The position numbers and the translations under genes are program-made. From Halopseudomonas nanhaiensis (lineage in GTDB: Bacteria; Pseudomonadota; Gammaproteobacteria; Pseudomonadales; Pseudomonadaceae), in contig NZ_CP073751.1 in the NCBI RefSeq assembly GCF_020025155.1, forward strand, positions 2,669,167 through 2,733,166: DNA of 64,000 nt, written 5' to 3'. Every line of letters starts with the position of its first letter. Position 1 is the first letter of the stretch. Below, in pieces: positions 1 to 64,000 of the stretch. The notes under the pieces were generated by a model. The model worked only from the letters and a program-made list of their open reading frames with translations, was not told where the DNA came from and did not search any database.

Positions 1-963
1 CAGATCGAGCCAGAGATGCTCGTGCACCACCCAGCCGGCGCGGTTGACCTTGTGCAGGTCCACCGTCTCGCCCTTGCGCTGCGCATCCAGCAACATACGA
101 AGCAGGCCCAGCAGATTGACGACCCAGGGGTAGACGGGCCGGTTCCAGGCGCTACCGTTGCCGAGATTGGCGACCAGCTCGGCACCGGCGAGAATGATCA
201 ACCAGCTGATATAGATCCATAGCAGAAACAGTGGGAAAGCGGCGAACGCCCCGTAAATCAGCTGATATCCCGGGAACAGCGCAACGTACAGGGCGAAACA
301 CGCCTTGGCTCCCTCGAACAGCAGCGCCACGAGCACCCCACCAATCAGCCCGTGACGCAACGGCACTCGGGTATTGGGCACGGCCACGAACAGCAGCGTG
401 AATGCCGCCATGCTGAGCAACAGCGGAACCCATCCAAGCATCCAGCGACCGGCTGATGCATAACTGCTTTCGTTCCCCATAAATGCCATCGAGGTCAGGT
501 AGGTACTGACGACAAATCCGGCGCCCAGCAGCAACGGCCCGAGACTGAGCACCGCCCAGTACAACAGGAAGCTCGATACACCGCGGCGAGGCTGGCGGAT
601 GCGCCAGATCGCGTTGAACGATTTCTCGATGTTGGTAATCATCAGAAAAGCGGTGACCAGCAGCACGGCGACGCCGATTCCGGTCAGCTGACGTGCCTGG
701 TTGGAGAAATCGGACAGATACTGTTGCACCGCCACCCCCGTGGACGGTACGAAATTCTGGAAGATGAAATTCTCGATCTGACTCCCGGCCTCGGAGAATG
801 ACGGAATCGCAGCCAGCATTGCGTAACTCACGGTCATCACGGGCACGACCGCGAAAAGCGTGGTGTAGGTCAGCGCTGCGGCATTCTTCGGGCAGTTGTC
901 TTCAACGAACCGCTGAACCAGATAGCGGCAAAAAAATGTCAACTGCTGCACTTGCGGCGGCAT
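1..963 (-). CDS. YihY/BrkB-family inner membrane protein (3' end outside window)
   Basis: The reading frame is open from an ATG at 963 down to base 1, about 321 residues, so the C-terminus lies outside the window. The N-terminus has the family pattern of a short basic segment ([20 protein letters not shown]) followed by several long hydrophobic helices, a conserved [16 protein letters not shown] segment and a second helix set ending in [21 protein letters not shown]. Six or more membrane segments are visible. The family (BrkB/YihY, once mistaken for RNase BN) has no settled biochemical role. It is divergent from arsC, with about 90 bases between them. Confidence 0.85.
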
Positions 964-1052
964 CCAGTCTCCCTGACAGGGTTGGCGTAAAGGCTTAGAA
1001 TAGCCGCCAAAGCCGGCACCGGCCACCGCCAGCCACCGAGCACATACGGAGC

Positions 1053-2423
<1,371 letters not shown>

Positions 2424-3134
2424 TCACCAGCCCATCACCCGCTTGACGAACGGGATCGTCAAGCGGTGCTGGGCCTGCAGAGAGGCCTGATCGAGCCGTT
2501 CCAGGACGGCGAACAGCTCGCCCATTCCGCGCGCGCCGCGGCTGAGAATGTAGCGCGCCACCTCGTCGGACAGCTGCAGACCTCGCAGTGACGCGCGCAG
2601 TTGAAGCATCTGCTGCTTGTCCTCATCGTCGAGTGAGTGCAGCTGGAACACCACGCCCCAACCGAGCCGCGACGCCAGATCCGGCAGCCCGATCCCGAGT
2701 GTCCGGGGCGACGCATCAGCGGCGAGCAGCAGCTTGCCGCCCTGCTCGACGAGCCGATTGTACAAATGGAACAGCGCCTCCTCCCACGCCTCGTCACCGG
2801 CAAGCACCTCCAGTTGATCCAGGCATAGAAGATCGAACTGCTCCATCCCCTCGAAGATGCTCTGATCGTGAGCAAGAATCTCTCGCAGCGGCAGGTACAT
2901 CGCCAGCGCACCGACGCCGGCCGCCTCATGGCAGGCTGCCTGAAGCAGATGCGAACGACCGCTTCCCGGCGCGCCCCAAAGATAAACCTGCGACACCGTA
3001 ACGTCGGCAGGGGTGGTCAACGCGCGGACAGCGGCCACGGCGGCCACATTCGGACCGACATGAAAACTGGCGAAGGTCGCTTCGTCACGAAGCTTGATTC
3101 CCAGAGGCAGCTGAACGGGTTGGCCGTATCCCAT
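2424..3134 (-). CDS. hda: DnaA regulatory inactivator Hda
   Basis: This 236-residue protein is homologous to the AAA+ domain of DnaA and lacks the DNA-binding domain. Walker A is GAPGSGRSHLL (about residues 55-65) and Walker B is LLCLDQLE. The N-terminal QLPLGIKL is the clamp-binding motif by which Hda docks on DnaN. With the clamp it stimulates ATP hydrolysis by DnaA and so prevents re-initiation at oriC. The start codon overlaps the stop of the upstream exporter gene (TGATG), so the two are translationally coupled. This order (exporter then hda, divergent from purMN) is standard in Pseudomonas. Confidence 0.95.
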   Translation of the reverse strand: MGYGQPVQLPLGIKLRDEATFASFHVGPNVAAVAAVRALTTPADVTVSQVYLWGAPGSGRSHLLQAACHEAAGVGALAMYLPLREILAHDQSIFEGMEQFDLLCLDQLEVLAGDEAWEEALFHLYNRLVEQGGKLLLAADASPRTLGIGLPDLASRLGWGVVFQLHSLDDEDKQQMLQLRASLRGLQLSDEVARYILSRGARGMGELFAVLERLDQASLQAQHRLTIPFVKRVMGW

Positions 3135-4237
3135 CAGTCCTGCTTCACTTCGTCGATATCGGTGATGATGTCGTCACCGTCGGTCGACACTCGGTAGGCT
3201 TCAGAGGCCTTGTAGCGCCGATTCGCGTGCCGCACCAGGACCATGACGATCGCGGCGACGGGCAACGCCACGAGGATACCGACGAAGCCGAACAGCTGCC
3301 CGCCGGCAAGCACTGCGAAAATCACCGCGACCGGATGCAGGCCGATCCGGTCGCCAACCAGCAGCGGCGTGATGATTATGCTTTCGAGGGTCTGCACCAC
3401 GCTGAACGCCACGATGACCATCACCAGATGAAACACATCGCCGAACTGGAACGCCGCAGCGACAAGCGCCGCCCCGGCACCCACGGCAAAGCCCAGGTAG
3501 GGAACGATGCTGGCGAGACCAGCCACCATGCCGATCAACAGCGCCAGATCCAGGCCAACCAGCCACAGACCCAGCGAGTACAGAATGCCCAGACACAGCA
3601 TGACCAACAGTTGCCCACGAATGAAGGCGCCAAGAACGACATCGCACTCCCTGACCAGGGAAACGATCATCGGCTCCTGATCCCGTGGCAGCAGGCTGCG
3701 GCAGCGGGCAACGATATAGTCGAAGTCCCGCAGCAGATAGAACCCGACGACCGGGATCATGAACAGGTTCACCATCCAGGTGATCAGCGCCATGGTTGAT
3801 CGGGTAGCCTGTGCGAGGATCATCCCGAGGATCCCGCCAGTGCTGCTGAGATTGTCACGGATGGTGTCGCGCACCGTATCCAGGCGGAAATCGTCCGTCG
3901 AGACGCCGGTGCGAACCTCGACCCAGGGCAGCGCGACGTGATTGATCCAGTCGATCATGGCCGGTATCTGGTCACGCAGCCAGGCAATCTGGTTGCCGAG
4001 AAGCGGAACCAGAATGACGATGCTCAGCACCAGAACGCCGGTACCGATGGCGAACACGACCACCACCGCCATTATTCGAGACAGGCCGAGCCGTTCCAGG
4101 CGATCGGCCAGCGGGTCGCCGAGGTAAGCGAGCAACATGCCGATCAGGAACGGCGAAAGGATCGGACTCAGGAAATACAGCGCGGCGACCAGCGCAGCCA
4201 ATCCGGCAACCCAGTACCAACGGTAGTCGGCGTTCAT
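3134..4237 (-). CDS. AI-2E family transporter (PerM-like)
   Basis: This 367-residue polytopic protein has about eight membrane helices, beginning WYWVAGLAALVAALYFLSP. It includes the family segment LAYLGDPLADRLERLGLSR after the second helix and the late GLHPVAVIFAVLAGGQLFGFVGILVALPVAA motif of the AI-2E/PerM family. Members have been tied to autoinducer-2 export or to sodium/proton exchange; the substrate cannot be told here. It lies between the DUF2066 gene (27-base gap) and hda (TGATG overlap), apparently in one operon. Confidence 0.9.
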   Translation of the reverse strand: MNADYRWYWVAGLAALVAALYFLSPILSPFLIGMLLAYLGDPLADRLERLGLSRIMAVVVVFAIGTGVLVLSIVILVPLLGNQIAWLRDQIPAMIDWINHVALPWVEVRTGVSTDDFRLDTVRDTIRDNLSSTGGILGMILAQATRSTMALITWMVNLFMIPVVGFYLLRDFDYIVARCRSLLPRDQEPMIVSLVRECDVVLGAFIRGQLLVMLCLGILYSLGLWLVGLDLALLIGMVAGLASIVPYLGFAVGAGAALVAAAFQFGDVFHLVMVIVAFSVVQTLESIIITPLLVGDRIGLHPVAVIFAVLAGGQLFGFVGILVALPVAAIVMVLVRHANRRYKASEAYRVSTDGDDIITDIDEVKQD

Positions 4238-4264
4238 TGTTGCTCCTTGCAGGGCAGTCCGGGC

Positions 4265-5452
4265 TCAGCGCCAGCGGTAGTAGAGGGTATTCGGGTCTGG
4301 TTGCGGGCGGCTCGGCGCAGGCGACGCGTCAGGCAGATCCGCTTGCGGCTGCGCCAACGGGTCGTCGCTCGTCGCTTGCGCCGGTTCCGTTACCTCTACA
4401 TCACCCTCTGGCGCCATCTCTTCGATGTCAGGCAACGGTGCGGGTTCGGCCGGCGGCTCGGGCTCGACAGGCGGCGCTTCGGTGCGCTGCATACGGTGAT
4501 CCAGCGCAAGCATCCGCTCCAACTGCGCTTCGTCATCCGGGAATGCAAGTCGGAAAGTGACCTTGTCGCCCTCAACCGACAGCAGCTGCGGTGAACTGTT
4601 TGCGCCGAGCTGCTGAATCATGCGTTGTATTCCGGCGAACTCCGCCAGCGTCCCCACCTCGTCCACCACGATCGTCCAGCGACTCAACTCGCTGCCGCTG
4701 GCCGCCACTGCATACTGATCGAAGATCGCGGCTGCCACTGCCTTCATCAGGTTGTCGGCGGCAACCGCTGGATCTTCGGCTTTCTCCGCGCCAGAGTATT
4801 CCTGCTGGTTCAGCCAGAAGGTCCAGCTCAGTTCAGTCTCGTTGTCGTCCGACCGGGCGCCCACAGCCAGAATTCCCTCCGGCGCGTAGCGTTCGCTGGC
4901 ACTAGCCAGTGCGTCATCATCAGCCTGGCGAATCGACGACTCGCTGACACGGCCACGATCTTCCAGATCGGCCAGCGGGAAGCTGAGCGGCACGGCCCTA
5001 TGCTCGGCAGCCCGGCGCAGCACGTCGGCCCACTGGCTGTCCTGTCCGACCATCTCGTCTCCAAGCGACTGGGCATCTACCGCCCATACCAACACACCCG
5101 GACGGTTGCGTCCGAGCATGGGTGAACCACCGCTGGACAGGACCTCGCGCAGTACCGCCGGCTCGAAATCCATCGTAACCGTGCCACGCTCAGTATTGGC
5201 GATCCGCCGCATCAGGCTGCGAGGGTCATCCAGCGCACGTGAAAACGAAGCCGCATTGCGCTCGACGCGCTCACCCGCCAGGCGCGTCAGCATGACCTGA
5301 ACGCCCTCGCGAATGACTTCGTCACGACCCTTTTCCTCATCCTGTGGAAGTTCGACGCGATAAAACCCTTCCACCACCGCGGCCGAGACACAGGTGGACG
5401 CCAGCGCAGCTGGAAGCAGGAAGACCGAGAGGAGATGACGCATCACAGGCAT
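4265..5452 (-). CDS. DUF2066 secreted protein
   Basis: The product is 395 residues from an ATG at 5452 ([19 protein letters not shown]). That start has a GGAA about eight bases upstream and begins directly with a signal peptide; an ATG at 5443 would also keep the signal. The mature part carries the DUF2066 domain ([20 protein letters not shown] at its start). The last 100 residues are rich in Pro, Glu and Ala ([19 protein letters not shown]) and probably disordered. Function is unknown. It heads the operon with the exporter and hda and is divergent from purM. Confidence 0.82.
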
Positions 5453-5705
5453 GAAAGATTCCGTTGACGTGCGCTGCAGGTGCCGGGGGCGGCGTGGGAG
5501 CAGCAAACCAGAGGCATACATTAAAGAAACGTCAGGGTGGCGGCAACTCGACGCTGCTCGACTGCGCCACGCTTGGCGCAAACGGGCATTCAGGACGGTT
5601 GCTGGCATGGTCGTGTGCGAAGCGAGTTGGTACACTAGGCCGCTAAATTTATCTCGGCCGTCGGCGACGGCCAGACCTTCCGAACTTCTCCACCGAGAGC
5701 CGCCC

Positions 5706-6770
5706 ATGAGCAACCAGTCCCCGTCCAAACCCTCCATCAGCTACAAGGACGCCGGTGTCGATATCGATGCCGGCAACGCCCTGGTCGATCGCATCAAGCA
5801 CGTCGCCAAGCGTACCTCGCGGCCGGAAGTCATGGGCGGGCTGGGCGGGTTCGGTGCGTTATGTGAAATTCCGGCAGGCTACCGGCAGCCGGTGCTGGTA
5901 TCGGGTACCGATGGTGTCGGCACCAAGCTGCGCCTGGCGATGGATCTGAACAAGCATGACAGCATCGGCATCGATCTGGTGGCCATGTGTGTCAACGATC
6001 TGGTGGTCTGCGGCGCCGAGCCGCTGTTCTTCCTCGATTACTACGCCACCGGCAAACTCAACGTGGACGTGGCCGCGCAGGTGGTGGAAGGCATCGGTCG
6101 CGGTTGTGAGCTGGCCGGGTGCGCGCTGGTTGGCGGCGAAACCGCCGAGATGCCCGGGATGTACGAAGGCGACGACTACGATCTGGCCGGCTTTTGTGTG
6201 GGCGTGGTCGAGAAATCCGACATCATCGATGGCAGCAAGGTAGGCGCGGGCGACGTGCTGATTGCCCTGCCCTCCTCAGGCCCGCATTCCAACGGCTATT
6301 CGCTGATTCGCAAGATCATCGAAGTCTCGAAGGTGGACATTCAGTCCGTCTCGCTCGACGGGCAGCCGCTTACCGAATTGCTGATGGCTCCTACGCGGAT
6401 CTACGTAAAGGCCTTGTTGCAACTGATCAAACAGACGGGCGCGGTCAAGGCGATGGCGCATATCACCGGCGGCGGTCTGCTGGAAAACATCCCGCGGGTT
6501 CTCCCTGAGGGCGCGATTGCCAGCATCGACCTGTCCAGCTGGGAGCGTCCTGCGGTGTTCGACTGGCTGCAGGCCCAGGGCAATGTTGACGAGAAGGAAA
6601 TGCACCGCGTACTGAACTGCGGCGTAGGCATGGTCATTTGCGTCGCTGCGGATCAGGCCCAGACAGCCCTCCAGGCCCTGACCCAGGCGGGGGAACAGCC
6701 ATGGATCATTGGCGAGATTCACTCTGGAGCCGATTCGGACGAAGCGGTCATCCTGCGCAACGGTCGCTGA
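5706..6770 (+). CDS. purM: phosphoribosylformylglycinamidine cyclo-ligase
   Basis: PurM (AIR synthetase) closes the imidazole ring in the fifth step of purine synthesis, using ATP. The 354-residue product starts [20 protein letters not shown] at an ATG with GAGAG upstream. It has [13 protein letters not shown] and [11 protein letters not shown], the conserved AIRS phosphate-binding and catalytic segments, and [16 protein letters not shown] in the C-terminal domain. The length is normal. It is followed after four bases by purN, giving the usual purMN operon. Confidence 0.97.
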
Positions 6771-6774
6771 TCGC

Positions 6775-7446
6775 GTGAGCTGTCGCGTCGTTGTACTGAT
6801 TTCCGGATCCGGTAGTAATCTTCAGGCGCTGATGGACCAGGCCGATCCCGAGCTGTGCCAGATTGTCGCCGTCGTCTCCAACCGCCCCGGGGTGCTGGGG
6901 CTCGAGCGCGCACGCCGTCAAGGGATCGAGACAGCCGTACTCGATCACACCGGCTATGCCGATCGCGACAGCTTCGACCGGGCGCTGGTCACACTGATTG
7001 ATGGCTACCGTCCGGATCTGGTCATTCTCGCGGGCTTCATGCGCATCCTTACCCCCGCTTTCGTCGCGCATTATCATGCCCGGCTATTGAACATCCATCC
7101 GTCGCTGTTGCCGAAATACAAGGGCCTGAACACCCATCGGCGCGCGCTCGAAGCCGGCGACCAGGAACATGGAGCCACTGTTCACTTCGTTACCGAAGAA
7201 CTGGATGGTGGTCCCCTGATCCTGCAGTCAGCCATTCCGATCGTAGCCGGGGACACGCCCGAAGCTCTGGCCGCCCGGGTGCAACAGCGAGAACATCTGC
7301 TATATCCCCGAGTGATGAACTGGTTCGCCGCTGGCCGACTACAATTGCATAACGGTCGCGCTTGTCTGGATGGTGACCCCATCGGCCCGAACGGTTTAAG
7401 GCTGGAAAACACGGAATTCGACATGCGAGAGATGCCCGATGCCTGA
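6775..7446 (+). CDS. purN: phosphoribosylglycinamide formyltransferase
   Basis: This is the folate-dependent GAR transformylase, which transfers a formyl group from 10-formyltetrahydrofolate to GAR. From the GTG at 6775, four bases after the purM stop, the protein is 223 residues. It begins with the phosphate-binding LISGSGSNLQALMD. The catalytic Asn-His pair is in LNIHPSLLPKYKGLNTH, and the catalytic Asp is in TEELDGGPLILQ. No ATG lies near the start of homology, which supports GTG. The end overlaps the next gene by eight bases. Confidence 0.95.
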   Translation: MSCRVVVLISGSGSNLQALMDQADPELCQIVAVVSNRPGVLGLERARRQGIETAVLDHTGYADRDSFDRALVTLIDGYRPDLVILAGFMRILTPAFVAHYHARLLNIHPSLLPKYKGLNTHRRALEAGDQEHGATVHFVTEELDGGPLILQSAIPIVAGDTPEALAARVQQREHLLYPRVMNWFAAGRLQLHNGRACLDGDPIGPNGLRLENTEFDMREMPDA

Positions 7447-8200
7447 GCGCCGCAATCACCGTTTTGCAAGCCGTCCGGTGCGCTGGACTCTGTTGTTACC
7501 CCTTCTACTGAGCAGCGCCCTGACCATGGCGCAGGATCTCGTCCCCTTCACCGCCAGCTACGCCGCCGACATGCGCAAGATTCCGGTAAATGGGGAAGCC
7601 ACACACAGCCTTACACGTGCGGAAGACGGCAAATGGCGCCTCGACTTCAGCGCCGGCATGTTTGTCGCACGTCTCAGCGAGAAGAGCGTCCTGCGTGTCG
7701 AGGATGACGCCATCGTGCCGTTGACCTATCGCTATCAGCGGCGGGGTCTGGGCCGGGGGCGTGAAACGCTGCAATTCTTCGACTGGGAATCAGGCGTCGT
7801 GACCGGCGAACACAAGGGCGAGCCGTTCACGCTCCCCACGGAACCCGGTCTCCTCGATCAGACCACCTATCAGCTTGCGCTGCAGCGTGACCTGGCCGCT
7901 GGCAAGCAGGATATGACCTATCGCGTCGTCGACGGCGATGACATCGACGAATATCGCTTTCGCGTGGTAGGTGAAGACCGCGTGACTACGCGCGTCGGAC
8001 AATTCGATACCATCGAGGTCGAGCGGGTTCGCGAACCGGACTCGAAGCGGGAAACGACCCTGTGGTTTGCCAAGGACTGGCAATATCTGCTCGTGCGCCT
8101 GAATCAGATCGAAACCGACGGACAGGAATACCAGATCGTGCTCAAGGATGCGGTGGTCGACGGTGAACCGGTTACAGGCATTCCGGTCGGCGCCCAGTAA
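7439..8200 (+). CDS. DUF3108 secreted protein
   Basis: This 253-residue protein has a signal peptide (RRNHRFASRPVRWTLLLPLLLSSALTMAQ) followed by a DUF3108 domain. The domain starts VPFTASYAADMRKIPVNGEA and runs through RYQRRGLGRGRETLQFFDW. The family is periplasmic or outer-membrane associated and mostly beta-stranded, with unknown function. The gene overlaps the end of purN by eight bases and closes the purMN operon just before a strong terminator. Confidence 0.85.
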   Translation: MPERRNHRFASRPVRWTLLLPLLLSSALTMAQDLVPFTASYAADMRKIPVNGEATHSLTRAEDGKWRLDFSAGMFVARLSEKSVLRVEDDAIVPLTYRYQRRGLGRGRETLQFFDWESGVVTGEHKGEPFTLPTEPGLLDQTTYQLALQRDLAAGKQDMTYRVVDGDDIDEYRFRVVGEDRVTTRVGQFDTIEVERVREPDSKRETTLWFAKDWQYLLVRLNQIETDGQEYQIVLKDAVVDGEPVTGIPVGAQ

Positions 8201-8209
8201 CGGTTGACA

Positions 8210-8249
8210 GGCATAAAAAAACCGCGCCTGAGCGCGGTTTTTTTATGCC
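8210..8249. terminator. bidirectional intrinsic terminator
   Basis: A perfect 18-base inverted repeat (8210-8227 and 8232-8249) with a four-base CTGA loop has a GC core, CCGCGC, flanked by A7 on one side and T7 on the other. It can therefore end both the plus-strand purMN transcript and the convergent minus-strand dehydrogenase transcript. Confidence 0.93.
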
Positions 8250-8259
8250 TGATTCAAGC

Positions 8260-9483
8260 TCAGGACCTGGTGAAACGCTCGCCCGCTTCGGCACGCTTGA
8301 CCAGACCCGCCGCCGGCTTCCAGAACTCACCCTGGTCGGCTTCGAACTCGCGAATCTTCGCCAGGACCTTATCCAGACCCAGGCTGTCGGCGTAGGCCAT
8401 CGGACCACCGCGCTCAGCGGGAAAGCCGTAACCGAAGCGATAGACCCGGTCGATATCCTCGGCGCTCTCAGCGAAACCTTCATCCAGAATGCGCGCGCCT
8501 TCGTTGACCAGTGCCAGGATGCAGCGTTCGACGATCTCGTCATCACCGATATCGCGCTGCGTGTAGCCGGCTTCCTCGGCAACCTCGCGGGCCATCATGT
8601 CGGTTTCCGGATCATGAATCGCCTGACGGCTGCCCGGTTCGTACTTGTAGAAGCCGTGGCCGCTCTTCTGACCGAAGCGCTCCATCTCGCACAGCTTGTT
8701 GTCGAGCCATACGACAGGCTCGCCGCGGCCGACGCCGGCCAGTTGGCGCGAGCGCCAGCCAAGGTCGACACCGACAACGTCGTACATGCGATATGGACCC
8801 ATGGCCATGCCGAAACCCTGCAGCGCTGTATCGATCTGCCATGGTGTGGCGCCCTCGAGCATCAGCAGGCGCGCCTGACGGGAGTACTTTTCCAGCATGC
8901 GGTTGCCGATGAAACCGTGGCAGTTGCCGGCCAGGACTGCTTCCTTGCCGATCTTCTTGCCGACAGCCAGGCAGGTATCCATCACATCCTGCGCAGTGGC
9001 CTTGCCGCGCACCACTTCCAGCAACTTCATGATGTGCGCGGGGCTGAAGAAGTGCAGACCGAGTACCTGCGACGGACGCTGGGTAGCAGACGCTATTTCG
9101 TCGATGTCCAGATAGGAGGTGTTGGTAGCAAGGATCGCTCCCTGCTTCACCGCCTTGTCCAGATCCGCGAAAATCTTCTTTTTCAGATCCATGTTTTCGT
9201 AGACGGCTTCCACCACCAGATCCATGTCATTCAGATCGTTGTACTGCTGGGTAGTGCTTACGCGGTCGACACGTGCCTTGGCTTCGGCCTCGTCGAAGCG
9301 CTGCTGAGCTACCGAGCGCTTGTAGACGTTACGAATCTCATCGACGCCCTTCTCCAGCATTTCCGCATTGACGTCGAGCCAGGTCACCGGGTAGCCGGCG
9401 TTGATGAAGTTCATGACGATACCGCGACCCATGGTACCGGCGCCGATAACGCCGACACGCTTGATATTCTCGAACGAAGCCAT
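8260..9483 (-). CDS. 3-hydroxyacyl-CoA dehydrogenase
   Basis: This 407-residue enzyme oxidises 3-hydroxyacyl-CoA (or 3-hydroxybutyryl-CoA) to the 3-keto form with NAD+. The N-terminal Rossmann motif is VGVIGAGTMGRGIVMNF. The catalytic histidine lies in LGLHFFSPAHIMKLLEVV, followed by the conserved GNCHGFIGNRM. Two C-terminal dehydrogenase domains follow, the second containing EEAGYTQRDIGDDEIVERC and FGYGFPAERGGP, as in the C-terminal part of FadB without the hydratase half. The ATG at 9483 is preceded by AGGAGG on its own strand. The gene stands alone, facing the purMN terminator. Confidence 0.92.
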   Translation of the reverse strand: MASFENIKRVGVIGAGTMGRGIVMNFINAGYPVTWLDVNAEMLEKGVDEIRNVYKRSVAQQRFDEAEAKARVDRVSTTQQYNDLNDMDLVVEAVYENMDLKKKIFADLDKAVKQGAILATNTSYLDIDEIASATQRPSQVLGLHFFSPAHIMKLLEVVRGKATAQDVMDTCLAVGKKIGKEAVLAGNCHGFIGNRMLEKYSRQARLLMLEGATPWQIDTALQGFGMAMGPYRMYDVVGVDLGWRSRQLAGVGRGEPVVWLDNKLCEMERFGQKSGHGFYKYEPGSRQAIHDPETDMMAREVAEEAGYTQRDIGDDEIVERCILALVNEGARILDEGFAESAEDIDRVYRFGYGFPAERGGPMAYADSLGLDKVLAKIREFEADQGEFWKPAAGLVKRAEAGERFTRS

Positions 9484-9532
9484 GGTTGTTTGCCTCCTGA
9501 AAAGGATGAACGTGACTGCGGAGCAGTCGGAC

Positions 9533-9556
9533 CGGTGCGACCTGCAGGTCGCACCG
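9533..9556. repeat. 24-bp perfect palindrome upstream of the dehydrogenase gene
   Basis: The arm CGGTGCGACCTG is followed at once by its reverse complement. It lies about 50 bases upstream of the start codon of the 3-hydroxyacyl-CoA dehydrogenase gene. It could be an operator, part of the 5' leader, or an extragenic palindrome. Nothing in the sequence decides between these. Confidence 0.5.
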
Positions 9557-9758
9557 ACGGGGACGCATACCTTACGCAAATCCGGAACCGCTTTGAACAC
9601 GTAGCCTGAGTATCAGCCGTATTCACGTTGTGAATGCACAGTCAGCGTGCCGTGATACGGCGCAGACCGCTGGTAGCGTCGACCTCGCAATAGTCGGTCG
9701 ATCGGATACAATCCGCGCGACAAGGGTTACCGATAAACGCATTGCATCCAGTAGTTCA

Positions 9759-10706
9759 ATGTATCGACCAGGTAGACGTACCTTTGCAGGCGCGCTCGTG
9801 TGCGTCCTGCTTGCATTCACCTCACTGCTTGACGCTGCGCCCGCCTCCTTCGAAGCGGCCAAGGTGCTCGCTCGCCAGCAGGTATGGCACGACCGCAATC
9901 AGACCGGCAGCTTCTATTGCGGTTGCGACTGGGAGTGGGCCGGGCGCTCCGGTGGGCGCGTGAACCTGGAAAGTTGCGGCTATGTGATTCGCGCCCAGGT
10001 CAACCGCGCCGTGCGTATCGAGTGGGAGCACATCGTTCCTGCTTCCCTGTTTGGCCAGCAACGACTGTGTTGGCAGCAAGGCGGCCGCCCCAACTGCAAG
10101 CGGGTCGATCCGCTGTTCAATCTCATGGAAGCTGACTTGCACAACCTCGCACCCGCCATTGGCGAGGCGAATGCCGATCGAAGCAACTATCGCTTCGCGA
10201 TGCTTCCTGATACGCCCTACAACCACGGCCAGTGCCCGATAAAGATCTCGTTCATACAGCGCGCGGTCGAACCGCGTGACGAGATCAAGGGGCTCATCGC
10301 GCGGGTCTATTTCTACATGCATGATCGTTACGATCTGCGCCTGTCGCGTCAGCAGGAACAGCTGTTGATGGCGTGGAATCTACGCTACCCGCCGGACGCT
10401 TGGGAGCTTGAGCGAGATCGGCGGATCACAGCAATCATGGGCCATGGGAATGCGTTCGTGCGCGGCGAACGGGCCTGGCTACCGGGGCATCGCAACACGG
10501 CAGAAGGCGTGCGGCGCGGCAGCCCGGCGCAAGTATCCAACGAAGCGGCCCGGCGCCCGGTGATCGGCAACAGCCGCAGTCGGGTTTATCACCTGCCAAA
10601 GGGGTGTCCGAGCTATTCCAGCGTCAGTGCCGGCAATCGCATAGCTTTCAACGAAGAGGCGCAAGCCATTCGCGAGGGATATCGCAAGGCGGGGAACTGC
10701 AGGTAG
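9759..10706 (+). CDS. endonuclease I with extra C-terminal domain
   Basis: From the ATG at 9759 the product is 315 residues. A signal peptide (about residues 1-25, ending LLDAAPA) is followed by the EndA/NucM nuclease domain. The catalytic histidine sits in EWEHIVPASLFG and the metal-binding region in FNLMEADLHNLAPAIGEANADR. Cysteines suit an exported, disulfide-bonded enzyme. The family cuts DNA non-specifically in the periplasm or outside the cell. After the nuclease domain comes an added segment of about 50 residues with GNSRSRVYHLPKGCPSY, resembling the small sunset-type domain of other secreted nucleases. An in-frame extension upstream to 9630 lacks coding character. Confidence 0.9.
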   Translation: MYRPGRRTFAGALVCVLLAFTSLLDAAPASFEAAKVLARQQVWHDRNQTGSFYCGCDWEWAGRSGGRVNLESCGYVIRAQVNRAVRIEWEHIVPASLFGQQRLCWQQGGRPNCKRVDPLFNLMEADLHNLAPAIGEANADRSNYRFAMLPDTPYNHGQCPIKISFIQRAVEPRDEIKGLIARVYFYMHDRYDLRLSRQQEQLLMAWNLRYPPDAWELERDRRITAIMGHGNAFVRGERAWLPGHRNTAEGVRRGSPAQVSNEAARRPVIGNSRSRVYHLPKGCPSYSSVSAGNRIAFNEEAQAIREGYRKAGNCR

Positions 10707-10721
10707 ATCGCAACGGGACGG

Positions 10722-11054
10722 TCAGACCGGATCGATAGCGGAACGCCCCGTTGGAAGCACCTCCCATTCCGGTTCCTCGAACTCGCCTACCAGGCGGAAC
10801 TCGCAAAACCGGGCGTGCTTGGCCATGATCGCCCGCACCATTTCATCGCGGTTGTCGTCCTTCGCGTCGCGGGCTCCCTTGGACTCCCAACTGGCAATGG
10901 CGAGCAGCGTGTCCGGCTCGCCGATCTTGCGATGCAAGCGGGTGCCCAACGCCCCAGGCGTCTGCTGGATGACCTCACTGGCCCTCACCCAGGCTTCGGC
11001 GTATTCCTCCACCGTGTAACCTGGCTTGACGCGAACCTCGAAGACGAACTTCAT
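10722..11054 (-). CDS. antibiotic biosynthesis monooxygenase-like (ABM fold) protein
   Basis: This 110-residue protein begins MKFVFEVRVKPGYTVEEYAEAW. A central TPGALGTRLHRKIGEPDTLLAIASWESKGA matches the dimeric alpha-beta barrel (ABM/EthD-like) pattern of a strand, a helix, then a substrate-facing strand with Trp and Ser. The family includes cofactor-free oxygenases and heme-binding proteins; no catalytic residue can be assigned. It sits 15 bases downstream of the hybrid kinase gene on the same strand, so it may be cotranscribed from upstream. Confidence 0.6.
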   Translation of the reverse strand: MKFVFEVRVKPGYTVEEYAEAWVRASEVIQQTPGALGTRLHRKIGEPDTLLAIASWESKGARDAKDDNRDEMVRAIMAKHARFCEFRLVGEFEEPEWEVLPTGRSAIDPV

Positions 11055-11069
11055 CCACCGCTCCCGTGT

Positions 11070-13337
11070 TTACTGTATCGGTAGCGAGTTGGACTTGATT
11101 CTTACCGTATCGTTTACCGCTCGGGAAAGTTCTACCTGAGTGAATGGCTTGGCCAGGCGGGGCAACGTATCGGGCAGCCCACCATGGAACTCGGCAAAGC
11201 CGCTGACCAGCAACACCGCAAGCGTCGGTCGCTCGGTTTCGAGAATGGCGGCAAGCCTGCTTCCGCTCATCGAAGGCATGGCTTCATCGGTTATGACCAG
11301 GTCAGGCGAACGACCCGCACGAATCAGCGCCAGCGCCGTGATGGCCGACGAGGCAAGCTGGACGACGTGTCCCAGATCCTCGAGCATTGCCGCCGTGTTG
11401 GCGAGAACCAGGGAGTCGTCGTCCACCACCAGAATATTCAACGGCGCAGGCGGCCCAAGGGAATCCGGGGCAGTATCGAGTGCGTCGTCCTTCGCCGCGA
11501 CGCTTTGCTGGGCGGTGGCAACGGGGAGCCACAGCTCTACCGTAGTGCCCTGCCCCGGCTCGCTCTGCAGCACCAGCCGTCCACCCGATTGCTCAGCCAG
11601 ACCCTGCGCCATGGACAGGCCGAGGCCAGTGCCCTTGCCGATGCCCTTGGTGGTGAAGAACGGCTCGGTGGCACGCGCCAGCTCATCAGCATCCATGCCC
11701 GTGCCGTTGTCGCGCACCGTCAGGCAGATGAATTCATGGTTCACGGGCGCAATCGAACTGACCGCCTGTCGAACGAAGCCGGCGCCGATGCGCACCGTCC
11801 CGCCATCAGGCATCGCGTCGCGCGAGTTGACCACCAGATTGATCAGCACCAGTTCGAGTTGATTGGCATCGACGAAGGCGTTGGGCAGGTCACGGGGAAC
11901 TTGCATCTCGATATGCACAGTGGGGCCGACGGAGCGCTGAAGCAGATCGCTCATGCCTTCCAGCAGGTCGGCGAGCGAGACCGGAACCGGCCTCAGCTCC
12001 TGCTTGCGCGCGAAGGCGAGCATACGCTGTGTGAGCGTCACGCCGCGTTTGGCGCCCTGCACCGCGTTCTCGATGAGCGACCGCGCCCGCGCATCGCCCC
12101 CCAGCCGCTTTTGCAACAGTTCGAGATTGCCGACTACCACCGCGAGCAGGTTGTTGAAGTCATGGGCGACCCCGCCAGTCAGCTTGCCGATTGCTTCAAG
12201 CTTCTGGGCCTGACGCAGCGCCTGCTCTGCGAGCCGCCGCTCGGTCACGTTGTTGAGCCCACCCAGCACGATGAAACCGGTATGGTCACGTTCGACACGT
12301 CCGGAAGCCAGCACGTCGATCAGCGTGCCGTGCGCGGTGACCATCTGGTACTCGGCATCGTGAATGACGCCGGTGTCCAGCAGATGCGGCCAGTCATCAT
12401 GGATCGCCTTGTGCGCGGAGACCTCGGTCATGAATTCCGACAGCCTGCGCCCGATCACCTGCTCGTGTTCGAACCCCATCAGCTCCAGCCAGGACTCACT
12501 GACGTAGCGCAGCCGTCCGGCGCCATCGAGCTGATACAGCGGCAGCGGCGTACGGCTGTAAAGCGAGCGGAAGCGTTCCTCGCTCTGACGCAGGGCCTGG
12601 GTCTCCCGCTCCGACATGCTCGCCAGGCGGCGGTCGTACATCGCTGCGATCAACGCGAGAAACAGGATAAGGAAGGTTGAAGCGATGACCGCCAGCGCCA
12701 GCGCGAACAGGTCGAAGCTGTTGGAATCCGGTACTGGCAGCGTCCCGTCGACCATCTCGAATATGGCGCCATGCATCGCCGAATAATGCATCCCCGAGAT
12801 GGCGAAGCCCATGGCAACGGCAGCGATCAGACGGACCGCCACACCTGCAGCGCGCGCCGACAGCCAAAGAGCGACCGTCGAGGCGCCGATGGCAATGGCG
12901 AGCGATACCACCACCCAGTCGCCGTGGTAGCTCAGATGAGCATGCATGGTCATCGCCGCCATACCCAGATAGTGCATGGCGCCGATGCCCAGGCCCATGA
13001 ACAGCCCGCCCGGCAGCAATGTAGTCAGCCCCGATCCGTTGCGCAAGACCGCAGCGAAGGCAATCGCGGTAACGGCAATGGCGACCAGCAACGACATCAG
13101 CGTGAGCTGAAAGTCGTAATGCACCTCCAGACCGGAAATGGTGAAGGCCAGCATGCCGACGAAGTGCATGGCCCAGATCCCACCCCCCATTGCCAGCGCA
13201 GCCGTGGCCAGCCAGACATGGCGAGCCGAGCCCACGGCGACCCGCGCACGCGTTGCGAGGTCTAGCGCAGTGAAGGCAGCCGTAATGGCGATCAGGATGG
13301 ATAGACAGACCAGAGCGCCGTTATGGGATCCAGACAT
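11070..13337 (-). CDS. MHYT-PAS hybrid sensor histidine kinase
   Basis: From the ATG at 13337 the protein is 755 residues. It has seven N-terminal membrane helices with three MHYT motifs (MHFVGM, MHYLGM, MHYSAM), a module proposed to sense a diatomic gas or copper. Next come a PAS domain (about residues 275-395), a HisKA domain with the phosphorylated His in GGVAHDFNNLL, a HATPase domain (NLVVNSRDAM, DNGTGM, GTGLGLSMAQG) and a C-terminal receiver with the acceptor Asp in LVITDEAMPSMSG. A longer in-frame start at 13424 adds 29 non-conserved residues. No partner regulator is adjacent; the built-in receiver may pass phosphate elsewhere. Confidence 0.9.
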   Translation of the reverse strand: MSGSHNGALVCLSILIAITAAFTALDLATRARVAVGSARHVWLATAALAMGGGIWAMHFVGMLAFTISGLEVHYDFQLTLMSLLVAIAVTAIAFAAVLRNGSGLTTLLPGGLFMGLGIGAMHYLGMAAMTMHAHLSYHGDWVVVSLAIAIGASTVALWLSARAAGVAVRLIAAVAMGFAISGMHYSAMHGAIFEMVDGTLPVPDSNSFDLFALALAVIASTFLILFLALIAAMYDRRLASMSERETQALRQSEERFRSLYSRTPLPLYQLDGAGRLRYVSESWLELMGFEHEQVIGRRLSEFMTEVSAHKAIHDDWPHLLDTGVIHDAEYQMVTAHGTLIDVLASGRVERDHTGFIVLGGLNNVTERRLAEQALRQAQKLEAIGKLTGGVAHDFNNLLAVVVGNLELLQKRLGGDARARSLIENAVQGAKRGVTLTQRMLAFARKQELRPVPVSLADLLEGMSDLLQRSVGPTVHIEMQVPRDLPNAFVDANQLELVLINLVVNSRDAMPDGGTVRIGAGFVRQAVSSIAPVNHEFICLTVRDNGTGMDADELARATEPFFTTKGIGKGTGLGLSMAQGLAEQSGGRLVLQSEPGQGTTVELWLPVATAQQSVAAKDDALDTAPDSLGPPAPLNILVVDDDSLVLANTAAMLEDLGHVVQLASSAITALALIRAGRSPDLVITDEAMPSMSGSRLAAILETERPTLAVLLVSGFAEFHGGLPDTLPRLAKPFTQVELSRAVNDTVRIKSNSLPIQ

Positions 13338-13461
13338 GTGTTTCTCGGGAGGGACTACGAGCCAGCCGTGGCGGCTACTCTGGAGCGCTAGCCTACGACA
13401 AATCCAGCCATAGATGAAATGCAATCATCGCATGCGTGATCCGGTTCTACAGAATGTGCCC

Positions 13462-15222
13462 TCAGCGCAGCAAAACGTAGGCAAGCGCAGCGGCCAGTAC
13501 GGCGGATACGCCTTGCCAGACGGCAACCGGATTACGCTGCAGCAGCGGCGGCCGGCTGCGATTGACGAATGCCGGATTGGGCTGACGCAGGTCGTACAGA
13601 AATTCCGACAGCTCAGCGTATCGCTTGGCCGGATTGGGATGTACTGCCCGACGCAGCACCTCATCGACCCACGCGGGTATGTCGCGCGTGTCGCTGAGCA
13701 CCGACCGATAGACCAGCCGGTTCTGCGCGGCGCGGTTATGCGCTCGGGCAGCGTGCGCGCCGTAGGGCAACTTGCCGCACAGCATCTGATAGGTGATCAC
13801 GCCCAGTGAGTACAGGTCCGACCGCGGCGTACCCACTTCGCCCAGGAAGTACTCAGGTGCGGCGTATTGTGCGGTGCCAAGTCGCAGCTCCTGCGCCGCC
13901 GGGTTCATCTCGGCGATCCCGGCCACACGCGCAGCACCGAAATCGATTATCTTCACCGTGCCGCTGTGATCAATCATCACATTGGCCGGGCGCAGATCCT
14001 GATGCAGCATTTCCAGCCGGTGAAACGCGCGCAATCCCCTGGCGATCTGTTCGACGATGCCACGTACGGCTTCAAGACTCGGCTGCGGATGATCGAGCAT
14101 CCATTGCGCCAGAGTCTGGCCTTCGACGTACTCGTTGACCGTGTAGAGATGGTTGCGCCGGCGACTGGGCGCGATTGATTTGAGTACATGTAGAGCGTTG
14201 ATGCGCCGCGCGATCCACTCTTCGGTCAGAAAGCGCTCAAGGTGCGCTGCATCATGCTGGAGATCCACCGATGGCGCCTTGAGTACCACGTGGCCACCGT
14301 GCTCCGGATCGACCGCCAGGTAGACATGGCTTCTGCTGCTGGCATGGAGCGTCCGGACGATCCGATAGCCATCCAGAATCGCACGCGGTTCCAGCACCGG
14401 CGGCAATGGCAGATCGGAGAGCTGGCGAATCTCTTCTGCATTACCGGTCGCCAGGCTGTCGATCCGCACCACCTGAGCGGTGAGATTGTCATCGCTACCC
14501 CGCTCGATTGCCCTGCTGACCAACTGTCGCATCGCCTGGTCCAGTTCGCTTGATGCGCTGCCCAGCGTCGTTGTAATGAAGTCTTCGGGCAGCCACTCGT
14601 AAACCCCGTCTGTCGCCAGCAGAAACAGATCGCCGGGTTCGACCGGCACACTGTGGTAATCGATCTCCAGATGCGGGTTGATGCCCAGCGCCCGGGCGAG
14701 GTAGCTCTTTTCCCGTGATACCCAGAAGCGATGGTCGTTGGTCATCTGTTCCAGACGGGCATCACGCAGGCGGTAGATTCGCGCGTCGCCGATATGAAAC
14801 AGATGCGCTGTGGTGGACTTGATGACCACAGCGCTGAAGGTGCATACGTAGCCCTTGTCGCGCTCGTAGCGGTACTGGCTCTGGCGCGTTTGCGCATACA
14901 GCCAGGAATTGATCGCCACCAGCACGCGCTGGGCGGATTTCTTGACCGACCAGGTTTCCGAGGTGCAGAAGTAATCCTCTAGGAAGCCGGTCACTGCAGC
15001 CTGGCTGGCGATGTGGCTGACATCGCTGCTGCTGATGCCATCGGCCAGCGCCACGGCGACGCCCTTGGCCGTCAATTGGGGCTCGCGCGGCAGATAGGCG
15101 CCGTGAAAATCCTGATTGGCCGGTTTGCGACCCTTGTCCGAGTACTGACCGACGCTGACACGCAGCTGCGAGGGGCTACCAAGCCCCCCGCTTCCCGATT
15201 TCTCATGGGCAATCTGCTGCAT
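13462..15222 (-). CDS. PP2C phosphatase / Ser-Thr kinase fusion, C-terminally anchored
   Basis: The 586-residue protein (ATG at 15222) joins an N-terminal PP2C-type phosphatase to a Hanks-type kinase. Phosphatase metal ligands are in VGQYSDKGRKPANQD, VALADGISSSD and GDARIYRL. The kinase has an ATP lysine in HVVLKAPS, the catalytic loop HQDLRPANVMID and IIDFGAARV. The last 20 residues are a membrane anchor (VSAVLAAALAYVLLR). An upstream ATG at 15276 would overlap the nitrite channel gene by 44 bases, so 15222 is preferred. It ends the nirB-nirD-channel operon, as in other pseudomonads, which suggests a role in controlling nitrate or nitrite assimilation. Its target is unknown. Confidence 0.9.
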   Translation of the reverse strand: MQQIAHEKSGSGGLGSPSQLRVSVGQYSDKGRKPANQDFHGAYLPREPQLTAKGVAVALADGISSSDVSHIASQAAVTGFLEDYFCTSETWSVKKSAQRVLVAINSWLYAQTRQSQYRYERDKGYVCTFSAVVIKSTTAHLFHIGDARIYRLRDARLEQMTNDHRFWVSREKSYLARALGINPHLEIDYHSVPVEPGDLFLLATDGVYEWLPEDFITTTLGSASSELDQAMRQLVSRAIERGSDDNLTAQVVRIDSLATGNAEEIRQLSDLPLPPVLEPRAILDGYRIVRTLHASSRSHVYLAVDPEHGGHVVLKAPSVDLQHDAAHLERFLTEEWIARRINALHVLKSIAPSRRRNHLYTVNEYVEGQTLAQWMLDHPQPSLEAVRGIVEQIARGLRAFHRLEMLHQDLRPANVMIDHSGTVKIIDFGAARVAGIAEMNPAAQELRLGTAQYAAPEYFLGEVGTPRSDLYSLGVITYQMLCGKLPYGAHAARAHNRAAQNRLVYRSVLSDTRDIPAWVDEVLRRAVHPNPAKRYAELSEFLYDLRQPNPAFVNRSRPPLLQRNPVAVWQGVSAVLAAALAYVLLR

Positions 15223-15232
15223 GCCGGTCAGC

Positions 15233-16045
15233 TCAGCTATAGCTTCGTTTCGGCGCGGTACGCACGTGGGTGGCATACAGCGTCAGGCCGGTGAAGGCCA
15301 GGCCGCCGACGAGGTTGCCCAGCGCGGTGGGGATTTCGTTCCACAGCATGTAATCCATGACGGAAAAATCGCCACCCAGAATCATCGCCGACGGAAACAG
15401 AAACATGTTGACCACCGAATGCTCGAAGCCCATGTAGAAGAACAGCATGATGGGCATCCACATGGCGATGGCCTTGCCGCTGACGGTAGTGGAAATCATC
15501 GCACCTACCACGCCCATCGACACCATCCAGTTGCACAGCATGCCGCGCAGAAAAATGGTCGCCCAGCCAGCGGCGCCATATTCGGCGTAGCCCAGTGTCC
15601 GGTCTTCTCCAATGTGCGAGATGCGGGCGCCAATCTCGCCAGGATCAACCGAAAACCCGTAGGTGAAGACGAACGCCATCATGAACGCCACCACCAGCGC
15701 ACCGGCGAAGTTACCGAGAAACACAAGCCCCCAATTGCGCAACACACCGCCAACGGTCACGCCAGGACGCTTGTCCAGCAGCGCCAGCGGCGCCAGCACG
15801 AACACGCCGGTAAGCAGATCGAACCCCATCAGATAGAGCATGATGAAACCAACAGGGAAGAACGCCGCGCCCAGCAGCGGCGATCCGGTTTGCACGGTGA
15901 TCGACACCGCGAACACAGCGGCCAGCGACAGAATGGCGCCAGCCATGAAGGCGCGGATCAGCGTATCGCGCGTGGACATGAAGACCTTCGACTCACCGGA
16001 GTCGACCATTTTTGTCACGAATTCAGACGGCACCAGATAGGACAT
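15233..16045 (-). CDS. formate/nitrite transporter family channel, NirC-type
   Basis: This 270-residue protein has about six membrane helices of the FNT fold. They begin with AFMAGAILSLAAVFAVSITVQTGSP and include the pore-lining LGNFAGALVVAFMMA and GMLCNWMVSMGVVGA segments. The family forms pentameric anion channels for nitrite, formate and similar ions. Its place after nirB and nirD points to nitrite. Spacing to nirD is 44 bases and to the downstream kinase fusion 10 bases. A second, unrelated FNT protein is encoded near 51 kb. Confidence 0.88.
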   Translation of the reverse strand: MSYLVPSEFVTKMVDSGESKVFMSTRDTLIRAFMAGAILSLAAVFAVSITVQTGSPLLGAAFFPVGFIMLYLMGFDLLTGVFVLAPLALLDKRPGVTVGGVLRNWGLVFLGNFAGALVVAFMMAFVFTYGFSVDPGEIGARISHIGEDRTLGYAEYGAAGWATIFLRGMLCNWMVSMGVVGAMISTTVSGKAIAMWMPIMLFFYMGFEHSVVNMFLFPSAMILGGDFSVMDYMLWNEIPTALGNLVGGLAFTGLTLYATHVRTAPKRSYS

Positions 16046-16089
16046 GTGAATACTCTCGTTTCAGAAAATCGCGTTATGCCGCACTGGCC

Positions 16090-16494
16090 TTAGGCCAGGC
16101 CGACCTCAACCACATCGCCCATCAAGCGGACCGGCCAGACGCGCAGCGCCTGCTCGGGGAATTCCACACAGCTTCCGTCGTCGAGACGGAAATGCTGTTT
16201 ATACAACGGCGAGGCGACCACCAGATCACCCTGCAGCTGGCCGACGATGCCGCGGCCGATGACGTTGGCACCGGATCTCGGATCGCGATTTTCAATGGCG
16301 AAGATCTGCTCGCCGTTCTCCGTGGCGGGTAGATAAAACAGCGCAACCTGCCGGCCTTCCAGCCAGGCGACCACGCCCGAGTTGGCAACCAGATCCGCGC
16401 GCTTGCACAGCGCCCGCCATGGTCCGGACATCTGAGCGGCAATGGCAGTGGGAGTGCGGGCAGCTTCGACTCGTGCGGCTTGTATCGGGCTCAT
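16090..16494 (-). CDS. nirD: nitrite reductase (NADH) small subunit
   Basis: NirD is the Rieske-fold small subunit of assimilatory nitrite reductase. The 134-residue protein starts at an ATG that shares one base with the nirB stop (TGATG). The domain runs from WRALCKRADLVANSGVVAWL to VWPVRLMGDVVEV. The cysteine and histidine ligands of a true Rieske cluster are absent, as is normal for NirD. Confidence 0.93.
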   Translation of the reverse strand: MSPIQAARVEAARTPTAIAAQMSGPWRALCKRADLVANSGVVAWLEGRQVALFYLPATENGEQIFAIENRDPRSGANVIGRGIVGQLQGDLVVASPLYKQHFRLDDGSCVEFPEQALRVWPVRLMGDVVEVGLA

Positions 16495-19049
16495 CAGGCG
16501 ATTTCCTCGGCTTTGATCAGGTGAAGTTCGGAAGCATGTACGGGCCGGCGCTGGCCGCGCTCCTTGACGAAATGGATGTCCGGATCGCTGCGTTCGTCGT
16601 TGACGAAGGTGCGGAAGCGCTTGAGCTTTTCCGGGTCCTTGAGCGCGTTGGCCCATTCGCATTCGTAGCGATCCACGACCAGTTGCATCTGGCTTTCCAG
16701 TTCCTGGGCCAGCCCCAGGCTGTCGTCGATGATCACTTCCTTGAGGTAGTCCAGGCCGCCATTGAGCGATTCACGCCATACCGACGTGCGTTGCAGCTTG
16801 TCGGCAGTGCGCACGTAGAACATCAGAAAGCGGTCGATGTAGCGCACCAGCGTGGCGTCATCGAGATCAGTGGCAAACAGCTCGGCATGCCGAGGGCGCA
16901 TGCCACCGTTACCTGCCACGTACAGGTTCCAGCCGTTTTCGGTGGCGATCACGCCTATGTCCTTGCTCTGCGCTTCGGCGCACTCGCGGGTACAGCCGGA
17001 AACGCCGAACTTGATCTTGTGTGGCGAACGCAGGCCCTTGTAGCGATCCTCCAGACGTAGCGCCATGCCGACGCTGTCCTGGACGCCATAGCGGCACCAG
17101 GTACTGCCGACACAGGACTTGACCGTGCGCAGCGACTTGCCATAGGCGTGACCGGTTTCAAAGCCGGCCGCTATCAGCTCGGCCCAGATGTCCGGCAGTT
17201 CATGCAGCTGCGCGCCGAACAGGTCGATACGCTGGCCACCGGTGATCTTGGTATAGAGGTCGTATTTCTTTGCCACCTGACCGAGGACGATGAGTTTGTC
17301 AGGCGTGATCTCGCCACCCGCAATTCGCGGCACGATGGAGTAGGTGCCGTTCTTCTGCATGTTGGCCATGAAGGTGTCATTGGTGTCCTGCAAAGGAATC
17401 AACAGCGGATCGGTAATCGGCTGGTTCCAGCATGAGGCGAGAATCGAGCCCACCGCCGGCTTGCAGATATCGCAGCCGACATGGCCGCGGCCATGCTTGG
17501 CCAGCAACTCGTCGAAGCTCTGTATGTTCTCAACCCGCACAATGCCGTACAGCTCCTGGCGGGTATACGCGAAATGCTCGCAGAGGCTCTTGTCGACCTC
17601 CACACCCCGCGCAGTCAACTCATGTTCGAATACCTGCTTGAGCAGCGCGCTGCAGCCGCCGCAACCCGTCGCTGCCTTGGTCTGACCTTTGAGCTCGCCG
17701 AGGTCGGTGCAGCCGGCATCCACCGCACAGCAGATCGCGCCCTTGGTAACGTTGTGGCAGGAACAGATGGTCGCGGTATCCGGTAAGGCATCGGCACCGA
17801 GGGTCGGCGTACCGTCGGACATCGGCAGGATCAGGCTGGACGGATCGGCCGGCAGCCTGATGCCGTTCTGCGCATACTGCAGCAGCGTGTCGTAGTAGCT
17901 GTTGTCGCCGACCAGGACAGCGCCGATCACATGCTTGCCGTCCGGCGCTACGACCAGCCGGCGATAGGTGGAGGTAGCTTCGTCGATAAAGCGGTAACTC
18001 TTGGCACCGGGTGTCGCCGCCTGCGCATCGCCGATCGAACCTACGTCCACACCCAGCAGCTTGAGCTTGGTCGACATGTCCGCACCAGTGAACGGCTCAT
18101 AGTCGACATCCGCCAGCTGCTTGGCCAGATTACGCGCCATGGTGTAGCCCGGCGCGACCAGCCCGAAAATGCTGCCGTTCCACGAAGCGCACTCGCCGAT
18201 GGCATAGATAGCCGGATCGCTGGTGCGGCAATGATTGTCTATCAACACCCCGCCGCGCTCGGCGACATCCAGGCCACTGGCGCGAGCCAACGCATCCTGC
18301 GGCCGAATACCCGCAGAAAATACGATCAGATCGGTTTCCAGAAACTCGCCGTCATTGAAGTTCATGCGATAGGCGAACTGCTCTCCCGTCACAATCTCCT
18401 TCGTCGCGCGTGACAGGTGTACCGACACACCGAGCTGCTCGACGCGCGCCTTGAGGGCGGCTCCACCGTCAGTGTCCAACTGAACCGGCATCAGGCGTGG
18501 CGCGAATTCGACCACGTGCGCTTCCAGCCCGAGGGATTTCAATGCGTTGGCCGCCTCCAGACCAAGCAGACCGCCACCTACCACGACCCCCCGGCGTGCG
18601 GAAGCCGCCGCCGCACGGATGCCGTCCAGATCTTCGAGGGTCCGATAGACCAGCCGGGAGTTGCCCTCGGCGCCCGCGATCGGCGGCACGAATGGGTAGG
18701 AGCCAGTGGCCAGTATCAGCTTGTCGTAGGCGTAGCGGCCCTGACCCGTGACGACTTCCCCGCGCTCACGGTCAATCTCCACGACCTGGATGCCGAGATG
18801 CAGATGCACGCCGTTGCAGTGATAGAAGTCGGCATCGCACATTGCCAGCGACTCGGCGTCGCGGCCACCGAAGTACTCGGAGAGGTGTACGCGGTCGTAG
18901 GCACGCTGCTTTTCCTCGCCGAACACATGAATGTCATAGCGGGTCAGCGCGCCCTGCTCGATCAACTGCTCGACGCAGTGGTGGCCAACCATGCCGTTGC
19001 CGATGACGATCAATGTCTCGCTCTTGATCGAAGTAACGTGGGAGTTCAT
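16494..19049 (-). CDS. nirB: nitrite reductase (NADH) large subunit
   Basis: NirB reduces nitrite to ammonium with NADH, using FAD, iron-sulfur clusters and siroheme. The 851-residue protein begins with an FAD/NAD module (LIVIGNGMVGHHCVEQL, LILATGSYPFVPP). Two BFD-type [2Fe-2S] segments follow (TICSCHNVTKGAI, ATGCGGCSALLKQV), then ferredoxin-like half-domains. The siroheme/[4Fe-4S] cysteines are in SCVGSTWCRYG and KFGVSGCTRECAEAQ. The ATG at 19049 is preferred to the one at 19055 because GAGGA then lies six bases upstream. Expression is likely set by the sigma-54 promoter and leader terminator just upstream. Confidence 0.95.
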   Translation of the reverse strand: MNSHVTSIKSETLIVIGNGMVGHHCVEQLIEQGALTRYDIHVFGEEKQRAYDRVHLSEYFGGRDAESLAMCDADFYHCNGVHLHLGIQVVEIDRERGEVVTGQGRYAYDKLILATGSYPFVPPIAGAEGNSRLVYRTLEDLDGIRAAAASARRGVVVGGGLLGLEAANALKSLGLEAHVVEFAPRLMPVQLDTDGGAALKARVEQLGVSVHLSRATKEIVTGEQFAYRMNFNDGEFLETDLIVFSAGIRPQDALARASGLDVAERGGVLIDNHCRTSDPAIYAIGECASWNGSIFGLVAPGYTMARNLAKQLADVDYEPFTGADMSTKLKLLGVDVGSIGDAQAATPGAKSYRFIDEATSTYRRLVVAPDGKHVIGAVLVGDNSYYDTLLQYAQNGIRLPADPSSLILPMSDGTPTLGADALPDTATICSCHNVTKGAICCAVDAGCTDLGELKGQTKAATGCGGCSALLKQVFEHELTARGVEVDKSLCEHFAYTRQELYGIVRVENIQSFDELLAKHGRGHVGCDICKPAVGSILASCWNQPITDPLLIPLQDTNDTFMANMQKNGTYSIVPRIAGGEITPDKLIVLGQVAKKYDLYTKITGGQRIDLFGAQLHELPDIWAELIAAGFETGHAYGKSLRTVKSCVGSTWCRYGVQDSVGMALRLEDRYKGLRSPHKIKFGVSGCTRECAEAQSKDIGVIATENGWNLYVAGNGGMRPRHAELFATDLDDATLVRYIDRFLMFYVRTADKLQRTSVWRESLNGGLDYLKEVIIDDSLGLAQELESQMQLVVDRYECEWANALKDPEKLKRFRTFVNDERSDPDIHFVKERGQRRPVHASELHLIKAEEIA

Positions 19050-19098
19050 AGCCATTCCTCTGTCGAAGCCAGCGCCGGCGTGGCCGACTCAAAACGAA

Positions 19099-19136
19099 AA
19101 AGGCGCCTGGAATCCTCGCGGACTCCAGGCGCCTTT
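19099..19136 (-). terminator. intrinsic terminator in the nirB leader (probable attenuator)
   Basis: Read on the minus strand, a 13-base stem (AAAGGCGCCTGGA and its complement) with a 12-base loop is followed by TTTTTCGTTTT. It lies between the sigma-54 promoter and the nirB start, so transcripts would end before nirB unless antiterminated. This is the arrangement known for NasR/NasT-controlled assimilatory operons. Confidence 0.85.
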
Positions 19137-19157
19137 GCCTGAAATTCATTGATTGTT

Positions 19158-19242
19158 CAGCAACGTCAGGCCTCATCGCCTGTATTGCTGGCCCCGTGGC
19201 GGTCGCCTTTGACCTGGGACGACCTGCGAAACACATCGCAGG
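19158..19242 (-). promoter_or_regulatory. two-hairpin leader element, probable ANTAR (NasT-type) target
   Basis: On the minus strand the leader folds first into a hairpin with a seven-base stem CCTGCGA and six-base loop TGTGTT (19242-19223). A second hairpin has stem CAGGC and six-base loop GATGAG (19182-19167), within an outer stem CAGCAA (19190-19185 pairing with 19163-19158). Paired hairpins with hexaloops carrying G at position four are bound by ANTAR antiterminators. Here position one is U or G, not the consensus A, so the match is partial. Confidence 0.55.
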
Positions 19243-19256
19243 CCTGGTTCGTATCA

Positions 19257-19272
19257 AGCAACGCGTGTGCCA
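19257..19272 (-). promoter_or_regulatory. sigma-54 promoter for nirBD
   Basis: The minus strand reads TGGCACACGCGTTGCT, an exact match to the -24/-12 consensus TGGCAC-N5-TTGCW. The transcript would start near 19247, just before the first leader hairpin. RpoN dependence, and probably activation by NtrC, fits nitrogen-assimilatory control. No enhancer site was identified with confidence. Confidence 0.88.
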
Positions 19273-19583
19273 AAAGTGGCCGACGCCCCTTAAAAGCCGG
19301 GCGAGCAAGCAGCAGACGTCAGAGAAGCAGCGGGATAGAAGCCTCTAGCAGCTGGCAAGAAAGAGTCGGCTGAGCGGCTCGGCGATGGCGACGAGCGTCC
19401 AGACTGCTGAACCAGAACCGTGCGCCAGACGCTGACGGTCCCGCTTTTGGTGCACCGGTCGGTCGCTCGCCGCTTGCGCTCTGCCATTCGTCGCGCCGCG
19501 TTGCAAAACTTCTGGCGACACAGAGAATGGGCGGATCGACAGCTGCATTCGATTCCCTCGTGCTGTCGCAAACGGAGCAATAC

Positions 19584-21245
19584 ATGATGGACACCACCTG
19601 CTGGCCCCTGCCCTACCGTGTGAACCCCGCGTATGGTCGCAAGGTCGCCTACTTTTCCATGGAATTTGCCATTGACCAGGCCCTGAAGATCTACTCGGGC
19701 GGCCTGGGCTTTCTGGCCGGATCGCACATGCGCAGTGCCTATGAACTGCGCCAGAACGTGATCGGCATCGGGATGTTGTGGAAGTACGGTTACTACGACC
19801 AGTCGCGCAACGCCGATCAGACCCTGCGGGTGGATTTCACCAAGAAGTACTATCCGTTTCTGACCGATCCAGGCATTCAGGTCACGGTGCAGGTCAACGG
19901 TCATGACGTGAAGGTCAAGGCGCTATGTCTGCCCGCGCAGGTGTTTGGTAGCGCGCCGCTGTATCTGCTGACCACCGACATCCCGGAGAACGATCACCTC
20001 GCCCGCACCATCACCCATTGCCTGTACGACGTCGAACCGGCCGCGCGTATTGCGCAGAGCATCGTGCTGGGCCTGGGGGGAGCCAAGGTGGTCGAAGCGC
20101 TGGGCGGCGCTGATCTTTATCATATGAATGAGGCGCATGCGCTGCCGCTGGCGTTTCATCTCATGGATCGCCTCGGTGACGCTGCTCAGGTGCGCAAGCA
20201 CGTGGTGTTTACTACGCATACCCCCGAGAAGGCCGGCAACGAGGAGCATGAGACCTCGTTTCTGAAACGCATGGGCTTCTTCGGCGCGCTCAGCCACGAG
20301 CAGGAAGTCAGCCTCACCGGCATACACGACCATCTGTTCAGCCACACCCTGGCCGCGTTGCGCGTATCCCACGCCTGCAACGGCGTCTCCCGTCTGCACG
20401 GCGCAGTCGCCAACCAGATGTGGGAAGGCAATGATGGCATCTGCAGCATTGATGCGATTACCAACTCGCAGAACGCCCTGTTCTGGCAGGACAAGAAGCT
20501 GCGTCAGGCGCTTGACCGTAACGACCCGAAGCGCCTGGTCACTCGCAAGAAGGAAATGAAGGACGACCTGTTCCGTATCGTTGCCGATCAGACGGGCAAG
20601 CTGTTTGACCGCAACGTGCTGACCATCGTCTGGGCGCGACGCTTCGCGCATTACAAACGTGCCACGCTCCTGCTGCACGATTTCCATCGGTTCCTGGCAA
20701 TGATCGAGCGCACCGATCGTCCGGTGCAGATCATCTGGGCCGGCAAGCCGTTCCCCTTCGATCACGACGCCATCAGTGTCTTCAATGGCCTGGTCCGGCT
20801 CTCGCGCAAGAAGCGCAACATCGCCGTACTCACCGGGTATGAAATCGAGCTGTCACGCCAGTTGAAACAGGGCGCGGATGTCTGGCTGAACACCCCGGTA
20901 CGGCCGCGGGAGGCCTCAGGCACAAGCGGCATGACGGCAGCGATGAATGGCGCCGTGAACTTCTCGATCAACGATGGCTGGATTCCGGAGTTCGCCCGCG
21001 ATGGCGAGAACAGCTTCATCATTCCGGTTACCGAGCCGGGGTTGAATGAGCATGATCAGAACGAGGCTGACTACCACAACCTCATGGCGATTCTGGAAGA
21101 ACGGATCATGCCGCTGTATTACGACGAACCGCATAGATGGATCGACATCGTGATGGCCAGCATGCGTGATGTAACCCCGGCATTCGATTCCGATCGTATG
21201 GCAAGGGAGTACTACGAAAAGCTCTACACCTCTGGCATTTGCTGA
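19584..21245 (+). CDS. alpha-glucan phosphorylase-like protein (GT35), cofactor lysine replaced
   Basis: This 553-residue protein resembles the short bacterial alpha-glucan phosphorylases, starting at YRVNPAYGRKVAYFSMEFAI and SGGLGFLAGSHMRSA. The chosen ATG at 19584 has GGAG six bases upstream; the frame is open to 19527. Phosphorylases hold pyridoxal phosphate on a lysine in a GTSGMK-type motif. Here the segment reads EASGTSGMTAAMNGAVN, with threonine (ACG) in place of lysine. Other sugar-binding segments (IIWAGKPFPFDH, DVWLNTPVRPREASG) are kept. It may be an active glycosyltransferase of another kind, an inactive relative, or a subfamily lacking PLP. A hairpin follows at 21268-21299. Confidence 0.82.
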   Translation: MMDTTCWPLPYRVNPAYGRKVAYFSMEFAIDQALKIYSGGLGFLAGSHMRSAYELRQNVIGIGMLWKYGYYDQSRNADQTLRVDFTKKYYPFLTDPGIQVTVQVNGHDVKVKALCLPAQVFGSAPLYLLTTDIPENDHLARTITHCLYDVEPAARIAQSIVLGLGGAKVVEALGGADLYHMNEAHALPLAFHLMDRLGDAAQVRKHVVFTTHTPEKAGNEEHETSFLKRMGFFGALSHEQEVSLTGIHDHLFSHTLAALRVSHACNGVSRLHGAVANQMWEGNDGICSIDAITNSQNALFWQDKKLRQALDRNDPKRLVTRKKEMKDDLFRIVADQTGKLFDRNVLTIVWARRFAHYKRATLLLHDFHRFLAMIERTDRPVQIIWAGKPFPFDHDAISVFNGLVRLSRKKRNIAVLTGYEIELSRQLKQGADVWLNTPVRPREASGTSGMTAAMNGAVNFSINDGWIPEFARDGENSFIIPVTEPGLNEHDQNEADYHNLMAILEERIMPLYYDEPHRWIDIVMASMRDVTPAFDSDRMAREYYEKLYTSGIC

Positions 21246-21267
21246 ACGACGCCGTCGCGACCAGGTA

Positions 21268-21299
21268 GCATCGGGCGGAACCTTGTCTCCGCCCGATGC
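21268..21299 (+). terminator. GC-rich hairpin after the phosphorylase-like gene
   Basis: A 12-base stem (GCATCGGGCGGA and its complement, with an eight-base loop) lies 22 bases after the stop codon. It has no T-run, so it is either a weak terminator or a transcript-stabilising hairpin. Confidence 0.5.
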
Positions 21300-21383
21300 C
21301 TGGGACACTGCCAATCCAGTCCGCTGCTACGGACACCTCACCGAACACACCCACCTCTCACCCCCCTCATGACGCTTACAAAC

Positions 21384-21419
21384 GTTATGTTGTAACGCAC
21401 TCAAGTGTTACTGTATAAC
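21384..21419. promoter_or_regulatory. two tandem Zur-like operators
   Basis: GTTATGTTGTAAC (21384-21396) and GTTACTGTATAAC (21407-21419) are two GTTA-N5-TAAC palindromes whose starts are 23 bases apart, about two helical turns. They lie 45-80 bases upstream of the COG0523 GTPase gene. The form and context match Zur boxes, which keep such metallochaperones off when zinc is plentiful. The identity of the repressor is inferred. Confidence 0.65.
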
Positions 21420-21463
21420 CTTTCCACATTAAGTAGCAGGCAGGTATTACCCGGAGAGGTGGT

Positions 21464-22669
21464 ATGCAGAATCAGTCAGGCGACAATCGATTACCCGTGA
21501 CGGTGCTGTCAGGTTTTCTGGGCGCTGGCAAAACCACACTACTCAACCACGTGCTGAAAAACAGAGCCGGATTGAGGGTCGCGGTGATCGTCAACGACAT
21601 GAGCGAGGTCAATATTGATGCCAGCCAAATTCAGCGGGAGGTGACCTTCAACCGAGCCGAGGAAAAGCTGATAGAACTCAGCAACGGGTGCATTTGCTGC
21701 ACGCTGCGCGAGGATCTTCTGGAACATGTCAGCGAGTTGGCCAGAGCACAGCGGTTCGATTACCTGGTGATCGAGTCGACGGGAATATCCGAGCCGCTGC
21801 CCGTGGCGGAAACCTTCACCTTTCGAGACGAGACAGGCCGCAGCCTCTCCGACCTGGCCCGTCTGGACACCATGGTTACGGTGGTCGACGGGGTGAATTT
21901 TCTGACCGACTTTCATGCGGCAGAGATGCTTGCCGAGCGAGGCGAAACCGCTGACGAGACGGACGAACGCTCGATCACCGACCTGTTGATAGAACAGATT
22001 GAATTCGCCGACGTCATCCTGATCAGCAAGACCGATCTCATGTCCATCGCGGAACGTTCCGAACTGCAGGCCATTCTTCGACGGCTCAACGAGCACGCGC
22101 AGGTCATCCCGATGGCCCAGGGAGCAGTCTCTCTCCCCACCATACTCAATACCCGGCGTTTCGACTTCGAACGCGCCGCTTCCGCGGCCGGTTGGCTCAA
22201 GGTGATGCGGGACGAGCAGATCCCCGAAACCCAAGAGTACGGTATCGCCTCCACCGCCTATCGGGCCCGCCGGCCTTTTCATCCCGAACGCTTCCATGCG
22301 TTTCTGCGAAGCGAGTGGACCAACGGCCGACTGTTGCGCTCCAAGGGGTTTTTCTGGCTGGCGAGCAAGCCAGAACTGGCGGGCAGTTGGTCACAAGCGG
22401 GCGGATTGATTCGCTACGGATTGGCAGGGCGATGGTGGAAATATGTACCGGCTGAAGAGTGGCCTAAGGACCAGGAGAGCAAAGCGCTGATCATGCGCGA
22501 CTGGCTTCAGGGTATCGGCGATTGCCGGCAGGAACTGGTGTTCATTGGTCAGAACATCGATTTCGGCCGGCTTGCAGATGAGCTCGATGCCTGCCTGCTC
22601 GATGACCAGGAGCTTCGAACCTGGCCCGCACAATGGCGCGACCGCAGCGATCCGTTCGGTCAATGGTAG
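21464..22669 (+). CDS. COG0523 (CobW/ZigA-type) GTPase, putative zinc metallochaperone
   Basis: This 401-residue P-loop GTPase has Walker [17 protein letters not shown] at about residues 16-31 and the metal-binding [12 protein letters not shown], which carries the CxCC motif. [15 protein letters not shown] and ISKTDLM (guanine specificity) follow, with a CobW C-terminal domain ([12 protein letters not shown] onwards). Family members deliver zinc, cobalt or other metals to client enzymes. The two Zur-like boxes upstream point to zinc starvation. RBS: GGAGAGG six bases before the ATG. Confidence 0.88.
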
Positions 22670-22789
22670 GTAGACGACCGTGACGGGCCGCGAACCGCCG
22701 GTTCCGGCTCGGGTCGCGTTGAGCGAGCCACTGCATTGTCGTATATTCCGAGCTTACGAACAGCGGCTTTTCACCGACCCTGGAGTCCC

Positions 22790-23827
22790 ATGCCAAAGCC
22801 TGTCGGTGATCCACAACCTCGTCCTCTCGATGACACGCAGCGCCGGCTCGAGGCTGTGCTGGACAATGCAACGGTCGCAATCATCCTCATGGATCATCGC
22901 CAGCAGTGCGTGTACATGAACAAGGCAGCCGAAGTGCTGACCGGCTATCGGCTGCAGGAAGTTCTGGAGCTGGACCGACCGCTGCATGACATCATTCATC
23001 ACACCTACCCGGACGGCCGCCCGTTTCCACTGCACGAATGCGCCATCGACCGTGCCTTTCCCGAACACAATCAGACCCAGGGCGAAGAAGTCTTCGTACA
23101 CAGGGACGGGTCCTTCTACCCGGTCGGGTTCACCGCCAGCCCGGTGCGGGATGAAGCCTCGAACACGGTGGGCACCATTATCGAAGTGCGTAACATCCGC
23201 GCCGACAAGCAGGCCCAGGAGCGCCAGCGGCTGTTGATGAATGAACTCAACCACCGCGTAAAGAACACCCTCGCTACCGTGCAGTCGATCGCCTGGCAAA
23301 CCTTCAGACAAACCGAGCCTGAGAGTCTGAATCTGTTCCAGGGTCGGTTGGGTACACTGGCCCGGGCGCACAACCTGTTGACAGAGACCGCCTGGGAAAG
23401 CGCGTCGCTCGCCGCCGTGATCGATCTGGCTATTGATCCCTTCGACAGTCAGCGCGTCCTCCTGCGCGGCCCGGATTGCGCAGTCAGCCCGAAGGTGGCT
23501 GTCAGCCTGTCCATGGTCTTGCATGAACTGGGAACCAATGCGCTGAAGTACGGTGCCCTGAGCGGGGCGAACGGCTGTGTGGAATTGCGCTGGGCATTGG
23601 GCGCAGCCGGCGAGCTGACCATAAACTGGCAGGAACTGAACGGGCCACCCGTCGTGCAACCTGTCAGGCGGGGGTTCGGCACAAGATTGATCGAGCGCCA
23701 GCTCGCGATGGAGTTTGGAGGGACCGTTGAACTTCAGTTCCCTCCGGAGGGACTTAACTGCCGAATGCAGTTGCGCCTCCCTCAGAACGTGCCCGACATG
23801 AGTTTGCCGGATCCACAAGGACAATGA
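22790..23827 (+). CDS. PAS-HWE/HisKA_2 sensor histidine kinase
   Basis: From the ATG at 22790 (TGGAG just upstream) the product is 345 residues. It has an N-terminal PAS domain (LEAVLDNATVAIILMDHRQQC to IRADKQAQERQ), then the kinase core. The phospho-acceptor is the His in LLMNELNHRVKNTLATVQSIA, the HWE/HisKA_2 type, followed by a HATPase domain (LHELGTNALKYGALS, GFGTRLIERQLA). No membrane segment is present, so the signal is cytosolic. It overlaps the receiver gene by four bases (ATGA), giving a clear two-component pair. HWE kinases with stand-alone receivers often act in light, redox or general stress sensing. Confidence 0.88.
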   Translation: MPKPVGDPQPRPLDDTQRRLEAVLDNATVAIILMDHRQQCVYMNKAAEVLTGYRLQEVLELDRPLHDIIHHTYPDGRPFPLHECAIDRAFPEHNQTQGEEVFVHRDGSFYPVGFTASPVRDEASNTVGTIIEVRNIRADKQAQERQRLLMNELNHRVKNTLATVQSIAWQTFRQTEPESLNLFQGRLGTLARAHNLLTETAWESASLAAVIDLAIDPFDSQRVLLRGPDCAVSPKVAVSLSMVLHELGTNALKYGALSGANGCVELRWALGAAGELTINWQELNGPPVVQPVRRGFGTRLIERQLAMEFGGTVELQFPPEGLNCRMQLRLPQNVPDMSLPDPQGQ

Positions 23828-24219
23828 ACCACGACGCGATATTGACCGGCTGCAGCGTGCTGCTGGTAGAAGACGAAAGTCTGGTGAGCATGATGGCCGA
23901 AGACGCCCTTCTGGATGCCGGCTGCGAGGTGCTATTGGCCATGCGTCTTCAGGAAGGACTTGCCGTTTGCGCAACGGCCAACATCGATTTCGCTATTCTC
24001 GACGTCAACCTGGGCGGGGGGATCCTGAGTTACCCCATCGCCGCAGAATTGCAGCGACGCGGCATTCCGTTTCTGTTCGCTACCGGCTACGCCGCGACAG
24101 AGTTGGCTGCGGACTATGCCCTTTCTCCTGTAATCGAGAAGCCCTACACACCCAGGGAGCTGCTCGACGCTGCGCACGGTTTGCTTACAGGCACGGCTGC
24201 AGTCCCTACCCCGCGTTAA
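23824..24219 (+). CDS. single-domain response regulator
   Basis: This is a 131-residue receiver without an output domain. Acidic residues are in VLLVEDESLVSMM, the acceptor Asp in FAILDVNLGGG, the conserved Thr/Ala in FLFATGYAA and the Lys in VIEKPYTPRELL. It is translationally coupled to the HWE kinase gene and is presumably its phosphorylation partner. With no DNA-binding or enzymatic domain it would act by protein contact or as a phosphate sink. Confidence 0.88.
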   Translation: MNHDAILTGCSVLLVEDESLVSMMAEDALLDAGCEVLLAMRLQEGLAVCATANIDFAILDVNLGGGILSYPIAAELQRRGIPFLFATGYAATELAADYALSPVIEKPYTPRELLDAAHGLLTGTAAVPTPR

Positions 24220-24376
24220 GAGGCCCGCACCTCGCACCGTACCCGTGTTCAATAGCCGGAAGCGAACCCCCGCCATGACCTGACCCACCCCTTCCGGATC
24301 TTGAAAATGCGCATGATGCGCAGAACCCTACTACGCTGGTCATACGAGGCTGATGGCCGGAAAGGGAACGCACATC

Positions 24377-25411
24377 ATGACCAGTGACGGACCACACCAG
24401 ACTAGAATGCTATGGATGGACATGCTACGTGGCGTCGCAATCTGCCTTGTCGTCATGTATCACTGTACCGTCTACATGTACGAAAAATACCCCGATGCTT
24501 TCGCCGGGTTAAAGTACGCAAGCGAACTCGTCGGCCCCCTTCGCATGCCGGTCTTGTTTTTCCTCTCAGGCATGCTTTTGGCCGGCTCGATCAAGAAGGG
24601 CCCGAAACGTTATGCATTGGGAAAGATCAATAATCTGGTCTACCCGTTTGTAGTGTGGACCCTTGTACTGTATCTGCTGTATGAAGTGCGTGAAATCGCA
24701 CTGGGCCTACCTTCGGAAATCGAGTTGTTCACCGCGCTGGTTTACGATCCCTGGCATCACCTCTGGTTTTTGCATTACCTGAGCGTCTACTACATCCTTG
24801 GTTACTTCCTGTTCAAAGCCGGATTCGTAGTCGCTGCGCTGGTCGCCGTTTCCCTGTATGCAGTGGGGTATCCCACCGGGCATGGGTACTTCACCGCGCT
24901 GTTCATGTTCTTTGTCGCCGGCGCATTCGCCAATCGCTCCTCCAATCTCGCTCGATGGATAGATGCACATGAGGCGCAAGTGGTCTGCGCCGGCTTGCTG
25001 GTGATCGCCCTATGCATGACGGGAGTGATTGTCGGACTGCTCCCGATGGCCAAACACAACCTGACCTATTGCATCGTAGCGGCGGCGGGGCTTCCTATCC
25101 TGATAAGTCTCACGAAACGCGCCGAACACTGTCGGATTGCTCCTGCTCTTGCATATCTCGGCCGCAATTCACTGGTGCTATATATGGTCCACGTCCCGGT
25201 GGGTATCGCTATTCCATTGCTGATCGAGCGCACCGAATGGAACCCAGTGCTGGTGTATCCGGCCTACCTCGCTGTCGTGTTTACGGCATGTCTGGGAGTT
25301 GTATGGCTTCGACAGCGCTCGAAGAGCGTCGACCTGATGTTTTCTGCTGAGCAGCTCTATCCGCGGCGTCACAAGGATAAACTAGCCAGGCCGGCAGAAC
25401 CGGATGTTTGA
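24377..25411 (+). CDS. acyltransferase 3 family membrane protein
   Basis: This 344-residue polytopic protein of the acyltransferase-3 (OafA/WecH-like) family has about ten helices. It begins RMLWMDMLRGVAICLVVMYHC, with the catalytic His of the family in MYHC. VGPLRMPVLFFLSGMLLAGS and WFLHYLSVYYILGYFLF follow. Such enzymes acetylate or succinylate exported glycans and lipids; no partner gene is nearby to name a substrate. The start at 24377 follows AAGGGA; an in-frame ATG at 24353 is possible. Confidence 0.82.
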   Translation: MTSDGPHQTRMLWMDMLRGVAICLVVMYHCTVYMYEKYPDAFAGLKYASELVGPLRMPVLFFLSGMLLAGSIKKGPKRYALGKINNLVYPFVVWTLVLYLLYEVREIALGLPSEIELFTALVYDPWHHLWFLHYLSVYYILGYFLFKAGFVVAALVAVSLYAVGYPTGHGYFTALFMFFVAGAFANRSSNLARWIDAHEAQVVCAGLLVIALCMTGVIVGLLPMAKHNLTYCIVAAAGLPILISLTKRAEHCRIAPALAYLGRNSLVLYMVHVPVGIAIPLLIERTEWNPVLVYPAYLAVVFTACLGVVWLRQRSKSVDLMFSAEQLYPRRHKDKLARPAEPDV

Positions 25412-25636
25412 TCATCCAGCCGCTCTCCCCCGTTCCGCATTCACGATCTGCCTCTGCAAGCACGACCATGAGCGATAGCGGGACGCTGATTGACGGCCCG
25501 CCCCGCGCATTCATGGGAGGCCCTACCGTTCAATAGTGCTGGCGCCGGAAGCGGTTCAAGGCGGCACTCTCTGCCGCATTGTGCACGAGAGATAACATCC
25601 ACATGCCCTGTGGCCACGCTTAACGAGGAACACACC

Positions 25637-25927
25637 ATGCCCCAATCATCTGCCACCGTTCAGACGCAACATGGCAGCTTGTATATTTCCAGACTGTGCA
25701 AGCACTGGAGCCATCGTTTCGCTGTGTCACAGACCGATGCAGAGGGGCGCATCGACTTCGGCGATCAGCAGCACTGCGTTCTCCAGGCGGTCGCTGATGG
25801 GATCCGTATGCAGATTCATGCGCCAGACCGGGAAACGCTGGAATCCCTGGAGCGCGTTGTGGTGGACCATCTCTCACGCATGGCCAATCATGACAAGCCA
25901 AGCGACGCCGTCTGGGTCAGAAGCTGA
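25637..25927 (+). CDS. DUF2218 small protein
   Basis: This 96-residue cytosolic protein fits DUF2218: GSLYISRLCKHWSHRF near the start, then QTDAEGRIDFGDQQHCVLQAVADGIRMQI, then LERVVVDHLSRMANHD. Function is unknown; in other bacteria members sit next to siderophore or iron genes, which is not so here. RBS GAGGAA lies eight bases before the ATG. Confidence 0.78.
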   Translation: MPQSSATVQTQHGSLYISRLCKHWSHRFAVSQTDAEGRIDFGDQQHCVLQAVADGIRMQIHAPDRETLESLERVVVDHLSRMANHDKPSDAVWVRS

Positions 25928-26040
25928 AGCTGACCTCAACGTGCCGGGATTGATTGTGCTGCGCAAGGCGCCCGGTTCGATTGAGACACACACGGCCGCG
26001 GCGCTTGGTTGCTATCCGTAAACACACTGGAGGGAATCTG

Positions 26041-26592
26041 TTGAACAGTACGAATGCGTTTACGATCCGCCATGCGGATCCTGAGCGGTACCGTCGGGAG
26101 ACCCGCAAGAGCACCTTGATTGTGGCGGTAAGCTTTGCCGTGCTGGCGATGTGTTTTTCCGCTCTCGCTGTAGCGCTGTTCGGTAGCCCGGAAAGCGACA
26201 ATTTCCGCTGGAATCTGACCGGTGTCGCCCTCGGGCTTATCGCCGCAGTCATCCTGGTCCGCACTGTCTTCTGGAGTCAGCCGTGGATGGAATCAGCCGC
26301 CTATGGCTGGCGGCTCAAGCGCAGCCTGATGCGCATTACCGACATCATGCACCATGTCGAGAGTGGCGTAAAAACGCGCTCGCCCGAGGCCATGAAATTA
26401 CTGCGCTTCTATCATCTGGGCCAGATTGAAATGCATCGGCTAGATGGCAATACACAGGCATTGCACGATATGAGCGGGGAGATGGAAAAACACAGAGAGG
26501 CCATGCAGGAAGACGGCCTGGATACAAACCAGTACCGACTCGATCCTGCCTGGTTGGACCACCGGAAGTGGAAGGGTTTTGAGTTGCGGTAG
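26041..26592 (+). CDS. DUF3087 membrane protein (TTG start)
   Basis: This 183-residue protein has two N-terminal membrane helices (STLIVAVSFAVLAMCFSALAV and LTGVALGLIAAVILVRTVF). A soluble helical tail starts WMESAAYGWRLKRSLMRITD and ends LDPAWLDHRKWKGFELR, as in DUF3087. The start is a TTG at 26041: TGGAGGG lies seven bases upstream and no ATG or GTG gives a sensible N-terminus. Function is unknown. It is the last core gene before the accessory region. Confidence 0.75.
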   Translation: MNSTNAFTIRHADPERYRRETRKSTLIVAVSFAVLAMCFSALAVALFGSPESDNFRWNLTGVALGLIAAVILVRTVFWSQPWMESAAYGWRLKRSLMRITDIMHHVESGVKTRSPEAMKLLRFYHLGQIEMHRLDGNTQALHDMSGEMEKHREAMQEDGLDTNQYRLDPAWLDHRKWKGFELR

Positions 26593-27098
26593 CCTGCCAT
26601 CCGCCTCTATCGGTAGCGCAGGTTGCTGAACGTCATGAGTAACCTGCCAAGCTGAACGCACCTCTTCAGGAAACAACCAGGAGAGGTGATGATGGCGGCC
26701 GATTGCCGAAGCCAACATGGAGAAATACGGAGCAAGCAGGACAACACGAAATTCAGCGCAAAAAAATACCCCGTCAACCTTTTCCAGGCTGTGGGGTATT
26801 TTGTTGGCTACAAATCAAATCTTGCTATAAACCCTTGATTTGCAACCGCATCTGGCGGAGAGAGAGTCCGCCGCATACCGAGCACTTACGCGCATTGTCG
26901 CGAACGGTTGCGCATTACGAATCTGATTTTGAAGGCTTTTATCTTCTCTTCGGCGCGCATGACGTCTCATGCAGTGGCACCCAATTGTATGTTCTATGTT
27001 GGGTAGGATGATGGGTAAGCTCATCGCCGCTAGAGCATTCTGCAAGCCCCCCATGCCATGTATCGAAGCCCCACCCTAACGATCCGCGGAGCCTGCAC
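26593..27098. other. gene-poor spacer at the start of the accessory region
   Basis: No convincing gene was found here. There is a weak hairpin with ten-base arms AAAATACCCC (26763-26772 and 26793-26802), a possible terminator. A short stretch at 26853-26866 resembles the 3' end of a tRNA-Ser gene. The rest has no coding pattern in any frame. Confidence 0.6.
26853..26866 (-). other. tRNA-Ser 3'-end-like sequence, possible attachment-site remnant
   Basis: On the minus strand this reads CTCTCTCTCCGCCA, the usual last 14 bases of a pseudomonad tRNA-Ser gene including CCA. No tRNA body lies next to it. Phage and island integrases often duplicate the 3' end of a tRNA gene at one junction, and a P4-type integrase is encoded 4 kb away. 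It may be such a junction, but the match is short. Confidence 0.3.
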
Positions 27099-27137
27099 TG
27101 AATCGCCCCGGGTTCTGTGGAGGCCGTTTCGTTTAAG

Positions 27138-28041
27138 TCAGGCCGCTATGGCCTGACCTGTTTGTTGCTGGTGGAAGTTTGCCTCAGCCTCCGCAGGCGG
27201 GATATACCCGATTGAGCTCAACAGCCGTTGGTGGTTGTACCAGTGCACCCATTTCAAGGTTGCCATCTCAACAGCTTCACGACTCTTCCATGACTGACGG
27301 TAAATCAGTTCAGCCCTTGTACAGCCCGTTGATAGTCTCGGCCAAGGCGTTGTCGTAGCTGTCGCCCTTGCTCCCAACTGAGGGCTCTATACCGGCCTCT
27401 GCCAGTCGTTCGGTGTAGCGGATTGAGACGTACTGACTGCCACGGTCGCTATGGTGAATCAGGCCACCCATACGATGTGGCTGTCGGGCGTACAGCGCTT
27501 GCTCCAGGGCATCCAGCACGAAGTCGGTCTTCATGCTGGTACTGACTCGCCAGCCGACGATGCGCCGTGCAAAGACGTCAATCACGAAGGCCACATACAG
27601 CCAGCCCTGCCAGGTCGAGACATAGGTGAAGTCCGACACCCACAGCTGATTTGGGCGATCGGCATGGAACTGGCGCTGTACGCGATCCAGCGGGCAGAGC
27701 GACTTGTCGCCGGCCACCGTTGTCCGCACGACCTGGCCGCGCCTAATGCCCTGCAATCCAGCCCGACGCATCAACCGTTCCACCGTGCATCTGGCCGTCT
27801 CGATGCCTTCTCGCCGGAGCTGCTTCCAGACCTTCACCGCGCCATAGCACTGCATGTTGGTGTTCCACACCCGCTGGATTTCCAAGATCAACGCGTCATC
27901 GCGCCGAGCACGGCAACAGCGCAGTTCCGGGTTGCGCTGCTGCGCCGCGTGCCGGCGGTAACCGGACGGGGCGATCTGCAAGACACGGCAGATCGACTCG
28001 ACCCCGAGACGGTCACGATGCTGATCGACAAATGCCCTCAG
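27138..28041 (-). pseudogene. IS3-family transposase orfB, frameshifted
   Basis: OrfB is the DDE integrase half of the IS3 transposase. The frame follows the end of orfA in the -1 register ([20 protein letters not shown]) and shows an HTH_21-type segment. The catalytic Asp residues are in WVSDFTYVSTWQGW and LIHHSDRGSQYVSIRY, and the Glu in NALAETINGLYK. Straight after that Glu, one extra G within GGG (27314-27316) shifts the frame to a stop at 27310. The C-terminus continues in another frame (AELIYRQSWKSREAVEM to QQTGQAIAA, ending at 27138). The copy is therefore very likely inactive. Confidence 0.88.
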
Positions 28042-28361
28042 GACTTGGTGCGGCGGTCGAGCTCCGCCTGGGCAAAATACGCACTGGCCAGGCGCAGAAT
28101 CTCGTTGGCTTTGCGCAACTCACGGTTCTCACGCTCCAGGGCTTTGATGCGTTCGCGCTCTTCGGTGGTCGGCCCAGGACGCTGACCGGCATCAGTCTGG
28201 TGGCGACGAATCCAGCCATGCAGGGTTTGCGCTGCACAACCAATCTTCGGGGCGATGGCCTCAATGGCCGCCCACTCGGAGGGGTAGTCGTTCAGGTGCT
28301 CCAGAACCATGCGCACAGCACGTTCACGGACTTCGGGGGAGTAGGTCGTAGTCTTTCTCAT
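28038..28361 (-). CDS. IS3-family transposase orfA
   Basis: This 107-residue protein has the InsE/HTH_8-type domain: [18 protein letters not shown], a helix-turn-helix around [20 protein letters not shown], then a leucine-zipper region [20 protein letters not shown] that dimerises the transposase. The end overlaps orfB in the -1 frame, the usual site of programmed frameshifting that makes OrfAB. It is intact, although its partner orfB is broken. Confidence 0.9.
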
Positions 28362-28408
28362 AGCCTCATCTTCTCAAGAGTTGAGGCCTCCACGAAACCC
28401 GGGGCGAT

Positions 28409-28576
28409 TCATTCTTCCCCTAGAGCTTCATCGTGAGCGTCTAGCATCTTGGCTGTCCACCGCGTCACACCCTCGATTCTTTTCGGCAGCGGGAACTTGC
28501 CTCTTCTTTGCCACCTCCAGATCGTAGAAGGGCTCACCTTGTAACGCTCTGCTACTTCTTTGACCGTGAAAAACAT
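28409..28576 (-). CDS. AlpA-family excision/transcription regulator, 3' end replaced by IS
   Basis: This is a 55-residue winged helix-turn-helix protein. FFTVKEVAERYKVSPSTIWRWQRRGKFPLPKRI is the MerR/AlpA-type fold found in P4-like prophages and islands, where AlpA activates the integrase gene or aids excision. The start at 28576 has AAGGA close upstream. The stop TGA (28411-28409) is made of the first three bases of the adjacent IS, so the natural C-terminus has been cut or altered slightly. It probably belonged with the integrase encoded at 30909-32213. Confidence 0.75.
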   Translation of the reverse strand: MFFTVKEVAERYKVSPSTIWRWQRRGKFPLPKRIEGVTRWTAKMLDAHDEALGEE

Positions 28577-28769
28577 GTCCTTCTCCTGCTGTGGGTTTGT
28601 CAGCGGAGCTTGACGGATCACAGCACAGCCTGGGGTCGGCTAATTCATGAAATTCAGCGTTTAACGCTGCGCGGGAGCGGCAGGCCTGCCCTGGTTGAAG
28701 CAACTCTATCAGTAGTCGGCAGCACCGAGATGAGCCGAGCCGGTAAGTATGCGGTCGAGGAGCGGATTG

Positions 28770-28922
28770 GGCATGTCGTCACTTAACTAACTAATTGGCG
28801 ACATGCCTCATGTCGTCAATAGTGAACATGCCCCTACTCTCAAACACGGCGTTCTGGCTCGGACATGTCTTTAGCAATTGGCGAGATGCTTTCGATGTCG
28901 TCAATCAATTGATTGACGACAT
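28770..28922. repeat. cluster of CATGTCGTCA-type repeats with a 28-bp perfect palindrome
   Basis: GGCATGTCGTCA (28770-28781), GGCGACATGCC (28797-28807), CATGTCGTCAAT (28809-28820) and GAACATGCCCC (28824-28834) lead to a perfect 28-base palindrome at 28895-28922 built from ATGTCGTCAATCAA and its complement. Copies occur in both orientations over about 150 bases, upstream of the AlpA-like gene. They look like binding sites of one repressor or of the recombination machinery. No gene in this stretch is convincing. Confidence 0.7.
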
Positions 28923-29035
28923 GCCCCTTATGTCGTGCCACAGCGTAGAGATAAAGGTCCCCGTCTCTCATTCGAAATGCCTTGAGCTGCCGTTTTTTTT
29001 AAGACTCGCCACACGCTGCTTCGAAGGTCGGTTGC

Positions 29036-29557
29036 TCAGCTAGGCTTCGGCTTGCTCTCGCTCACCCATTGATCACGGATCTCTTGAGCAGCGATAAGCG
29101 CTTGATCCATTCCGCCGTAGTTTTTTGCTGAAAAGTATCGTTGGTTAGGCTTTCCGAGCACTGCTTTTCGGACCAGATACCCTCCGGGTACACAAGTGAT
29201 GTAGCGCATGTCGATCTCGGCGGGTTCTAAGGCGGTGCGGTCGTTGCTGAGGTTGTTCGTGGCCTTTCCCTTATTGAGGTGTTCTTCTGCTTCGATCGGC
29301 CAAGCCTGCTTGTCCGCTTCCGACGTCCCGGCCGCATCGTCCCGTTTGCGCTTCTCTATCCACGAACCTGCGATACGATCCATGACCTCGGTTGGGATGG
29401 AGACGGTCACGCTCTCCTTCTGATTTTCCCAGCACCGTTCGAAGATGATCCCTGTGGGATCTTCGATCTTGAGAAACACGTCTTCGCTGCCGTGAGAGAA
29501 AAGCTCCTCATACAGATGAAATGCCGAGCCTGCGACGATGGAGATTTTGGTGCTCAT
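29036..29557 (-). CDS. hypothetical protein with AP2-like C-terminal domain
   Basis: This 173-residue protein is third in a tight minus-strand operon. The middle is charged (WIEKRKRDDAAGTSEADK). The C-terminal part (DMRYITCVPGGYLVRKAVLG, then NQRYFSAKNYGGMDQALIAAQE) has the strand-strand-helix pattern of bacterial AP2/ERF-like DNA-binding domains. Function is unknown. Nine bases separate it from the BPSL0761-family gene upstream. Confidence 0.65.
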   Translation of the reverse strand: MSTKISIVAGSAFHLYEELFSHGSEDVFLKIEDPTGIIFERCWENQKESVTVSIPTEVMDRIAGSWIEKRKRDDAAGTSEADKQAWPIEAEEHLNKGKATNNLSNDRTALEPAEIDMRYITCVPGGYLVRKAVLGKPNQRYFSAKNYGGMDQALIAAQEIRDQWVSESKPKPS

Positions 29558-29566
29558 GAACTGTTC

Positions 29567-29857
29567 CTACGGGGTTTCAGGACGGATCCGTTTAGGTATT
29601 GGCGTATCGCCGTCCCCTGGGTAGTCAAAGACGGGGCTCATCAAAAGCAGCGCCAAGCCTTGGTCATCAAGCACTGCCGAACTCAACTTCTCGTAAACTG
29701 CTGCCACGGACGCTAGATGGCGCTGCTCCGGGTAATGGCGCAGGAGAGCCTGTGCAGTTCGCCTGACATCGTCCGGCACCGCTAGGTTCTGCTTCAGGCT
29801 CAATAGGAATTCTCTTGTCTCCAGCACAGCTTTGGTCCGCTCATCTGGCATCGTCAT
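29567..29857 (-). CDS. BPSL0761-family small protein (copy 1)
   Basis: This 96-residue protein begins MTMPDERTKAVLETREFLLSL and has RRTAQALLRHYPEQRHL, the pattern of the BPSL0761 family, a small family of unknown function common in mobile DNA of Burkholderia and Pseudomonas. A paralogue is encoded at 39399-39656 in the copper element. Second gene of the three-gene operon: 12 bases after the first gene and nine before the third. Confidence 0.72.
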   Translation of the reverse strand: MTMPDERTKAVLETREFLLSLKQNLAVPDDVRRTAQALLRHYPEQRHLASVAAVYEKLSSAVLDDQGLALLLMSPVFDYPGDGDTPIPKRIRPETP

Positions 29858-29869
29858 TGGCCAGACCCT

Positions 29870-30358
29870 TCATCGCTCGTCATCGTCACCGACAAAAACC
29901 ACCGGCTTGGGCTTGGTATTCAGATACGTGGTTTTGCGTCTCAACGAAGCTGCCTCCTCGGGAGTCCCCTGGAACGAATGGCCTGGATCCAGGTATTGCT
30001 TACCTCCTGTGCAGGTGAACAGCCGCGAGACCCTACCGTCCTCGGTTCTGCCTTCCTCAACCTGCTCAATGAACCCCAGCTCCATGTCATAACTAGCGGA
30101 CGCCTGTCTGGGCAGAAGAATGCTTATTCCATGGCTCGCGACACCGGGTTCAACCAGTCTGAGCGCGTCGTCGAACTGACTCACGAGAAACCGTTGCCAA
30201 TTCGCCTCCCCTTCCTCCACGTCATAGAGAACTTCGACGATGTAGATCGGAATATTCAGGCCCAGCTCGACCATCGCGTAAAACCGCTCGCCCATGGGGA
30301 GTACGCCTTTGTCGAGGAAATCGTTGATCAGCCAGCTTGCGTGGGTCGTGAAAATCAC
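29870..30358 (-). CDS. hypothetical protein, first gene of a controller-linked operon
   Basis: This 162-residue protein begins with GTG at 30358, with GGAGGA five bases upstream. I do not recognise the family. It starts IFTTHASWLINDFLDKG, has no signal peptide or membrane helix, and is acidic at the end (VVFVGDDDER). It is divergent from the controller-type regulator gene, and the C-box lies between them, so it may be under that regulator. It is followed closely by the BPSL0761-family and AP2-like genes. Confidence 0.6.
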   Translation of the reverse strand: MIFTTHASWLINDFLDKGVLPMGERFYAMVELGLNIPIYIVEVLYDVEEGEANWQRFLVSQFDDALRLVEPGVASHGISILLPRQASASYDMELGFIEQVEEGRTEDGRVSRLFTCTGGKQYLDPGHSFQGTPEEAASLRRKTTYLNTKPKPVVFVGDDDER

Positions 30359-30425
30359 TAGGTCCTCCGTTGGAATACTGTCGGCACGAACTGGCTTGCC
30401 GAACCGTGCGCCGCATCATACCGCA

Positions 30426-30450
30426 GACTATAGTCCGTAGACCATGAGTC
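30426..30450. promoter_or_regulatory. C-box (controller protein operator)
   Basis: GACTATAGTC (30426-30435) is followed after CGTA by GACCATGAGTC (30440-30450). This double GAC-GTC palindrome matches the operators bound by controller (C) proteins of restriction-modification systems such as C.AhdI. It lies 22 bases upstream of the small regulator gene and about 70 bases from the divergent operon. No restriction or methylase gene is present in the window. Confidence 0.75.
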
Positions 30451-30472
30451 GCACCAGTGGTGTTCTGCGCTC

Positions 30473-30709
30473 ATGGAACAACAGAAACCTATCCAGGCCG
30501 CGTTTGGCTCAGTGCTGCGTACTTCGCGTCGCAATGCGGGGCTGTCTCAGGAAGCGTTGGCGCTCGATTGCGGACTCGATCGCACCTACATCTCGCTGCT
30601 TGAACGCGGCCTCCGGCAACCAACCCTGGAGTCCCTTTTCGCGATAGGTAGAAGCTTGCGCGTCGCACCTCATCAGCTCGTTAAGAAGGTCGAAGATTCA
30701 CTGAGCTAA
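30473..30709 (+). CDS. controller-type XRE helix-turn-helix regulator
   Basis: This 78-residue protein is a single XRE helix-turn-helix domain. AFGSVLRTSRRNAGLSQEALALDCGLDRTYISLLERGLRQPTLESL has the size and spacing of C proteins that control restriction-modification genes. With the C-box just upstream it probably activates, then represses, its own promoter and may act on the divergent three-gene operon. An overlapping start at 30444 is in another frame and rejected. Confidence 0.8.
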   Translation: MEQQKPIQAAFGSVLRTSRRNAGLSQEALALDCGLDRTYISLLERGLRQPTLESLFAIGRSLRVAPHQLVKKVEDSLS

Positions 30710-30908
30710 TCAAGCTCCGTTCTTGCCAGTGGAATTGCCCTATTCCGATAATTAGACGACCCACGTCCCTACCACCTCACCGTACGCTTCCCATCCTGGG
30801 GTGCGCTTGCTGCTTTGACGTTTGTTGAGAGAATCCCCGGTATACGGTTGCCAGGCCTGACGAAACGGACCTCGGCGGCTCTTGCTCAACATGCCGGTTT
30901 CCTGATTG

Positions 30909-32213
30909 ATGCCTCGTATCGCTAAAGAATTATCCGCAACGGAAGTCAGACGATTGACCGCTCCGGGGCTCTACGCCGTTGGAGGCGTACCGGGGCTTTT
31001 GCTCCAGGTCGGCTCCGGACAATCACGCTCCTGGGTCCTACGCACCATGGTCGGAAGCAGACGTCGAGACATTGGTTTGGGCGGTTTTCCCGCTGTGACC
31101 CTGGCCGATGCACGGCTCACCGCTCGGGAGATGCGAGATTCGATTCGCTCCGGCATTGATCCCATCGAGGAGCGCAAGCAGGCCAAGGCCTCGCTTGTGG
31201 CCAGTCAGGCGCAAAGGCGCACCTTCGCCGAGCTGGCTCGCGAGGTGTATGCGGTCAAGCAGCTGGAGTTTAAAAACGCAAAGCACTCAGCCCAATGGAT
31301 CAATACGCTCGAAACCTATGCGTTCCCGCACTTCGGTGATCGGGCCATCGCTGAAATCAGCGCTGACGATGTCCTTGGCGCGCTTCGCGATCTCTGGTTG
31401 ACTAAGAACGAAACCGCTACACGTGTCCGCCAGCGGATGGATAATGTGTTCACCTACGCCATCCAGAATCGCTACTGCAGCGGCCCTAGTCCGGCATCTT
31501 GGGCGGAGTCGCTGAAGGGCCGGCTGCCGGACCCTTCCAAGCTGGTCAAGAAAGCCGGAGGGAAGAAACACCATCCGCGTGTGTCGATCGAGGCGGTGCC
31601 GGGCTTCATGAAAGACCTCATGACACGAGAATCTGTCAGTGCTCGCGCCCTCGCCTTCGCCGTTCTCACCGCAGCACGATCTGGCGAAATTCGAAGCGCC
31701 GCCTGGGATGAAATCGATCTTCAAAGTCGTGTCTGGACCGTGCCGGCTGAACGGATGAAATCCGGTCGGCTGCATAGGGTGCCGCTGTCGAGCGAGGCTG
31801 TACGTCTGCTCGAATCCTGCTCTCGCACGCGCGGATCGAGGCTTATATTTCCCGGCAAGGGTGGCAATCCGTTGTCCGATAACACGCTGTCGAAACTGAT
31901 CAAGAACATGCACGAGCAGGCCGTGAAAAAGGGCGGCACGGGATATATCGACAAACAACAAGGGCGCATCGCGACTCCGCATGGCACGGCTCGTAGTACG
32001 TTTAAGGACTGGTCGCGACGCAACACCAGTTATCGCATGCCCAGCGGCGATGTGAGCAGCTTTCCGGATGAGTGGGCTGAGCTGGCTCTAGCTCACGTCA
32101 ATGATGACGCCACCCGAGCGGCTTATGCTCGGGACGAGCTACTCGAAGAGCGACGGATTCTTATGCAGGCTTGGGCCGATTATGTGATGTCTGGCCAGGG
32201 GAAGCGGCGCTGA
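30909..32213 (+). CDS. tyrosine integrase, P4/IntA type with DUF4102 arm-binding domain
   Basis: This 434-residue recombinase has an N-terminal arm-binding domain (LTAPGLYAVGGVPGLLLQVGS, RRDIGLGGFPAVTLADAR), a core-binding domain (TFAELAREVYAVKQ) and a catalytic domain. The first catalytic Arg is in LTAARSGEIRSAAW, the His-Arg box in ATPHGTARSTFKDW, and a late His with Tyr in LALAHVNDDATRAAYAR. Such integrases insert islands and satellite phages, often at tRNA genes. A TTG precedes the ATG in frame; the ATG is taken. It probably moved the 26.6-33.5 kb island. Confidence 0.9.
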   Translation: MPRIAKELSATEVRRLTAPGLYAVGGVPGLLLQVGSGQSRSWVLRTMVGSRRRDIGLGGFPAVTLADARLTAREMRDSIRSGIDPIEERKQAKASLVASQAQRRTFAELAREVYAVKQLEFKNAKHSAQWINTLETYAFPHFGDRAIAEISADDVLGALRDLWLTKNETATRVRQRMDNVFTYAIQNRYCSGPSPASWAESLKGRLPDPSKLVKKAGGKKHHPRVSIEAVPGFMKDLMTRESVSARALAFAVLTAARSGEIRSAAWDEIDLQSRVWTVPAERMKSGRLHRVPLSSEAVRLLESCSRTRGSRLIFPGKGGNPLSDNTLSKLIKNMHEQAVKKGGTGYIDKQQGRIATPHGTARSTFKDWSRRNTSYRMPSGDVSSFPDEWAELALAHVNDDATRAAYARDELLEERRILMQAWADYVMSGQGKRR

Positions 32214-32236
32214 GTTCAGCGCTCGCCTCGGACTGA

Positions 32237-32557
32237 TTACGACTGGGAGCGTTTCTCGCGCTCCGCCTTCATGAATGGCTTCGGCGGCGTTCCGGCCTTG
32301 TCACATAGCTTCCACAACTCAACCAGCGCATAGTAGTGGTTCGCTAGGGTGGTATCGGCCAGCTGCATCATCCGTTCACTGCGCCAATAGCGAATCACCT
32401 GTCTGGCACCGATTTGCAGAGGCGAGGTGAGACCCTCCGATGCGCAGAACTGTGCAAACTGGATCATCCTCGCGTGCTGCTGCCTGCGGTTTTTTTTGCC
32501 GCCTTTCTTGCGATAGGCCCTGGTGCGTTGGTGAACTGCCTGGATTAGCGGGTGCAT
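32237..32557 (-). CDS. small integrase-associated protein (SAM-like core-binding domain only)
   Basis: This 106-residue basic protein (RTRAYRKKGGKKNRRQQHARM) has a helical part, QFAQFCASEGLTSPLQIGARQVIRYWRSE, like the N-terminal core-binding domain of a phage integrase, but no catalytic domain. It overlaps the upstream integrase-domain gene by 13 bases and is coupled to it. A split or accessory factor of the larger recombinase is likely. No catalytic tyrosine or arginine set is present. Confidence 0.6.
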   Translation of the reverse strand: MHPLIQAVHQRTRAYRKKGGKKNRRQQHARMIQFAQFCASEGLTSPLQIGARQVIRYWRSERMMQLADTTLANHYYALVELWKLCDKAGTPPKPFMKAEREKRSQS

Positions 32558-33492
32558 CGCAGGCCTCCTACATACGCAGCTACGACGCTGATCCGATTAT
32601 GGCCCAGCTCACGGGAAATGATGCGTCGGGCATCATGATCGATCTGCCGGTCAACAATCCGTCCTGAAACCACCGGCGCGGGATGACCGGTCAGCTCGGC
32701 GTAACGCCGACAGGCATAGGCCGCTCGCAGGTCATGGTATTTGTGGATACGGTGCGCCTTCAGCGTTAACCGCGCTGCCTTGAGTTGCCCCTCTCTAAAG
32801 TTTTTCCAGTCGAGATCCGACGGTATTACTGATCTCCCCTGGCTCTGGACGCTCGCAGCGGTTCGTAGGGCGGCGAACTGATCTATACGGATCACGGGCA
32901 CGGTTCTGGATCTGCCACCTTTGGTGCCGTCAGTCACGTCGATCGAACCGTGCATTTCCGCCTGCCTCAGTGCTTTCGCGGCATCAAGCAGCGAAGCTTC
33001 CTTAAGGCGCAAGCCAAGGCTTTTGGCGAGAAGCGTTACTGCAGCTGCTGCGGTTTGCCCCTTGCTCCGCATGTCCTCGACCGCTGACTGCACATCTGCA
33101 TCATCCATCCCGGACGGGGCGAATCTTCGAACAGCCACGCGCCGCGCGATGCCGCAGTCAGCCACCGGCTTGACTGTGCGCCAAGACCGATTGGCCAAAT
33201 GCATGACGGTATTCACCGCACTAACCAACCGCTGCGCGTACGCCGCGGCGTAGAGGTCGTCTAGCACATCGTCAGCCAGACCCTCTCCGTACGATTTCAC
33301 CAAATCGAAGGTGATCTGTTCGAGGCGTCTGATGCCCAGTTCGTAGGCATGCTCGGCGAACTTCAGCCACGCCTGATCGACACTGGCAATTGACTGGAAA
33401 GAAAGGGACTTCTTAGCTGCTTCTCTGTTGAGCAGCAGGCGCCCCGCTGCTCGCATGTTTCGGGTTCCAACTCCGGCATTTCGCATAGTCAT
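32545..33492 (-). CDS. integrase-domain (Integrase_1-type) tyrosine recombinase
   Basis: This 315-residue protein has a helical N-terminal half (FQSIASVDQAWLKFAEHAYEL, VNTVMHLANRSW) and a catalytic half. Arg I is in KSLGLRLKEASLLDA, the His-Arg box in IHKYHDLRAAYACRRY, and the second His with the nucleophilic Tyr in SRELGHNRISVVAAYVGG. It matches the integrase-domain family found in Pseudomonas and Burkholderia islands. It forms an overlapping pair with the small gene at 32237-32557 and faces the P4-type integrase. Which of the two sets is active is unknown. Confidence 0.8.
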   Translation of the reverse strand: MTMRNAGVGTRNMRAAGRLLLNREAAKKSLSFQSIASVDQAWLKFAEHAYELGIRRLEQITFDLVKSYGEGLADDVLDDLYAAAYAQRLVSAVNTVMHLANRSWRTVKPVADCGIARRVAVRRFAPSGMDDADVQSAVEDMRSKGQTAAAAVTLLAKSLGLRLKEASLLDAAKALRQAEMHGSIDVTDGTKGGRSRTVPVIRIDQFAALRTAASVQSQGRSVIPSDLDWKNFREGQLKAARLTLKAHRIHKYHDLRAAYACRRYAELTGHPAPVVSGRIVDRQIDHDARRIISRELGHNRISVVAAYVGGLRCTR

Positions 33493-34735
33493 AAAAATAC
33501 TTCGATCGATGCATAGTGAGGGGGCCGCCGCCGTACAGTTCGGTCATGAGCTGTCTGACGACCCCGGTTATTTTTCGCTCATGGCCGAAAAACCGTACGG
33601 TCAGTTCTGTTTGCGCTCGATTCGTTCGAGGCGGACGCAAGCGAGTGACGTTAAGTGCGGGTGTCACAGTCCCGGTATTTGCGATTGCCACGTTTCTTTC
33701 TCCTACAGGTGCTGGCCGGGCGCGCTACGCCCCGAGATGGGGACGAGCAACCTATCCGCGGATGAAGTTATGGACGTATGGAAGTGCTTTTCACGCGTTT
33801 TCACGCTGCGAGCGTTGGCTGGAAGCCCCGGGAGTCGGCGTCTCCAGAGGTTTTTTTTCAATCCGTTACTGTCGAGACGATCTCTTCGAACGGCGGGGTC
33901 GCTTAGGCTTCAGTCGCTTGGTTACGATCATAGGATCGGGACACTTGGCATGGGCTTATCGGGGTCGGTAGAACAACCGTTTATTGGAGGCTGGACGGGG
34001 CCAGCACTTAGGGAAGTGAGCAGAAGCTCGTATTGCTAATACATCGATTTGAATAGCCGGACGGACCGGCGTGAGAAAAAGCTGTTTGTTTCGAGCGCCC
34101 AGCTAGCGCTGCTGAGCCTGGATCAGCCAGGACTCGGGTCGAACGTGCGCAGTATAGACGCGCCTCCTGCGGTAGGTGATGGCTGTAATTCACCTTTTTT
34201 CGCAATAGGACCGCTAGCAACCAAAGCGGTGGACGTTTGGGGGCTCGCTATCTGCTGCCTCGTGCCGGCGGGAGTCGGTTTAACGAAGAGCCATCTAGCC
34301 GGATAATGTACTGGTGCGTCGAAGTGTACCTGTAGGTTCACAATGAGTACCTTTCGCTATCGAAACGCATGCACTCGATGTAACGGTTCACGATGAAGGA
34401 CTGACAAAGGTAGCCGTTGTGAACCTACAGGTTCACAACGGCTACCTTTATAGAAATCGGAAGACCCGACCCCGACACTTCCGATCTGCGGTTGACGAAC
34501 CGCTCAGCTTTCATACATTACGTTCCTGCGGAGCCACCAACGACTGCTAGGCTTGTGCTCGATTTTGAGAACTACGCCCTGCCCTCCTACGATTTAACAC
34601 GTTACGCTTCGCCCCTCAGACGAAGTATCACCAGCGCAGCGTGACCGACCTCTCTATCGGATTAGCTCATCCGCAGCGGCACTAGCAGTCCTCCTGGCTG
34701 AATGCCTTTTCTCGTTGAAGGCGAAAGGAGTCGCT
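33493..34735. other. 1.2-kb stretch without a convincing gene
   Basis: Short frames occur on both strands (for example 33413-33691 minus and 34123-34341 minus), but none has a good start, family pattern or neighbour support. The one clear structure is the repeat and palindrome cluster at 34323-34449. The rest may be decayed island DNA. Confidence 0.55.
34323..34449. repeat. operator-like repeats and a 44-bp palindrome
   Basis: Bases 34406-34449 form a near-perfect palindrome: 21-base arms starting AAAGGTAGCCGTTGTGAACC, two-base centre. Its core TGTGAACCTACAGGTTCACA (34418-34437) recurs, inverted and with two changes, at 34323-34342. The half-site GGTTCAC(A/G)ATGA occurs at 34335-34346 and 34385-34396, 50 bases apart. 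This suggests several sites for one protein, either a regulator or a recombinase. Terminator use is possible for the large hairpin but its T-run is short. Confidence 0.7.
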
Positions 34736-34978
34736 ATGCAGCCCAGCCAGACTGAGCGGACTGAACGCACGTTTATGATCTTTGGAATCTGCGCGCTGGT
34801 CGTTCTGCTGACCATCGGAGCCGCAGCCGTCGACGCATTCGTGCGAGGTGTTGCTCCAGACGAAATTGTGCGAGCGCTATTTGCAGGCGAAGCCGCTGTT
34901 CTATTTTATCCAACCACCATGCTTTGCCTTGCATGCTTCTGGATGGTTCTCTATTTGCGGCTGGGACGCGAATCATGA
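34736..34978 (+). CDS. small two-helix membrane protein
   Basis: This 80-residue protein with two membrane helices (FMIFGICALVVLLTIGAAAV and AAVLFYPTTMLCLACFWMVLYL) is separated by a short loop containing DAFVRGVAPDEIV. AAAGGAG lies five bases before the ATG, which favours real translation. I do not recognise the family. It lies just upstream of the GacA box, on the same strand. Confidence 0.6.
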   Translation: MQPSQTERTERTFMIFGICALVVLLTIGAAAVDAFVRGVAPDEIVRALFAGEAAVLFYPTTMLCLACFWMVLYLRLGRES

Positions 34979-34988
34979 CGGGCGCTGA

Positions 34989-35006
34989 TGTAAGCCTTTA
35001 CTTACC
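34989..35006 (+). promoter_or_regulatory. GacA upstream activating sequence
   Basis: TGTAAGCCTTTACTTACC matches the GacA box TGTAAG-N6-CTTACA at 11 of 12 defined bases. Its centre is about 65 bases before the inferred start of the small RNA, the spacing known for rsm genes of Pseudomonas. A weak -10 (TAACCT, 35051-35056) without a clear -35 fits an activated promoter. Confidence 0.85.
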
Positions 35007-35062
35007 GGATGCGGTGTCAATCGCTTCTGGTCGAACTGTTCATTCAAGCCTAACCTTGCGCT

Positions 35063-35199
35063 TAGGGATGAGGCAGGAATCCACCGGATAGGGTTACGGA
35101 AAACGCCAGGACGGCAGACCTCAAGGATGACCAAGGACGGATCGGTCAGCTTGGATGACCGGAAGAATCGAAAGAACCTCGCTTCGGCGAGGTTTTTTT
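35063..35199 (+). ncRNA. RsmX/Y/Z-type regulatory small RNA
   Basis: About 137 bases lie between the inferred start and an intrinsic terminator and hold ten GGA motifs (starting at 35066, 35076, 35086, 35098, 35109, 35125, 35135, 35139, 35153 and 35161), mostly 10-16 bases apart. Two are exposed in clear hairpin loops: GCC-AGGAC-GGC (35105-35115) and GGTCA-GCTTGGA-TGACC (35144-35160). Such RNAs sequester the RsmA/CsrA translational repressor. With the GacA box upstream, this is probably part of the Gac/Rsm cascade. Size and layout agree with RsmX, RsmY and RsmZ. The start is inferred, and which paralogue it is cannot be told. Confidence 0.82.
35175..35199 (+). terminator. intrinsic terminator of the Rsm-type RNA
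   Basis: AACCTCGC pairs with GCGAGGTT around a TTCG tetraloop, followed by five further T bases. It ends the GGA-rich transcript and isolates umuD from upstream transcription. Confidence 0.93.
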
Positions 35200-35304
35200 A
35201 TGCGCGATGCGAGAGTAGCGCGGTAGACCATCGCATCAGCACCACTTCGAAACGTTCATCGGCGGCCTCGCGAAGCTCGTTGTGACAAATGCAACGGCGT
35301 TATA

Positions 35305-35320
35305 CTGTATGCACATACAG
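35305..35320. promoter_or_regulatory. LexA box (SOS operator) for umuDC
   Basis: CTGTATGCACATACAG is a 16-base LexA box with perfect CTG and CAG ends, overlapping a TATACT -10-like element (35301-35306) and lying 20 bases before the umuD start. It places umuD, and formerly umuC, under SOS control. Confidence 0.92.
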
Positions 35321-35340
35321 TACTAGCAAAGGCATGCGTC

Positions 35341-35778
35341 ATGAGCACTGCAGATATTCTTGCGCCCCTTGGTAGCTCCGCCATCGAGCTTCCCTTTTTT
35401 TCAGCCCGGGTTCCTGCCGGGTTTCCTAGCCCTGCTCAAGACCACATGGAGCAGTCGATTTCATTGGATGCGTTGCTGGATATCGATGCCCCGCATACCT
35501 ATCTGGTGCGGGCCCATGGCGACAGCATGGTCGGAGCAGGCATCTTCGACGAAGACGTGCTGATCGTCAGCCGCGCCGCCACGCCGAAGCACGGCGACAT
35601 CATCATCGCAGCTATCAATGGCGACACGTTCGTGAAGCGCCTGACGTTCCAGTCAGGCCAGGTCGTGCTCTGTTCAGAAAATCCCAAGTACCCGCCACGC
35701 TATATCCTGGAAGGCGATGAGCTGCTGGTATGGGGCGTTGTGACCGACAGCATCCGCCGGCACGGTAACCATGCCTGA
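35341..35778 (+). CDS. umuD: UmuD/RulA-type SOS mutagenesis protein (S24 peptidase)
   Basis: This 145-residue protein is a LexA-like serine protease that self-cleaves on RecA filaments to give UmuD', a subunit of DNA polymerase V. The cleavage region is in SARVPAGFPSPAQD. The catalytic Ser is in VRAHGDSMVGAGIFD and the Lys in GDTFVKRLTFQ. It overlaps umuC by eight bases. With umuC broken, UmuD here may lack its partner unless another copy exists. Confidence 0.95.
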   Translation: MSTADILAPLGSSAIELPFFSARVPAGFPSPAQDHMEQSISLDALLDIDAPHTYLVRAHGDSMVGAGIFDEDVLIVSRAATPKHGDIIIAAINGDTFVKRLTFQSGQVVLCSENPKYPPRYILEGDELLVWGVVTDSIRRHGNHA

Positions 35779-36013
35779 CCGTGCCATAGCTCTTATTGAC
35801 TGCAACTCGTTCTATGCTTCATGCGAAAGAGTTTTTCGGCCCGATTTGCTTCGGACCCCTATCGTTGTGCTAAGCAACAACGATGGCTGCGTCATTGCCC
35901 GGTCAGCCGATGCCAAGCCGTTCGTGAAAATGGGTGCGCCGTATTTTCAGATCAAGGACGTATTGCGACAGCACGGCATCCTGGCCTTCTCCAGTAACTA
36001 CGAGCTGTATTAA
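35771..36013 (+). pseudogene. umuC: umuC 5' fragment, interrupted by mobile element
   Basis: The first 80 residues of the Y-family polymerase UmuC/RulB are present: LIDCNSFYASCERVFRPDL (with a metal-binding Asp), VVLSNNDGCVIARS and ILAFSSNYELY. The frame then meets a TAA at once, inside the element end. The missing remainder, beginning GDMSERVMS, resumes in frame at 55929. The fragment alone would lack most of the palm, the thumb and the little finger, so it is inactive. Confidence 0.95.
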
Positions 36014-36069
36014 GTTAAGTGGAATGCTTTTGAGCTAGTCTGATTTCGTTGACGCTCAGGGGACGCCCC

Positions 36070-37089
36070 ATGACCACTCTGCCTTTGCACGCTCAAGTGT
36101 TAACTCGCCATCCCAGTGTTCAAGAGTGGCTGGAGCTACTGGGTAATCTGGGGCGTGCGCCGGCCACCCTTGACGCCTATGGCCGTGGCCTTTCGCATTA
36201 TTTATTACATTGCGAAGGACGCGGGTTGAGACCCGAATTCGCGACATTCGAACAGGTCACGCTCTACATCCGTGAGCTGTTACCGGGCGCAAAGAATGCA
36301 GTAGCAAATTCGACCTTGCAGCAACGACTCACCGCCATCAGGTTGTGGTACGACCACCTGGTTTTCCAGGGGCTTCGCAAGCAAAACCCTGTCCCTCGTG
36401 GGCAACATGGTCGGCTGTTACAAGTACCTGGACATGAAGGGTTCGTCAGGGGCCTAGTCCCACGGCTAACTAAGCTGCCGCAGATTCCGACCGATGAGCA
36501 ATGGCGTCACTTTCTCGGTATTGCGGCCAGGTCGTCTATCCGTGATCGGCTCATGCTGTCGCTGGCGTATTTTGGGGCTCTCCGCCGCTCCGAGTTGGTA
36601 GCTTTGCGCATTGAAGATTTAGACGTTGCACATCGCCTGATTTCGGTTCGGGCAGAAACGACCAAGGGCAAACGCAGCCGTGTTGTGTGCTATAGCCCAA
36701 ACATTGCACCCACCTTAATTGAGCATCTATATGCTCTTCGCGGCGCGGGCTGGATAAGGGGTTCGTTGTTTCGATCTGAGTCGGACCGTAATCGAGGCTC
36801 GTCACTGACCCGTTGGACGTGGAGTAAAACGGTCGAAGGGTGGGCCAGGGAAGCGAACCTACCGCACCTGAGCACGCACACCTTTCGCCACCTTCGGCTT
36901 ACCCATCTGGCCCGTGCTGGCTGGAAGCTTCATGAATTAACCACATATGCTGGGCATCGAGACCCCAAGACTACTTTGATTTACCTTCACCTATCGGGCG
37001 CGGATCTGACTGCAAAGATGGCGCATTCCGTGGGCAGTCTGGATGCTCGCATGGTCTCTGAACTCTTCGAGCATCAGGCATCGCAATGA
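36070..37089 (+). CDS. XerC/TnpA-like tyrosine recombinase
   Basis: This 339-residue recombinase starts at the ATG at 36070 with GGGGA seven bases upstream; a TTG at 36049 is less likely. The core-binding domain starts LTRHPSVQEWLELLGNLGRAP. All catalytic residues are present: Arg in LAYFGALRRSELVALRIEDLD, His-x-x-Arg in STHTFRHLRLTHL, and His with Tyr in TYAGHRDPKTTLIYLHL. It ends in a four-base overlap (ATGA) with the larger recombinase, the arrangement of Tn554 tnpA-tnpB and of xerC genes in rulB elements. Confidence 0.9.
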   Translation: MTTLPLHAQVLTRHPSVQEWLELLGNLGRAPATLDAYGRGLSHYLLHCEGRGLRPEFATFEQVTLYIRELLPGAKNAVANSTLQQRLTAIRLWYDHLVFQGLRKQNPVPRGQHGRLLQVPGHEGFVRGLVPRLTKLPQIPTDEQWRHFLGIAARSSIRDRLMLSLAYFGALRRSELVALRIEDLDVAHRLISVRAETTKGKRSRVVCYSPNIAPTLIEHLYALRGAGWIRGSLFRSESDRNRGSSLTRWTWSKTVEGWAREANLPHLSTHTFRHLRLTHLARAGWKLHELTTYAGHRDPKTTLIYLHLSGADLTAKMAHSVGSLDARMVSELFEHQASQ

Positions 37090-39242
37090 CCGCTCCCTCC
37101 GTCACCCCTTATGTTCCGTTCGATGCGAGCCAGTACGAACGTCAAAGCGACCTATCGAATCTGGAGCTGACCATACCTTCAAATCGCCTTCACCGCTCAG
37201 ACTGGAGCTACCTCGAAGCCGAGCTCCCCGGGCTCATGCGGCCGCTGGCTGATCTAGCGGCTCATAGCGGCGTTTCTCAGCGACTCGCGATCTCGTCGGT
37301 GGGAGCCATTCTGTGGAACGTTAGAAAGACTGGTATACCCTACTGGCATTGGTCTGAACCGCAGTGGATGACTCTGCTTCATGGTCGAGCGGGGTCACGG
37401 CCGTATCTCGCTTCCGTCGCCTACCACCTTGGCGGTTTTCACACCCCGCAGCGTATCGCCAAATTCCGGCAGCCGGCCATATACGCGTCTGTTATCTTCG
37501 GCCATGAAGTGTTCAGACATGAGCACGCTCGCTTGAGCCAATCCTTGAGATCGCTGGGCTACGCTGCCCGCCATCTTGAGCAGTTCCTTTCCAGTGTGCT
37601 GGGAGCCTTGATGTTAGAAAACGGCGATCCGCGACTGGAGACGTTTACTGAGGAACTGCTGCTCAAAGGCCAACAGCATCGAAGCGAAGGTATCGCGAGA
37701 TCAGTCGGTAAGGTGTCTCACGGCCTCGCTGCCATGGGAATTTTGGCGAAACCTTTGCGCATGCGAGGCTATATCTCTTGGCGGGAAAAAAGCATCGAAG
37801 GTATCGACGCTACTTGGACAATGTGGTGTCGCCGTTGGCGAGAAACCTCCACCTTACGCCCCCGCACACGTGAAAGTAATTACAGTTTGATATTGAGAGT
37901 CGGTGTCTGGCTAGCGCGGGAGCAGCCAAGCATTTCCGCGCCGACCGATTGGAGCATGTCCACTTGCGCTGCGTTTATCGGTGCTGTTGACCGGATGACG
38001 GTCGGTGAGTGGGCTTTGGAGTCGGCAAAGGGAACGCAGCTTAAAGGACTTGGCCAACCTATCGCTGCCAACTCCAAGCGTGGCTTTCTGCATGCCTTGC
38101 GACGCTTTTTTACAGATTTCGAACTCTGGGGCTGGGGGCGTCTGAAGTTTAGTCCGCGTCATCACTTGGCCACGCCGCGATCCGTGGCGTTTAACTCGGG
38201 CGTCAACCCCCGCGTTATTGACGACTCGACTTGGCTCAAACTGATTTGGGCGAGCCTAAATCTCGAACGTAAAGATTTACTTTCAGAGATTCATTATCCC
38301 CTATCGATGGTACAAGCCATTGCTGTGGTATGGACTCACGCGGGCTTGCGCAGCAATGAAATCATGCGGCTGGACAAAGGGTGCGCGCATCCTCAAACCA
38401 GTGATGTGGTGCACGAGGATGGAACCGTCGTTCCAGCAGGGACCTTATGCTATCTCGACATTCCTGCCAGCAAGACATTCAAAGCGTTCGTCAAACCGGT
38501 AGCAGTGGCCGTGAAGGAGCGCATCGACGCCTGGCTGGCGAATCGACCTACCAATCAGGCCGCATTGCTCGATGAGCGAACCGGGGAGAAAGTCTGCTAC
38601 CTATTCCAGTTTCGAGGCAAGCGCATAGGCTCCGGTGTCATCAATGGCACCATCATTCCGATGCTATGCGCCAAGGCAGGTGTACCACTGGAGGACAGTC
38701 GCGGTCGAATCACCAGCCACAGAGGGCGTGCCTCCGCAGTGACGGCGCTTGCCAGCGTCCCTCAAGGCATGTCGTTGATTGAGCTGATGCAGTGGTCGGG
38801 CCATAGCTCGCCAACTTCGACGTTACACTACATCCGAATTCGGCCAACCAAGCTGGCGGCATCCTTCGTTAAAGCCGATCAAATGGCGCACATGGTTTCC
38901 GTCTTGATCGACCATGAAGTAATTGCACGCCATTCAGCTGAACCCTACACCTTCTACGACCTGGGCGACTCGTACTGTTCGAATCCTTTCTGGAGCAGCT
39001 GTCCACATCGTATGGCTTGCGCGGGCTGCGATTTCAACTTGCCGAAGGCCAGCGCTAAAGCTCAAGTGTTGGAGAGCAAGGCGTCTGCGAGAAGATATCT
39101 CGAAACGGTGCCATTGACAGCTGAAGAGCGAGCGATCGTCGAGGGCGACTTAGAGAAGCTGAACGGCCTCATCCGCAAGCTCGACAACGTGCCAACCTTG
39201 GATGGAAGAACGCCAGCGGAAATAGGTAAGACGGAACGATAA
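37086..39242 (+). CDS. large tyrosine recombinase with Cys-rich tail (Tn554 TnpB-like)
   Basis: This 718-residue protein has a long N-terminal region of no clear fold, then a catalytic domain. Arg is in VVWTHAGLRSNEIMRLDKG, His-x-x-Arg in RITSHRGRASAVTALA, and His with the likely nucleophile in QWSGHSSPTSTLHYIRI. After it comes a cysteine cluster (SYCSNPFWSSCPHRMACAGC), a probable zinc site found in TnpB of Tn554-type elements. It is coupled to the smaller recombinase by a four-base overlap. The pair probably acts together in insertion and excision at umuC. Confidence 0.88.
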   Translation: MTAPSVTPYVPFDASQYERQSDLSNLELTIPSNRLHRSDWSYLEAELPGLMRPLADLAAHSGVSQRLAISSVGAILWNVRKTGIPYWHWSEPQWMTLLHGRAGSRPYLASVAYHLGGFHTPQRIAKFRQPAIYASVIFGHEVFRHEHARLSQSLRSLGYAARHLEQFLSSVLGALMLENGDPRLETFTEELLLKGQQHRSEGIARSVGKVSHGLAAMGILAKPLRMRGYISWREKSIEGIDATWTMWCRRWRETSTLRPRTRESNYSLILRVGVWLAREQPSISAPTDWSMSTCAAFIGAVDRMTVGEWALESAKGTQLKGLGQPIAANSKRGFLHALRRFFTDFELWGWGRLKFSPRHHLATPRSVAFNSGVNPRVIDDSTWLKLIWASLNLERKDLLSEIHYPLSMVQAIAVVWTHAGLRSNEIMRLDKGCAHPQTSDVVHEDGTVVPAGTLCYLDIPASKTFKAFVKPVAVAVKERIDAWLANRPTNQAALLDERTGEKVCYLFQFRGKRIGSGVINGTIIPMLCAKAGVPLEDSRGRITSHRGRASAVTALASVPQGMSLIELMQWSGHSSPTSTLHYIRIRPTKLAASFVKADQMAHMVSVLIDHEVIARHSAEPYTFYDLGDSYCSNPFWSSCPHRMACAGCDFNLPKASAKAQVLESKASARRYLETVPLTAEERAIVEGDLEKLNGLIRKLDNVPTLDGRTPAEIGKTER

Positions 39243-39398
39243 TCACGACATGAACGTAACCGGCAGCATGACAGGGCGAACGGCCTTGCCAGGGTCTGGC
39301 ATTCATGCGGGCTTGGGACAGTGGTTAGCATCGAATCTAGAGACCCGACCACGCATAAGCGAACTATCTTCCATGCGAAAACAGAGACCGGATGTTGC

Positions 39399-39656
39399 TT
39401 AATCCCAGTCAAGGCGCCCACCGAAAACCGGTAGGGAAACGACGGCTTCGGTCGGAAGCGCAGTCCCTGCGCTTAGCCCATAGAGCACATTCTCTAACCT
39501 GCCAACTCGCAGCACATCCCGTTCGGTCGGATAGTGGCGTAGAAGTCGGTTAGCTTGCTCCCTCAACGACTCGTGAACAGTGGGATCAGCGAAAACCTGC
39601 TCCAGAAATTTCCGTGTTTCAACCACGGCGAGACTGCGTTCGTATGGCAGGGTCAT
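39399..39656 (-). CDS. BPSL0761-family small protein (copy 2)
   Basis: This 85-residue protein begins MTLPYERSLAVVETRKFLEQ, with REQANRLLRHYPTERDVLRV at about residues 31-50. It is clearly related to the protein encoded at 29567-29857, sharing the MT(M/L)PxER start, the ETRxFL box and the LLRHYP motif. The role is unknown. It is convergent with the recombinase genes, in the recombination module of the element and not in the copper cargo. Confidence 0.7.
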   Translation of the reverse strand: MTLPYERSLAVVETRKFLEQVFADPTVHESLREQANRLLRHYPTERDVLRVGRLENVLYGLSAGTALPTEAVVSLPVFGGRLDWD

Positions 39657-39894
39657 TTCCCCTCCAAATTATTCATGCCAATTTGATGGCTGCCCCATTT
39701 CGAAACATGGGGCCCGCGCTGTGAAACGATTTCGTAGCTTTCTGTACCGGCTGCTCCATCAGGCGAGCAAAGATCCGTTTTTGGCCCCGCATATCGTGAT
39801 GATCCGCAGATTACACAATCGTAAGGATTCGAACAGCTTGCTGTCAGCCTCGTAACGCTAGCCTAGACACATTCCCAGACATGAGGTGACCCCA

Positions 39895-40198
39895 ATGAAA
39901 AACCTGTTTCGAGCACTTATTCCCCTAGCTTTCATCGTCGTGTCTCCGGCGCTCATTGCCGAAGACGGAAGTGATTATGCTTTAAATAAAGCGCCGTCTG
40001 CCCGAGCGCCCCAGATGATCCAAAGTTCATCGCAGCCACGCCAGCAGCTCAACGACGTCGAGAGGCAACGAACATCCCATGAAAGACGGAATGATGATGG
40101 GCATGATGGACAAAGGCATGATGTCCGAGATGCGCGATTTGATGAAAGATTGTCGGGAAATGATGCACAGCATGCAGACTGACAAGGCGGCAGAATAA
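39895..40198 (+). pseudogene. secreted Met-rich protein, frameshifted
   Basis: The first frame gives a signal peptide (KNLFRALIPLAFIVVSPALIAEDG) and about 50 mature residues, then becomes coding nonsense (ERQRTSHERRNDDGHDG). From about 40050 the +1 frame continues with a typical metal-binding Met-rich tail, MKDGMMMGMMDKGMMSEMRD and CREMMHSMQTDKAAE, ending in TAA at 40198. A one-base indel near 40050-40079 is the simplest reading, unless it is a sequencing error. Intact, it would be a small periplasmic copper-binding protein of about 100 residues. A terminator hairpin follows directly. Confidence 0.65.
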
Positions 40199-40217
40199 AG
40201 CCGGTACCGCTTGAATG

Positions 40218-40248
40218 AAACAGGGGCTCCAGACCGGAGCCCCTGTTT
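40218..40248 (+). terminator. intrinsic terminator after the Met-rich gene
   Basis: AAACAGGGGCTCC pairs perfectly with GGAGCCCCTGTTT around a five-base loop. The T-run is only three bases plus mixed CGTCGTCT. It lies 20 bases after the Met-rich frame's stop codon. Confidence 0.8.
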
Positions 40249-40330
40249 CGTCGTCTATGATGATGGTGTCGGCTCTGCTAGCTCAGCACGTGGCTCCTGC
40301 TTGTCTCATCACTCTGGCGGAGGAACAGTC

Positions 40331-40792
40331 ATTAACAAGCACGCCGCGTTGAACGCCCCTGAACTCCACATCGCGATCTTCGCTTTCCTGCTGCACTTTG
40401 TCTGGGAACTGATGCAGCTTCCCCTGTTTGCGGGCTTCGATGACGTTCATTATTTTACGGTCATTCTACATTGCACCAAAGCCACCGGCGGCGACGTCTT
40501 GATCTCGCTTGCAGCTTTCTGGTCAGCTTCTGTGGTCGCAAGGTCGAGGTTCTGGTTTGTTGCGGTGCAACCTCCCGCTCTCATCATTTTCCTTGCGTCC
40601 GGACTGCTTATCACGATCGTCTTCGAGCTATTGGCTACCGGCCCCTTGCAACGTTGGGAGTACGCCAAAGCCATGCCCTTGCTCCCTTTCATTGAGGTAG
40701 GCTTGTCGGCAGTCGCTCAATGGATCGTATTGCCCCTGGTGCAACTATGGTTCGTACGAAGGCAGGTGCTAGGCGGTTGGCAGCGAAGCTAG
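40331..40792 (+). CDS. membrane protein of unknown function (possible ATT start)
   Basis: From 40331 the product is 153 residues with about four membrane helices: IAIFAFLLHFVWELMQLPLF, ISLAAFWSASVVA, PPALIIFLASGLLITIVFE and FIEVGLSAVAQWIVLPLVQLWFV. The frame is open from 40211, but that part is the upstream terminator hairpin, so it cannot be the true start. GGAGGA sits eight bases before an ATT codon at 40331; a TTG at 40349 is the other choice. The helix-one motif HFVWELMQLPL recurs in bacterial membrane proteins of unknown role. It lies between the Met-rich gene and copS, all on the same strand. Confidence 0.55.
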   Translation: MNKHAALNAPELHIAIFAFLLHFVWELMQLPLFAGFDDVHYFTVILHCTKATGGDVLISLAAFWSASVVARSRFWFVAVQPPALIIFLASGLLITIVFELLATGPLQRWEYAKAMPLLPFIEVGLSAVAQWIVLPLVQLWFVRRQVLGGWQRS

Positions 40793-40878
40793 AAGCCATG
40801 GAGAGCGATGTGACATGAGCGGGCGCTACCGCACTCGAGCAGAGTTCGAAAGCTAATTTGAAAGAAAGGGCGAACGGA

Positions 40879-42255
40879 ATGAGCAGATTGTCGCTGCGTG
40901 GAAGAATGGCGCTTCTTTTCGTGATCGTCGTGACGGCAGTCCTGAGCTTGGCCGCTGTCAGCTTCGATTATTTCTGCCGTCTGCACTTTAAGCAACAAGA
41001 CGCAGCAGTGCTTGAGGGCAAGGTTTCAGCTCTCAAATCAATCCTCACGCGGGGGAGCAGCCTCGAATCTGAAATGGTTTCGGATATCCACCAGTTAGTC
41101 GATACCTCATTCGGCTTCGCCGCAGCGATCTTGGCGGGGGATAGAGTCGTGTATTCACATCACAACTTGTCTGAAGAGCTAGCGGCTTCACTCGGTCCCA
41201 GGCAGGGCGAGCGATGGCTGCTACAGGTTGGCCCCAACCGCTACAGTGGTATGACTGAACGGATCGAGGGATGGGCTGACGGAGAAGGCGGCACCATTCA
41301 CCTGGCTATGGATGTCACGCATCGCACCCATTTCTTTGAAATGATCCGGCGGTGGTTTTTCTATACGCTGATTATCAGCGCAGCGCTCAGTGGCGCGCTT
41401 GGCTTTGTCTTCATTCGTCGAGGCCTCGAACCGATTTCGAGCCTGTCCCGAACCTCCTCCACCATCACCGCAAATTGTCTAGATACACGGATTTCAACCG
41501 AGTCGGTGCCATCTGAACTTCACGAACTAGTGGATAACTTCAACGCCATGCTAGAGCGCCTCGATCAGTCCTTTCTGAGGCTGTCGAACTTCTCAGCTGA
41601 TATTGCCCACGAGCTACGCACTCCGCTCAACAGCATGCTAACCCAGACAGAAGTCGCTCTTTTGAAGGAAAGAGACGGTGCTGACTACAAAGACGTCTTG
41701 TTCTCGACCCTCGAGGAGCTTCGTCGCATGTCGCGAATGGTCGACGACATGCTTTTTCTAGCCAAGGCCGACAACGGCATGATCACTCCCGATTTTGAGG
41801 ATCACGACCTGAGCGCGATTGCTGCAAGCGTGCTGGAGTATTACGAGTACGCCGCAGATGAGAAAGAGATAAAACTGGCGCTGCATAGCACTGGGAGCAC
41901 ACAGGTGAAGGGGGACAATCTGATGCTCCGCAGAGCGATCTCGAACGTGATGTCCAATGCTGTCCGCTACGGCGAGCCCGGCTCGATCGTCGACATGAGA
42001 GTTTCTAACGCTCGCGAGTGGGTGCGCCTTGAAGTGAGCAATCAAGGGCCAACGATCGCGCCAGACCACATCGATAAGCTGTTTGACCGTTTTTACCGTA
42101 TCGATACGGCCAGGCGAGAGGGCAACACGCTGAACGCCGGGCTCGGCATGGCGATTACGCGCTCAATTGTCGAGGCGCACGAAGGCTCGATTGACTGCCA
42201 CTCGGCTGATGGTATCACGACCTTCCAAATGAAGTTGCCGATAGCTGTTGGCTGA
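40879..42255 (+). CDS. copS: copper-sensing histidine kinase CopS/CusS
   Basis: This 458-residue kinase has a first membrane helix MALLFVIVVTAVLSLAAVSF, a periplasmic sensor of about 140 residues and a second helix FFYTLIISAALSGALGFVF. A HAMP domain, the His box FSADIAHELRTPLNSMLTQTE and a HATPase domain (ISNVMSNAVRYGEPG, NAGLGMAITRSIVE) follow. It belongs to the heavy-metal kinase group, which senses periplasmic copper or silver. Its partner copR is 1.5 kb away on the opposite strand, with an ATP-grasp gene between, unlike the usual copRS operon. Start at 40879, with AAGGG upstream. Confidence 0.88.
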   Translation: MSRLSLRGRMALLFVIVVTAVLSLAAVSFDYFCRLHFKQQDAAVLEGKVSALKSILTRGSSLESEMVSDIHQLVDTSFGFAAAILAGDRVVYSHHNLSEELAASLGPRQGERWLLQVGPNRYSGMTERIEGWADGEGGTIHLAMDVTHRTHFFEMIRRWFFYTLIISAALSGALGFVFIRRGLEPISSLSRTSSTITANCLDTRISTESVPSELHELVDNFNAMLERLDQSFLRLSNFSADIAHELRTPLNSMLTQTEVALLKERDGADYKDVLFSTLEELRRMSRMVDDMLFLAKADNGMITPDFEDHDLSAIAASVLEYYEYAADEKEIKLALHSTGSTQVKGDNLMLRRAISNVMSNAVRYGEPGSIVDMRVSNAREWVRLEVSNQGPTIAPDHIDKLFDRFYRIDTARREGNTLNAGLGMAITRSIVEAHEGSIDCHSADGITTFQMKLPIAVG

Positions 42256-42379
42256 CGTTGGGTAGGTCTGTCTTTGTTCCATGCGGCTCGGCACCCGGGC
42301 TGCTGTTCCGCCTGGCGGCGGCGTAATCCCGAGAGTTCGTCGGGCTTGCAACTATGCGCGCCCGACATTAAGGATGCAT

Positions 42380-43657
42380 ATGACGAAAACCGATGATTCC
42401 TCATTCCAGACCAAGTCGAAGAAGCTCAACCAGCACTGCGTCTGCGCCACCCTTGATAGGCCCAGGGTGCTGCTGAACCTCGCGGACCTGTTGGGCGATG
42501 CGCAAGAGCAGCTAGTTTCAAGCCCGACCTGGCACCAGTTCTTTTCAGACGTAGCGGTGTTCGTGCCTGAACGAGACCTGGATTGCATGATGGAGACTGT
42601 CCAGGCTTTGGAGACGGCTGCCGCTCTGCCGGGGTTTCGTCAGAAGGTTCTCGGCCGAGCGCCGCAGACTGCGCAGATCAATCCCGGCCCTGTGGGTGCT
42701 TTCATGGGCTATGACTTTCATCTAAGCGAAGACGGGCCCCGTCTTATTGAAGTTAACACTAATGCTGGAGGTGCTTTCCTCAATGCCACGCTGGCCCGAG
42801 CGCAACTGCAGTGTTGTAGCGGCGCTGCACGGATTGCTTGGTCCGATGATTTTGACCGGCAGGTAATAAGCCAGTTCGAGAGTGAGTGGCTTTTACAGCA
42901 CGGCAATGGAAAGCCGCGGCGCATAGCCATCGTAGATGACCAGCCTACCGAGCAGTACCTGTATCCTGAGTTTCGCTTGGCCCAGCAACTGTTCCGAAAC
43001 GCCGGAATCGATGCACTCATCGTGTCGCCTTCGGAACTGAGATCGAGCGCCCGCGCGTTGTATCACAACGATAACAAGATCGACCTGGTCTACAACCGCC
43101 TGGTGGACTTCTCTCTGCAAGCTCCGGAACACGCTGTCTTGCGCTCAGCCTGGCTGGATGGGAGCGCTGTTATAACGCCAAACCCGTTTACACATGCCTT
43201 GTTCGCCGATAAACGCAACCTGATCGAGTGGTCCGATTTCGACAGCTTGCAAGAGTGGGGCTTGAGCGGTGAGAATATTGAGTTACTTCGCCGCGGTGTC
43301 CCGCGCACTGTCTCGGTGAATGCGAGCAACGAGGCGGAGCTTTGGCAACAGCGCAAGAACTGGTTCTTCAAGCCGGTGGCAGGTTATGGCAGCAAGGGTG
43401 CCTACCGTGGCAGCAAGCTCACCAAAAACACGTATGCCCAGATCCTTGATAGCGACTATATCGCTCAGACCTTCGTTCCGCCGTCAGAGCGGGTTGTCAT
43501 GGTCGACGGTGAACGGCAAATGCTCAAGGTGGACGTGCGGCTGTATACCTATCGCGGGAATCTGATACTCGCCGCGGCGCGACTGTATCAAGGCCAGACG
43601 ACCAACTTTCGCACACCGGGCGGCGGCTTCGCGCCGATTTTGATCAGCGCGAGCTAG
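42380..43657 (+). CDS. ATP-grasp ligase-like protein of unknown substrate
   Basis: This 425-residue cytosolic protein starts at the second ATG (AAGGA five bases upstream). It has ATP-grasp character: FMGYDFHLSEDGPRLIEVNTNAGGAF in the first half, then WFFKPVAGYGSKGAYRGSKL (a probable nucleotide-binding loop) and MLKVDVRLYTYRGNLILAAARLYQGQTTNFRTPGGGFAPI at the end, with the acidic and Asn residues of a metal-ATP site. Such enzymes join a carboxylate to an amine, as in glutathione or peptide synthesis. Placed between copS and copR, it may make or modify a copper-binding molecule. That role is inference; no substrate can be named. Confidence 0.65.
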   Translation: MTKTDDSSFQTKSKKLNQHCVCATLDRPRVLLNLADLLGDAQEQLVSSPTWHQFFSDVAVFVPERDLDCMMETVQALETAAALPGFRQKVLGRAPQTAQINPGPVGAFMGYDFHLSEDGPRLIEVNTNAGGAFLNATLARAQLQCCSGAARIAWSDDFDRQVISQFESEWLLQHGNGKPRRIAIVDDQPTEQYLYPEFRLAQQLFRNAGIDALIVSPSELRSSARALYHNDNKIDLVYNRLVDFSLQAPEHAVLRSAWLDGSAVITPNPFTHALFADKRNLIEWSDFDSLQEWGLSGENIELLRRGVPRTVSVNASNEAELWQQRKNWFFKPVAGYGSKGAYRGSKLTKNTYAQILDSDYIAQTFVPPSERVVMVDGERQMLKVDVRLYTYRGNLILAAARLYQGQTTNFRTPGGGFAPILISAS

Positions 43658-43705
43658 CCAAAAACAGGTTTAAGCAAACGCGGAGACCAAGCGTAAGACC
43701 GGGAC

Positions 43706-44389
43706 CTAAGCAGGGCCCGTTCCGTCGATAAAATAGCCCATGCCTCGCACGGTATGGATCAACTTGACTGGAAACTCATCGTCAATTTTTGCCCGTAGCC
43801 GGCGAATAGCCACCTCAATGATATTGGTGTCGCTATCGAAATTGATGTCCCACACTTTCGAGGCGATCAGCGATTTGGACAACACTTCGCCGCGTCGGCG
43901 AAGCAGCAGTTCGAGCAGCATGAATTCCTTGGCAGTCAGATCGATCCGCCGCCCACCGCGCTCCACTCTTCGCTTGAGGAGATCCAATTGCAAATCCTCG
44001 ATGGTAAGGATCGTCTGAACGGTGCCGCCGTTTCCTCGACGTAGCAGCGACCTGACCCGAGCAAGGAGTTCGGAGAACGCAAATGGTTTAACGAGATAGT
44101 CGTCTGCGCCCAGCTCAAGGCCTTTCACTCTATCCTCAACCCGATCTCTGGCAGTGAGAAACAACGCAGGGGTTTCCCCGCCTGCGGTACGCACCTTTTC
44201 GAGTACTTGCCAGCCGTCTAGTCCTGGCATCATCACATCGAGCACAAGTAGATCGTACTGTTCACCGAGCGCCTGATGGGCCGCATCCGTCCCGTTGGTA
44301 ACCAGATCCACGGTGAACCCGGCTTCGGTCAAGCCCTGTTTAAGGTAAATGCCCGTTTTCGGTTCGTCTTCGGCAACTAGAATTTTCAC
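43706..44389 (-). CDS. copR: copper response regulator CopR/CusR
   Basis: This 227-residue OmpR-type regulator has a receiver with acidic residues in [13 protein letters not shown], the phospho-Asp in [14 protein letters not shown] and the Lys in [13 protein letters not shown]. The C-terminal winged helix ([41 protein letters not shown]) is typical of the heavy-metal group. It should bind the three TTACA/TGACA-type boxes found in this element. It is convergent with the ATP-grasp gene and transcribed in the same direction as the copper storage gene. Confidence 0.92.
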
Positions 44390-44531
44390 AATTGAGCTCC
44401 GAGGCAGTTAGCTCATTGTGCCGATGTCGGAGGGGACATTCCATTGCCTTTCAAGAAGGTAATCCGGCTCAAAGCATAACGGGGCCGGCTGACGGGGCGC
44501 GTCCGGGATCTGACCCGAACGCACCAGGCAA

Positions 44532-44861
44532 TTAGCCAGCCATCCGTTCGCATTCATCGGCGCAGGCCATGCAGGCTTCTGCGCAGCGTTGGCAATGGTC
44601 AGCTTCATGTTTTTTGCACTCTTCGCCACAGGCCCGGCAGATCTGAGCGCAGAGGCGGCAGATGTCTGCGGCGTACTCGCTGTCTCGAGCCATAAAGTTG
44701 GCAGCGAGCTGGCAAATTTCGGCGCAATCCATGTCCAGCTTGATGCACAGAGCCATCATTTTCACATCGTCTTCGCCTAGGCACGCAGCCGAACATGTCT
44801 GGCAAACGATCGCGCAGTTGCTACAGGCCTGGATGCAGGATTGAAATTTGGCATTCATCAT
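44532..44861 (-). CDS. Csp-type four-helix copper storage protein (cytosolic)
   Basis: This 109-residue protein has 19 cysteines in CxxxC-type spacing (CIQACSNCAIVCQTCSAACL, CAQICRACGEECKKHEADHC, CAEACMACADECERM). It matches the DUF326 copper storage proteins, in which a four-helix bundle lined with Cys thiolates binds many Cu(I) ions. There is no signal peptide, so it is the cytosolic Csp3 form. Two ATG codons are adjacent at the start, with GGAGAA upstream. A CopR box lies about 100 bases upstream, which suggests copper induction. Confidence 0.9.
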   Translation of the reverse strand: MMNAKFQSCIQACSNCAIVCQTCSAACLGEDDVKMMALCIKLDMDCAEICQLAANFMARDSEYAADICRLCAQICRACGEECKKHEADHCQRCAEACMACADECERMAG

Positions 44862-44963
44862 TGGTGTTCTCCACAGGTGAAAGTAGGTTCGTGCGGCCTG
44901 ACTAACCAGGCCACACGTTTGTCGACCCCTGTGGCGGCGAAGAAGTTTGCGCCGTACGTCTAG

Positions 44964-44979
44964 CTGACAGAAATGTAAT
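44964..44979. promoter_or_regulatory. CopR box 1
   Basis: CTGACAGAAATGTAAT matches the pseudomonad cop box TGACA-N5-GTAAT. It lies about 100 bases upstream of the Csp gene (minus strand) and about 130 bases before the plus-strand terminator at 45096-45118, so it may serve either strand. Confidence 0.8.
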
Positions 44980-45095
44980 TTTTCGATCAGCGTAGTGACA
45001 TGTTTGATTTGATATTGTCTACGCGAGACTGCTGTTCTGACGGGCCGACGGTCCGGTTTGTATCTCTGCTACGTTGTACTCCTTCTTAGAGATCC

Positions 45096-45118
45096 GCGCC
45101 CGCTGGGCGCTTTTTTTT
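45096..45118 (+). terminator. intrinsic terminator with no coding gene upstream
   Basis: GCGCCC-GCT-GGGCGC is followed by eight T bases. On the plus strand nothing coding lies between CopR box 1 and this terminator, so it either ends a short non-coding transcript started near box 1 or shields copA from read-through. Confidence 0.85.
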
Positions 45119-45144
45119 ACGGCTCCCTCACCCTCGACACGAAG

Positions 45145-45160
45145 CTGACATAAATGTAAT
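45145..45160 (+). promoter_or_regulatory. CopR box 2, upstream of copAB
   Basis: CTGACATAAATGTAAT differs from box 1 at one base (a T for the G after TGACA). It lies about 90 bases upstream of the copA start codon and is the likely CopR site for the copAB operon. Confidence 0.85.
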
Positions 45161-45248
45161 CACACGCCCGTTAGCGATGTGGCACATTTCAGCTCATCGC
45201 TTCGCTAAGCCGCGAGTAACCTGATTTTCGAGCAGGGGGCACCAAGCC

Positions 45249-47027
45249 ATGCAATACAAGACGTCGAGACGAACCTTTGTGAAGGGATTAGTCGCAACAG
45301 GACTGTTCGGGGGCCTTGGGCTGTGGAGATCTCCAGTCTGGGCATTGACCAGTCCCGGCCAGCCAACCGTCCTTGCCGGAACCGAATTCGACCTGGTCAT
45401 TGGCGAAACGCCTGTGAACATCACGGGCAACCCGCGGACTGCGCTCACCATCAATGGGACGATTCCTGGCCCTTTGCTGCGCTGGCGGGAGGGCGATACG
45501 GTCACCTTGCGGGTGGCCAATCGGCTCCAAGAAGACACATCCATTCATTGGCATGGAATCATTCTCCCAGCGAATATGGATGGCGTCCCAGGCCTGAGCT
45601 TCCATGGCATCGCTCCGGACGGAATGTACGAGTATAAATTTCAAGTAAACCAGCACGGCACCTACTGGTACCACAGTCATTCAGGTTTTCAGGAACAGGC
45701 CGGGGTTTATGGTCCGTTGGTCATCGACGCTAAAGAACCAGAGCCATTTGAGTACGACCGCGACTACGTCGTCATGCTGACAGACTGGACGGACGAGAGC
45801 TCGGACGAAATCATGGCCAAGCTGAAAAAGCAGTCCGATTATTACAACTTCCATCAGCGTACCGTCGCTGACTTCATTCGAGATGCCAAGCAGGACGGGC
45901 TGGGCGCGACGCTCGCCGACCGCAAGATGTGGGCGCAGATGAAGATGAGCCCAACAGACCTGGCTGATGTGAGTGGCTACACCTACACCTATCTCATGAA
46001 TGGCCTAGCGCCGAACGGCAACTGGACGGGATTGTTCAAGCCCGGCGAGAAGCTTCGTCTGCGCTTTATTAACGGTTCGGCCATGAGCTACTTCGACGTT
46101 CGTATTCCAGGGCTAAAGATGACTGTGGTGGCCGCAGACGGGCTCCACGTCGAGCCGGTTAGCGTTGACGAATTTCGCATCGCGGTGGCCGAGACTTATG
46201 ACGTAATCGTCGAGCCTGAGCAGGAACAGGCGTACACCATCTTCGCTCAGTCGATGGATCGCACGGGGTTCGCTCGTGGCACCCTAGCCGTTCGCGAGGG
46301 CTTGAGCGCACCCGTTCCCGAGACAGATCCCAGGCCTGAATTAAGCATGCAGGACATGGGAATGGATCACGGAAGTATGGCCGGGATGAGTCATGACTCT
46401 AACCAGCCGATGTCTGACATGGACCATGCCCAGATGGGGCACGGCTCGATGGACCACGGTCAGATGGGAGCAATGGATCATGGGGCCATGGGTGCAATGC
46501 AGCAGCATCCCGCCACCGAAGAGGGAAATCCTCTGGTCGATATGCAGACCATGACGCCGACGCCAAGGTTGGATGACCCGGGGCTTGGGTTACGCGACAA
46601 CGGCCGACGTACTTTGACTTATGGCGACCTGAGAAGCGCCTTCCCCGATCCGGACGGGCGCGAGCCGAGCAGAACCATCGAACTGCATCTTACCGGTCAT
46701 ATGGAACGGTTCTCGTGGTCGTTCGATGGCGTCGAGTTTTCCGATGCAGAGCCGCTGCGTCTTACTTACGGTGAGCGAGTCCGCATTACTCTGGTCAACG
46801 ACACGATGATGACCCACCCGATCCACTTGCATGGAATGTGGAGTGACCTGGAAGACGAAAACGGCGACTTCCTTGTACGCAAACACACGATCGACATGCC
46901 ACCGGGCTCCAGGCGCAGTTATCGCGTCACGGCCGATGCATTGGGCCGCTGGGCCTATCATTGTCATCTGCTGTTCCATATGGAAATGGGCATGTTCCGT
47001 GAAGTCCGTGTTGATGAACGAGCCTGA
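45249..47027 (+). CDS. copA: multicopper oxidase CopA (PcoA type)
   Basis: This 592-residue periplasmic oxidase, exported by the Tat pathway (TSRRTFVKGLVATGLFGGLG, ending SPVWA), oxidises Cu(I) and binds extra copper. Copper ligands are in SIHWHGIILP, GTYWYHSHSG, HPIHLHGMWSD and YHCHLLFHMEMGMF, covering the T1 and trinuclear centres. A Met/His-rich insert (MDHGSMAGMSHD, MDHGQMGAMDHGAMG) lies at about residues 370-420, as in CopA of Pseudomonas. The gene is followed after 12 bases by copB. It should not be confused with the copper ATPase, also called CopA in other systems. Confidence 0.96.
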   Translation: MQYKTSRRTFVKGLVATGLFGGLGLWRSPVWALTSPGQPTVLAGTEFDLVIGETPVNITGNPRTALTINGTIPGPLLRWREGDTVTLRVANRLQEDTSIHWHGIILPANMDGVPGLSFHGIAPDGMYEYKFQVNQHGTYWYHSHSGFQEQAGVYGPLVIDAKEPEPFEYDRDYVVMLTDWTDESSDEIMAKLKKQSDYYNFHQRTVADFIRDAKQDGLGATLADRKMWAQMKMSPTDLADVSGYTYTYLMNGLAPNGNWTGLFKPGEKLRLRFINGSAMSYFDVRIPGLKMTVVAADGLHVEPVSVDEFRIAVAETYDVIVEPEQEQAYTIFAQSMDRTGFARGTLAVREGLSAPVPETDPRPELSMQDMGMDHGSMAGMSHDSNQPMSDMDHAQMGHGSMDHGQMGAMDHGAMGAMQQHPATEEGNPLVDMQTMTPTPRLDDPGLGLRDNGRRTLTYGDLRSAFPDPDGREPSRTIELHLTGHMERFSWSFDGVEFSDAEPLRLTYGERVRITLVNDTMMTHPIHLHGMWSDLEDENGDFLVRKHTIDMPPGSRRSYRVTADALGRWAYHCHLLFHMEMGMFREVRVDERA

Positions 47028-47039
47028 GGAGTCGCAGCG

Positions 47040-48347
47040 ATGACGGTTTGCAAATACCAGAAACTTACCGGCCGCGCATTCATGGCGGCTTTGCTGAGCG
47101 TGGCCTCCCCAATCAGCGTGCTCGCAGCCGAAGGACATACGGGACATCAGGGTGCCTCTCCTTCGGTTGAGCGAAGCGAACAGTCCCCCAGCATGAGCCA
47201 CAGCCAGCACGGATCGAGCAAAGCGGGGCAAGGTTCGATGCAGCACGGCGATATGGATCACGGCCAGATGGACCACGGTTCGATGCAGAACGGTGATATG
47301 GATCACAGCCAGATGGACCACGGTTCGATGCAGAACGGTGATATGGATCATAGCCAGATGGACCACGGTTCGATGCAGCACGGCGATATGGATCACAGCC
47401 AGATGGACCACGGTTCGATGCAGCACGGCGATATGGACCACAGCCAGATGGACCACGGTTCGATGCAGAACGGTGATATGGATCATAGCCAGATGGACCA
47501 CGGTTCGATGCAGCACGGCGATATGGATCACAGCCAGATGGACCACGGTTCGATGCAGCACGGCGATATGGACCCCAGCTACGGTGAGCCAATACAAAGC
47601 AACACGCATGGCGTTCACGACGTAAATGAAATTGCCCAGCCATCATTTATTCCGGCCTTGACTGATGCTGACCGCGCTGCTGCATTTCCGGCCATTCAAG
47701 GCCACACGGTCCACGACAAGATGCCTTACGCTTTCCTTCTGTTCGATCAGCTTGAGTATCAGGATGCTGATGCAGGCAGTGCGCTGGCGTGGGAGCTTGG
47801 CGGATGGTGGGGAGGAGACGTTGACCGAATCTGGTTGCGCTCCGAGGGCGAGCGTACCAACGGCGTCACAGAAGAAGCCGAGGTGCACGTGTTGGCGGGA
47901 CATGCTATCGGTCCCTGGTGGGAGCTAGTCGCCGGCGTCAGGCAGGACTTCAAACCGGGCTCACCCCAAACCTGGGCGGCGGTTGGTGTGCAAGGAATGG
48001 CATTGTACGGCTTGGAAGTTGAAGCCACCGCTTACCTGGGCGAAGCCGGTCAAACGGCTGCTCGGCTGGAAGCAGAATATGACGTTCTGCTGACAAACCG
48101 TCTGGTTTTGCAGTCAGTGGCGGAGCTGAATTTTCAGGGCAAGGATGATGCCAGGAGAGGCACTGGCTCTGGCTTAAGCGAGGCCGAAGTCGGCTTGCGC
48201 CTCCGCTATGAGATTGTTCGTGAGTTCGCACCCTATGTCGGCGTTAGCTGGGGTAGAAGCTATGGGCAAACAGCTGACTTTGCCCGAGAGGAAGGCGAAG
48301 AAATCGAGTCGGCGCGCTTCGTCGCTGGCATCAGGATGTGGTTTTAG
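47040..48347 (+). CDS. copB: outer-membrane copper resistance protein CopB, long repeat form
   Basis: This 435-residue protein has a signal peptide ending VLAAEGH, a His/Met-rich region and a C-terminal CopB/PcoB beta-barrel domain ([21 protein letters not shown] to the final FVAGIRMWF). The N-terminal region has seven 15-residue repeats ([15 protein letters not shown] type) and part of an eighth, each able to bind copper. CopB works with CopA in binding or moving periplasmic copper. GAGGAG lies between the copA stop and the ATG, so the pair is coupled. Only one Cys-free, Met/His-based binding mode is visible. Confidence 0.95.
47235..47573 (+). repeat. 45-bp tandem repeat array inside copB
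   Basis: There are seven full 45-base units and one partial unit, each encoding SMQ(H/N)GDMDH(S/G)QMDHG. Neighbouring copies are almost identical in DNA, including synonymous sites, so the array has expanded recently or is kept uniform by recombination. Its length may vary between strains. Confidence 0.95.
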
Positions 48348-48356
48348 GATCGAACA

Positions 48357-49040
48357 ATGAAAAAGATAGTGGGCACGTTAGTGGTGGCGTTAGCAGTGTT
48401 CGCGAGCGCTGTCGCCGGAGCTGTGTATTTTGGCGTGGTTAGTGTAGCGGCGGACGAGCCGCACGCAGAGATTGTGCATGGTTTTCTTGAGGCGGCTCGG
48501 AACCGGTCCATAGCGGTTCGCGCGGAGTCGATCGAAGTTCCCAATCTCGAAGGTGCCGATAAGGTGCAGGCAGGCTCGGGTAACTACGATGCGATGTGTG
48601 TCAGTTGCCATCTCAAGCCAGGACAGACCGCGTCGGAGCTTAGCAAGGGGCTGTATCCGTCTCCGCCCAACTTGACTCAGACCGGAGTCAGTGGGGACCC
48701 CGCGAGAACATTTTGGGTCATCAAACATGGCATCAAGGCTTCCGGCATGCCCGCCTGGGGACGAAGCATGGAAGATCGGTACATCTGGGAAATGGTGGCA
48801 TTTTTGGGCGAGTTACCGTCCCTGAGCGCTGAGGAGTACCGGAAGTTAGTTGCCGCCAGTGGAGGCCACTCGCATGGTGGAGGCGAAACCGCACCACACG
48901 GTGATCATCATAGCGGCGAACAAGGAGCGGATGGCCACGCAGAGGACCATCACGGCGCGGCTGAAGGCGGTCAGCCTTCCCAAATGCAGCCGAATACACA
49001 CATCCATGCCGATGGCAAGGAACATTTACATGAGCATTAA
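48357..49040 (+). CDS. c-type cytochrome with His-rich tail
   Basis: This 227-residue protein has an N-terminal signal anchor (IVGTLVVALAVFASAVAGAVYFGVV) and one heme c site, YDAMCVSCHLKPGQ, with the distal Met probably in KASGMPAWGRSM. The last 60 residues are rich in His (GGHSHGGGETAPHGDHHSG, HIHADGKEHLHEH) and likely bind copper. Nine bases after copB, it probably belongs to the copAB operon, perhaps passing electrons to or from periplasmic copper proteins. The same layout (anchor, then heme domain) recurs in the gene at 51687-52229. Confidence 0.88.
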   Translation: MKKIVGTLVVALAVFASAVAGAVYFGVVSVAADEPHAEIVHGFLEAARNRSIAVRAESIEVPNLEGADKVQAGSGNYDAMCVSCHLKPGQTASELSKGLYPSPPNLTQTGVSGDPARTFWVIKHGIKASGMPAWGRSMEDRYIWEMVAFLGELPSLSAEEYRKLVAASGGHSHGGGETAPHGDHHSGEQGADGHAEDHHGAAEGGQPSQMQPNTHIHADGKEHLHEH

Positions 49041-49479
49041 GCCCAGCAAAGCCTGGTCAGCGATACCTCCCCTGTTCTTCGCAGCCATCCATGCTTACGC
49101 GTCGTCTCCACAGCTTACCGTCGAGGTCCACCGAGACGCCAATTGTGGCTGTTGCAAGAGTTGGATCTCGTACATGGAGTCGAAGGGCTTTGAAGTGATC
49201 GACCGAGTCGAGCAAGACATGATCAAGGTCAAGAGCGATCTGCAGGTACCCCGTCACCTCGCTTCATGTCATACAGCCACCCTCAACGGCCGGTTTATCG
49301 AAGGCCATGTTCCGGCTGCGCAAGTCATCGAGCTATCGAAGCGCTCCGACCTGGCAGGTATCGCTGTCCCTGGCATGCCGGCGGGATCGCCGGGAATGGA
49401 AGTACCCGGCATTGCGCACCCGTACGAAGTCATTGGAGTGAGTGTTGGAGAAGAAAAGGTCATAGCCACCTACCCGTGA
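49030..49479 (+). CDS. copG: DUF411 periplasmic copper protein (CopG type)
   Basis: From the ATG at 49030 the protein is 149 residues, with a signal-like N-terminus (AWSAIPPLFFAAIHAYASS) and a thioredoxin-like DUF411 domain. The Cys cluster is in VHRDANCGCCKSWISYME and a later Cys-His in LASCHTATLNGRFIEGHVPA. CopG proteins of this family form a small Cys-bridged copper cluster and are thought to change the redox state of copper. It overlaps the cytochrome gene by 11 bases, which supports a shared redox role. Confidence 0.85.
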   Translation: MSIKPSKAWSAIPPLFFAAIHAYASSPQLTVEVHRDANCGCCKSWISYMESKGFEVIDRVEQDMIKVKSDLQVPRHLASCHTATLNGRFIEGHVPAAQVIELSKRSDLAGIAVPGMPAGSPGMEVPGIAHPYEVIGVSVGEEKVIATYP

Positions 49480-49521
49480 GCCGATCCCGCAGGCGTCGAT
49501 CTGGTTTTTCGGACAGATGCG

Positions 49522-50517
49522 TTAGCGATACACGTTTTTCCACGACCACCCGTCGCGTTCCAGTAAGGCGGTCATTATTTCACGCCGCCTGCTGCCCGAT
49601 TTCATGGCTTTAGCTAGATTGAGTGTGATTCCTTGTCTAGCTAGCGGAGCGAGGTCGGGGGTGGGTGCACTACTCGACGGCCTCATGGTGGACATGAAGC
49701 CACTCTCGACCATTTTCACGTACTGATCGAGCGTTTCCCGCAGCATATGCAAGGCGAGCTGTCGCTCATGCGATCCTGAGGTCTCAGCGCCGAGAAGCAG
49801 ATGACAAGTTTCGTCTAGCCGGACGATAGCCGGAATGACAGCCATTTCCGGATCGCTCGCATGGAAATAATGGATGACCGGAAACGAGTGATGATTGGTG
49901 ATGTGCTCTATCAACATCTCGTTCAGGTTCGCTACGTGCGAATAAAACGGATCAAACGTTTCGCCCGTCCAGCTGTTGATGAGGATGTCTTGTGGGGTCG
50001 GCCCCATGGAGTTGACATAGAAGCTGAGCTTATTTTGCACAGTCACCGCGGACAGTACCTGCACAAAATAGGTAATGGCGGTCGTGATGAATGCGAGACC
50101 GGCGAAAGCCGCGATGTCTGTCAACAGTCGCCAAACATCTGCAGACGCTTTGTAGTCACCCACGCCAAGTGTGGCGACCGTAAAGCCGGCGTAATACAGC
50201 TTCTCAAGCGGTGTGGTCGGCGACTCGGTGCTGCTTGAGACAACCGACCCGGTGTCCGCCATTAACAGCAGGAAGAACCCCAGCCAAAGCCCAATGATCC
50301 AGACTCCCAAATTAGAAACCAGCATGCTCGGCCCGGCATATTCGAGCAGTTTTGAACCACCTCTTTTCTTCGCTGCCGCAAAGAAAGGAGTCCATACCAG
50401 CCAGATCGTTGCTGAAGATAGACTGCCGGCTCCGCGCGTGGAAAAAACCGTTTTGATGATATCTGCAATAACCAGGACAGAAAGCACTGCACCGGCTCCC
50501 AGGAATAAGTAGTTCAT
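49522..50517 (-). CDS. two-helix potassium channel-type protein
   Basis: This 331-residue protein has helices at the N-terminus (LFLGAGAVLSVLVIADIIKTVF), a second pair (NLGVWIIGLWLGFFLLLMAD) and a pore loop with the filter-like TVATLGVGDYKASADVW, followed by FAGLAFITTAITYFVQVLS. The C-terminal 170 residues are soluble and helical, with His-rich NLNEMLIEHITNHHSFPVIHYFHASD. It resembles bacterial ion channels of the two-TM potassium class, with GVGD in place of GYGD. The gene runs opposite to the cop genes, next to an FNT channel gene. Its link to copper is unknown. Confidence 0.78.
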   Translation of the reverse strand: MNYLFLGAGAVLSVLVIADIIKTVFSTRGAGSLSSATIWLVWTPFFAAAKKRGGSKLLEYAGPSMLVSNLGVWIIGLWLGFFLLLMADTGSVVSSSTESPTTPLEKLYYAGFTVATLGVGDYKASADVWRLLTDIAAFAGLAFITTAITYFVQVLSAVTVQNKLSFYVNSMGPTPQDILINSWTGETFDPFYSHVANLNEMLIEHITNHHSFPVIHYFHASDPEMAVIPAIVRLDETCHLLLGAETSGSHERQLALHMLRETLDQYVKMVESGFMSTMRPSSSAPTPDLAPLARQGITLNLAKAMKSGSRRREIMTALLERDGWSWKNVYR

Positions 50518-50616
50518 CTCACCTTCTCGGTTGTCCAGGCGGAGTCCACCTCCACCTCAACGGCGAAGTTTGGCTCCGATTTGAGTATTCATGGTCGGGC
50601 TCGCCCCGCACGTACG

Positions 50617-51306
50617 CTACCCAGAGCTTTTCATGATGTGTGAATACTTCAGTCCGGCCACAAAGACCACGCCGCCAAAGGCGTTGCCTATCACTGACCA
50701 GAGCAAGAAAACAAAGTAACTGGCTGAGTCCTCGACTTCTCCCGAAAACACACCCATCAAAATCTCCACGGTGCCGGCAACCGAATGGTGCATGCCGCCC
50801 AGGCCAATGAGCATGGTCGCCAGCCACACACATGCAATCTGGCTTATCGTGTCGCGGCAAGCGGTGACTAACCATGCGAGTAATCCCATCAGCCAGCCGG
50901 CCGTCACACCGCTAACCAGCATGACCCACCAGGGCTTGGCAAGCAGCCGATGCGCAATGTCACCGAAAACCCCTTGATCAACTACGCCAAGTGCCGGGCC
51001 TAACACGGCCGCCATCGCTGAGAAAACCGCTGCGCCGAGTACGTTCGCAGCCAGCACAATGCTCCATAGGCGTAGCAACGCCCCTGCGCCTGCCCGACGT
51101 GATAGAACCGGCTGGATAGCTGAAGCGGTTTGTTCAGTAAACAGGGCCGAGTAACCAACCACGACGAAGATAAAGCCGATCGAATAGAGATTCGCGTTGA
51201 TGAAGGTTATCGCAGCGGTTGGTAAGACGCCTTCAAACAAAGTTGAATTGATGGCCATCGCAAACGGGCCAAACCCGACATCAAGCCCTGCGGTGACTCC
51301 GGACAT
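50617..51306 (-). CDS. formate/nitrite transporter family channel (YfdC-like), start uncertain
   Basis: From the first ATG the product is 229 residues with about six FNT helices (LDVGFGPFAMAINSTLFEG, IGFIFVVVGYSALFTEQT, GNAFGGVVFVAGLKY). The frame is open and coding-like up to 51471: LDYPREEAQKNYHTILEQQ and EEELRRPAIALFM look like the conserved YfdC-type N-terminus. Yet it contains no ATG, GTG or TTG before a TAA at 51474-51472. Either a CTG (in SLRLDY) serves as start, the start was lost, or the shorter form is made. Which anion passes is unknown. Its gene lies 100 bases downstream of nothing else and upstream of the potassium channel gene on the same strand. Confidence 0.7.
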   Translation of the reverse strand: MSGVTAGLDVGFGPFAMAINSTLFEGVLPTAAITFINANLYSIGFIFVVVGYSALFTEQTASAIQPVLSRRAGAGALLRLWSIVLAANVLGAAVFSAMAAVLGPALGVVDQGVFGDIAHRLLAKPWWVMLVSGVTAGWLMGLLAWLVTACRDTISQIACVWLATMLIGLGGMHHSVAGTVEILMGVFSGEVEDSASYFVFLLWSVIGNAFGGVVFVAGLKYSHIMKSSG

Positions 51307-51579
51307 GAACAGCGCGATAGCTGGCCGTCTGAGCTCCTCCTCGGCGCGACAAGTTTGTTGCTCGAGGATGGTGTGGTAGTTCTTCTGCGCCTCTTCGCGC
51401 GGATAATCCAGTCTCAGTGAACGGTGACCGCCTTCACTCGGCTTCGTTGTTTCCCGTCGCTGCTCGCTGTCTTACAGGCCCACTTCTTTACCGTTACGTA
51501 GCCGAAATCGAAAAACGGCCCGGTTTAGGCCTCTTTTTGCTAGATAGCAATGAGCCAGAGAAGTTCAGGCCGAAAGAAT

Positions 51580-51595
51580 ATTACATTTCTGTAAG
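51580..51595. promoter_or_regulatory. CopR box 3, between divergent channel and cytochrome genes
   Basis: On the minus strand CTTACAGAAATGTAAT differs from box 1 by one base. It lies about 90 bases before the cytochrome gene start (plus) and about 110 bases before the open end of the FNT frame (minus). It could make both arms copper-inducible. Confidence 0.8.
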
Positions 51596-51686
51596 CTTGG
51601 CCGCGAACGTGAAACCTCATGGTGCCTGCCGGGTCAGCTTTGTAGTAAGCCGGCCCTGACGTCCAACCAGCACAATGAGGGGAAAC

Positions 51687-52229
51687 ATGATGCCTGGGAA
51701 ATTTAGCCAAGTCGCAGCAGGTGCAGTGATCGGGCTCGGCCTGATTATCTTGGTAGCGCTTATGGTTGGGCTCGGAGTTGCTTATACAGGGGCCTATAAC
51801 GTCGCTGCGACCCAGGATCACTAACCTATCGTGCGCTGGGCTCTCGAAACGACCATGAGGAATTCGGTCGCTGACAGAGCAGACGACATCGAAGCCCCTC
51901 CCCTTACTGACGTTATGGTTGCTGCCGGGGCGAAACGCTACAAGGCAATGTGCCAGCACTGCCACGGCGGACCTGGTGTGGAGAAAAGCGAGTGGGCCAA
52001 AGGCATGTTGCCACAGCCGCCGCATCTTCCAGAGGTAGCCTCGGAGTGGAAGGCAAACGAAGTGTATTGGTTAGCGAAACACGGAGTGCGGATGAGCGGG
52101 ATGCCGGCCTTCGGGCCAACCCATAGCGACGACCAGCTATGGGAAATCGCGGCATTTGTCAAACGCTTGCCCGGCATGACACAGGACACTTATGCCAGCT
52201 TTGAAAACTCACCAGGACACGGTAACTGA
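51687..52229 (+). pseudogene. c-type cytochrome interrupted by an in-frame stop
   Basis: The frame begins with a membrane anchor (AAGAVIGLGLIILVALMVGLGVAYTGAYNV), then meets TAA at 51822-51824. It continues in the same frame as PIVRWALETTMRNSV and a heme c domain (YKAMCQHCHGGPGV, distal Met in MSGMPAFGPTH). The layout matches the intact cytochrome at 48357-49040. Thus a single stop separates the export signal from the heme domain. A GTG at 51831 could start the second part, but it would lack an export signal, so functional cytochrome is unlikely. RBS GAGGGG precedes the first ATG. Confidence 0.8.
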
Positions 52230-52241
52230 AGGAAAAACTCT

Positions 52242-52697
52242 ATGAGCATGTCTTATTGGCGTTTCGCAGCAATGGTCGCCACCTCAACGATCATCATGTA
52301 TGGCGTGATGTACCTCAATACCTACGCGTTTGAACACGTGTTATGGAGCGAAACCCGAGCCTGGATGGCGCTTGTTATGGGTGCTGTCATGGCAGTGGTA
52401 ATGCTTAGCTTCATGCTCAACATGTACCAGAAAAAGCCGATCAATATTGGCATCTTCGCCGGCAGTGCTTTGCTATTCGTCGCTGCGCTATGGCTAGTCC
52501 GCAGCCAGGCCACGATCGGGGACGCAGAGTATATGAAAGCGATGATACCGCACCACTCGATTGCGATCATGACAAGTAAGCGCGCACAGATTTCCGACCC
52601 TCGCGTGCGCAAGCTCGCCGACGAGATCATCGATGCGCAACGCCGGGAAATCTCAGAGATGAAATATCTCATTCGCGACTTGGAGAGGGCCGACTGA
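52242..52697 (+). CDS. DUF305 membrane protein
   Basis: This 151-residue protein has three N-terminal helices (RFAAMVATSTIIMYGVMYL, MALVMGAVMAVVMLSFML, IGIFAGSALLFVAALWLV) and a short DUF305-type segment, YMKAMIPHHSIAIMTSKRA, ending in a helical RREISEMKYLIRDLE. The HH motif with nearby Met suggests metal binding; DUF305 proteins often occur with copper genes. It starts 12 bases after the cytochrome and shares one base (TGATG) with the lipoprotein gene downstream. Confidence 0.82.
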   Translation: MSMSYWRFAAMVATSTIIMYGVMYLNTYAFEHVLWSETRAWMALVMGAVMAVVMLSFMLNMYQKKPINIGIFAGSALLFVAALWLVRSQATIGDAEYMKAMIPHHSIAIMTSKRAQISDPRVRKLADEIIDAQRREISEMKYLIRDLERAD

Positions 52698-53251
52698 TGC
52701 TGATCCGATCACAGCACCCCACTCGCCACGCACTGCTATCGTCACTGGCATTTGCTACTGCCGTCCTCGCTGGGTGCGGCGACCCCGCACCTGGAGAGGG
52801 TATGGAAAATTCAATGATGCAAAAGCCATCGCCCGAGCTGGTTAGCGCCCAGGAAGCTATCAACAACCCTGATATTCCTGCTATCGACCCTCAGACAATG
52901 CAGGGAGCCGAGATCGTTAAGGTCTTGGGGAGTGTTCCGCAGTGTGTATTTCGGTATACCGCAGAAAGCCCTCCCATACTTGCGATCAGTCAATCCAATC
53001 AAGACGCAGGATCCCAGGCCGTGGCCAAAATTCACGGCCGCTTGGTGCAGCTGACGTCCGACCAAAAGCCAAGCTATGAAAGCTTACAACAGGGCCTTTT
53101 GTTCGCAGCGGATGGAATGACGATGCGTGTGGTGTCGGAAGAACTGGAAAAACCCGAATCAGGAAAACAAGTCACGGCGGAACTGCATTTCTCGCTCCAG
53201 CAAGGATTAAACGTAGGCTATCTAGGCTGGTATGAGTGCGACGCACCTTGA
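52697..53251 (+). CDS. lipoprotein of unknown function
   Basis: This 184-residue protein has a lipobox in LSSLAFATAVLAGCGDPAPG, so it is a lipoprotein. The mature part begins with Met-containing GEGMENSMMQKPSPELV and has no Cys pairs except in QCVFRYTAE and YECDAP, which could form a disulfide. I do not recognise a well-studied family. Coupling to the DUF305 gene (TGATG) and position before the copper ATPase suggest a periplasmic copper role. Confidence 0.7.
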   Translation: MLIRSQHPTRHALLSSLAFATAVLAGCGDPAPGEGMENSMMQKPSPELVSAQEAINNPDIPAIDPQTMQGAEIVKVLGSVPQCVFRYTAESPPILAISQSNQDAGSQAVAKIHGRLVQLTSDQKPSYESLQQGLLFAADGMTMRVVSEELEKPESGKQVTAELHFSLQQGLNVGYLGWYECDAP

Positions 53252-53400
53252 TAGACGTCGTGACAGCGATCAAAGCACTGCGCGAGGCGGGTTTTACTCG
53301 ATTTTTGTGGCGGATTCTTGAGTTGAGTCAGGTAACGCTTGGTTAGCGGGCGGCACACTACCCTTTTGATAGCCGTGCAGACGCGGCTAAGGAAGCGAGC

Positions 53401-55731
53401 GTGGTCAAATCATCATCAACGCACTCACACGAAGCAATGCCTGAAGGGCACGGTGCGGAGTTCAGAGACCCTGTTTGCGGCATGCTGGTCAAGCCGGATA
53501 GCCCGTACCAAACACATCATGCCGGAAAAGCGTTTTATTTTTGTAGTCATAAATGCCAGGTTCGTTTTGACGCGGCGCCATCGCAATATCTTCAACCCAG
53601 CCGCCCAAGCGCAGATGCCGACGCCAAGAAGGACGACAACACAGAGTACACGTGCCCTATGCACCCGGAGGTGCGGCAGATAGGTCCAGGAAGTTGTCCA
53701 ATATGCGGGATGGCGTTGGAGCCGGTGCTGCCTGATCTGGAAAACGAAAGCAATCCTGAACTTGAGGATTTCTCTCGGCGGTTTTGGGGGACGCTGCCCT
53801 TCACAGTGGTTGTCACAGCTCTGGCCATGTTTGGACATGGGCTGGATGTTTTCCACGGGCAATCGCAGAACTGGATTGAGCTTGCGCTGGCTTCGCCAGT
53901 AGTGCTGTGGGGCGGCCTGCCGTTCTTCGTTCGGGGTTTGGCCTCGGTGCAACAGCGCAGCCCAAACATGTGGACGTTGATTGGTCTGGGAACGGCTGCA
54001 GCGTATGGCTACAGCCTGGTGGCAACAGTGCTACCGGGGCTATTCCCAACCTCCTTCTCCGTGGGTGGGCGCATCGGGGTCTATTACGAAGCCGCCGCAG
54101 TGATTATCTCGCTAACACTCCTGGGTCAGATGATGGAGCTGCGCGCACGCTCAAAGACATCATCGGCAATCAAAGCTCTTTTAGGACTCTCTCCCAAAAC
54201 TGCAAGGCGGATCAATAGTGACGATAGCGAAGAAGACATTCCGCTGGAGCACGTTCATTTAGGCAATAAATTGCGGGTTCGTCCGGGCGAGAAGGTTCCT
54301 GTAGACGGGGTGGTCACTGAAGGAGAGAGTGCCGTCGACGAGTCGATGCTGACGGGGGAGCCCGTGCCGGTAACCAAGCGGCCAGGTGACACCGTGATCG
54401 GAGCGACCCTCAATTCCCACGGCTCACTGATCATCGAAGCGACCCGTGTCGGTTCTGAAACGATGCTATCCCAGATCGTGCAAATGGTCGCCAATGCACA
54501 ACGTTCCAAGGCCCCTATGCAGCGCATGGCCGACTCGGTTGCGGGCTATTTTGTAATCGTAGTGGTCGCCATCGCCATCGCTACATTCTTTGCCTGGGGG
54601 CTGTTTGGTCCGGATCAAGGCTGGGTATTCGGTTTGATCAACGCTGTCGCGGTATTGATCATCGCTTGCCCTTGCGCATTGGGGCTCGCCACGCCCATGT
54701 CCGTCATGGTCGCCACGGGCAAGGCCGCTAACAGCGGGGTGCTGTTCCGCGACGCTGCAGCCATCGAGAACTTCAAAAAGGTTACCACGCTGATCGTCGA
54801 TAAGACTGGAACCTTGACCGAAGGCCGCCCCGTTTTCGAGCACGCCGAAGGTCACGGGGAGTTCGATGCAGGCGAAGTGCTGCGACTAGCAGCCAGCCTT
54901 GATCAGGGGAGTGAACATCCCTTGGCACATGCCATCGTGGATTATGCTCGTTCGCAAGGCGTGGAGTTGGTGGCTCCAGAGGGTTTCGAGTCGGAGTCGG
55001 GTATTGGCGTCCGTGGCCAGGTGGAGGGGCGCTCACTTCAGCTCGGCAACACCGCATTGATTGAGGGCGCAGGTATCGACGTCAGCCCTCTCAAATCGAA
55101 GGCTGAAGAGTGGCGTGAGCGCGGGAGCAGCGTCATGTTTCTTGCGGCGGATGGTCGCCTCGCCGGTGCCCTGGCTGTCTCTGATCCGATTAAGCCAACA
55201 TCCAGAGAGGCGGTATCGCGCCTTCATGACGAGGGCATCCGCATCATCATGGCGACAGGAGACGGTTTGACCACCGCGCGAGCGGTAGCGAAAGAGTTAA
55301 ACATCGACGAAGTCCACGGGGAGGTCAAACCGCAGGACAAGGAGCAGCTTGCGTTGCGCTTACAGGCCGAAGGGCAGTTCGTGGCGATGGCCGGGGATGG
55401 CATCAATGACGCACCGGCGTTGGCCCGAGCTGATGTCGGTATCGCCATGGGAACCGGGACGGACGTCGCGATGAGCAGTGCACAGGTGACCCTGGTCAAA
55501 GGCGATCTGATGGGAATTTTACGCGCCCGCAGTTTATCGGTCTCCACGGTGCGGAACATGCGACAAAACTTGTTGTTCGCCTTCATGTACAACGGGTTAA
55601 GCATCCCTATAGCTGCCGGCGTGCTTTATCCATTTACAGGCTTGCTCCTGTCGCCAATGATCGCAGCGGTAGCGATGAGCTTGAGCTCAGCTTCGGTCGT
55701 GTTCAACGCCCTCCGGCTGCAACGCGAGTGA
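53401..55731 (+). CDS. copper-exporting P1B-type ATPase with YHS and heavy-metal-binding domains
   Basis: This 776-residue pump (GTG start) lacks the usual N-terminal CxxC domain. It has a YHS domain ([33 protein letters not shown]) and a small [21 protein letters not shown] metal-binding domain. The core shows the copper CPC motif in [15 protein letters not shown], the phosphorylated Asp in [16 protein letters not shown], and [18 protein letters not shown]. It should move Cu(I) from cytosol to periplasm, where CopA and the other proteins act. It is the last cargo gene, 200 bases from the element's right end. Confidence 0.93.
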
Positions 55732-55928
55732 TCACCTGGTTGTGTCTTTGAAAGATAAGCTGCCAGTCTTACTAGAATGCGAAAGGCAGCGAAGCGCACT
55801 GGGCCCTCCAGCAAGGGTAGGAAGCTCGACCTTATCCACAGCGATCGCTATCCGGGACCGAAGCTGTATGCGATGCAAATTGTCGAGCCAGTTTCTTCAT
55901 TCCGCTAGCTTTTCCATTCCACATAAAC

Positions 55929-56960
55929 GGCGACATGAGCGAACGGGTTATGTCCGTCATTGAGAGCATGGTCCCAGCGCTTGAGGTGTATAGCATTGAC
56001 GAAGCCTTCGCCGATCTGAGCGGCCTGGAAAATCGACTTCAGACAGGCCGTGAGATTCGAGCGCGCGTGCTTAAGCTGACGGGGATCCCCACCGGGGTGG
56101 GCATCGCGTCTACCAAAACCTTGGCCAAGCTAGCCAATGCTGCCGCGAAGAAATGGCAGAGGCAGACTGGCGGCGTCGTCGATATTTGCGACCCGGAACG
56201 ACGCGACAAGCTGCTGAAAGTGATGCCGGTCGATGAAGTATGGGGCGTCGGACGAAAGATGACTGCGCACCTGACAGCAATGAATATCAAAACCGCCTGG
56301 GACCTTGCGCAAGCCGATGCTTGGACCCTACGTAAACAATATAGCGTCGTAATTGAAAAGACTGCGCGCGAACTGCGCGGGACACCCTGCCTGGAACTGG
56401 AAGAAGCCGCACCACCACGCCAAGAGATTTGCTGCAGCCGCATGTTCGGCACTCGCCTGAAAACGATCGAACCGATACGCGAAGCCGTAGCCAGCTACGT
56501 AGCACGAGCCTGTGAAAAGCTCAGATCGCAGGGTTCGCTCTGCAAGCGAATACGGGTCAGCATTCGTACCGGCATGTTCAATCCGGACGAAGCGAAGTAC
56601 GCCAAGGGCGTCCTATGTGAACTGCCCTACCGCACGGACGATACCCGGTTGGTCACTCGCTACGCTATTGCGGGTTTAGAGCATGTGTTTCGCGAAGGCT
56701 ATTCATACAGCAAGGCGGAGGTACTTTTGCTGGATTTGAGACAACGAGGCGAGTTCACCGACGATCTCTTTGCCGAGGTTCAGCCGGAGGCAGCCGAGCG
56801 GGTGATGAGCGTCCTTGATCAAATTAATCACCGCTGGGGCCGAGGAACGCTGCGGCCCGCAAGCGTACCGCCCTCCCCTGGCTGGGGAATGCGTCGGGAG
56901 ATGAAGAGCCCAAGCTTCACGACGCGCTGGGAGGAGTTATGGCGGGTACGGTGTAGGTAG
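55929..56960 (+). pseudogene. umuC: umuC 3' fragment
   Basis: The frame continues umuC directly from the 5' fragment, starting GDMSERVMSVIESMVPALEVYSIDEAFADLSG, with the catalytic acidic pair in SIDEAF. Helix-hairpin-helix (KVMPVDEVWGVGRKM) and little-finger regions follow, ending RWEELWRVRCR. The ATG at 55935 is a native internal Met, so a 341-residue fragment could be made, but without the first 82 residues, which hold part of the active site. The fragment shows no obvious decay, so the insertion may be recent or reversible. Confidence 0.93.
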
Positions 56961-57103
56961 CATTGCACATCCGGATGTCAGACGGCCGCACGGTAAGCTC
57001 CTCTTTGCTCTTTCGAGTCACGTTCACTGTCTGGGCCCGACATCGGTAAGGCCGCTTCCGGCCATAAGCGGACACCCCCATCGGGGGCGAGTAGCCAGAG
57101 GGT

Positions 57104-58717
57104 TCAGAGCCGAACGATCGGGTCGCGTTTGATGACCAGCCCTTCAGCCTCTCGGTCGTAGATTCCCTCCGTCAGCCCTTGTTCGCGTAGCAGATGTTTC
57201 TGCACCTTTTGCGTTGGAGTCTTCGGCAGGCTCTCAACCATCCTGATATAACGAGGCACCATGAAGTGTGGCAGCCGGGGGATGAGATACTCGATGAGTT
57301 CGGCCGGCTTTAGCTCGGTTTCTGGTAGGGTAGCTATGACCGCTAGCACCTCGTCCTCACCGATCTCACTTGGTACTGCTACTACAGCTGCTTCCTGCAC
57401 CAGCTCATGCGTGCAGATTTCCGCCTCCAGCTCGAAGGAGGAAATGTTTTCGCCACGCCGGCGGATTGCGTCCTTCATGCGATCGACAAAGAAATAGTTA
57501 CCTTCGTCATCCCGGCGAAAGCCATCACCGGTATGGAACCATCCGTTTCGCCAGGCGGCGGCGGTGGCTGCGGGATCACGCAAATAACCGTGACTCAGTG
57601 ACCAGGGCCGGTCGGTGCGGATGATCAGCTCGCCGACATCGCCAGGCGCAACTTCGCAATCGTTGATATCGACCAGGCGGACCTCGACCCCTCCGCGTGG
57701 CTTGCCACAGGTGCCGATGGGCTGCGGATTGGGCCCGGCGAATAAAGGTGTAGTGATCTCGCTCATGGCAAATGCGGTATACACCTCGCAGCCGAAACGC
57801 TGTGAAAAAGCCACAGAGTCGACACTCAGCGGGACAATTAAGGCACTGCGAACCCGATGCTGTTGCTCGGGCGCGCTGACTGGCTGCTTCATCAGGAAGG
57901 TGGCCATAACGCCCATCAACAGCACGCTGGTCGATTCGGTGCGAACCACTACGTCCCAGAAATCGTGGGTACTGAACGCCGAAACCATCGCAAGCGAGCC
58001 ACCGGTCAGGACCGTGCGCATGACCATCGCCATACCGGTGACGTGAAATAGCGGCAGGTTGGCCAGGAACCGGTCATCGGCTGATGTATAGCCGAAGGTG
58101 GCCTCGCTGCCGGTGAATATATGCAGGTAGGACAACAGCACCGCTTTCGATGGTCCGGTGGTACCCGAAGTGTAAATAACCAGTTGCGTGTCCCAGGGTG
58201 CTACGTCCGCTGGCACCGGTGTTGCGTCGGTTGAGGTTAGCGCGTCCGGAGCATGCATGGTCAGCCGCGGATGGGTCGGCGGTTCGCCGCCCAGCACGAG
58301 CACGTCGGTTAAATTGCCAGTGTCGATATCCGTCAGCCGTGGAACCAGGTCGACATGCGCGATAAGCAGCCGCATCCCTGCCGTTTTGATGCAATGCTCA
58401 AGCAAGGCACCCCGGTACGCCAGGTTGAGCGGGACGAAGACCGCGCCCAGATAATTGATTGCAAACCATAGGCGCACCGCTTCGGCGCTATTGGGCAGCC
58501 ACATACCGACGTAGTCGCCGGGCCTGACGCCCAAGGCGGCCAGCGCAGCGGCGGCGCTGTGGACTTCGTCGAGCGTGTCCGAGTAGGTCCAGCTCGTTCC
58601 GTCTTCGAATACAGCGAAGGTGCTATCCGGGCGCTCACGGGCATGCCGAGCGAGCACCTTGATCAACATACAGCTGTCTGGGTCGGGAATACGTGGGTCG
58701 TGAATGGTTCTTGTCAT
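57104..58717 (-). CDS. AMP-forming acyl-CoA synthetase (ligase 1)
   Basis: This 537-residue protein of the ANL superfamily (ATG at 58717, GGAAGA upstream) activates a carboxylic acid with ATP and CoA. The P-loop is in LVIYTSGTTGPSKAVLLSY. Other motifs are ANLPLFHVTGMAM, YTAFAMSEITTPLF (substrate and adenine binding), the hinge VDRMKDAIRRRGENIS and a C-terminal catalytic Lys in KTPTQKVQKHLLRE. The acid is unknown. It is followed, in gene order on the minus strand, behind the flavoprotein genes at 58761-60907, with which it probably forms one operon. Confidence 0.88.
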   Translation of the reverse strand: MTRTIHDPRIPDPDSCMLIKVLARHARERPDSTFAVFEDGTSWTYSDTLDEVHSAAAALAALGVRPGDYVGMWLPNSAEAVRLWFAINYLGAVFVPLNLAYRGALLEHCIKTAGMRLLIAHVDLVPRLTDIDTGNLTDVLVLGGEPPTHPRLTMHAPDALTSTDATPVPADVAPWDTQLVIYTSGTTGPSKAVLLSYLHIFTGSEATFGYTSADDRFLANLPLFHVTGMAMVMRTVLTGGSLAMVSAFSTHDFWDVVVRTESTSVLLMGVMATFLMKQPVSAPEQQHRVRSALIVPLSVDSVAFSQRFGCEVYTAFAMSEITTPLFAGPNPQPIGTCGKPRGGVEVRLVDINDCEVAPGDVGELIIRTDRPWSLSHGYLRDPAATAAAWRNGWFHTGDGFRRDDEGNYFFVDRMKDAIRRRGENISSFELEAEICTHELVQEAAVVAVPSEIGEDEVLAVIATLPETELKPAELIEYLIPRLPHFMVPRYIRMVESLPKTPTQKVQKHLLREQGLTEGIYDREAEGLVIKRDPIVRL

Positions 58718-58760
58718 TGTTGTCTTCCACATGGTTCGGTGCGGGCAGGTGTATTCAGGT

Positions 58761-59702
58761 TCAGCGCGCCAGCGATGCGAAGGCCGGTTTTTCAATCGCT
58801 GCCTGGTATCCGTCTATCAATGACCGGGCGATGTGTGCGAGTGGCTCCGACTTGCGGATCGAGCCGACCCCGTGCCCAGCCGACCACACCCTGGTCCAGC
58901 GGCGACCGTCACCCTTGGGGTCGGCGAAGTCGATGCTGGTATCGCTCTGGATCGAGTCGAGCGAAATGCCTGCCAGTTCTAGGCTCTGCTTGAGCCAGTA
59001 GGCCGGCACGCCGGTCACCTTATGGGTCAATATCAGATCCTCGAAGGTGGAATCCGCCAGCATCCGACGGTAGTCGTCGTTCGCCATGCTTTCCTCGGCG
59101 GGAATGAAACGCGTACCCATAAGCGCCAGGTCGGCACCAATCAGCTCGGCCGCGCGAATCGACTCACCATTCATCATGCCGCCACCGAGCACCAGGATGC
59201 CGTCGAAGAACTCGCGCACCGCGGCAACCATGGCGAAACCGTTCATGGTGCCGGTGTGACCGCCGGCACCGGCGCCGACCAGAACCAGCCCGTCGACACC
59301 GGCTTGCGCCGCCAACCGGGCGAACTTCAGGGAGTTCACGTCGGCCAGCACCCGTCCGCCGTAACTGTGCACCGCATCAATGACGCCCTTGGGGCTGCCC
59401 AGCGCAGTGATGACGATCGGTGGCTTGTACTTTTTTACCAGCTCAAGATCGATGGGCAGCCGATTATTGGTACTGTGCACGACCAGATTCACCGCCCAGG
59501 GCGCGTCGCCCTCGGTCAGCGCTCCTGTGATCTGCTGGAGCCATTCTTCCAGCACCTCCGGAGTCCGCGCATTGGGCGTCGGGAAGCTGCCAATGATGCC
59601 GTTGCGACATGCCTGGATAACCATGTCCGGGCCGGATATGAGAAACATCGGTGCTGCGATCAGAGGAATCGCCAGCCCGGTCCATTCGTTGGGGATTGCC
59701 AT
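58761..59702 (-). CDS. nitronate monooxygenase-family flavoprotein
   Basis: This 313-residue TIM-barrel FMN protein has LAIPLIAAPMFLISGPDMVIQ at the start, LVLVGAGAGGHTGT (phosphate and FMN binding, with the active-site His region) and ILVLGGGMMNGESIRAAELIGADLALMGTRFI near residues 180-215. The family includes nitronate monooxygenases and enoyl-type or NAD(P)H-dependent flavin oxidoreductases; many members lie in catabolic clusters for steroids, terpenoids or aromatics. It lies between ligase 1 (43-base gap) and the acyl-CoA-dehydrogenase-fold gene (14-base gap). Confidence 0.85.
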   Translation of the reverse strand: MAIPNEWTGLAIPLIAAPMFLISGPDMVIQACRNGIIGSFPTPNARTPEVLEEWLQQITGALTEGDAPWAVNLVVHSTNNRLPIDLELVKKYKPPIVITALGSPKGVIDAVHSYGGRVLADVNSLKFARLAAQAGVDGLVLVGAGAGGHTGTMNGFAMVAAVREFFDGILVLGGGMMNGESIRAAELIGADLALMGTRFIPAEESMANDDYRRMLADSTFEDLILTHKVTGVPAYWLKQSLELAGISLDSIQSDTSIDFADPKGDGRRWTRVWSAGHGVGSIRKSEPLAHIARSLIDGYQAAIEKPAFASLAR

Positions 59703-59716
59703 GTGCCTTACTCCTG

Positions 59717-60907
59717 TCAAAGCATGGTGACGTCGGTGTCCAGACCGAGCAGGAGCCGGCCGGTGAGTTCATAAGTCGAATCGCTGACCATGAAGTGCTG
59801 GGCAATGACATGTATGTCGCGCAGGCAGCGCTGCAGCGGCGACTGACTAAAAATCGCATTGCCGCCGCCGAGCTGGTACATCGAGCTGACGATTTCCTGC
59901 GCGCTGTGCACCGCGTGGGTGGTGGCCAGCCGGATGTCTCGGCGCGTATCCACGGCAATTTCTCCGGTGATTTCCGCTTCGTTCCAGCCGGATCTGACGG
60001 CATCCATCATGAACGCACGGGCCGAACGCCAGCGGGCTTCGGCGCGGGCCACTGCCTGCTGGGTCGAGGCGCGCATGGCCAGCGTCTTGCTGCTGGACTG
60101 GGGCGTCTTGTCGCCAGCGAGCTCGATAAGCGTGTCCATCGCATGCCGTGCGACGCCGAGTGCGACGGCGCCAATGCCGATGCCAAGCAGGCCAAACACA
60201 GGGAAACGATACAGGGGGCGGTCGAGGGGGCGGTCCGCCATGAGGCAGGCGCTATGCGCCTCGGGTACAAACACCTCCTTGACTTCGAATTCACCACTGC
60301 CAGAGCCGAGCAGCCCGAAGGCATCCCAGTTGTTCAGATGGGCCACCTGGCTGCGGTCGAACAGGATCGACTGCACGCGGGGCCGGCCGCTGGGGAGCAG
60401 CTCGGGTTTGCCATCGGCATCGAGCACCAGGCAACCACCCTGGATCACATCGGCATTCTTGGTGGCCGAACCCCAGAACCAGCGCCCAGACACCCGGAAT
60501 CCGGGCTCGCCATCTCGCGTTTCGCGGATGGCCTTGCCGCGGGGTGCGAAGACGCCTGCTGCCTTGATGTCCGGCTTGCCGTATAGCTGCCGGCTCACCG
60601 ATGGATCGAGATAACCGGCCAGCACGCAGGACGTACAGGAAATGAAGGTACACCAGGCGGCCGAGGCATCGGTCTGTGCGAGACGTTCGATGATTTCGAC
60701 GAACAGTTCGACCGTTATCTCGTGCCCCCCGTATTCCGCTGGGGTAAGCAGGCGATAAAGGCCCGCTGCAGCGAGATCATCGGCGATGTCCTGGGGCAGG
60801 TAACCGTTGGCTTCGATCTCTGCCACTCGCTTGGCAAATCGCGAAGCGGCGGCATCTGCCGTTGCCAGCAGATCGTTCCGCTGGGCGGCAGGGATGGGCG
60901 TATTCAT
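59717..60907 (-). CDS. acyl-CoA-dehydrogenase-fold flavoprotein (HsaA/DszC-like)
   Basis: This 396-residue protein has the three-domain acyl-CoA dehydrogenase fold. A helical N-terminus (DDLAAAGLYRLLTPAEYGGHE) is followed by a beta domain (FRVSGRWFWGSATKNADVIQGG) and a C-terminal helical domain with RDIRLATTHAVHSAQEIVSSMYQLGGGNAIF. There is no clear catalytic Glu of dehydrogenases, and the WFWGSAT motif is like that of flavin-dependent monooxygenases (HsaA, DszC group), which use reduced flavin and oxygen. First gene of the minus-strand operon, behind a promoter with a palindromic operator. Confidence 0.82.
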   Translation of the reverse strand: MNTPIPAAQRNDLLATADAAASRFAKRVAEIEANGYLPQDIADDLAAAGLYRLLTPAEYGGHEITVELFVEIIERLAQTDASAAWCTFISCTSCVLAGYLDPSVSRQLYGKPDIKAAGVFAPRGKAIRETRDGEPGFRVSGRWFWGSATKNADVIQGGCLVLDADGKPELLPSGRPRVQSILFDRSQVAHLNNWDAFGLLGSGSGEFEVKEVFVPEAHSACLMADRPLDRPLYRFPVFGLLGIGIGAVALGVARHAMDTLIELAGDKTPQSSSKTLAMRASTQQAVARAEARWRSARAFMMDAVRSGWNEAEITGEIAVDTRRDIRLATTHAVHSAQEIVSSMYQLGGGNAIFSQSPLQRCLRDIHVIAQHFMVSDSTYELTGRLLLGLDTDVTML

Positions 60908-60949
60908 CGTGGCTCCTTGGGGATGAAGTGCTCCAAATGGAGAAGACAA

Positions 60950-60977
60950 CTATTATCCAGTCGGATAAATCTGTCAA
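60950..60977 (-). promoter_or_regulatory. promoter and TetR-type operator for the flavoprotein operon
   Basis: On the minus strand TTGACA (60977-60972) and TAATAG (60955-60950) are 16 bases apart. The perfect palindrome TTATCCAGTCGGATAA with four-base centre (60953-60968) lies in the spacer and touches the -10. A near copy is at 61818-61833. Confidence 0.75.
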
Positions 60978-61037
60978 ACTCCAATTGTCGAGCCGCAGCT
61001 CATGCGGCTGGGTTAAACCCCCCAGGAGGTGCTGTTT

Positions 61038-61697
61038 ATGGTTCAGCAGATAGTTGGCTCAGGCGAGGCTCCGCCGTCAGGTTCGCGGTCGGGCGAATCG
61101 CTTTCGGCCAAGGGAGAGCTGCGTCGGGCAGCGCTGGTGGCTGCGGCTCTGCGGATCATTCTGCGCGATGGTCATCACAATCTGAGCCTGCGAACCGTAG
61201 CCAGGGAGGCAGGGAGCAGCCACGGCGCGGTGGCCTATTATCTCGGCTCGCGTACCGCGCTCATGTGCGCAGCGATCGATCAGGCTTGTGACCGCATCGC
61301 CGTTTCGCTGCGCGAATTGGCGCCCGACCTGGAAGCGCAGGCGGGCGATCCCGTGGCATTTGCCTCGCTCATTGCGCAATACAACACGCGCATGCTGATC
61401 GATGACAGGGAAATGGGCCTGGCGGTATACGAGCTGAATCTGGCTGGCGCGCATGACATCGCGTTACGCCCCACCTTGTACAAGTGGGGCAGGATCCATG
61501 CACAGATATGTGAGAAGGCGTTCGTCAGGCTTGGCTCGAAGGACCCGGCAGCCGATTACGCGTTCCTGTTGCATGCCATCGGCGGCCTGATCGTTGCGGA
61601 GCTGTCATTACCCCGCAAAAACTTTGAGCAGCGCGTGTTCCGTCCCGCGATTGAACGGCTCATCTTCAGCATCGCCGGTCTGGCGCCGCGCAGCTGA
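61038..61697 (+). CDS. TetR-family transcriptional regulator
   Basis: This 219-residue regulator starts at the ATG at 61038 with AGGAGG eight bases upstream. The N-terminal helix-turn-helix is in LRRAALVAAALRIILRDGHHNLSLRTVAREAGSSHGAVAYYLGSRTALM. The ligand domain follows (TYKWGRIHAQICEKAF-like helices). It is divergent from the flavoprotein operon and upstream of ligase 2. The two matching palindromes at the flanking promoters make it the likely repressor of both, released by an acid or acyl-CoA of the pathway. Confidence 0.88.
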   Translation: MVQQIVGSGEAPPSGSRSGESLSAKGELRRAALVAAALRIILRDGHHNLSLRTVAREAGSSHGAVAYYLGSRTALMCAAIDQACDRIAVSLRELAPDLEAQAGDPVAFASLIAQYNTRMLIDDREMGLAVYELNLAGAHDIALRPTLYKWGRIHAQICEKAFVRLGSKDPAADYAFLLHAIGGLIVAELSLPRKNFEQRVFRPAIERLIFSIAGLAPRS

Positions 61698-61792
61698 ACG
61701 ACCGGCACCCCCTCACGGTGCGGTCATCAACCCTGATGATTTTCCTTGCGATTTTGCTACTGGTCGCGTCTGACTGATTTGCCGAAGCAGTG

Positions 61793-61833
61793 TTGACAGC
61801 ACCGTATGTCCCTCCTATTCTCCGATCGGATAA
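61793..61833 (+). promoter_or_regulatory. promoter and TetR-type operator for ligase 2
   Basis: TTGACA (61793-61798), a 17-base spacer and TATTCT (61816-61821) form a strong sigma-70 promoter. TTCTCCGATCGGATAA (61818-61833) overlaps the -10 and matches the operator at 60953-60968 at 13 of 16 bases. Confidence 0.8.
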
Positions 61834-61864
61834 GATAATCATAACAAAGAACGAAGGAGGCTCC

Positions 61865-63670
61865 ATGGAACAGGTACGCATGGACACCGGCGCCACCGCA
61901 CAGCGCAATTTTCTGCATGAGCTGACTGATTTCGTCGCCCGAGGCCCGACTCGCGTCTTCCTGCGTGCGCCTGGTTCGGCGGCTGGTTTGACTCGGCAGG
62001 CATACGTCGACGACGCAAGCCGGCTCGCAGGAGCGCTCCTGGAACGAGGAATGACGCGCGGGGCAGTGGTCGGCCTGTTGCTGGGGAATTCGCCCGAATA
62101 CTACATAGCGGATACAGCAGTGCTGGCCGCAGGCGGTACACCTGTCTCGCTGTATCCCACGTCATCGTCGGAGCAACTGGCCTATATGGCGCGCGATGCT
62201 GGCATGACAGTCCTGATCACCGAGGCGCAATATGTGGCACGTCTCACTAGCGGCGAAGCCAGCTTCGATATGTTCAGTCTGGTCATCCTCACCGACGCAG
62301 TGCCGCTGGAGGCGGTCGACGCGCCCTGGCCCGTCCTCGATCTGCGAAGCTTGCTGGACGGGCCTGGGCTGAGTGTCGATCTGGCGCAGGCAGCTGAAGC
62401 GATCAGCCCGGATGATCTGCTTACCCTGGTGTACACCTCCGGCACTACAGGTGCACCGAAAGGTGTCCGGTTGAGCCACGCCAATCTGCTCAGTGCGGCT
62501 CGCAGCATGGGCGCTCTGATGCAACTGTCCGAGGGCGGCCGCATTCTTGCCTGGCTGCCGCATGCGCATGTAGCCGGTCGCAACGGGCAATATTACTGCG
62601 CGGTCATGTTCGGCCTGGAAGTGACGCTGTGCGAGGATCCCAAGCAACTGCCAGCTTTGCTGCCGACGGTACGGCCGACCTGGTTCTTCGCCGTACCGAG
62701 GCTTTGGGAAAAGCTCAAGGCCGGGATCGAGGCCGAATTCGCCCGGCTGCCGGAGTCGGCGCAAACGGAAGTGCGCAACGCGATCGACGCGCGCCTCCAG
62801 CGACTCCGCGACCCCGGCGGAGGCGCAAGGGAACAGGCGCTTCGGCTGGAAGAGGCGGATGCGAGGTACTTCGCACCGCTGCGCACCAAGCTCGGGCTGG
62901 ATCAGGCCCGGGTGCTCAACACCGGTACGGCTCCCACGCCTGTGCACGTGCTGGAGTTCTTCGCTGCATTAGGATTGCCGATTGGAGACATCTTCGGCGC
63001 CACCGAAACCTGTGCCTGCGGCAGCATGGGCCAGGCCGCGAATTTCAGACTGGGCAGTGCCGGGCAGGCGGTACCCGGTATGGAAATCTCCATTGCCGAC
63101 GATGGCGAAGTACTGCTTCGCGGCCAGCCGGTGATGCAGGGCTATCACAACCAGCCGTCCAAAACCGCCGAAGCTCTGAGCAAGGACGGTTGGTACCGCA
63201 CGGGCGATGTCGGTCGGTTGGACGCCGACGGCTTCCTATGGATTACCGACCGTAAAAAAGAGCTGATCATCAGCTCGAGCGGCAAGAACATGTCGCCAGC
63301 CAACATCGAAGCCATGATCAAATCCGGCGATCCGCTTATCGGCCAGGTCTGTGTGATCGGTGATGCGCGGCCGTACAACACGGCCTTGATCGTCATCGAT
63401 CCAGACTATGCCCAGGCTTGGGCAACGGCGCGGCAAATCAAAGGCACGATCGGCGAGCTTGCCCGGCATCCCGAGCTCCTCTCGGCCATCACGGCGGGTG
63501 TGGAACGCGGCAACCAGCGGCTGTCTCGGGTCGAGCAGGTCAAACGCTTTACCGTGCTGGAGCGGGAATGGCCACCCGGTGGAGACGAGCTGACGACGAC
63601 CATGAAGCTCAGGCGCAAGGCCGTCGAACACAAATACGCCAGCGACATCGAGCAATTGTATACAGCCTAG
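61865..63670 (+). CDS. AMP-forming long-chain acyl-CoA synthetase (ligase 2)
   Basis: This 601-residue FadD15-type ligase has its P-loop in LTLVYTSGTTGAPKGVRLSH. Other motifs are RILAWLPHAHVAGRN, the A5 region IGDIFGATETCACGSMG, WYRTGDVGRLDADGFLWITDRKKELIISSSGKNMSP, and a C-terminal TTTMKLRRKAVEHKYA with the catalytic Lys. It is larger than ligase 1, as usual for the long-chain or bulky-substrate group. AAGGAGG lies before the ATG at 61865; upstream in-frame codons belong to the promoter. It probably heads an operon that continues with the MaoC-type gene. Confidence 0.9.
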   Translation: MEQVRMDTGATAQRNFLHELTDFVARGPTRVFLRAPGSAAGLTRQAYVDDASRLAGALLERGMTRGAVVGLLLGNSPEYYIADTAVLAAGGTPVSLYPTSSSEQLAYMARDAGMTVLITEAQYVARLTSGEASFDMFSLVILTDAVPLEAVDAPWPVLDLRSLLDGPGLSVDLAQAAEAISPDDLLTLVYTSGTTGAPKGVRLSHANLLSAARSMGALMQLSEGGRILAWLPHAHVAGRNGQYYCAVMFGLEVTLCEDPKQLPALLPTVRPTWFFAVPRLWEKLKAGIEAEFARLPESAQTEVRNAIDARLQRLRDPGGGAREQALRLEEADARYFAPLRTKLGLDQARVLNTGTAPTPVHVLEFFAALGLPIGDIFGATETCACGSMGQAANFRLGSAGQAVPGMEISIADDGEVLLRGQPVMQGYHNQPSKTAEALSKDGWYRTGDVGRLDADGFLWITDRKKELIISSSGKNMSPANIEAMIKSGDPLIGQVCVIGDARPYNTALIVIDPDYAQAWATARQIKGTIGELARHPELLSAITAGVERGNQRLSRVEQVKRFTVLEREWPPGGDELTTTMKLRRKAVEHKYASDIEQLYTA

Positions 63671-63759
63671 TGCTGCCAACCGGTCGAAGACAGTCGCCCG
63701 GCGTGACGCGCCGGGCGGACTATTCACCGATCGGAGAATATAAACCGGAGGAGTACATC

Positions 63760-64000
63760 ATGAGCAAGAACACCGAGGTTTTCGAACATCTGGTGCAGAC
63801 CGAGAGGCAACGTGGTTTTTCCCGCGATTTCCTCGCTACCTGGGAGCAATGCGAGTTCTGGAACACCGTTGAGGTAGGGCAGATGCGCATGAATCCGCGC
63901 ACTTTCGTGGTGGAGGAGGAAGACGTCCTGGCTTACAACAAGGCGCTCGGCGAAACCCACCCATTGTTCATCGATCCCGAGTACGCTCGTCGCCACGCGC
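63760..64000 (+). CDS. MaoC-type hydratase, N-terminal part (continues beyond window)
   Basis: The frame is open from the ATG at 63760 (GGAGGAG upstream) to the window end, 80 residues. It includes MRMNPRTFVVEEEDVLAYNKALGETHPLFIDPEYA, the start of a hot-dog fold as in MaoC-like N-terminal dehydratase domains. Such proteins hydrate enoyl-CoA thioesters. With 90 bases to ligase 2 and a shared direction, it is probably in the same catabolic operon. The catalytic part lies outside the window. Confidence 0.7.
   Translation, partial: MSKNTEVFEHLVQTERQRGFSRDFLATWEQCEFWNTVEVGQMRMNPRTFVVEEEDVLAYNKALGETHPLFIDPEYARRHA

Follow-up and report, generated by a model that had tools for sequence, protein, structure and literature searches.

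The window, by which we mean the whole stretch of 64,000 nucleotides of Halopseudomonas nanhaiensis DNA that was analysed, carries near its middle a candidate gene for a small RNA of the Rsm type. The gene lies between an integrase module and a umuDC locus, and the features of this part of the window are as follows.

32237..33691, minus strand: integrase module, consisting of a protein with a Pfam match to PF12835 and two short ORFs that match no Pfam family
34736..34978, plus strand: upstream neighbour, an ORF of 80 aa to which no function was assigned, whose single relative in 297 other genomes of the family is weak (E 6.4e-4)
34989..35006, plus strand: upstream activating sequence (GacA box), TGTAAG-N6-CTTACC, matching the consensus at 11 of 12 positions, with a gapless alignment to the boxes of RsmY-type genes
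35051..35056, plus strand: putative -10 hexamer, TAACCT, in the same register as TAGTAT/TAACAT in RsmY-type promoters
35063..35199, plus strand: candidate Rsm-type small RNA of ~137 nt with ten GGA motifs, its start placed from the -10 hexamer
35066..35082, plus strand: predicted hairpin with a GGA in its loop, overlapped by an alternative stem at 35078-35095
35105..35115, plus strand: short hairpin predicted by folding, GCC-AGGAC-GGC
35142..35162, plus strand: hairpin predicted by folding, with a GGA in its loop
35170..35199, plus strand: intrinsic terminator, recognized from sequence and folding
35341..35778, plus strand: umuD; homology to the region upstream of the host's second copy begins at ~35245, past the RNA

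A first-pass annotation of this DNA had proposed a GacA-controlled, RsmA-titrating RNA here, and the layout it described was borne out. The box, which we scored against what we take to be the GacA box consensus, is found at 34989-35006 with 11 of its 12 bases. The start that had been put 65 bases downstream of the box agrees with our probable start at ~35063, 57 bases 3' of the box end and ~65 from its middle. The ten GGA motifs described as lying within about 100 bases were counted as ten in 98 bases, from 35066 to 35163, with first-G positions 35066, 35076, 35086, 35098, 35109, 35125, 35135, 35139, 35153, and 35161. The terminator consists of a GC-rich hairpin at ~35170-35194 and a T run that ends at 35199, closing an RNA within the 100-200 nt typical of the Rsm/Csr class. 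Hairpins with GGA in the loop had also been claimed, and in our models four of the ten GGA could be placed in loops by a simple stem rule, with at most three looped simultaneously because two of the four stems overlap. Examples of upstream activating sequences for GacA boxes are given in excerpts of PMC4353343.

Taken singly, these features are weak and none is decisive; it is their joint order and spacing that is strong. Apart from the box at 34989, the 64-kb window has no site with at most two mismatches; shuffled sequences of that length contain a mean of 0.84 such sites, and the box by itself is therefore not significant. The candidate is the only place on either strand of the 64 kb with at least nine GGA per 110 bases; when the counting window is widened to 140 bases, two further places also reach nine. 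Of 200 sequences of 64 kb generated by a first-order Markov model, 6 contained ten GGA within 110 bases, and four loop-capable GGA were equalled in 30 of 1000 shuffles. The candidate has many GGA motifs with several in loops, as expected for the Rsm/Csr class, with the loops being predicted and five of the motifs mostly paired: in ensemble folding, three GGA were unpaired with a probability of at least 0.6 and five had a probability below 0.2. The fold z-score of -1.79, with equal stability in 11 of 200 shuffles, amounts to a moderate excess only. Terminators like the one at 35170-35199 are found at many unrelated sites, including in phages.

To set these features against those of other loci, we gathered Gac-box sites from the host genome (one contig of 3.65 Mb) and from its genus, Halopseudomonas. 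The host genome has five sites with no more than one mismatch, versus two for a reversed control, and four of the five, the candidate included, are followed by a GGA-rich stretch. Across 37 congeneric genomes, the one-mismatch pattern gave 93 sites versus a sum of 73 for the reversed control. Because this is near background, we kept only those sites with an adjacent GGA cluster. The 41 loci compared are therefore hand-picked Gac-box matches with a GGA cluster, from which duplicates and two loci (L106 and L108) were excluded. By upstream flank, 29 of the 41 form an RsmY-type group that includes a host locus, L036. A second conserved group has its box far upstream and comprises eight loci by upstream flank and nine by downstream flank, among them the host's L039; we label this group RsmZ-like, on the assumption that this is what it represents. 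The remaining loci are single, and two of these come from the host: the candidate itself (L038) and L037. The candidate's flanks matched none of the other 40 loci, so that it lacks the neighbours of the conserved RsmY-type genes.

The spacing within the candidate gene is that of the conserved loci. For this comparison we used 30 loci, namely the 28 RsmY-type loci of other genomes together with the host's L036 and L037. Beyond +40, the distance from the box to the first GGA is 59 bases in the candidate and 60-62 bases in the 30 comparison loci, and the register of the candidate's -10 hexamer matches theirs. The candidate thus has the fixed box-to-start distance of the Rsm/Csr class, the start itself being a predicted one. 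A sequence profile built from the first 96 bases of the 28 RsmY-type loci, with host copies excluded, found the candidate at E 7.1e-6 in a search of both strands of 96 kb; the same profile found an RsmY-type gene of another genus at E 4.7e-7. With the box removed, the candidate was recovered at only E 1.9. As the 28 loci had been found by their box, the profile signal reflects box and layout, not the sequence of the body. Five congeneric RsmY-type genes in this collection (L095, L099, L107, L110, and L023) are greatly expanded and contain extended runs of GGA.

These comparisons bear on whether the locus could be a GGA-rich intergenic stretch that happens to be joined to an unrelated terminator and to a Gac-like box arisen by accident. 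Every feature is, singly, just mildly unusual and one-mismatch boxes are near background in the genus, as such an accident would have it. But the joint order and spacing agree with those of 30 loci, with deviations of one to three bases, and the matches to Rfam and to the profile coincide in position. We therefore regard a chance assembly as very improbable.

The best Rfam family for the candidate is RsmY (RF00195), at 33.7 bits and E 1.2e-6. The covariance search that had been suggested therefore returned the expected kind of family, but with a score short of the RsmY gathering score of 57 bits, and the candidate is not classed as RsmY. Low scores are usual in this lineage, because the host's conserved RsmY-type locus, at 42.3 bits, is also under the gathering score, and L037, the host's other accessory copy, scores 29.7 bits. 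In a genome-wide ranking by the RsmY model, the candidate comes second, behind the conserved RsmY-type locus. When matches with E up to 10 were accepted, 13 of 14 unrelated control genomes also had some match, all under the cut-off, and we therefore gave weight only to the top few matches. Part of the RsmY score is supplied by the terminator, which also lifts istR to 24.5 bits. A covariance model of our own, built from 22 RsmY-type RNAs (21 genus loci and L021 from another genus, host copies excluded), gave the candidate 28.0 bits over 35159-35198, which is mostly terminator, and gave two chance places in the window 24.1 and 23.2 bits.

The host has the partners that such an RNA would need. 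Its genome encodes a GacA-type regulator (303 bits versus a curated cut-off of 280) and one CsrA/RsmA gene. Besides the candidate, there are three Gac-box Rsm-like RNAs: the RsmY-type L036, the RsmZ-like L039, and L037. The last of these (G000:C1:1858992-1859243, minus strand; ~13993-14244, minus strand, in L134) is a second accessory Rsm-type RNA; downstream of it and in the same orientation lie two ORFs labelled by eye, one KaiC-like and one histidine-kinase-like. L037 resembles the candidate in being a Gac-box and GGA RNA at an unshared site of the same genome, but differs from it in having a clearly RsmY-like 5' region (E 2.9e-13). The match that the candidate has in common with the other host copies is of terminator size only.

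To ask how widespread the candidate is, we searched for it, minus its terminator, with a BLAST-type method and found a full-length match in none of 397 other Pseudomonadaceae genomes. This search covered 398 genomes of the family, the host included, with two candidates scored per genome. Outside the host there were seven weak matches, 23-38 bases long; six of these (L304-L309) have no Gac box with a GGA cluster, and the seventh is L023. In a search of 96 genomes, the host and 36 congeners among them, with the terminator included, we found terminator-sized matches and, in the RsmY-type locus L023, one short match. Close copies in plasmids were rejected, with a single 21-base match at E 2, as were close copies in phages, where the matches fall in the terminator. 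Exact-pattern scans, which would miss diverged copies, found no close copies in viral contigs or in the genome_contigs collection. At BLAST sensitivity, the search results thus support the candidate being an accessory gene, since no full-length match exists in the 397 genomes and the homology upstream of the other umuDC copy stops before the RNA. The same two findings uphold the earlier description of the region as accessory. RNAs of the Rsm kind are well known, and the candidate copy itself was found in none of the other genomes searched.

The setting of the gene, described earlier as lying between island remnants and an interrupted umuDC locus, was confirmed: the gene is flanked by integrase genes on its left and by the split umuDC on its right. 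An insert of ~20 kb (~36010-55905) splits umuC; two tyrosine-recombinase genes stand at its start, and it also contains genes for copper resistance (a multicopper oxidase, a P-type ATPase, and a CopRS-like pair). An intact umuDC copy lies elsewhere in the host genome. This second copy is 89.8% identical over 35245-36009 and lacks the upstream RNA. We rejected the idea that the candidate is a piece of the umuDC promoter region, as the homology between the umuD copies begins at ~35245, beyond the RNA. We also rejected the idea that the second umuD copy retains a trace of the RNA: a 22-base resemblance there scores 20.3 bits, versus 24.3-26.3 bits for the top ten of 50 shuffled targets. Upstream of umuD, at 35305-35320, there is a LexA-box-like sequence, CTGTATGCACATACAG, so labelled by what we take to be the LexA-box consensus.

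On the other side, the palindromic repeats GTGTACCTGTAGGTTCAC and GTGAACCTACAGGTTCAC (34324-34436) adjoin the integrase module and may be recombination sites. Similar repeats also lie beside the integrase relative in a congener, G020. In that genome, an integrase module 75% identical to that of the host is inverted and adjoins a umuD remnant, and the RNA is absent. The integrase had matches in 62 of 298 genomes, from which we fetched 19 stretches, several of them ending at contig ends. None of the 19, of which 18 are at loci other than that of G020, contains a Gac box with a GGA cluster.

The RNA could, in principle, be cargo of a mobile element that bends the Gac/Rsm output of the host to the element's benefit. 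Its position, flanked by umuDC and by an integrase module that has palindromic repeats, its absence from the second umuDC copy, and the presence of a separate Rsm-like family in viral contigs (see below) would all suit such a role. However, the same neighbours never recur with it. We rejected a recurrent cargo of the neighbouring integrase on the basis of the 18 other related-integrase stretches, some cut at contig ends, without a Gac-box/GGA RNA. A recurrent pairing of an Rsm RNA with umuD was likewise rejected, with no such RNA in the fetched flanks, of up to 4 kb, of 64 umuD loci from the genome_contigs collection, many of them from distant phyla. A looser scan of umuD loci of the genus gave matches at L081 and L082, with two and three box mismatches. 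Recurrence with the same element in other genomes, the mark of mobile cargo, was thus not seen. Because no second occurrence delimits a moving unit and the 18 integrase stretches were negative, mobility of this copy, which had been raised earlier as a possibility, is not supported. The region is a patchwork in which the candidate gene is rare, and no carrier can be named. A role as mobile cargo seems doubtful to us, though well short of negligible.

Rsm-like RNAs do appear to occur on viral contigs. Scanning IMG/VR for a Gac box followed at a fixed range by GCAGGA, we matched 31 stretches. Two of these, L202 and L213, were judged real by their GGA count and terminator, L212 was kept as a lead, and the others were taken as chance. 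At position 1874 of L212 there is a Gac box without mismatches; GGA motifs and a terminator with GGA in its loop come after it, and this may be another Rsm-type RNA. A pattern built from L202 and L213 found nine viral contigs in total (L202, L213, and L233-L239), of which L235 and L236 are near-identical across the RNA region. Each of the nine contigs has its best box 77 bases upstream of the RNA core, with 0-3 mismatches. Among the 398 genomes of the family there were five matches (L240-L244) in four genomes, all of the genus g15; two of them, L243 and L244, look decayed by our reading of their sequences.

We compared neighbour proteins for six of the nine viral contigs, leaving out L233, L236, and L238. 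Five of the six (L202, L213, L235, L237, and L239) have a phage-repressor match near the RNA, and L202 and L213 have replication genes there as well; for L234, the one protein compared matches a partition family. Of the chromosomal copies, L246 has three neighbours without a phage match and L245 one neighbour with a weak phage match, so a prophage setting for these copies is not supported. Eleven copies of the family align well with slight covariation: two-sided changes were seen in 6 of 30 predicted pairs, most frequently in the terminator. Rfam RsmY scored 30.0 bits, below the cut-off, on one copy, and no copy of the family reached an Rfam gathering score. We found no sequence relation between this family and the candidate. 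Rfam also identified two Proteo-phage-1 RNAs and one RT-15 RNA on these contigs (L234 5613-5694, L239 10150-10227, and L235 9441-9622). Among the papers listed for this question, no title or opening of an abstract describes a phage-borne Rsm RNA. The earlier suggestion that Rsm RNAs travel with incoming elements is therefore favoured as a general idea by the viral-contig family, and finds no support in the candidate copy.

A further question is whether the candidate is still active. It could be a decayed or silent Rsm gene that worked when it was acquired or duplicated and has since become unexpressed or unbound. Its box has one mismatch, its -10 hexamer is weaker than that of most comparison loci, and it occurs in one genome only, with insertion remnants around it; the two decayed-looking copies among the five chromosomal members of the viral-type family would set a precedent. 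Against this, the candidate retains its ten GGA, its spacing, and its terminator, some of which we would expect to be gone in so diverged a relic. We consider decay unlikely.

We conclude that the locus is probably an accessory gene for a GacA-switched Rsm-type RNA that acts as an RsmA sponge. Its reading as a Gac-controlled Rsm-type RNA is well supported by the predicted layout, the comparison with conserved Rsm loci, and the host's GacA and RsmA genes. These also sustain the initial proposal of a Gac-controlled, RsmA-titrating RNA, except for its travel with mobile DNA. Weighing on the other side, part of the RsmY score comes from the terminator, the profile leans heavily on the box, five of the ten GGA are mostly paired, and there is no homologue to show selection. 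The likelihoods we assign to the sponge and its rivals sum to more than one, as a role as mobile cargo is compatible with it. Phosphorylated GacA would bind the box at 34989-35006 and turn on transcription at ~35063, and the resulting RNA of ~137 nt would end at its own terminator near 35199. This RNA would present several GGA sites, at most three of them in predicted loops simultaneously, to the host's single RsmA/CsrA, and could thereby pull RsmA off its mRNA targets. Added to the RsmY-like and RsmZ-like RNAs and L037, the candidate's dose would be expected to increase the amount of sponge made for a given Gac signal.

How strongly a Gac signal frees RsmA targets is set by the Rsm RNA dose. 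With an extra Rsm copy in a variable region, the mere gain of a gene could make strains of the same genus differ in this dose. Should the viral-contig family prove functional, a phage could detect the host's Gac/Rsm output and also increase it. We tentatively suggest, as a somewhat speculative generalization, that pseudomonad mobile DNA repeatedly carries its own GacA-switched RsmA sponges, the candidate being one case and the viral-contig family another. If this is true, sponge-bearing elements would sense Gac signalling in the host and strengthen its output, possibly for timing lysogeny or for shifting host defence and lifestyle genes.

Among known systems, RsmY (RF00195) and the conserved RsmY-type genes of Halopseudomonas share with the candidate a GacA box, the box-GGA spacing, repeated GGA motifs, and a GC-rich terminator. 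The candidate differs from RsmY in its sub-gathering score, its locus and neighbours, and a body that cannot be confidently aligned. It is also like RsmX and RsmX-2 in being an extra GacA-box-led Rsm RNA besides RsmY and RsmZ (excerpts of PMC7911923). According to the same excerpts, P. syringae has up to five rsmX copies, and in P. brassicacearum RsmX-2 depends on GacA and its overexpression restores gacA phenotypes. The rsmX copies listed there are in tandem at one locus, whereas the candidate is solitary in a variable region. By analogy with RsmX-2, a similar GacA dependence and effect may hold for the candidate too. The insert in umuC resembles GInt and integron-like elements, for which insertion in rulB is reported in parts of PMC5385486 and PMC4542609. 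Finally, the portions of PMC9928087 and PMC7366521 considered here describe mobile DNA that acts on the Gac/Rsm pathway, through the plasmid regulator RsmQ and through csrA genes of plasmids and phages. The products of those genes are RsmA-like proteins, whereas the candidate is a predicted sponge RNA.
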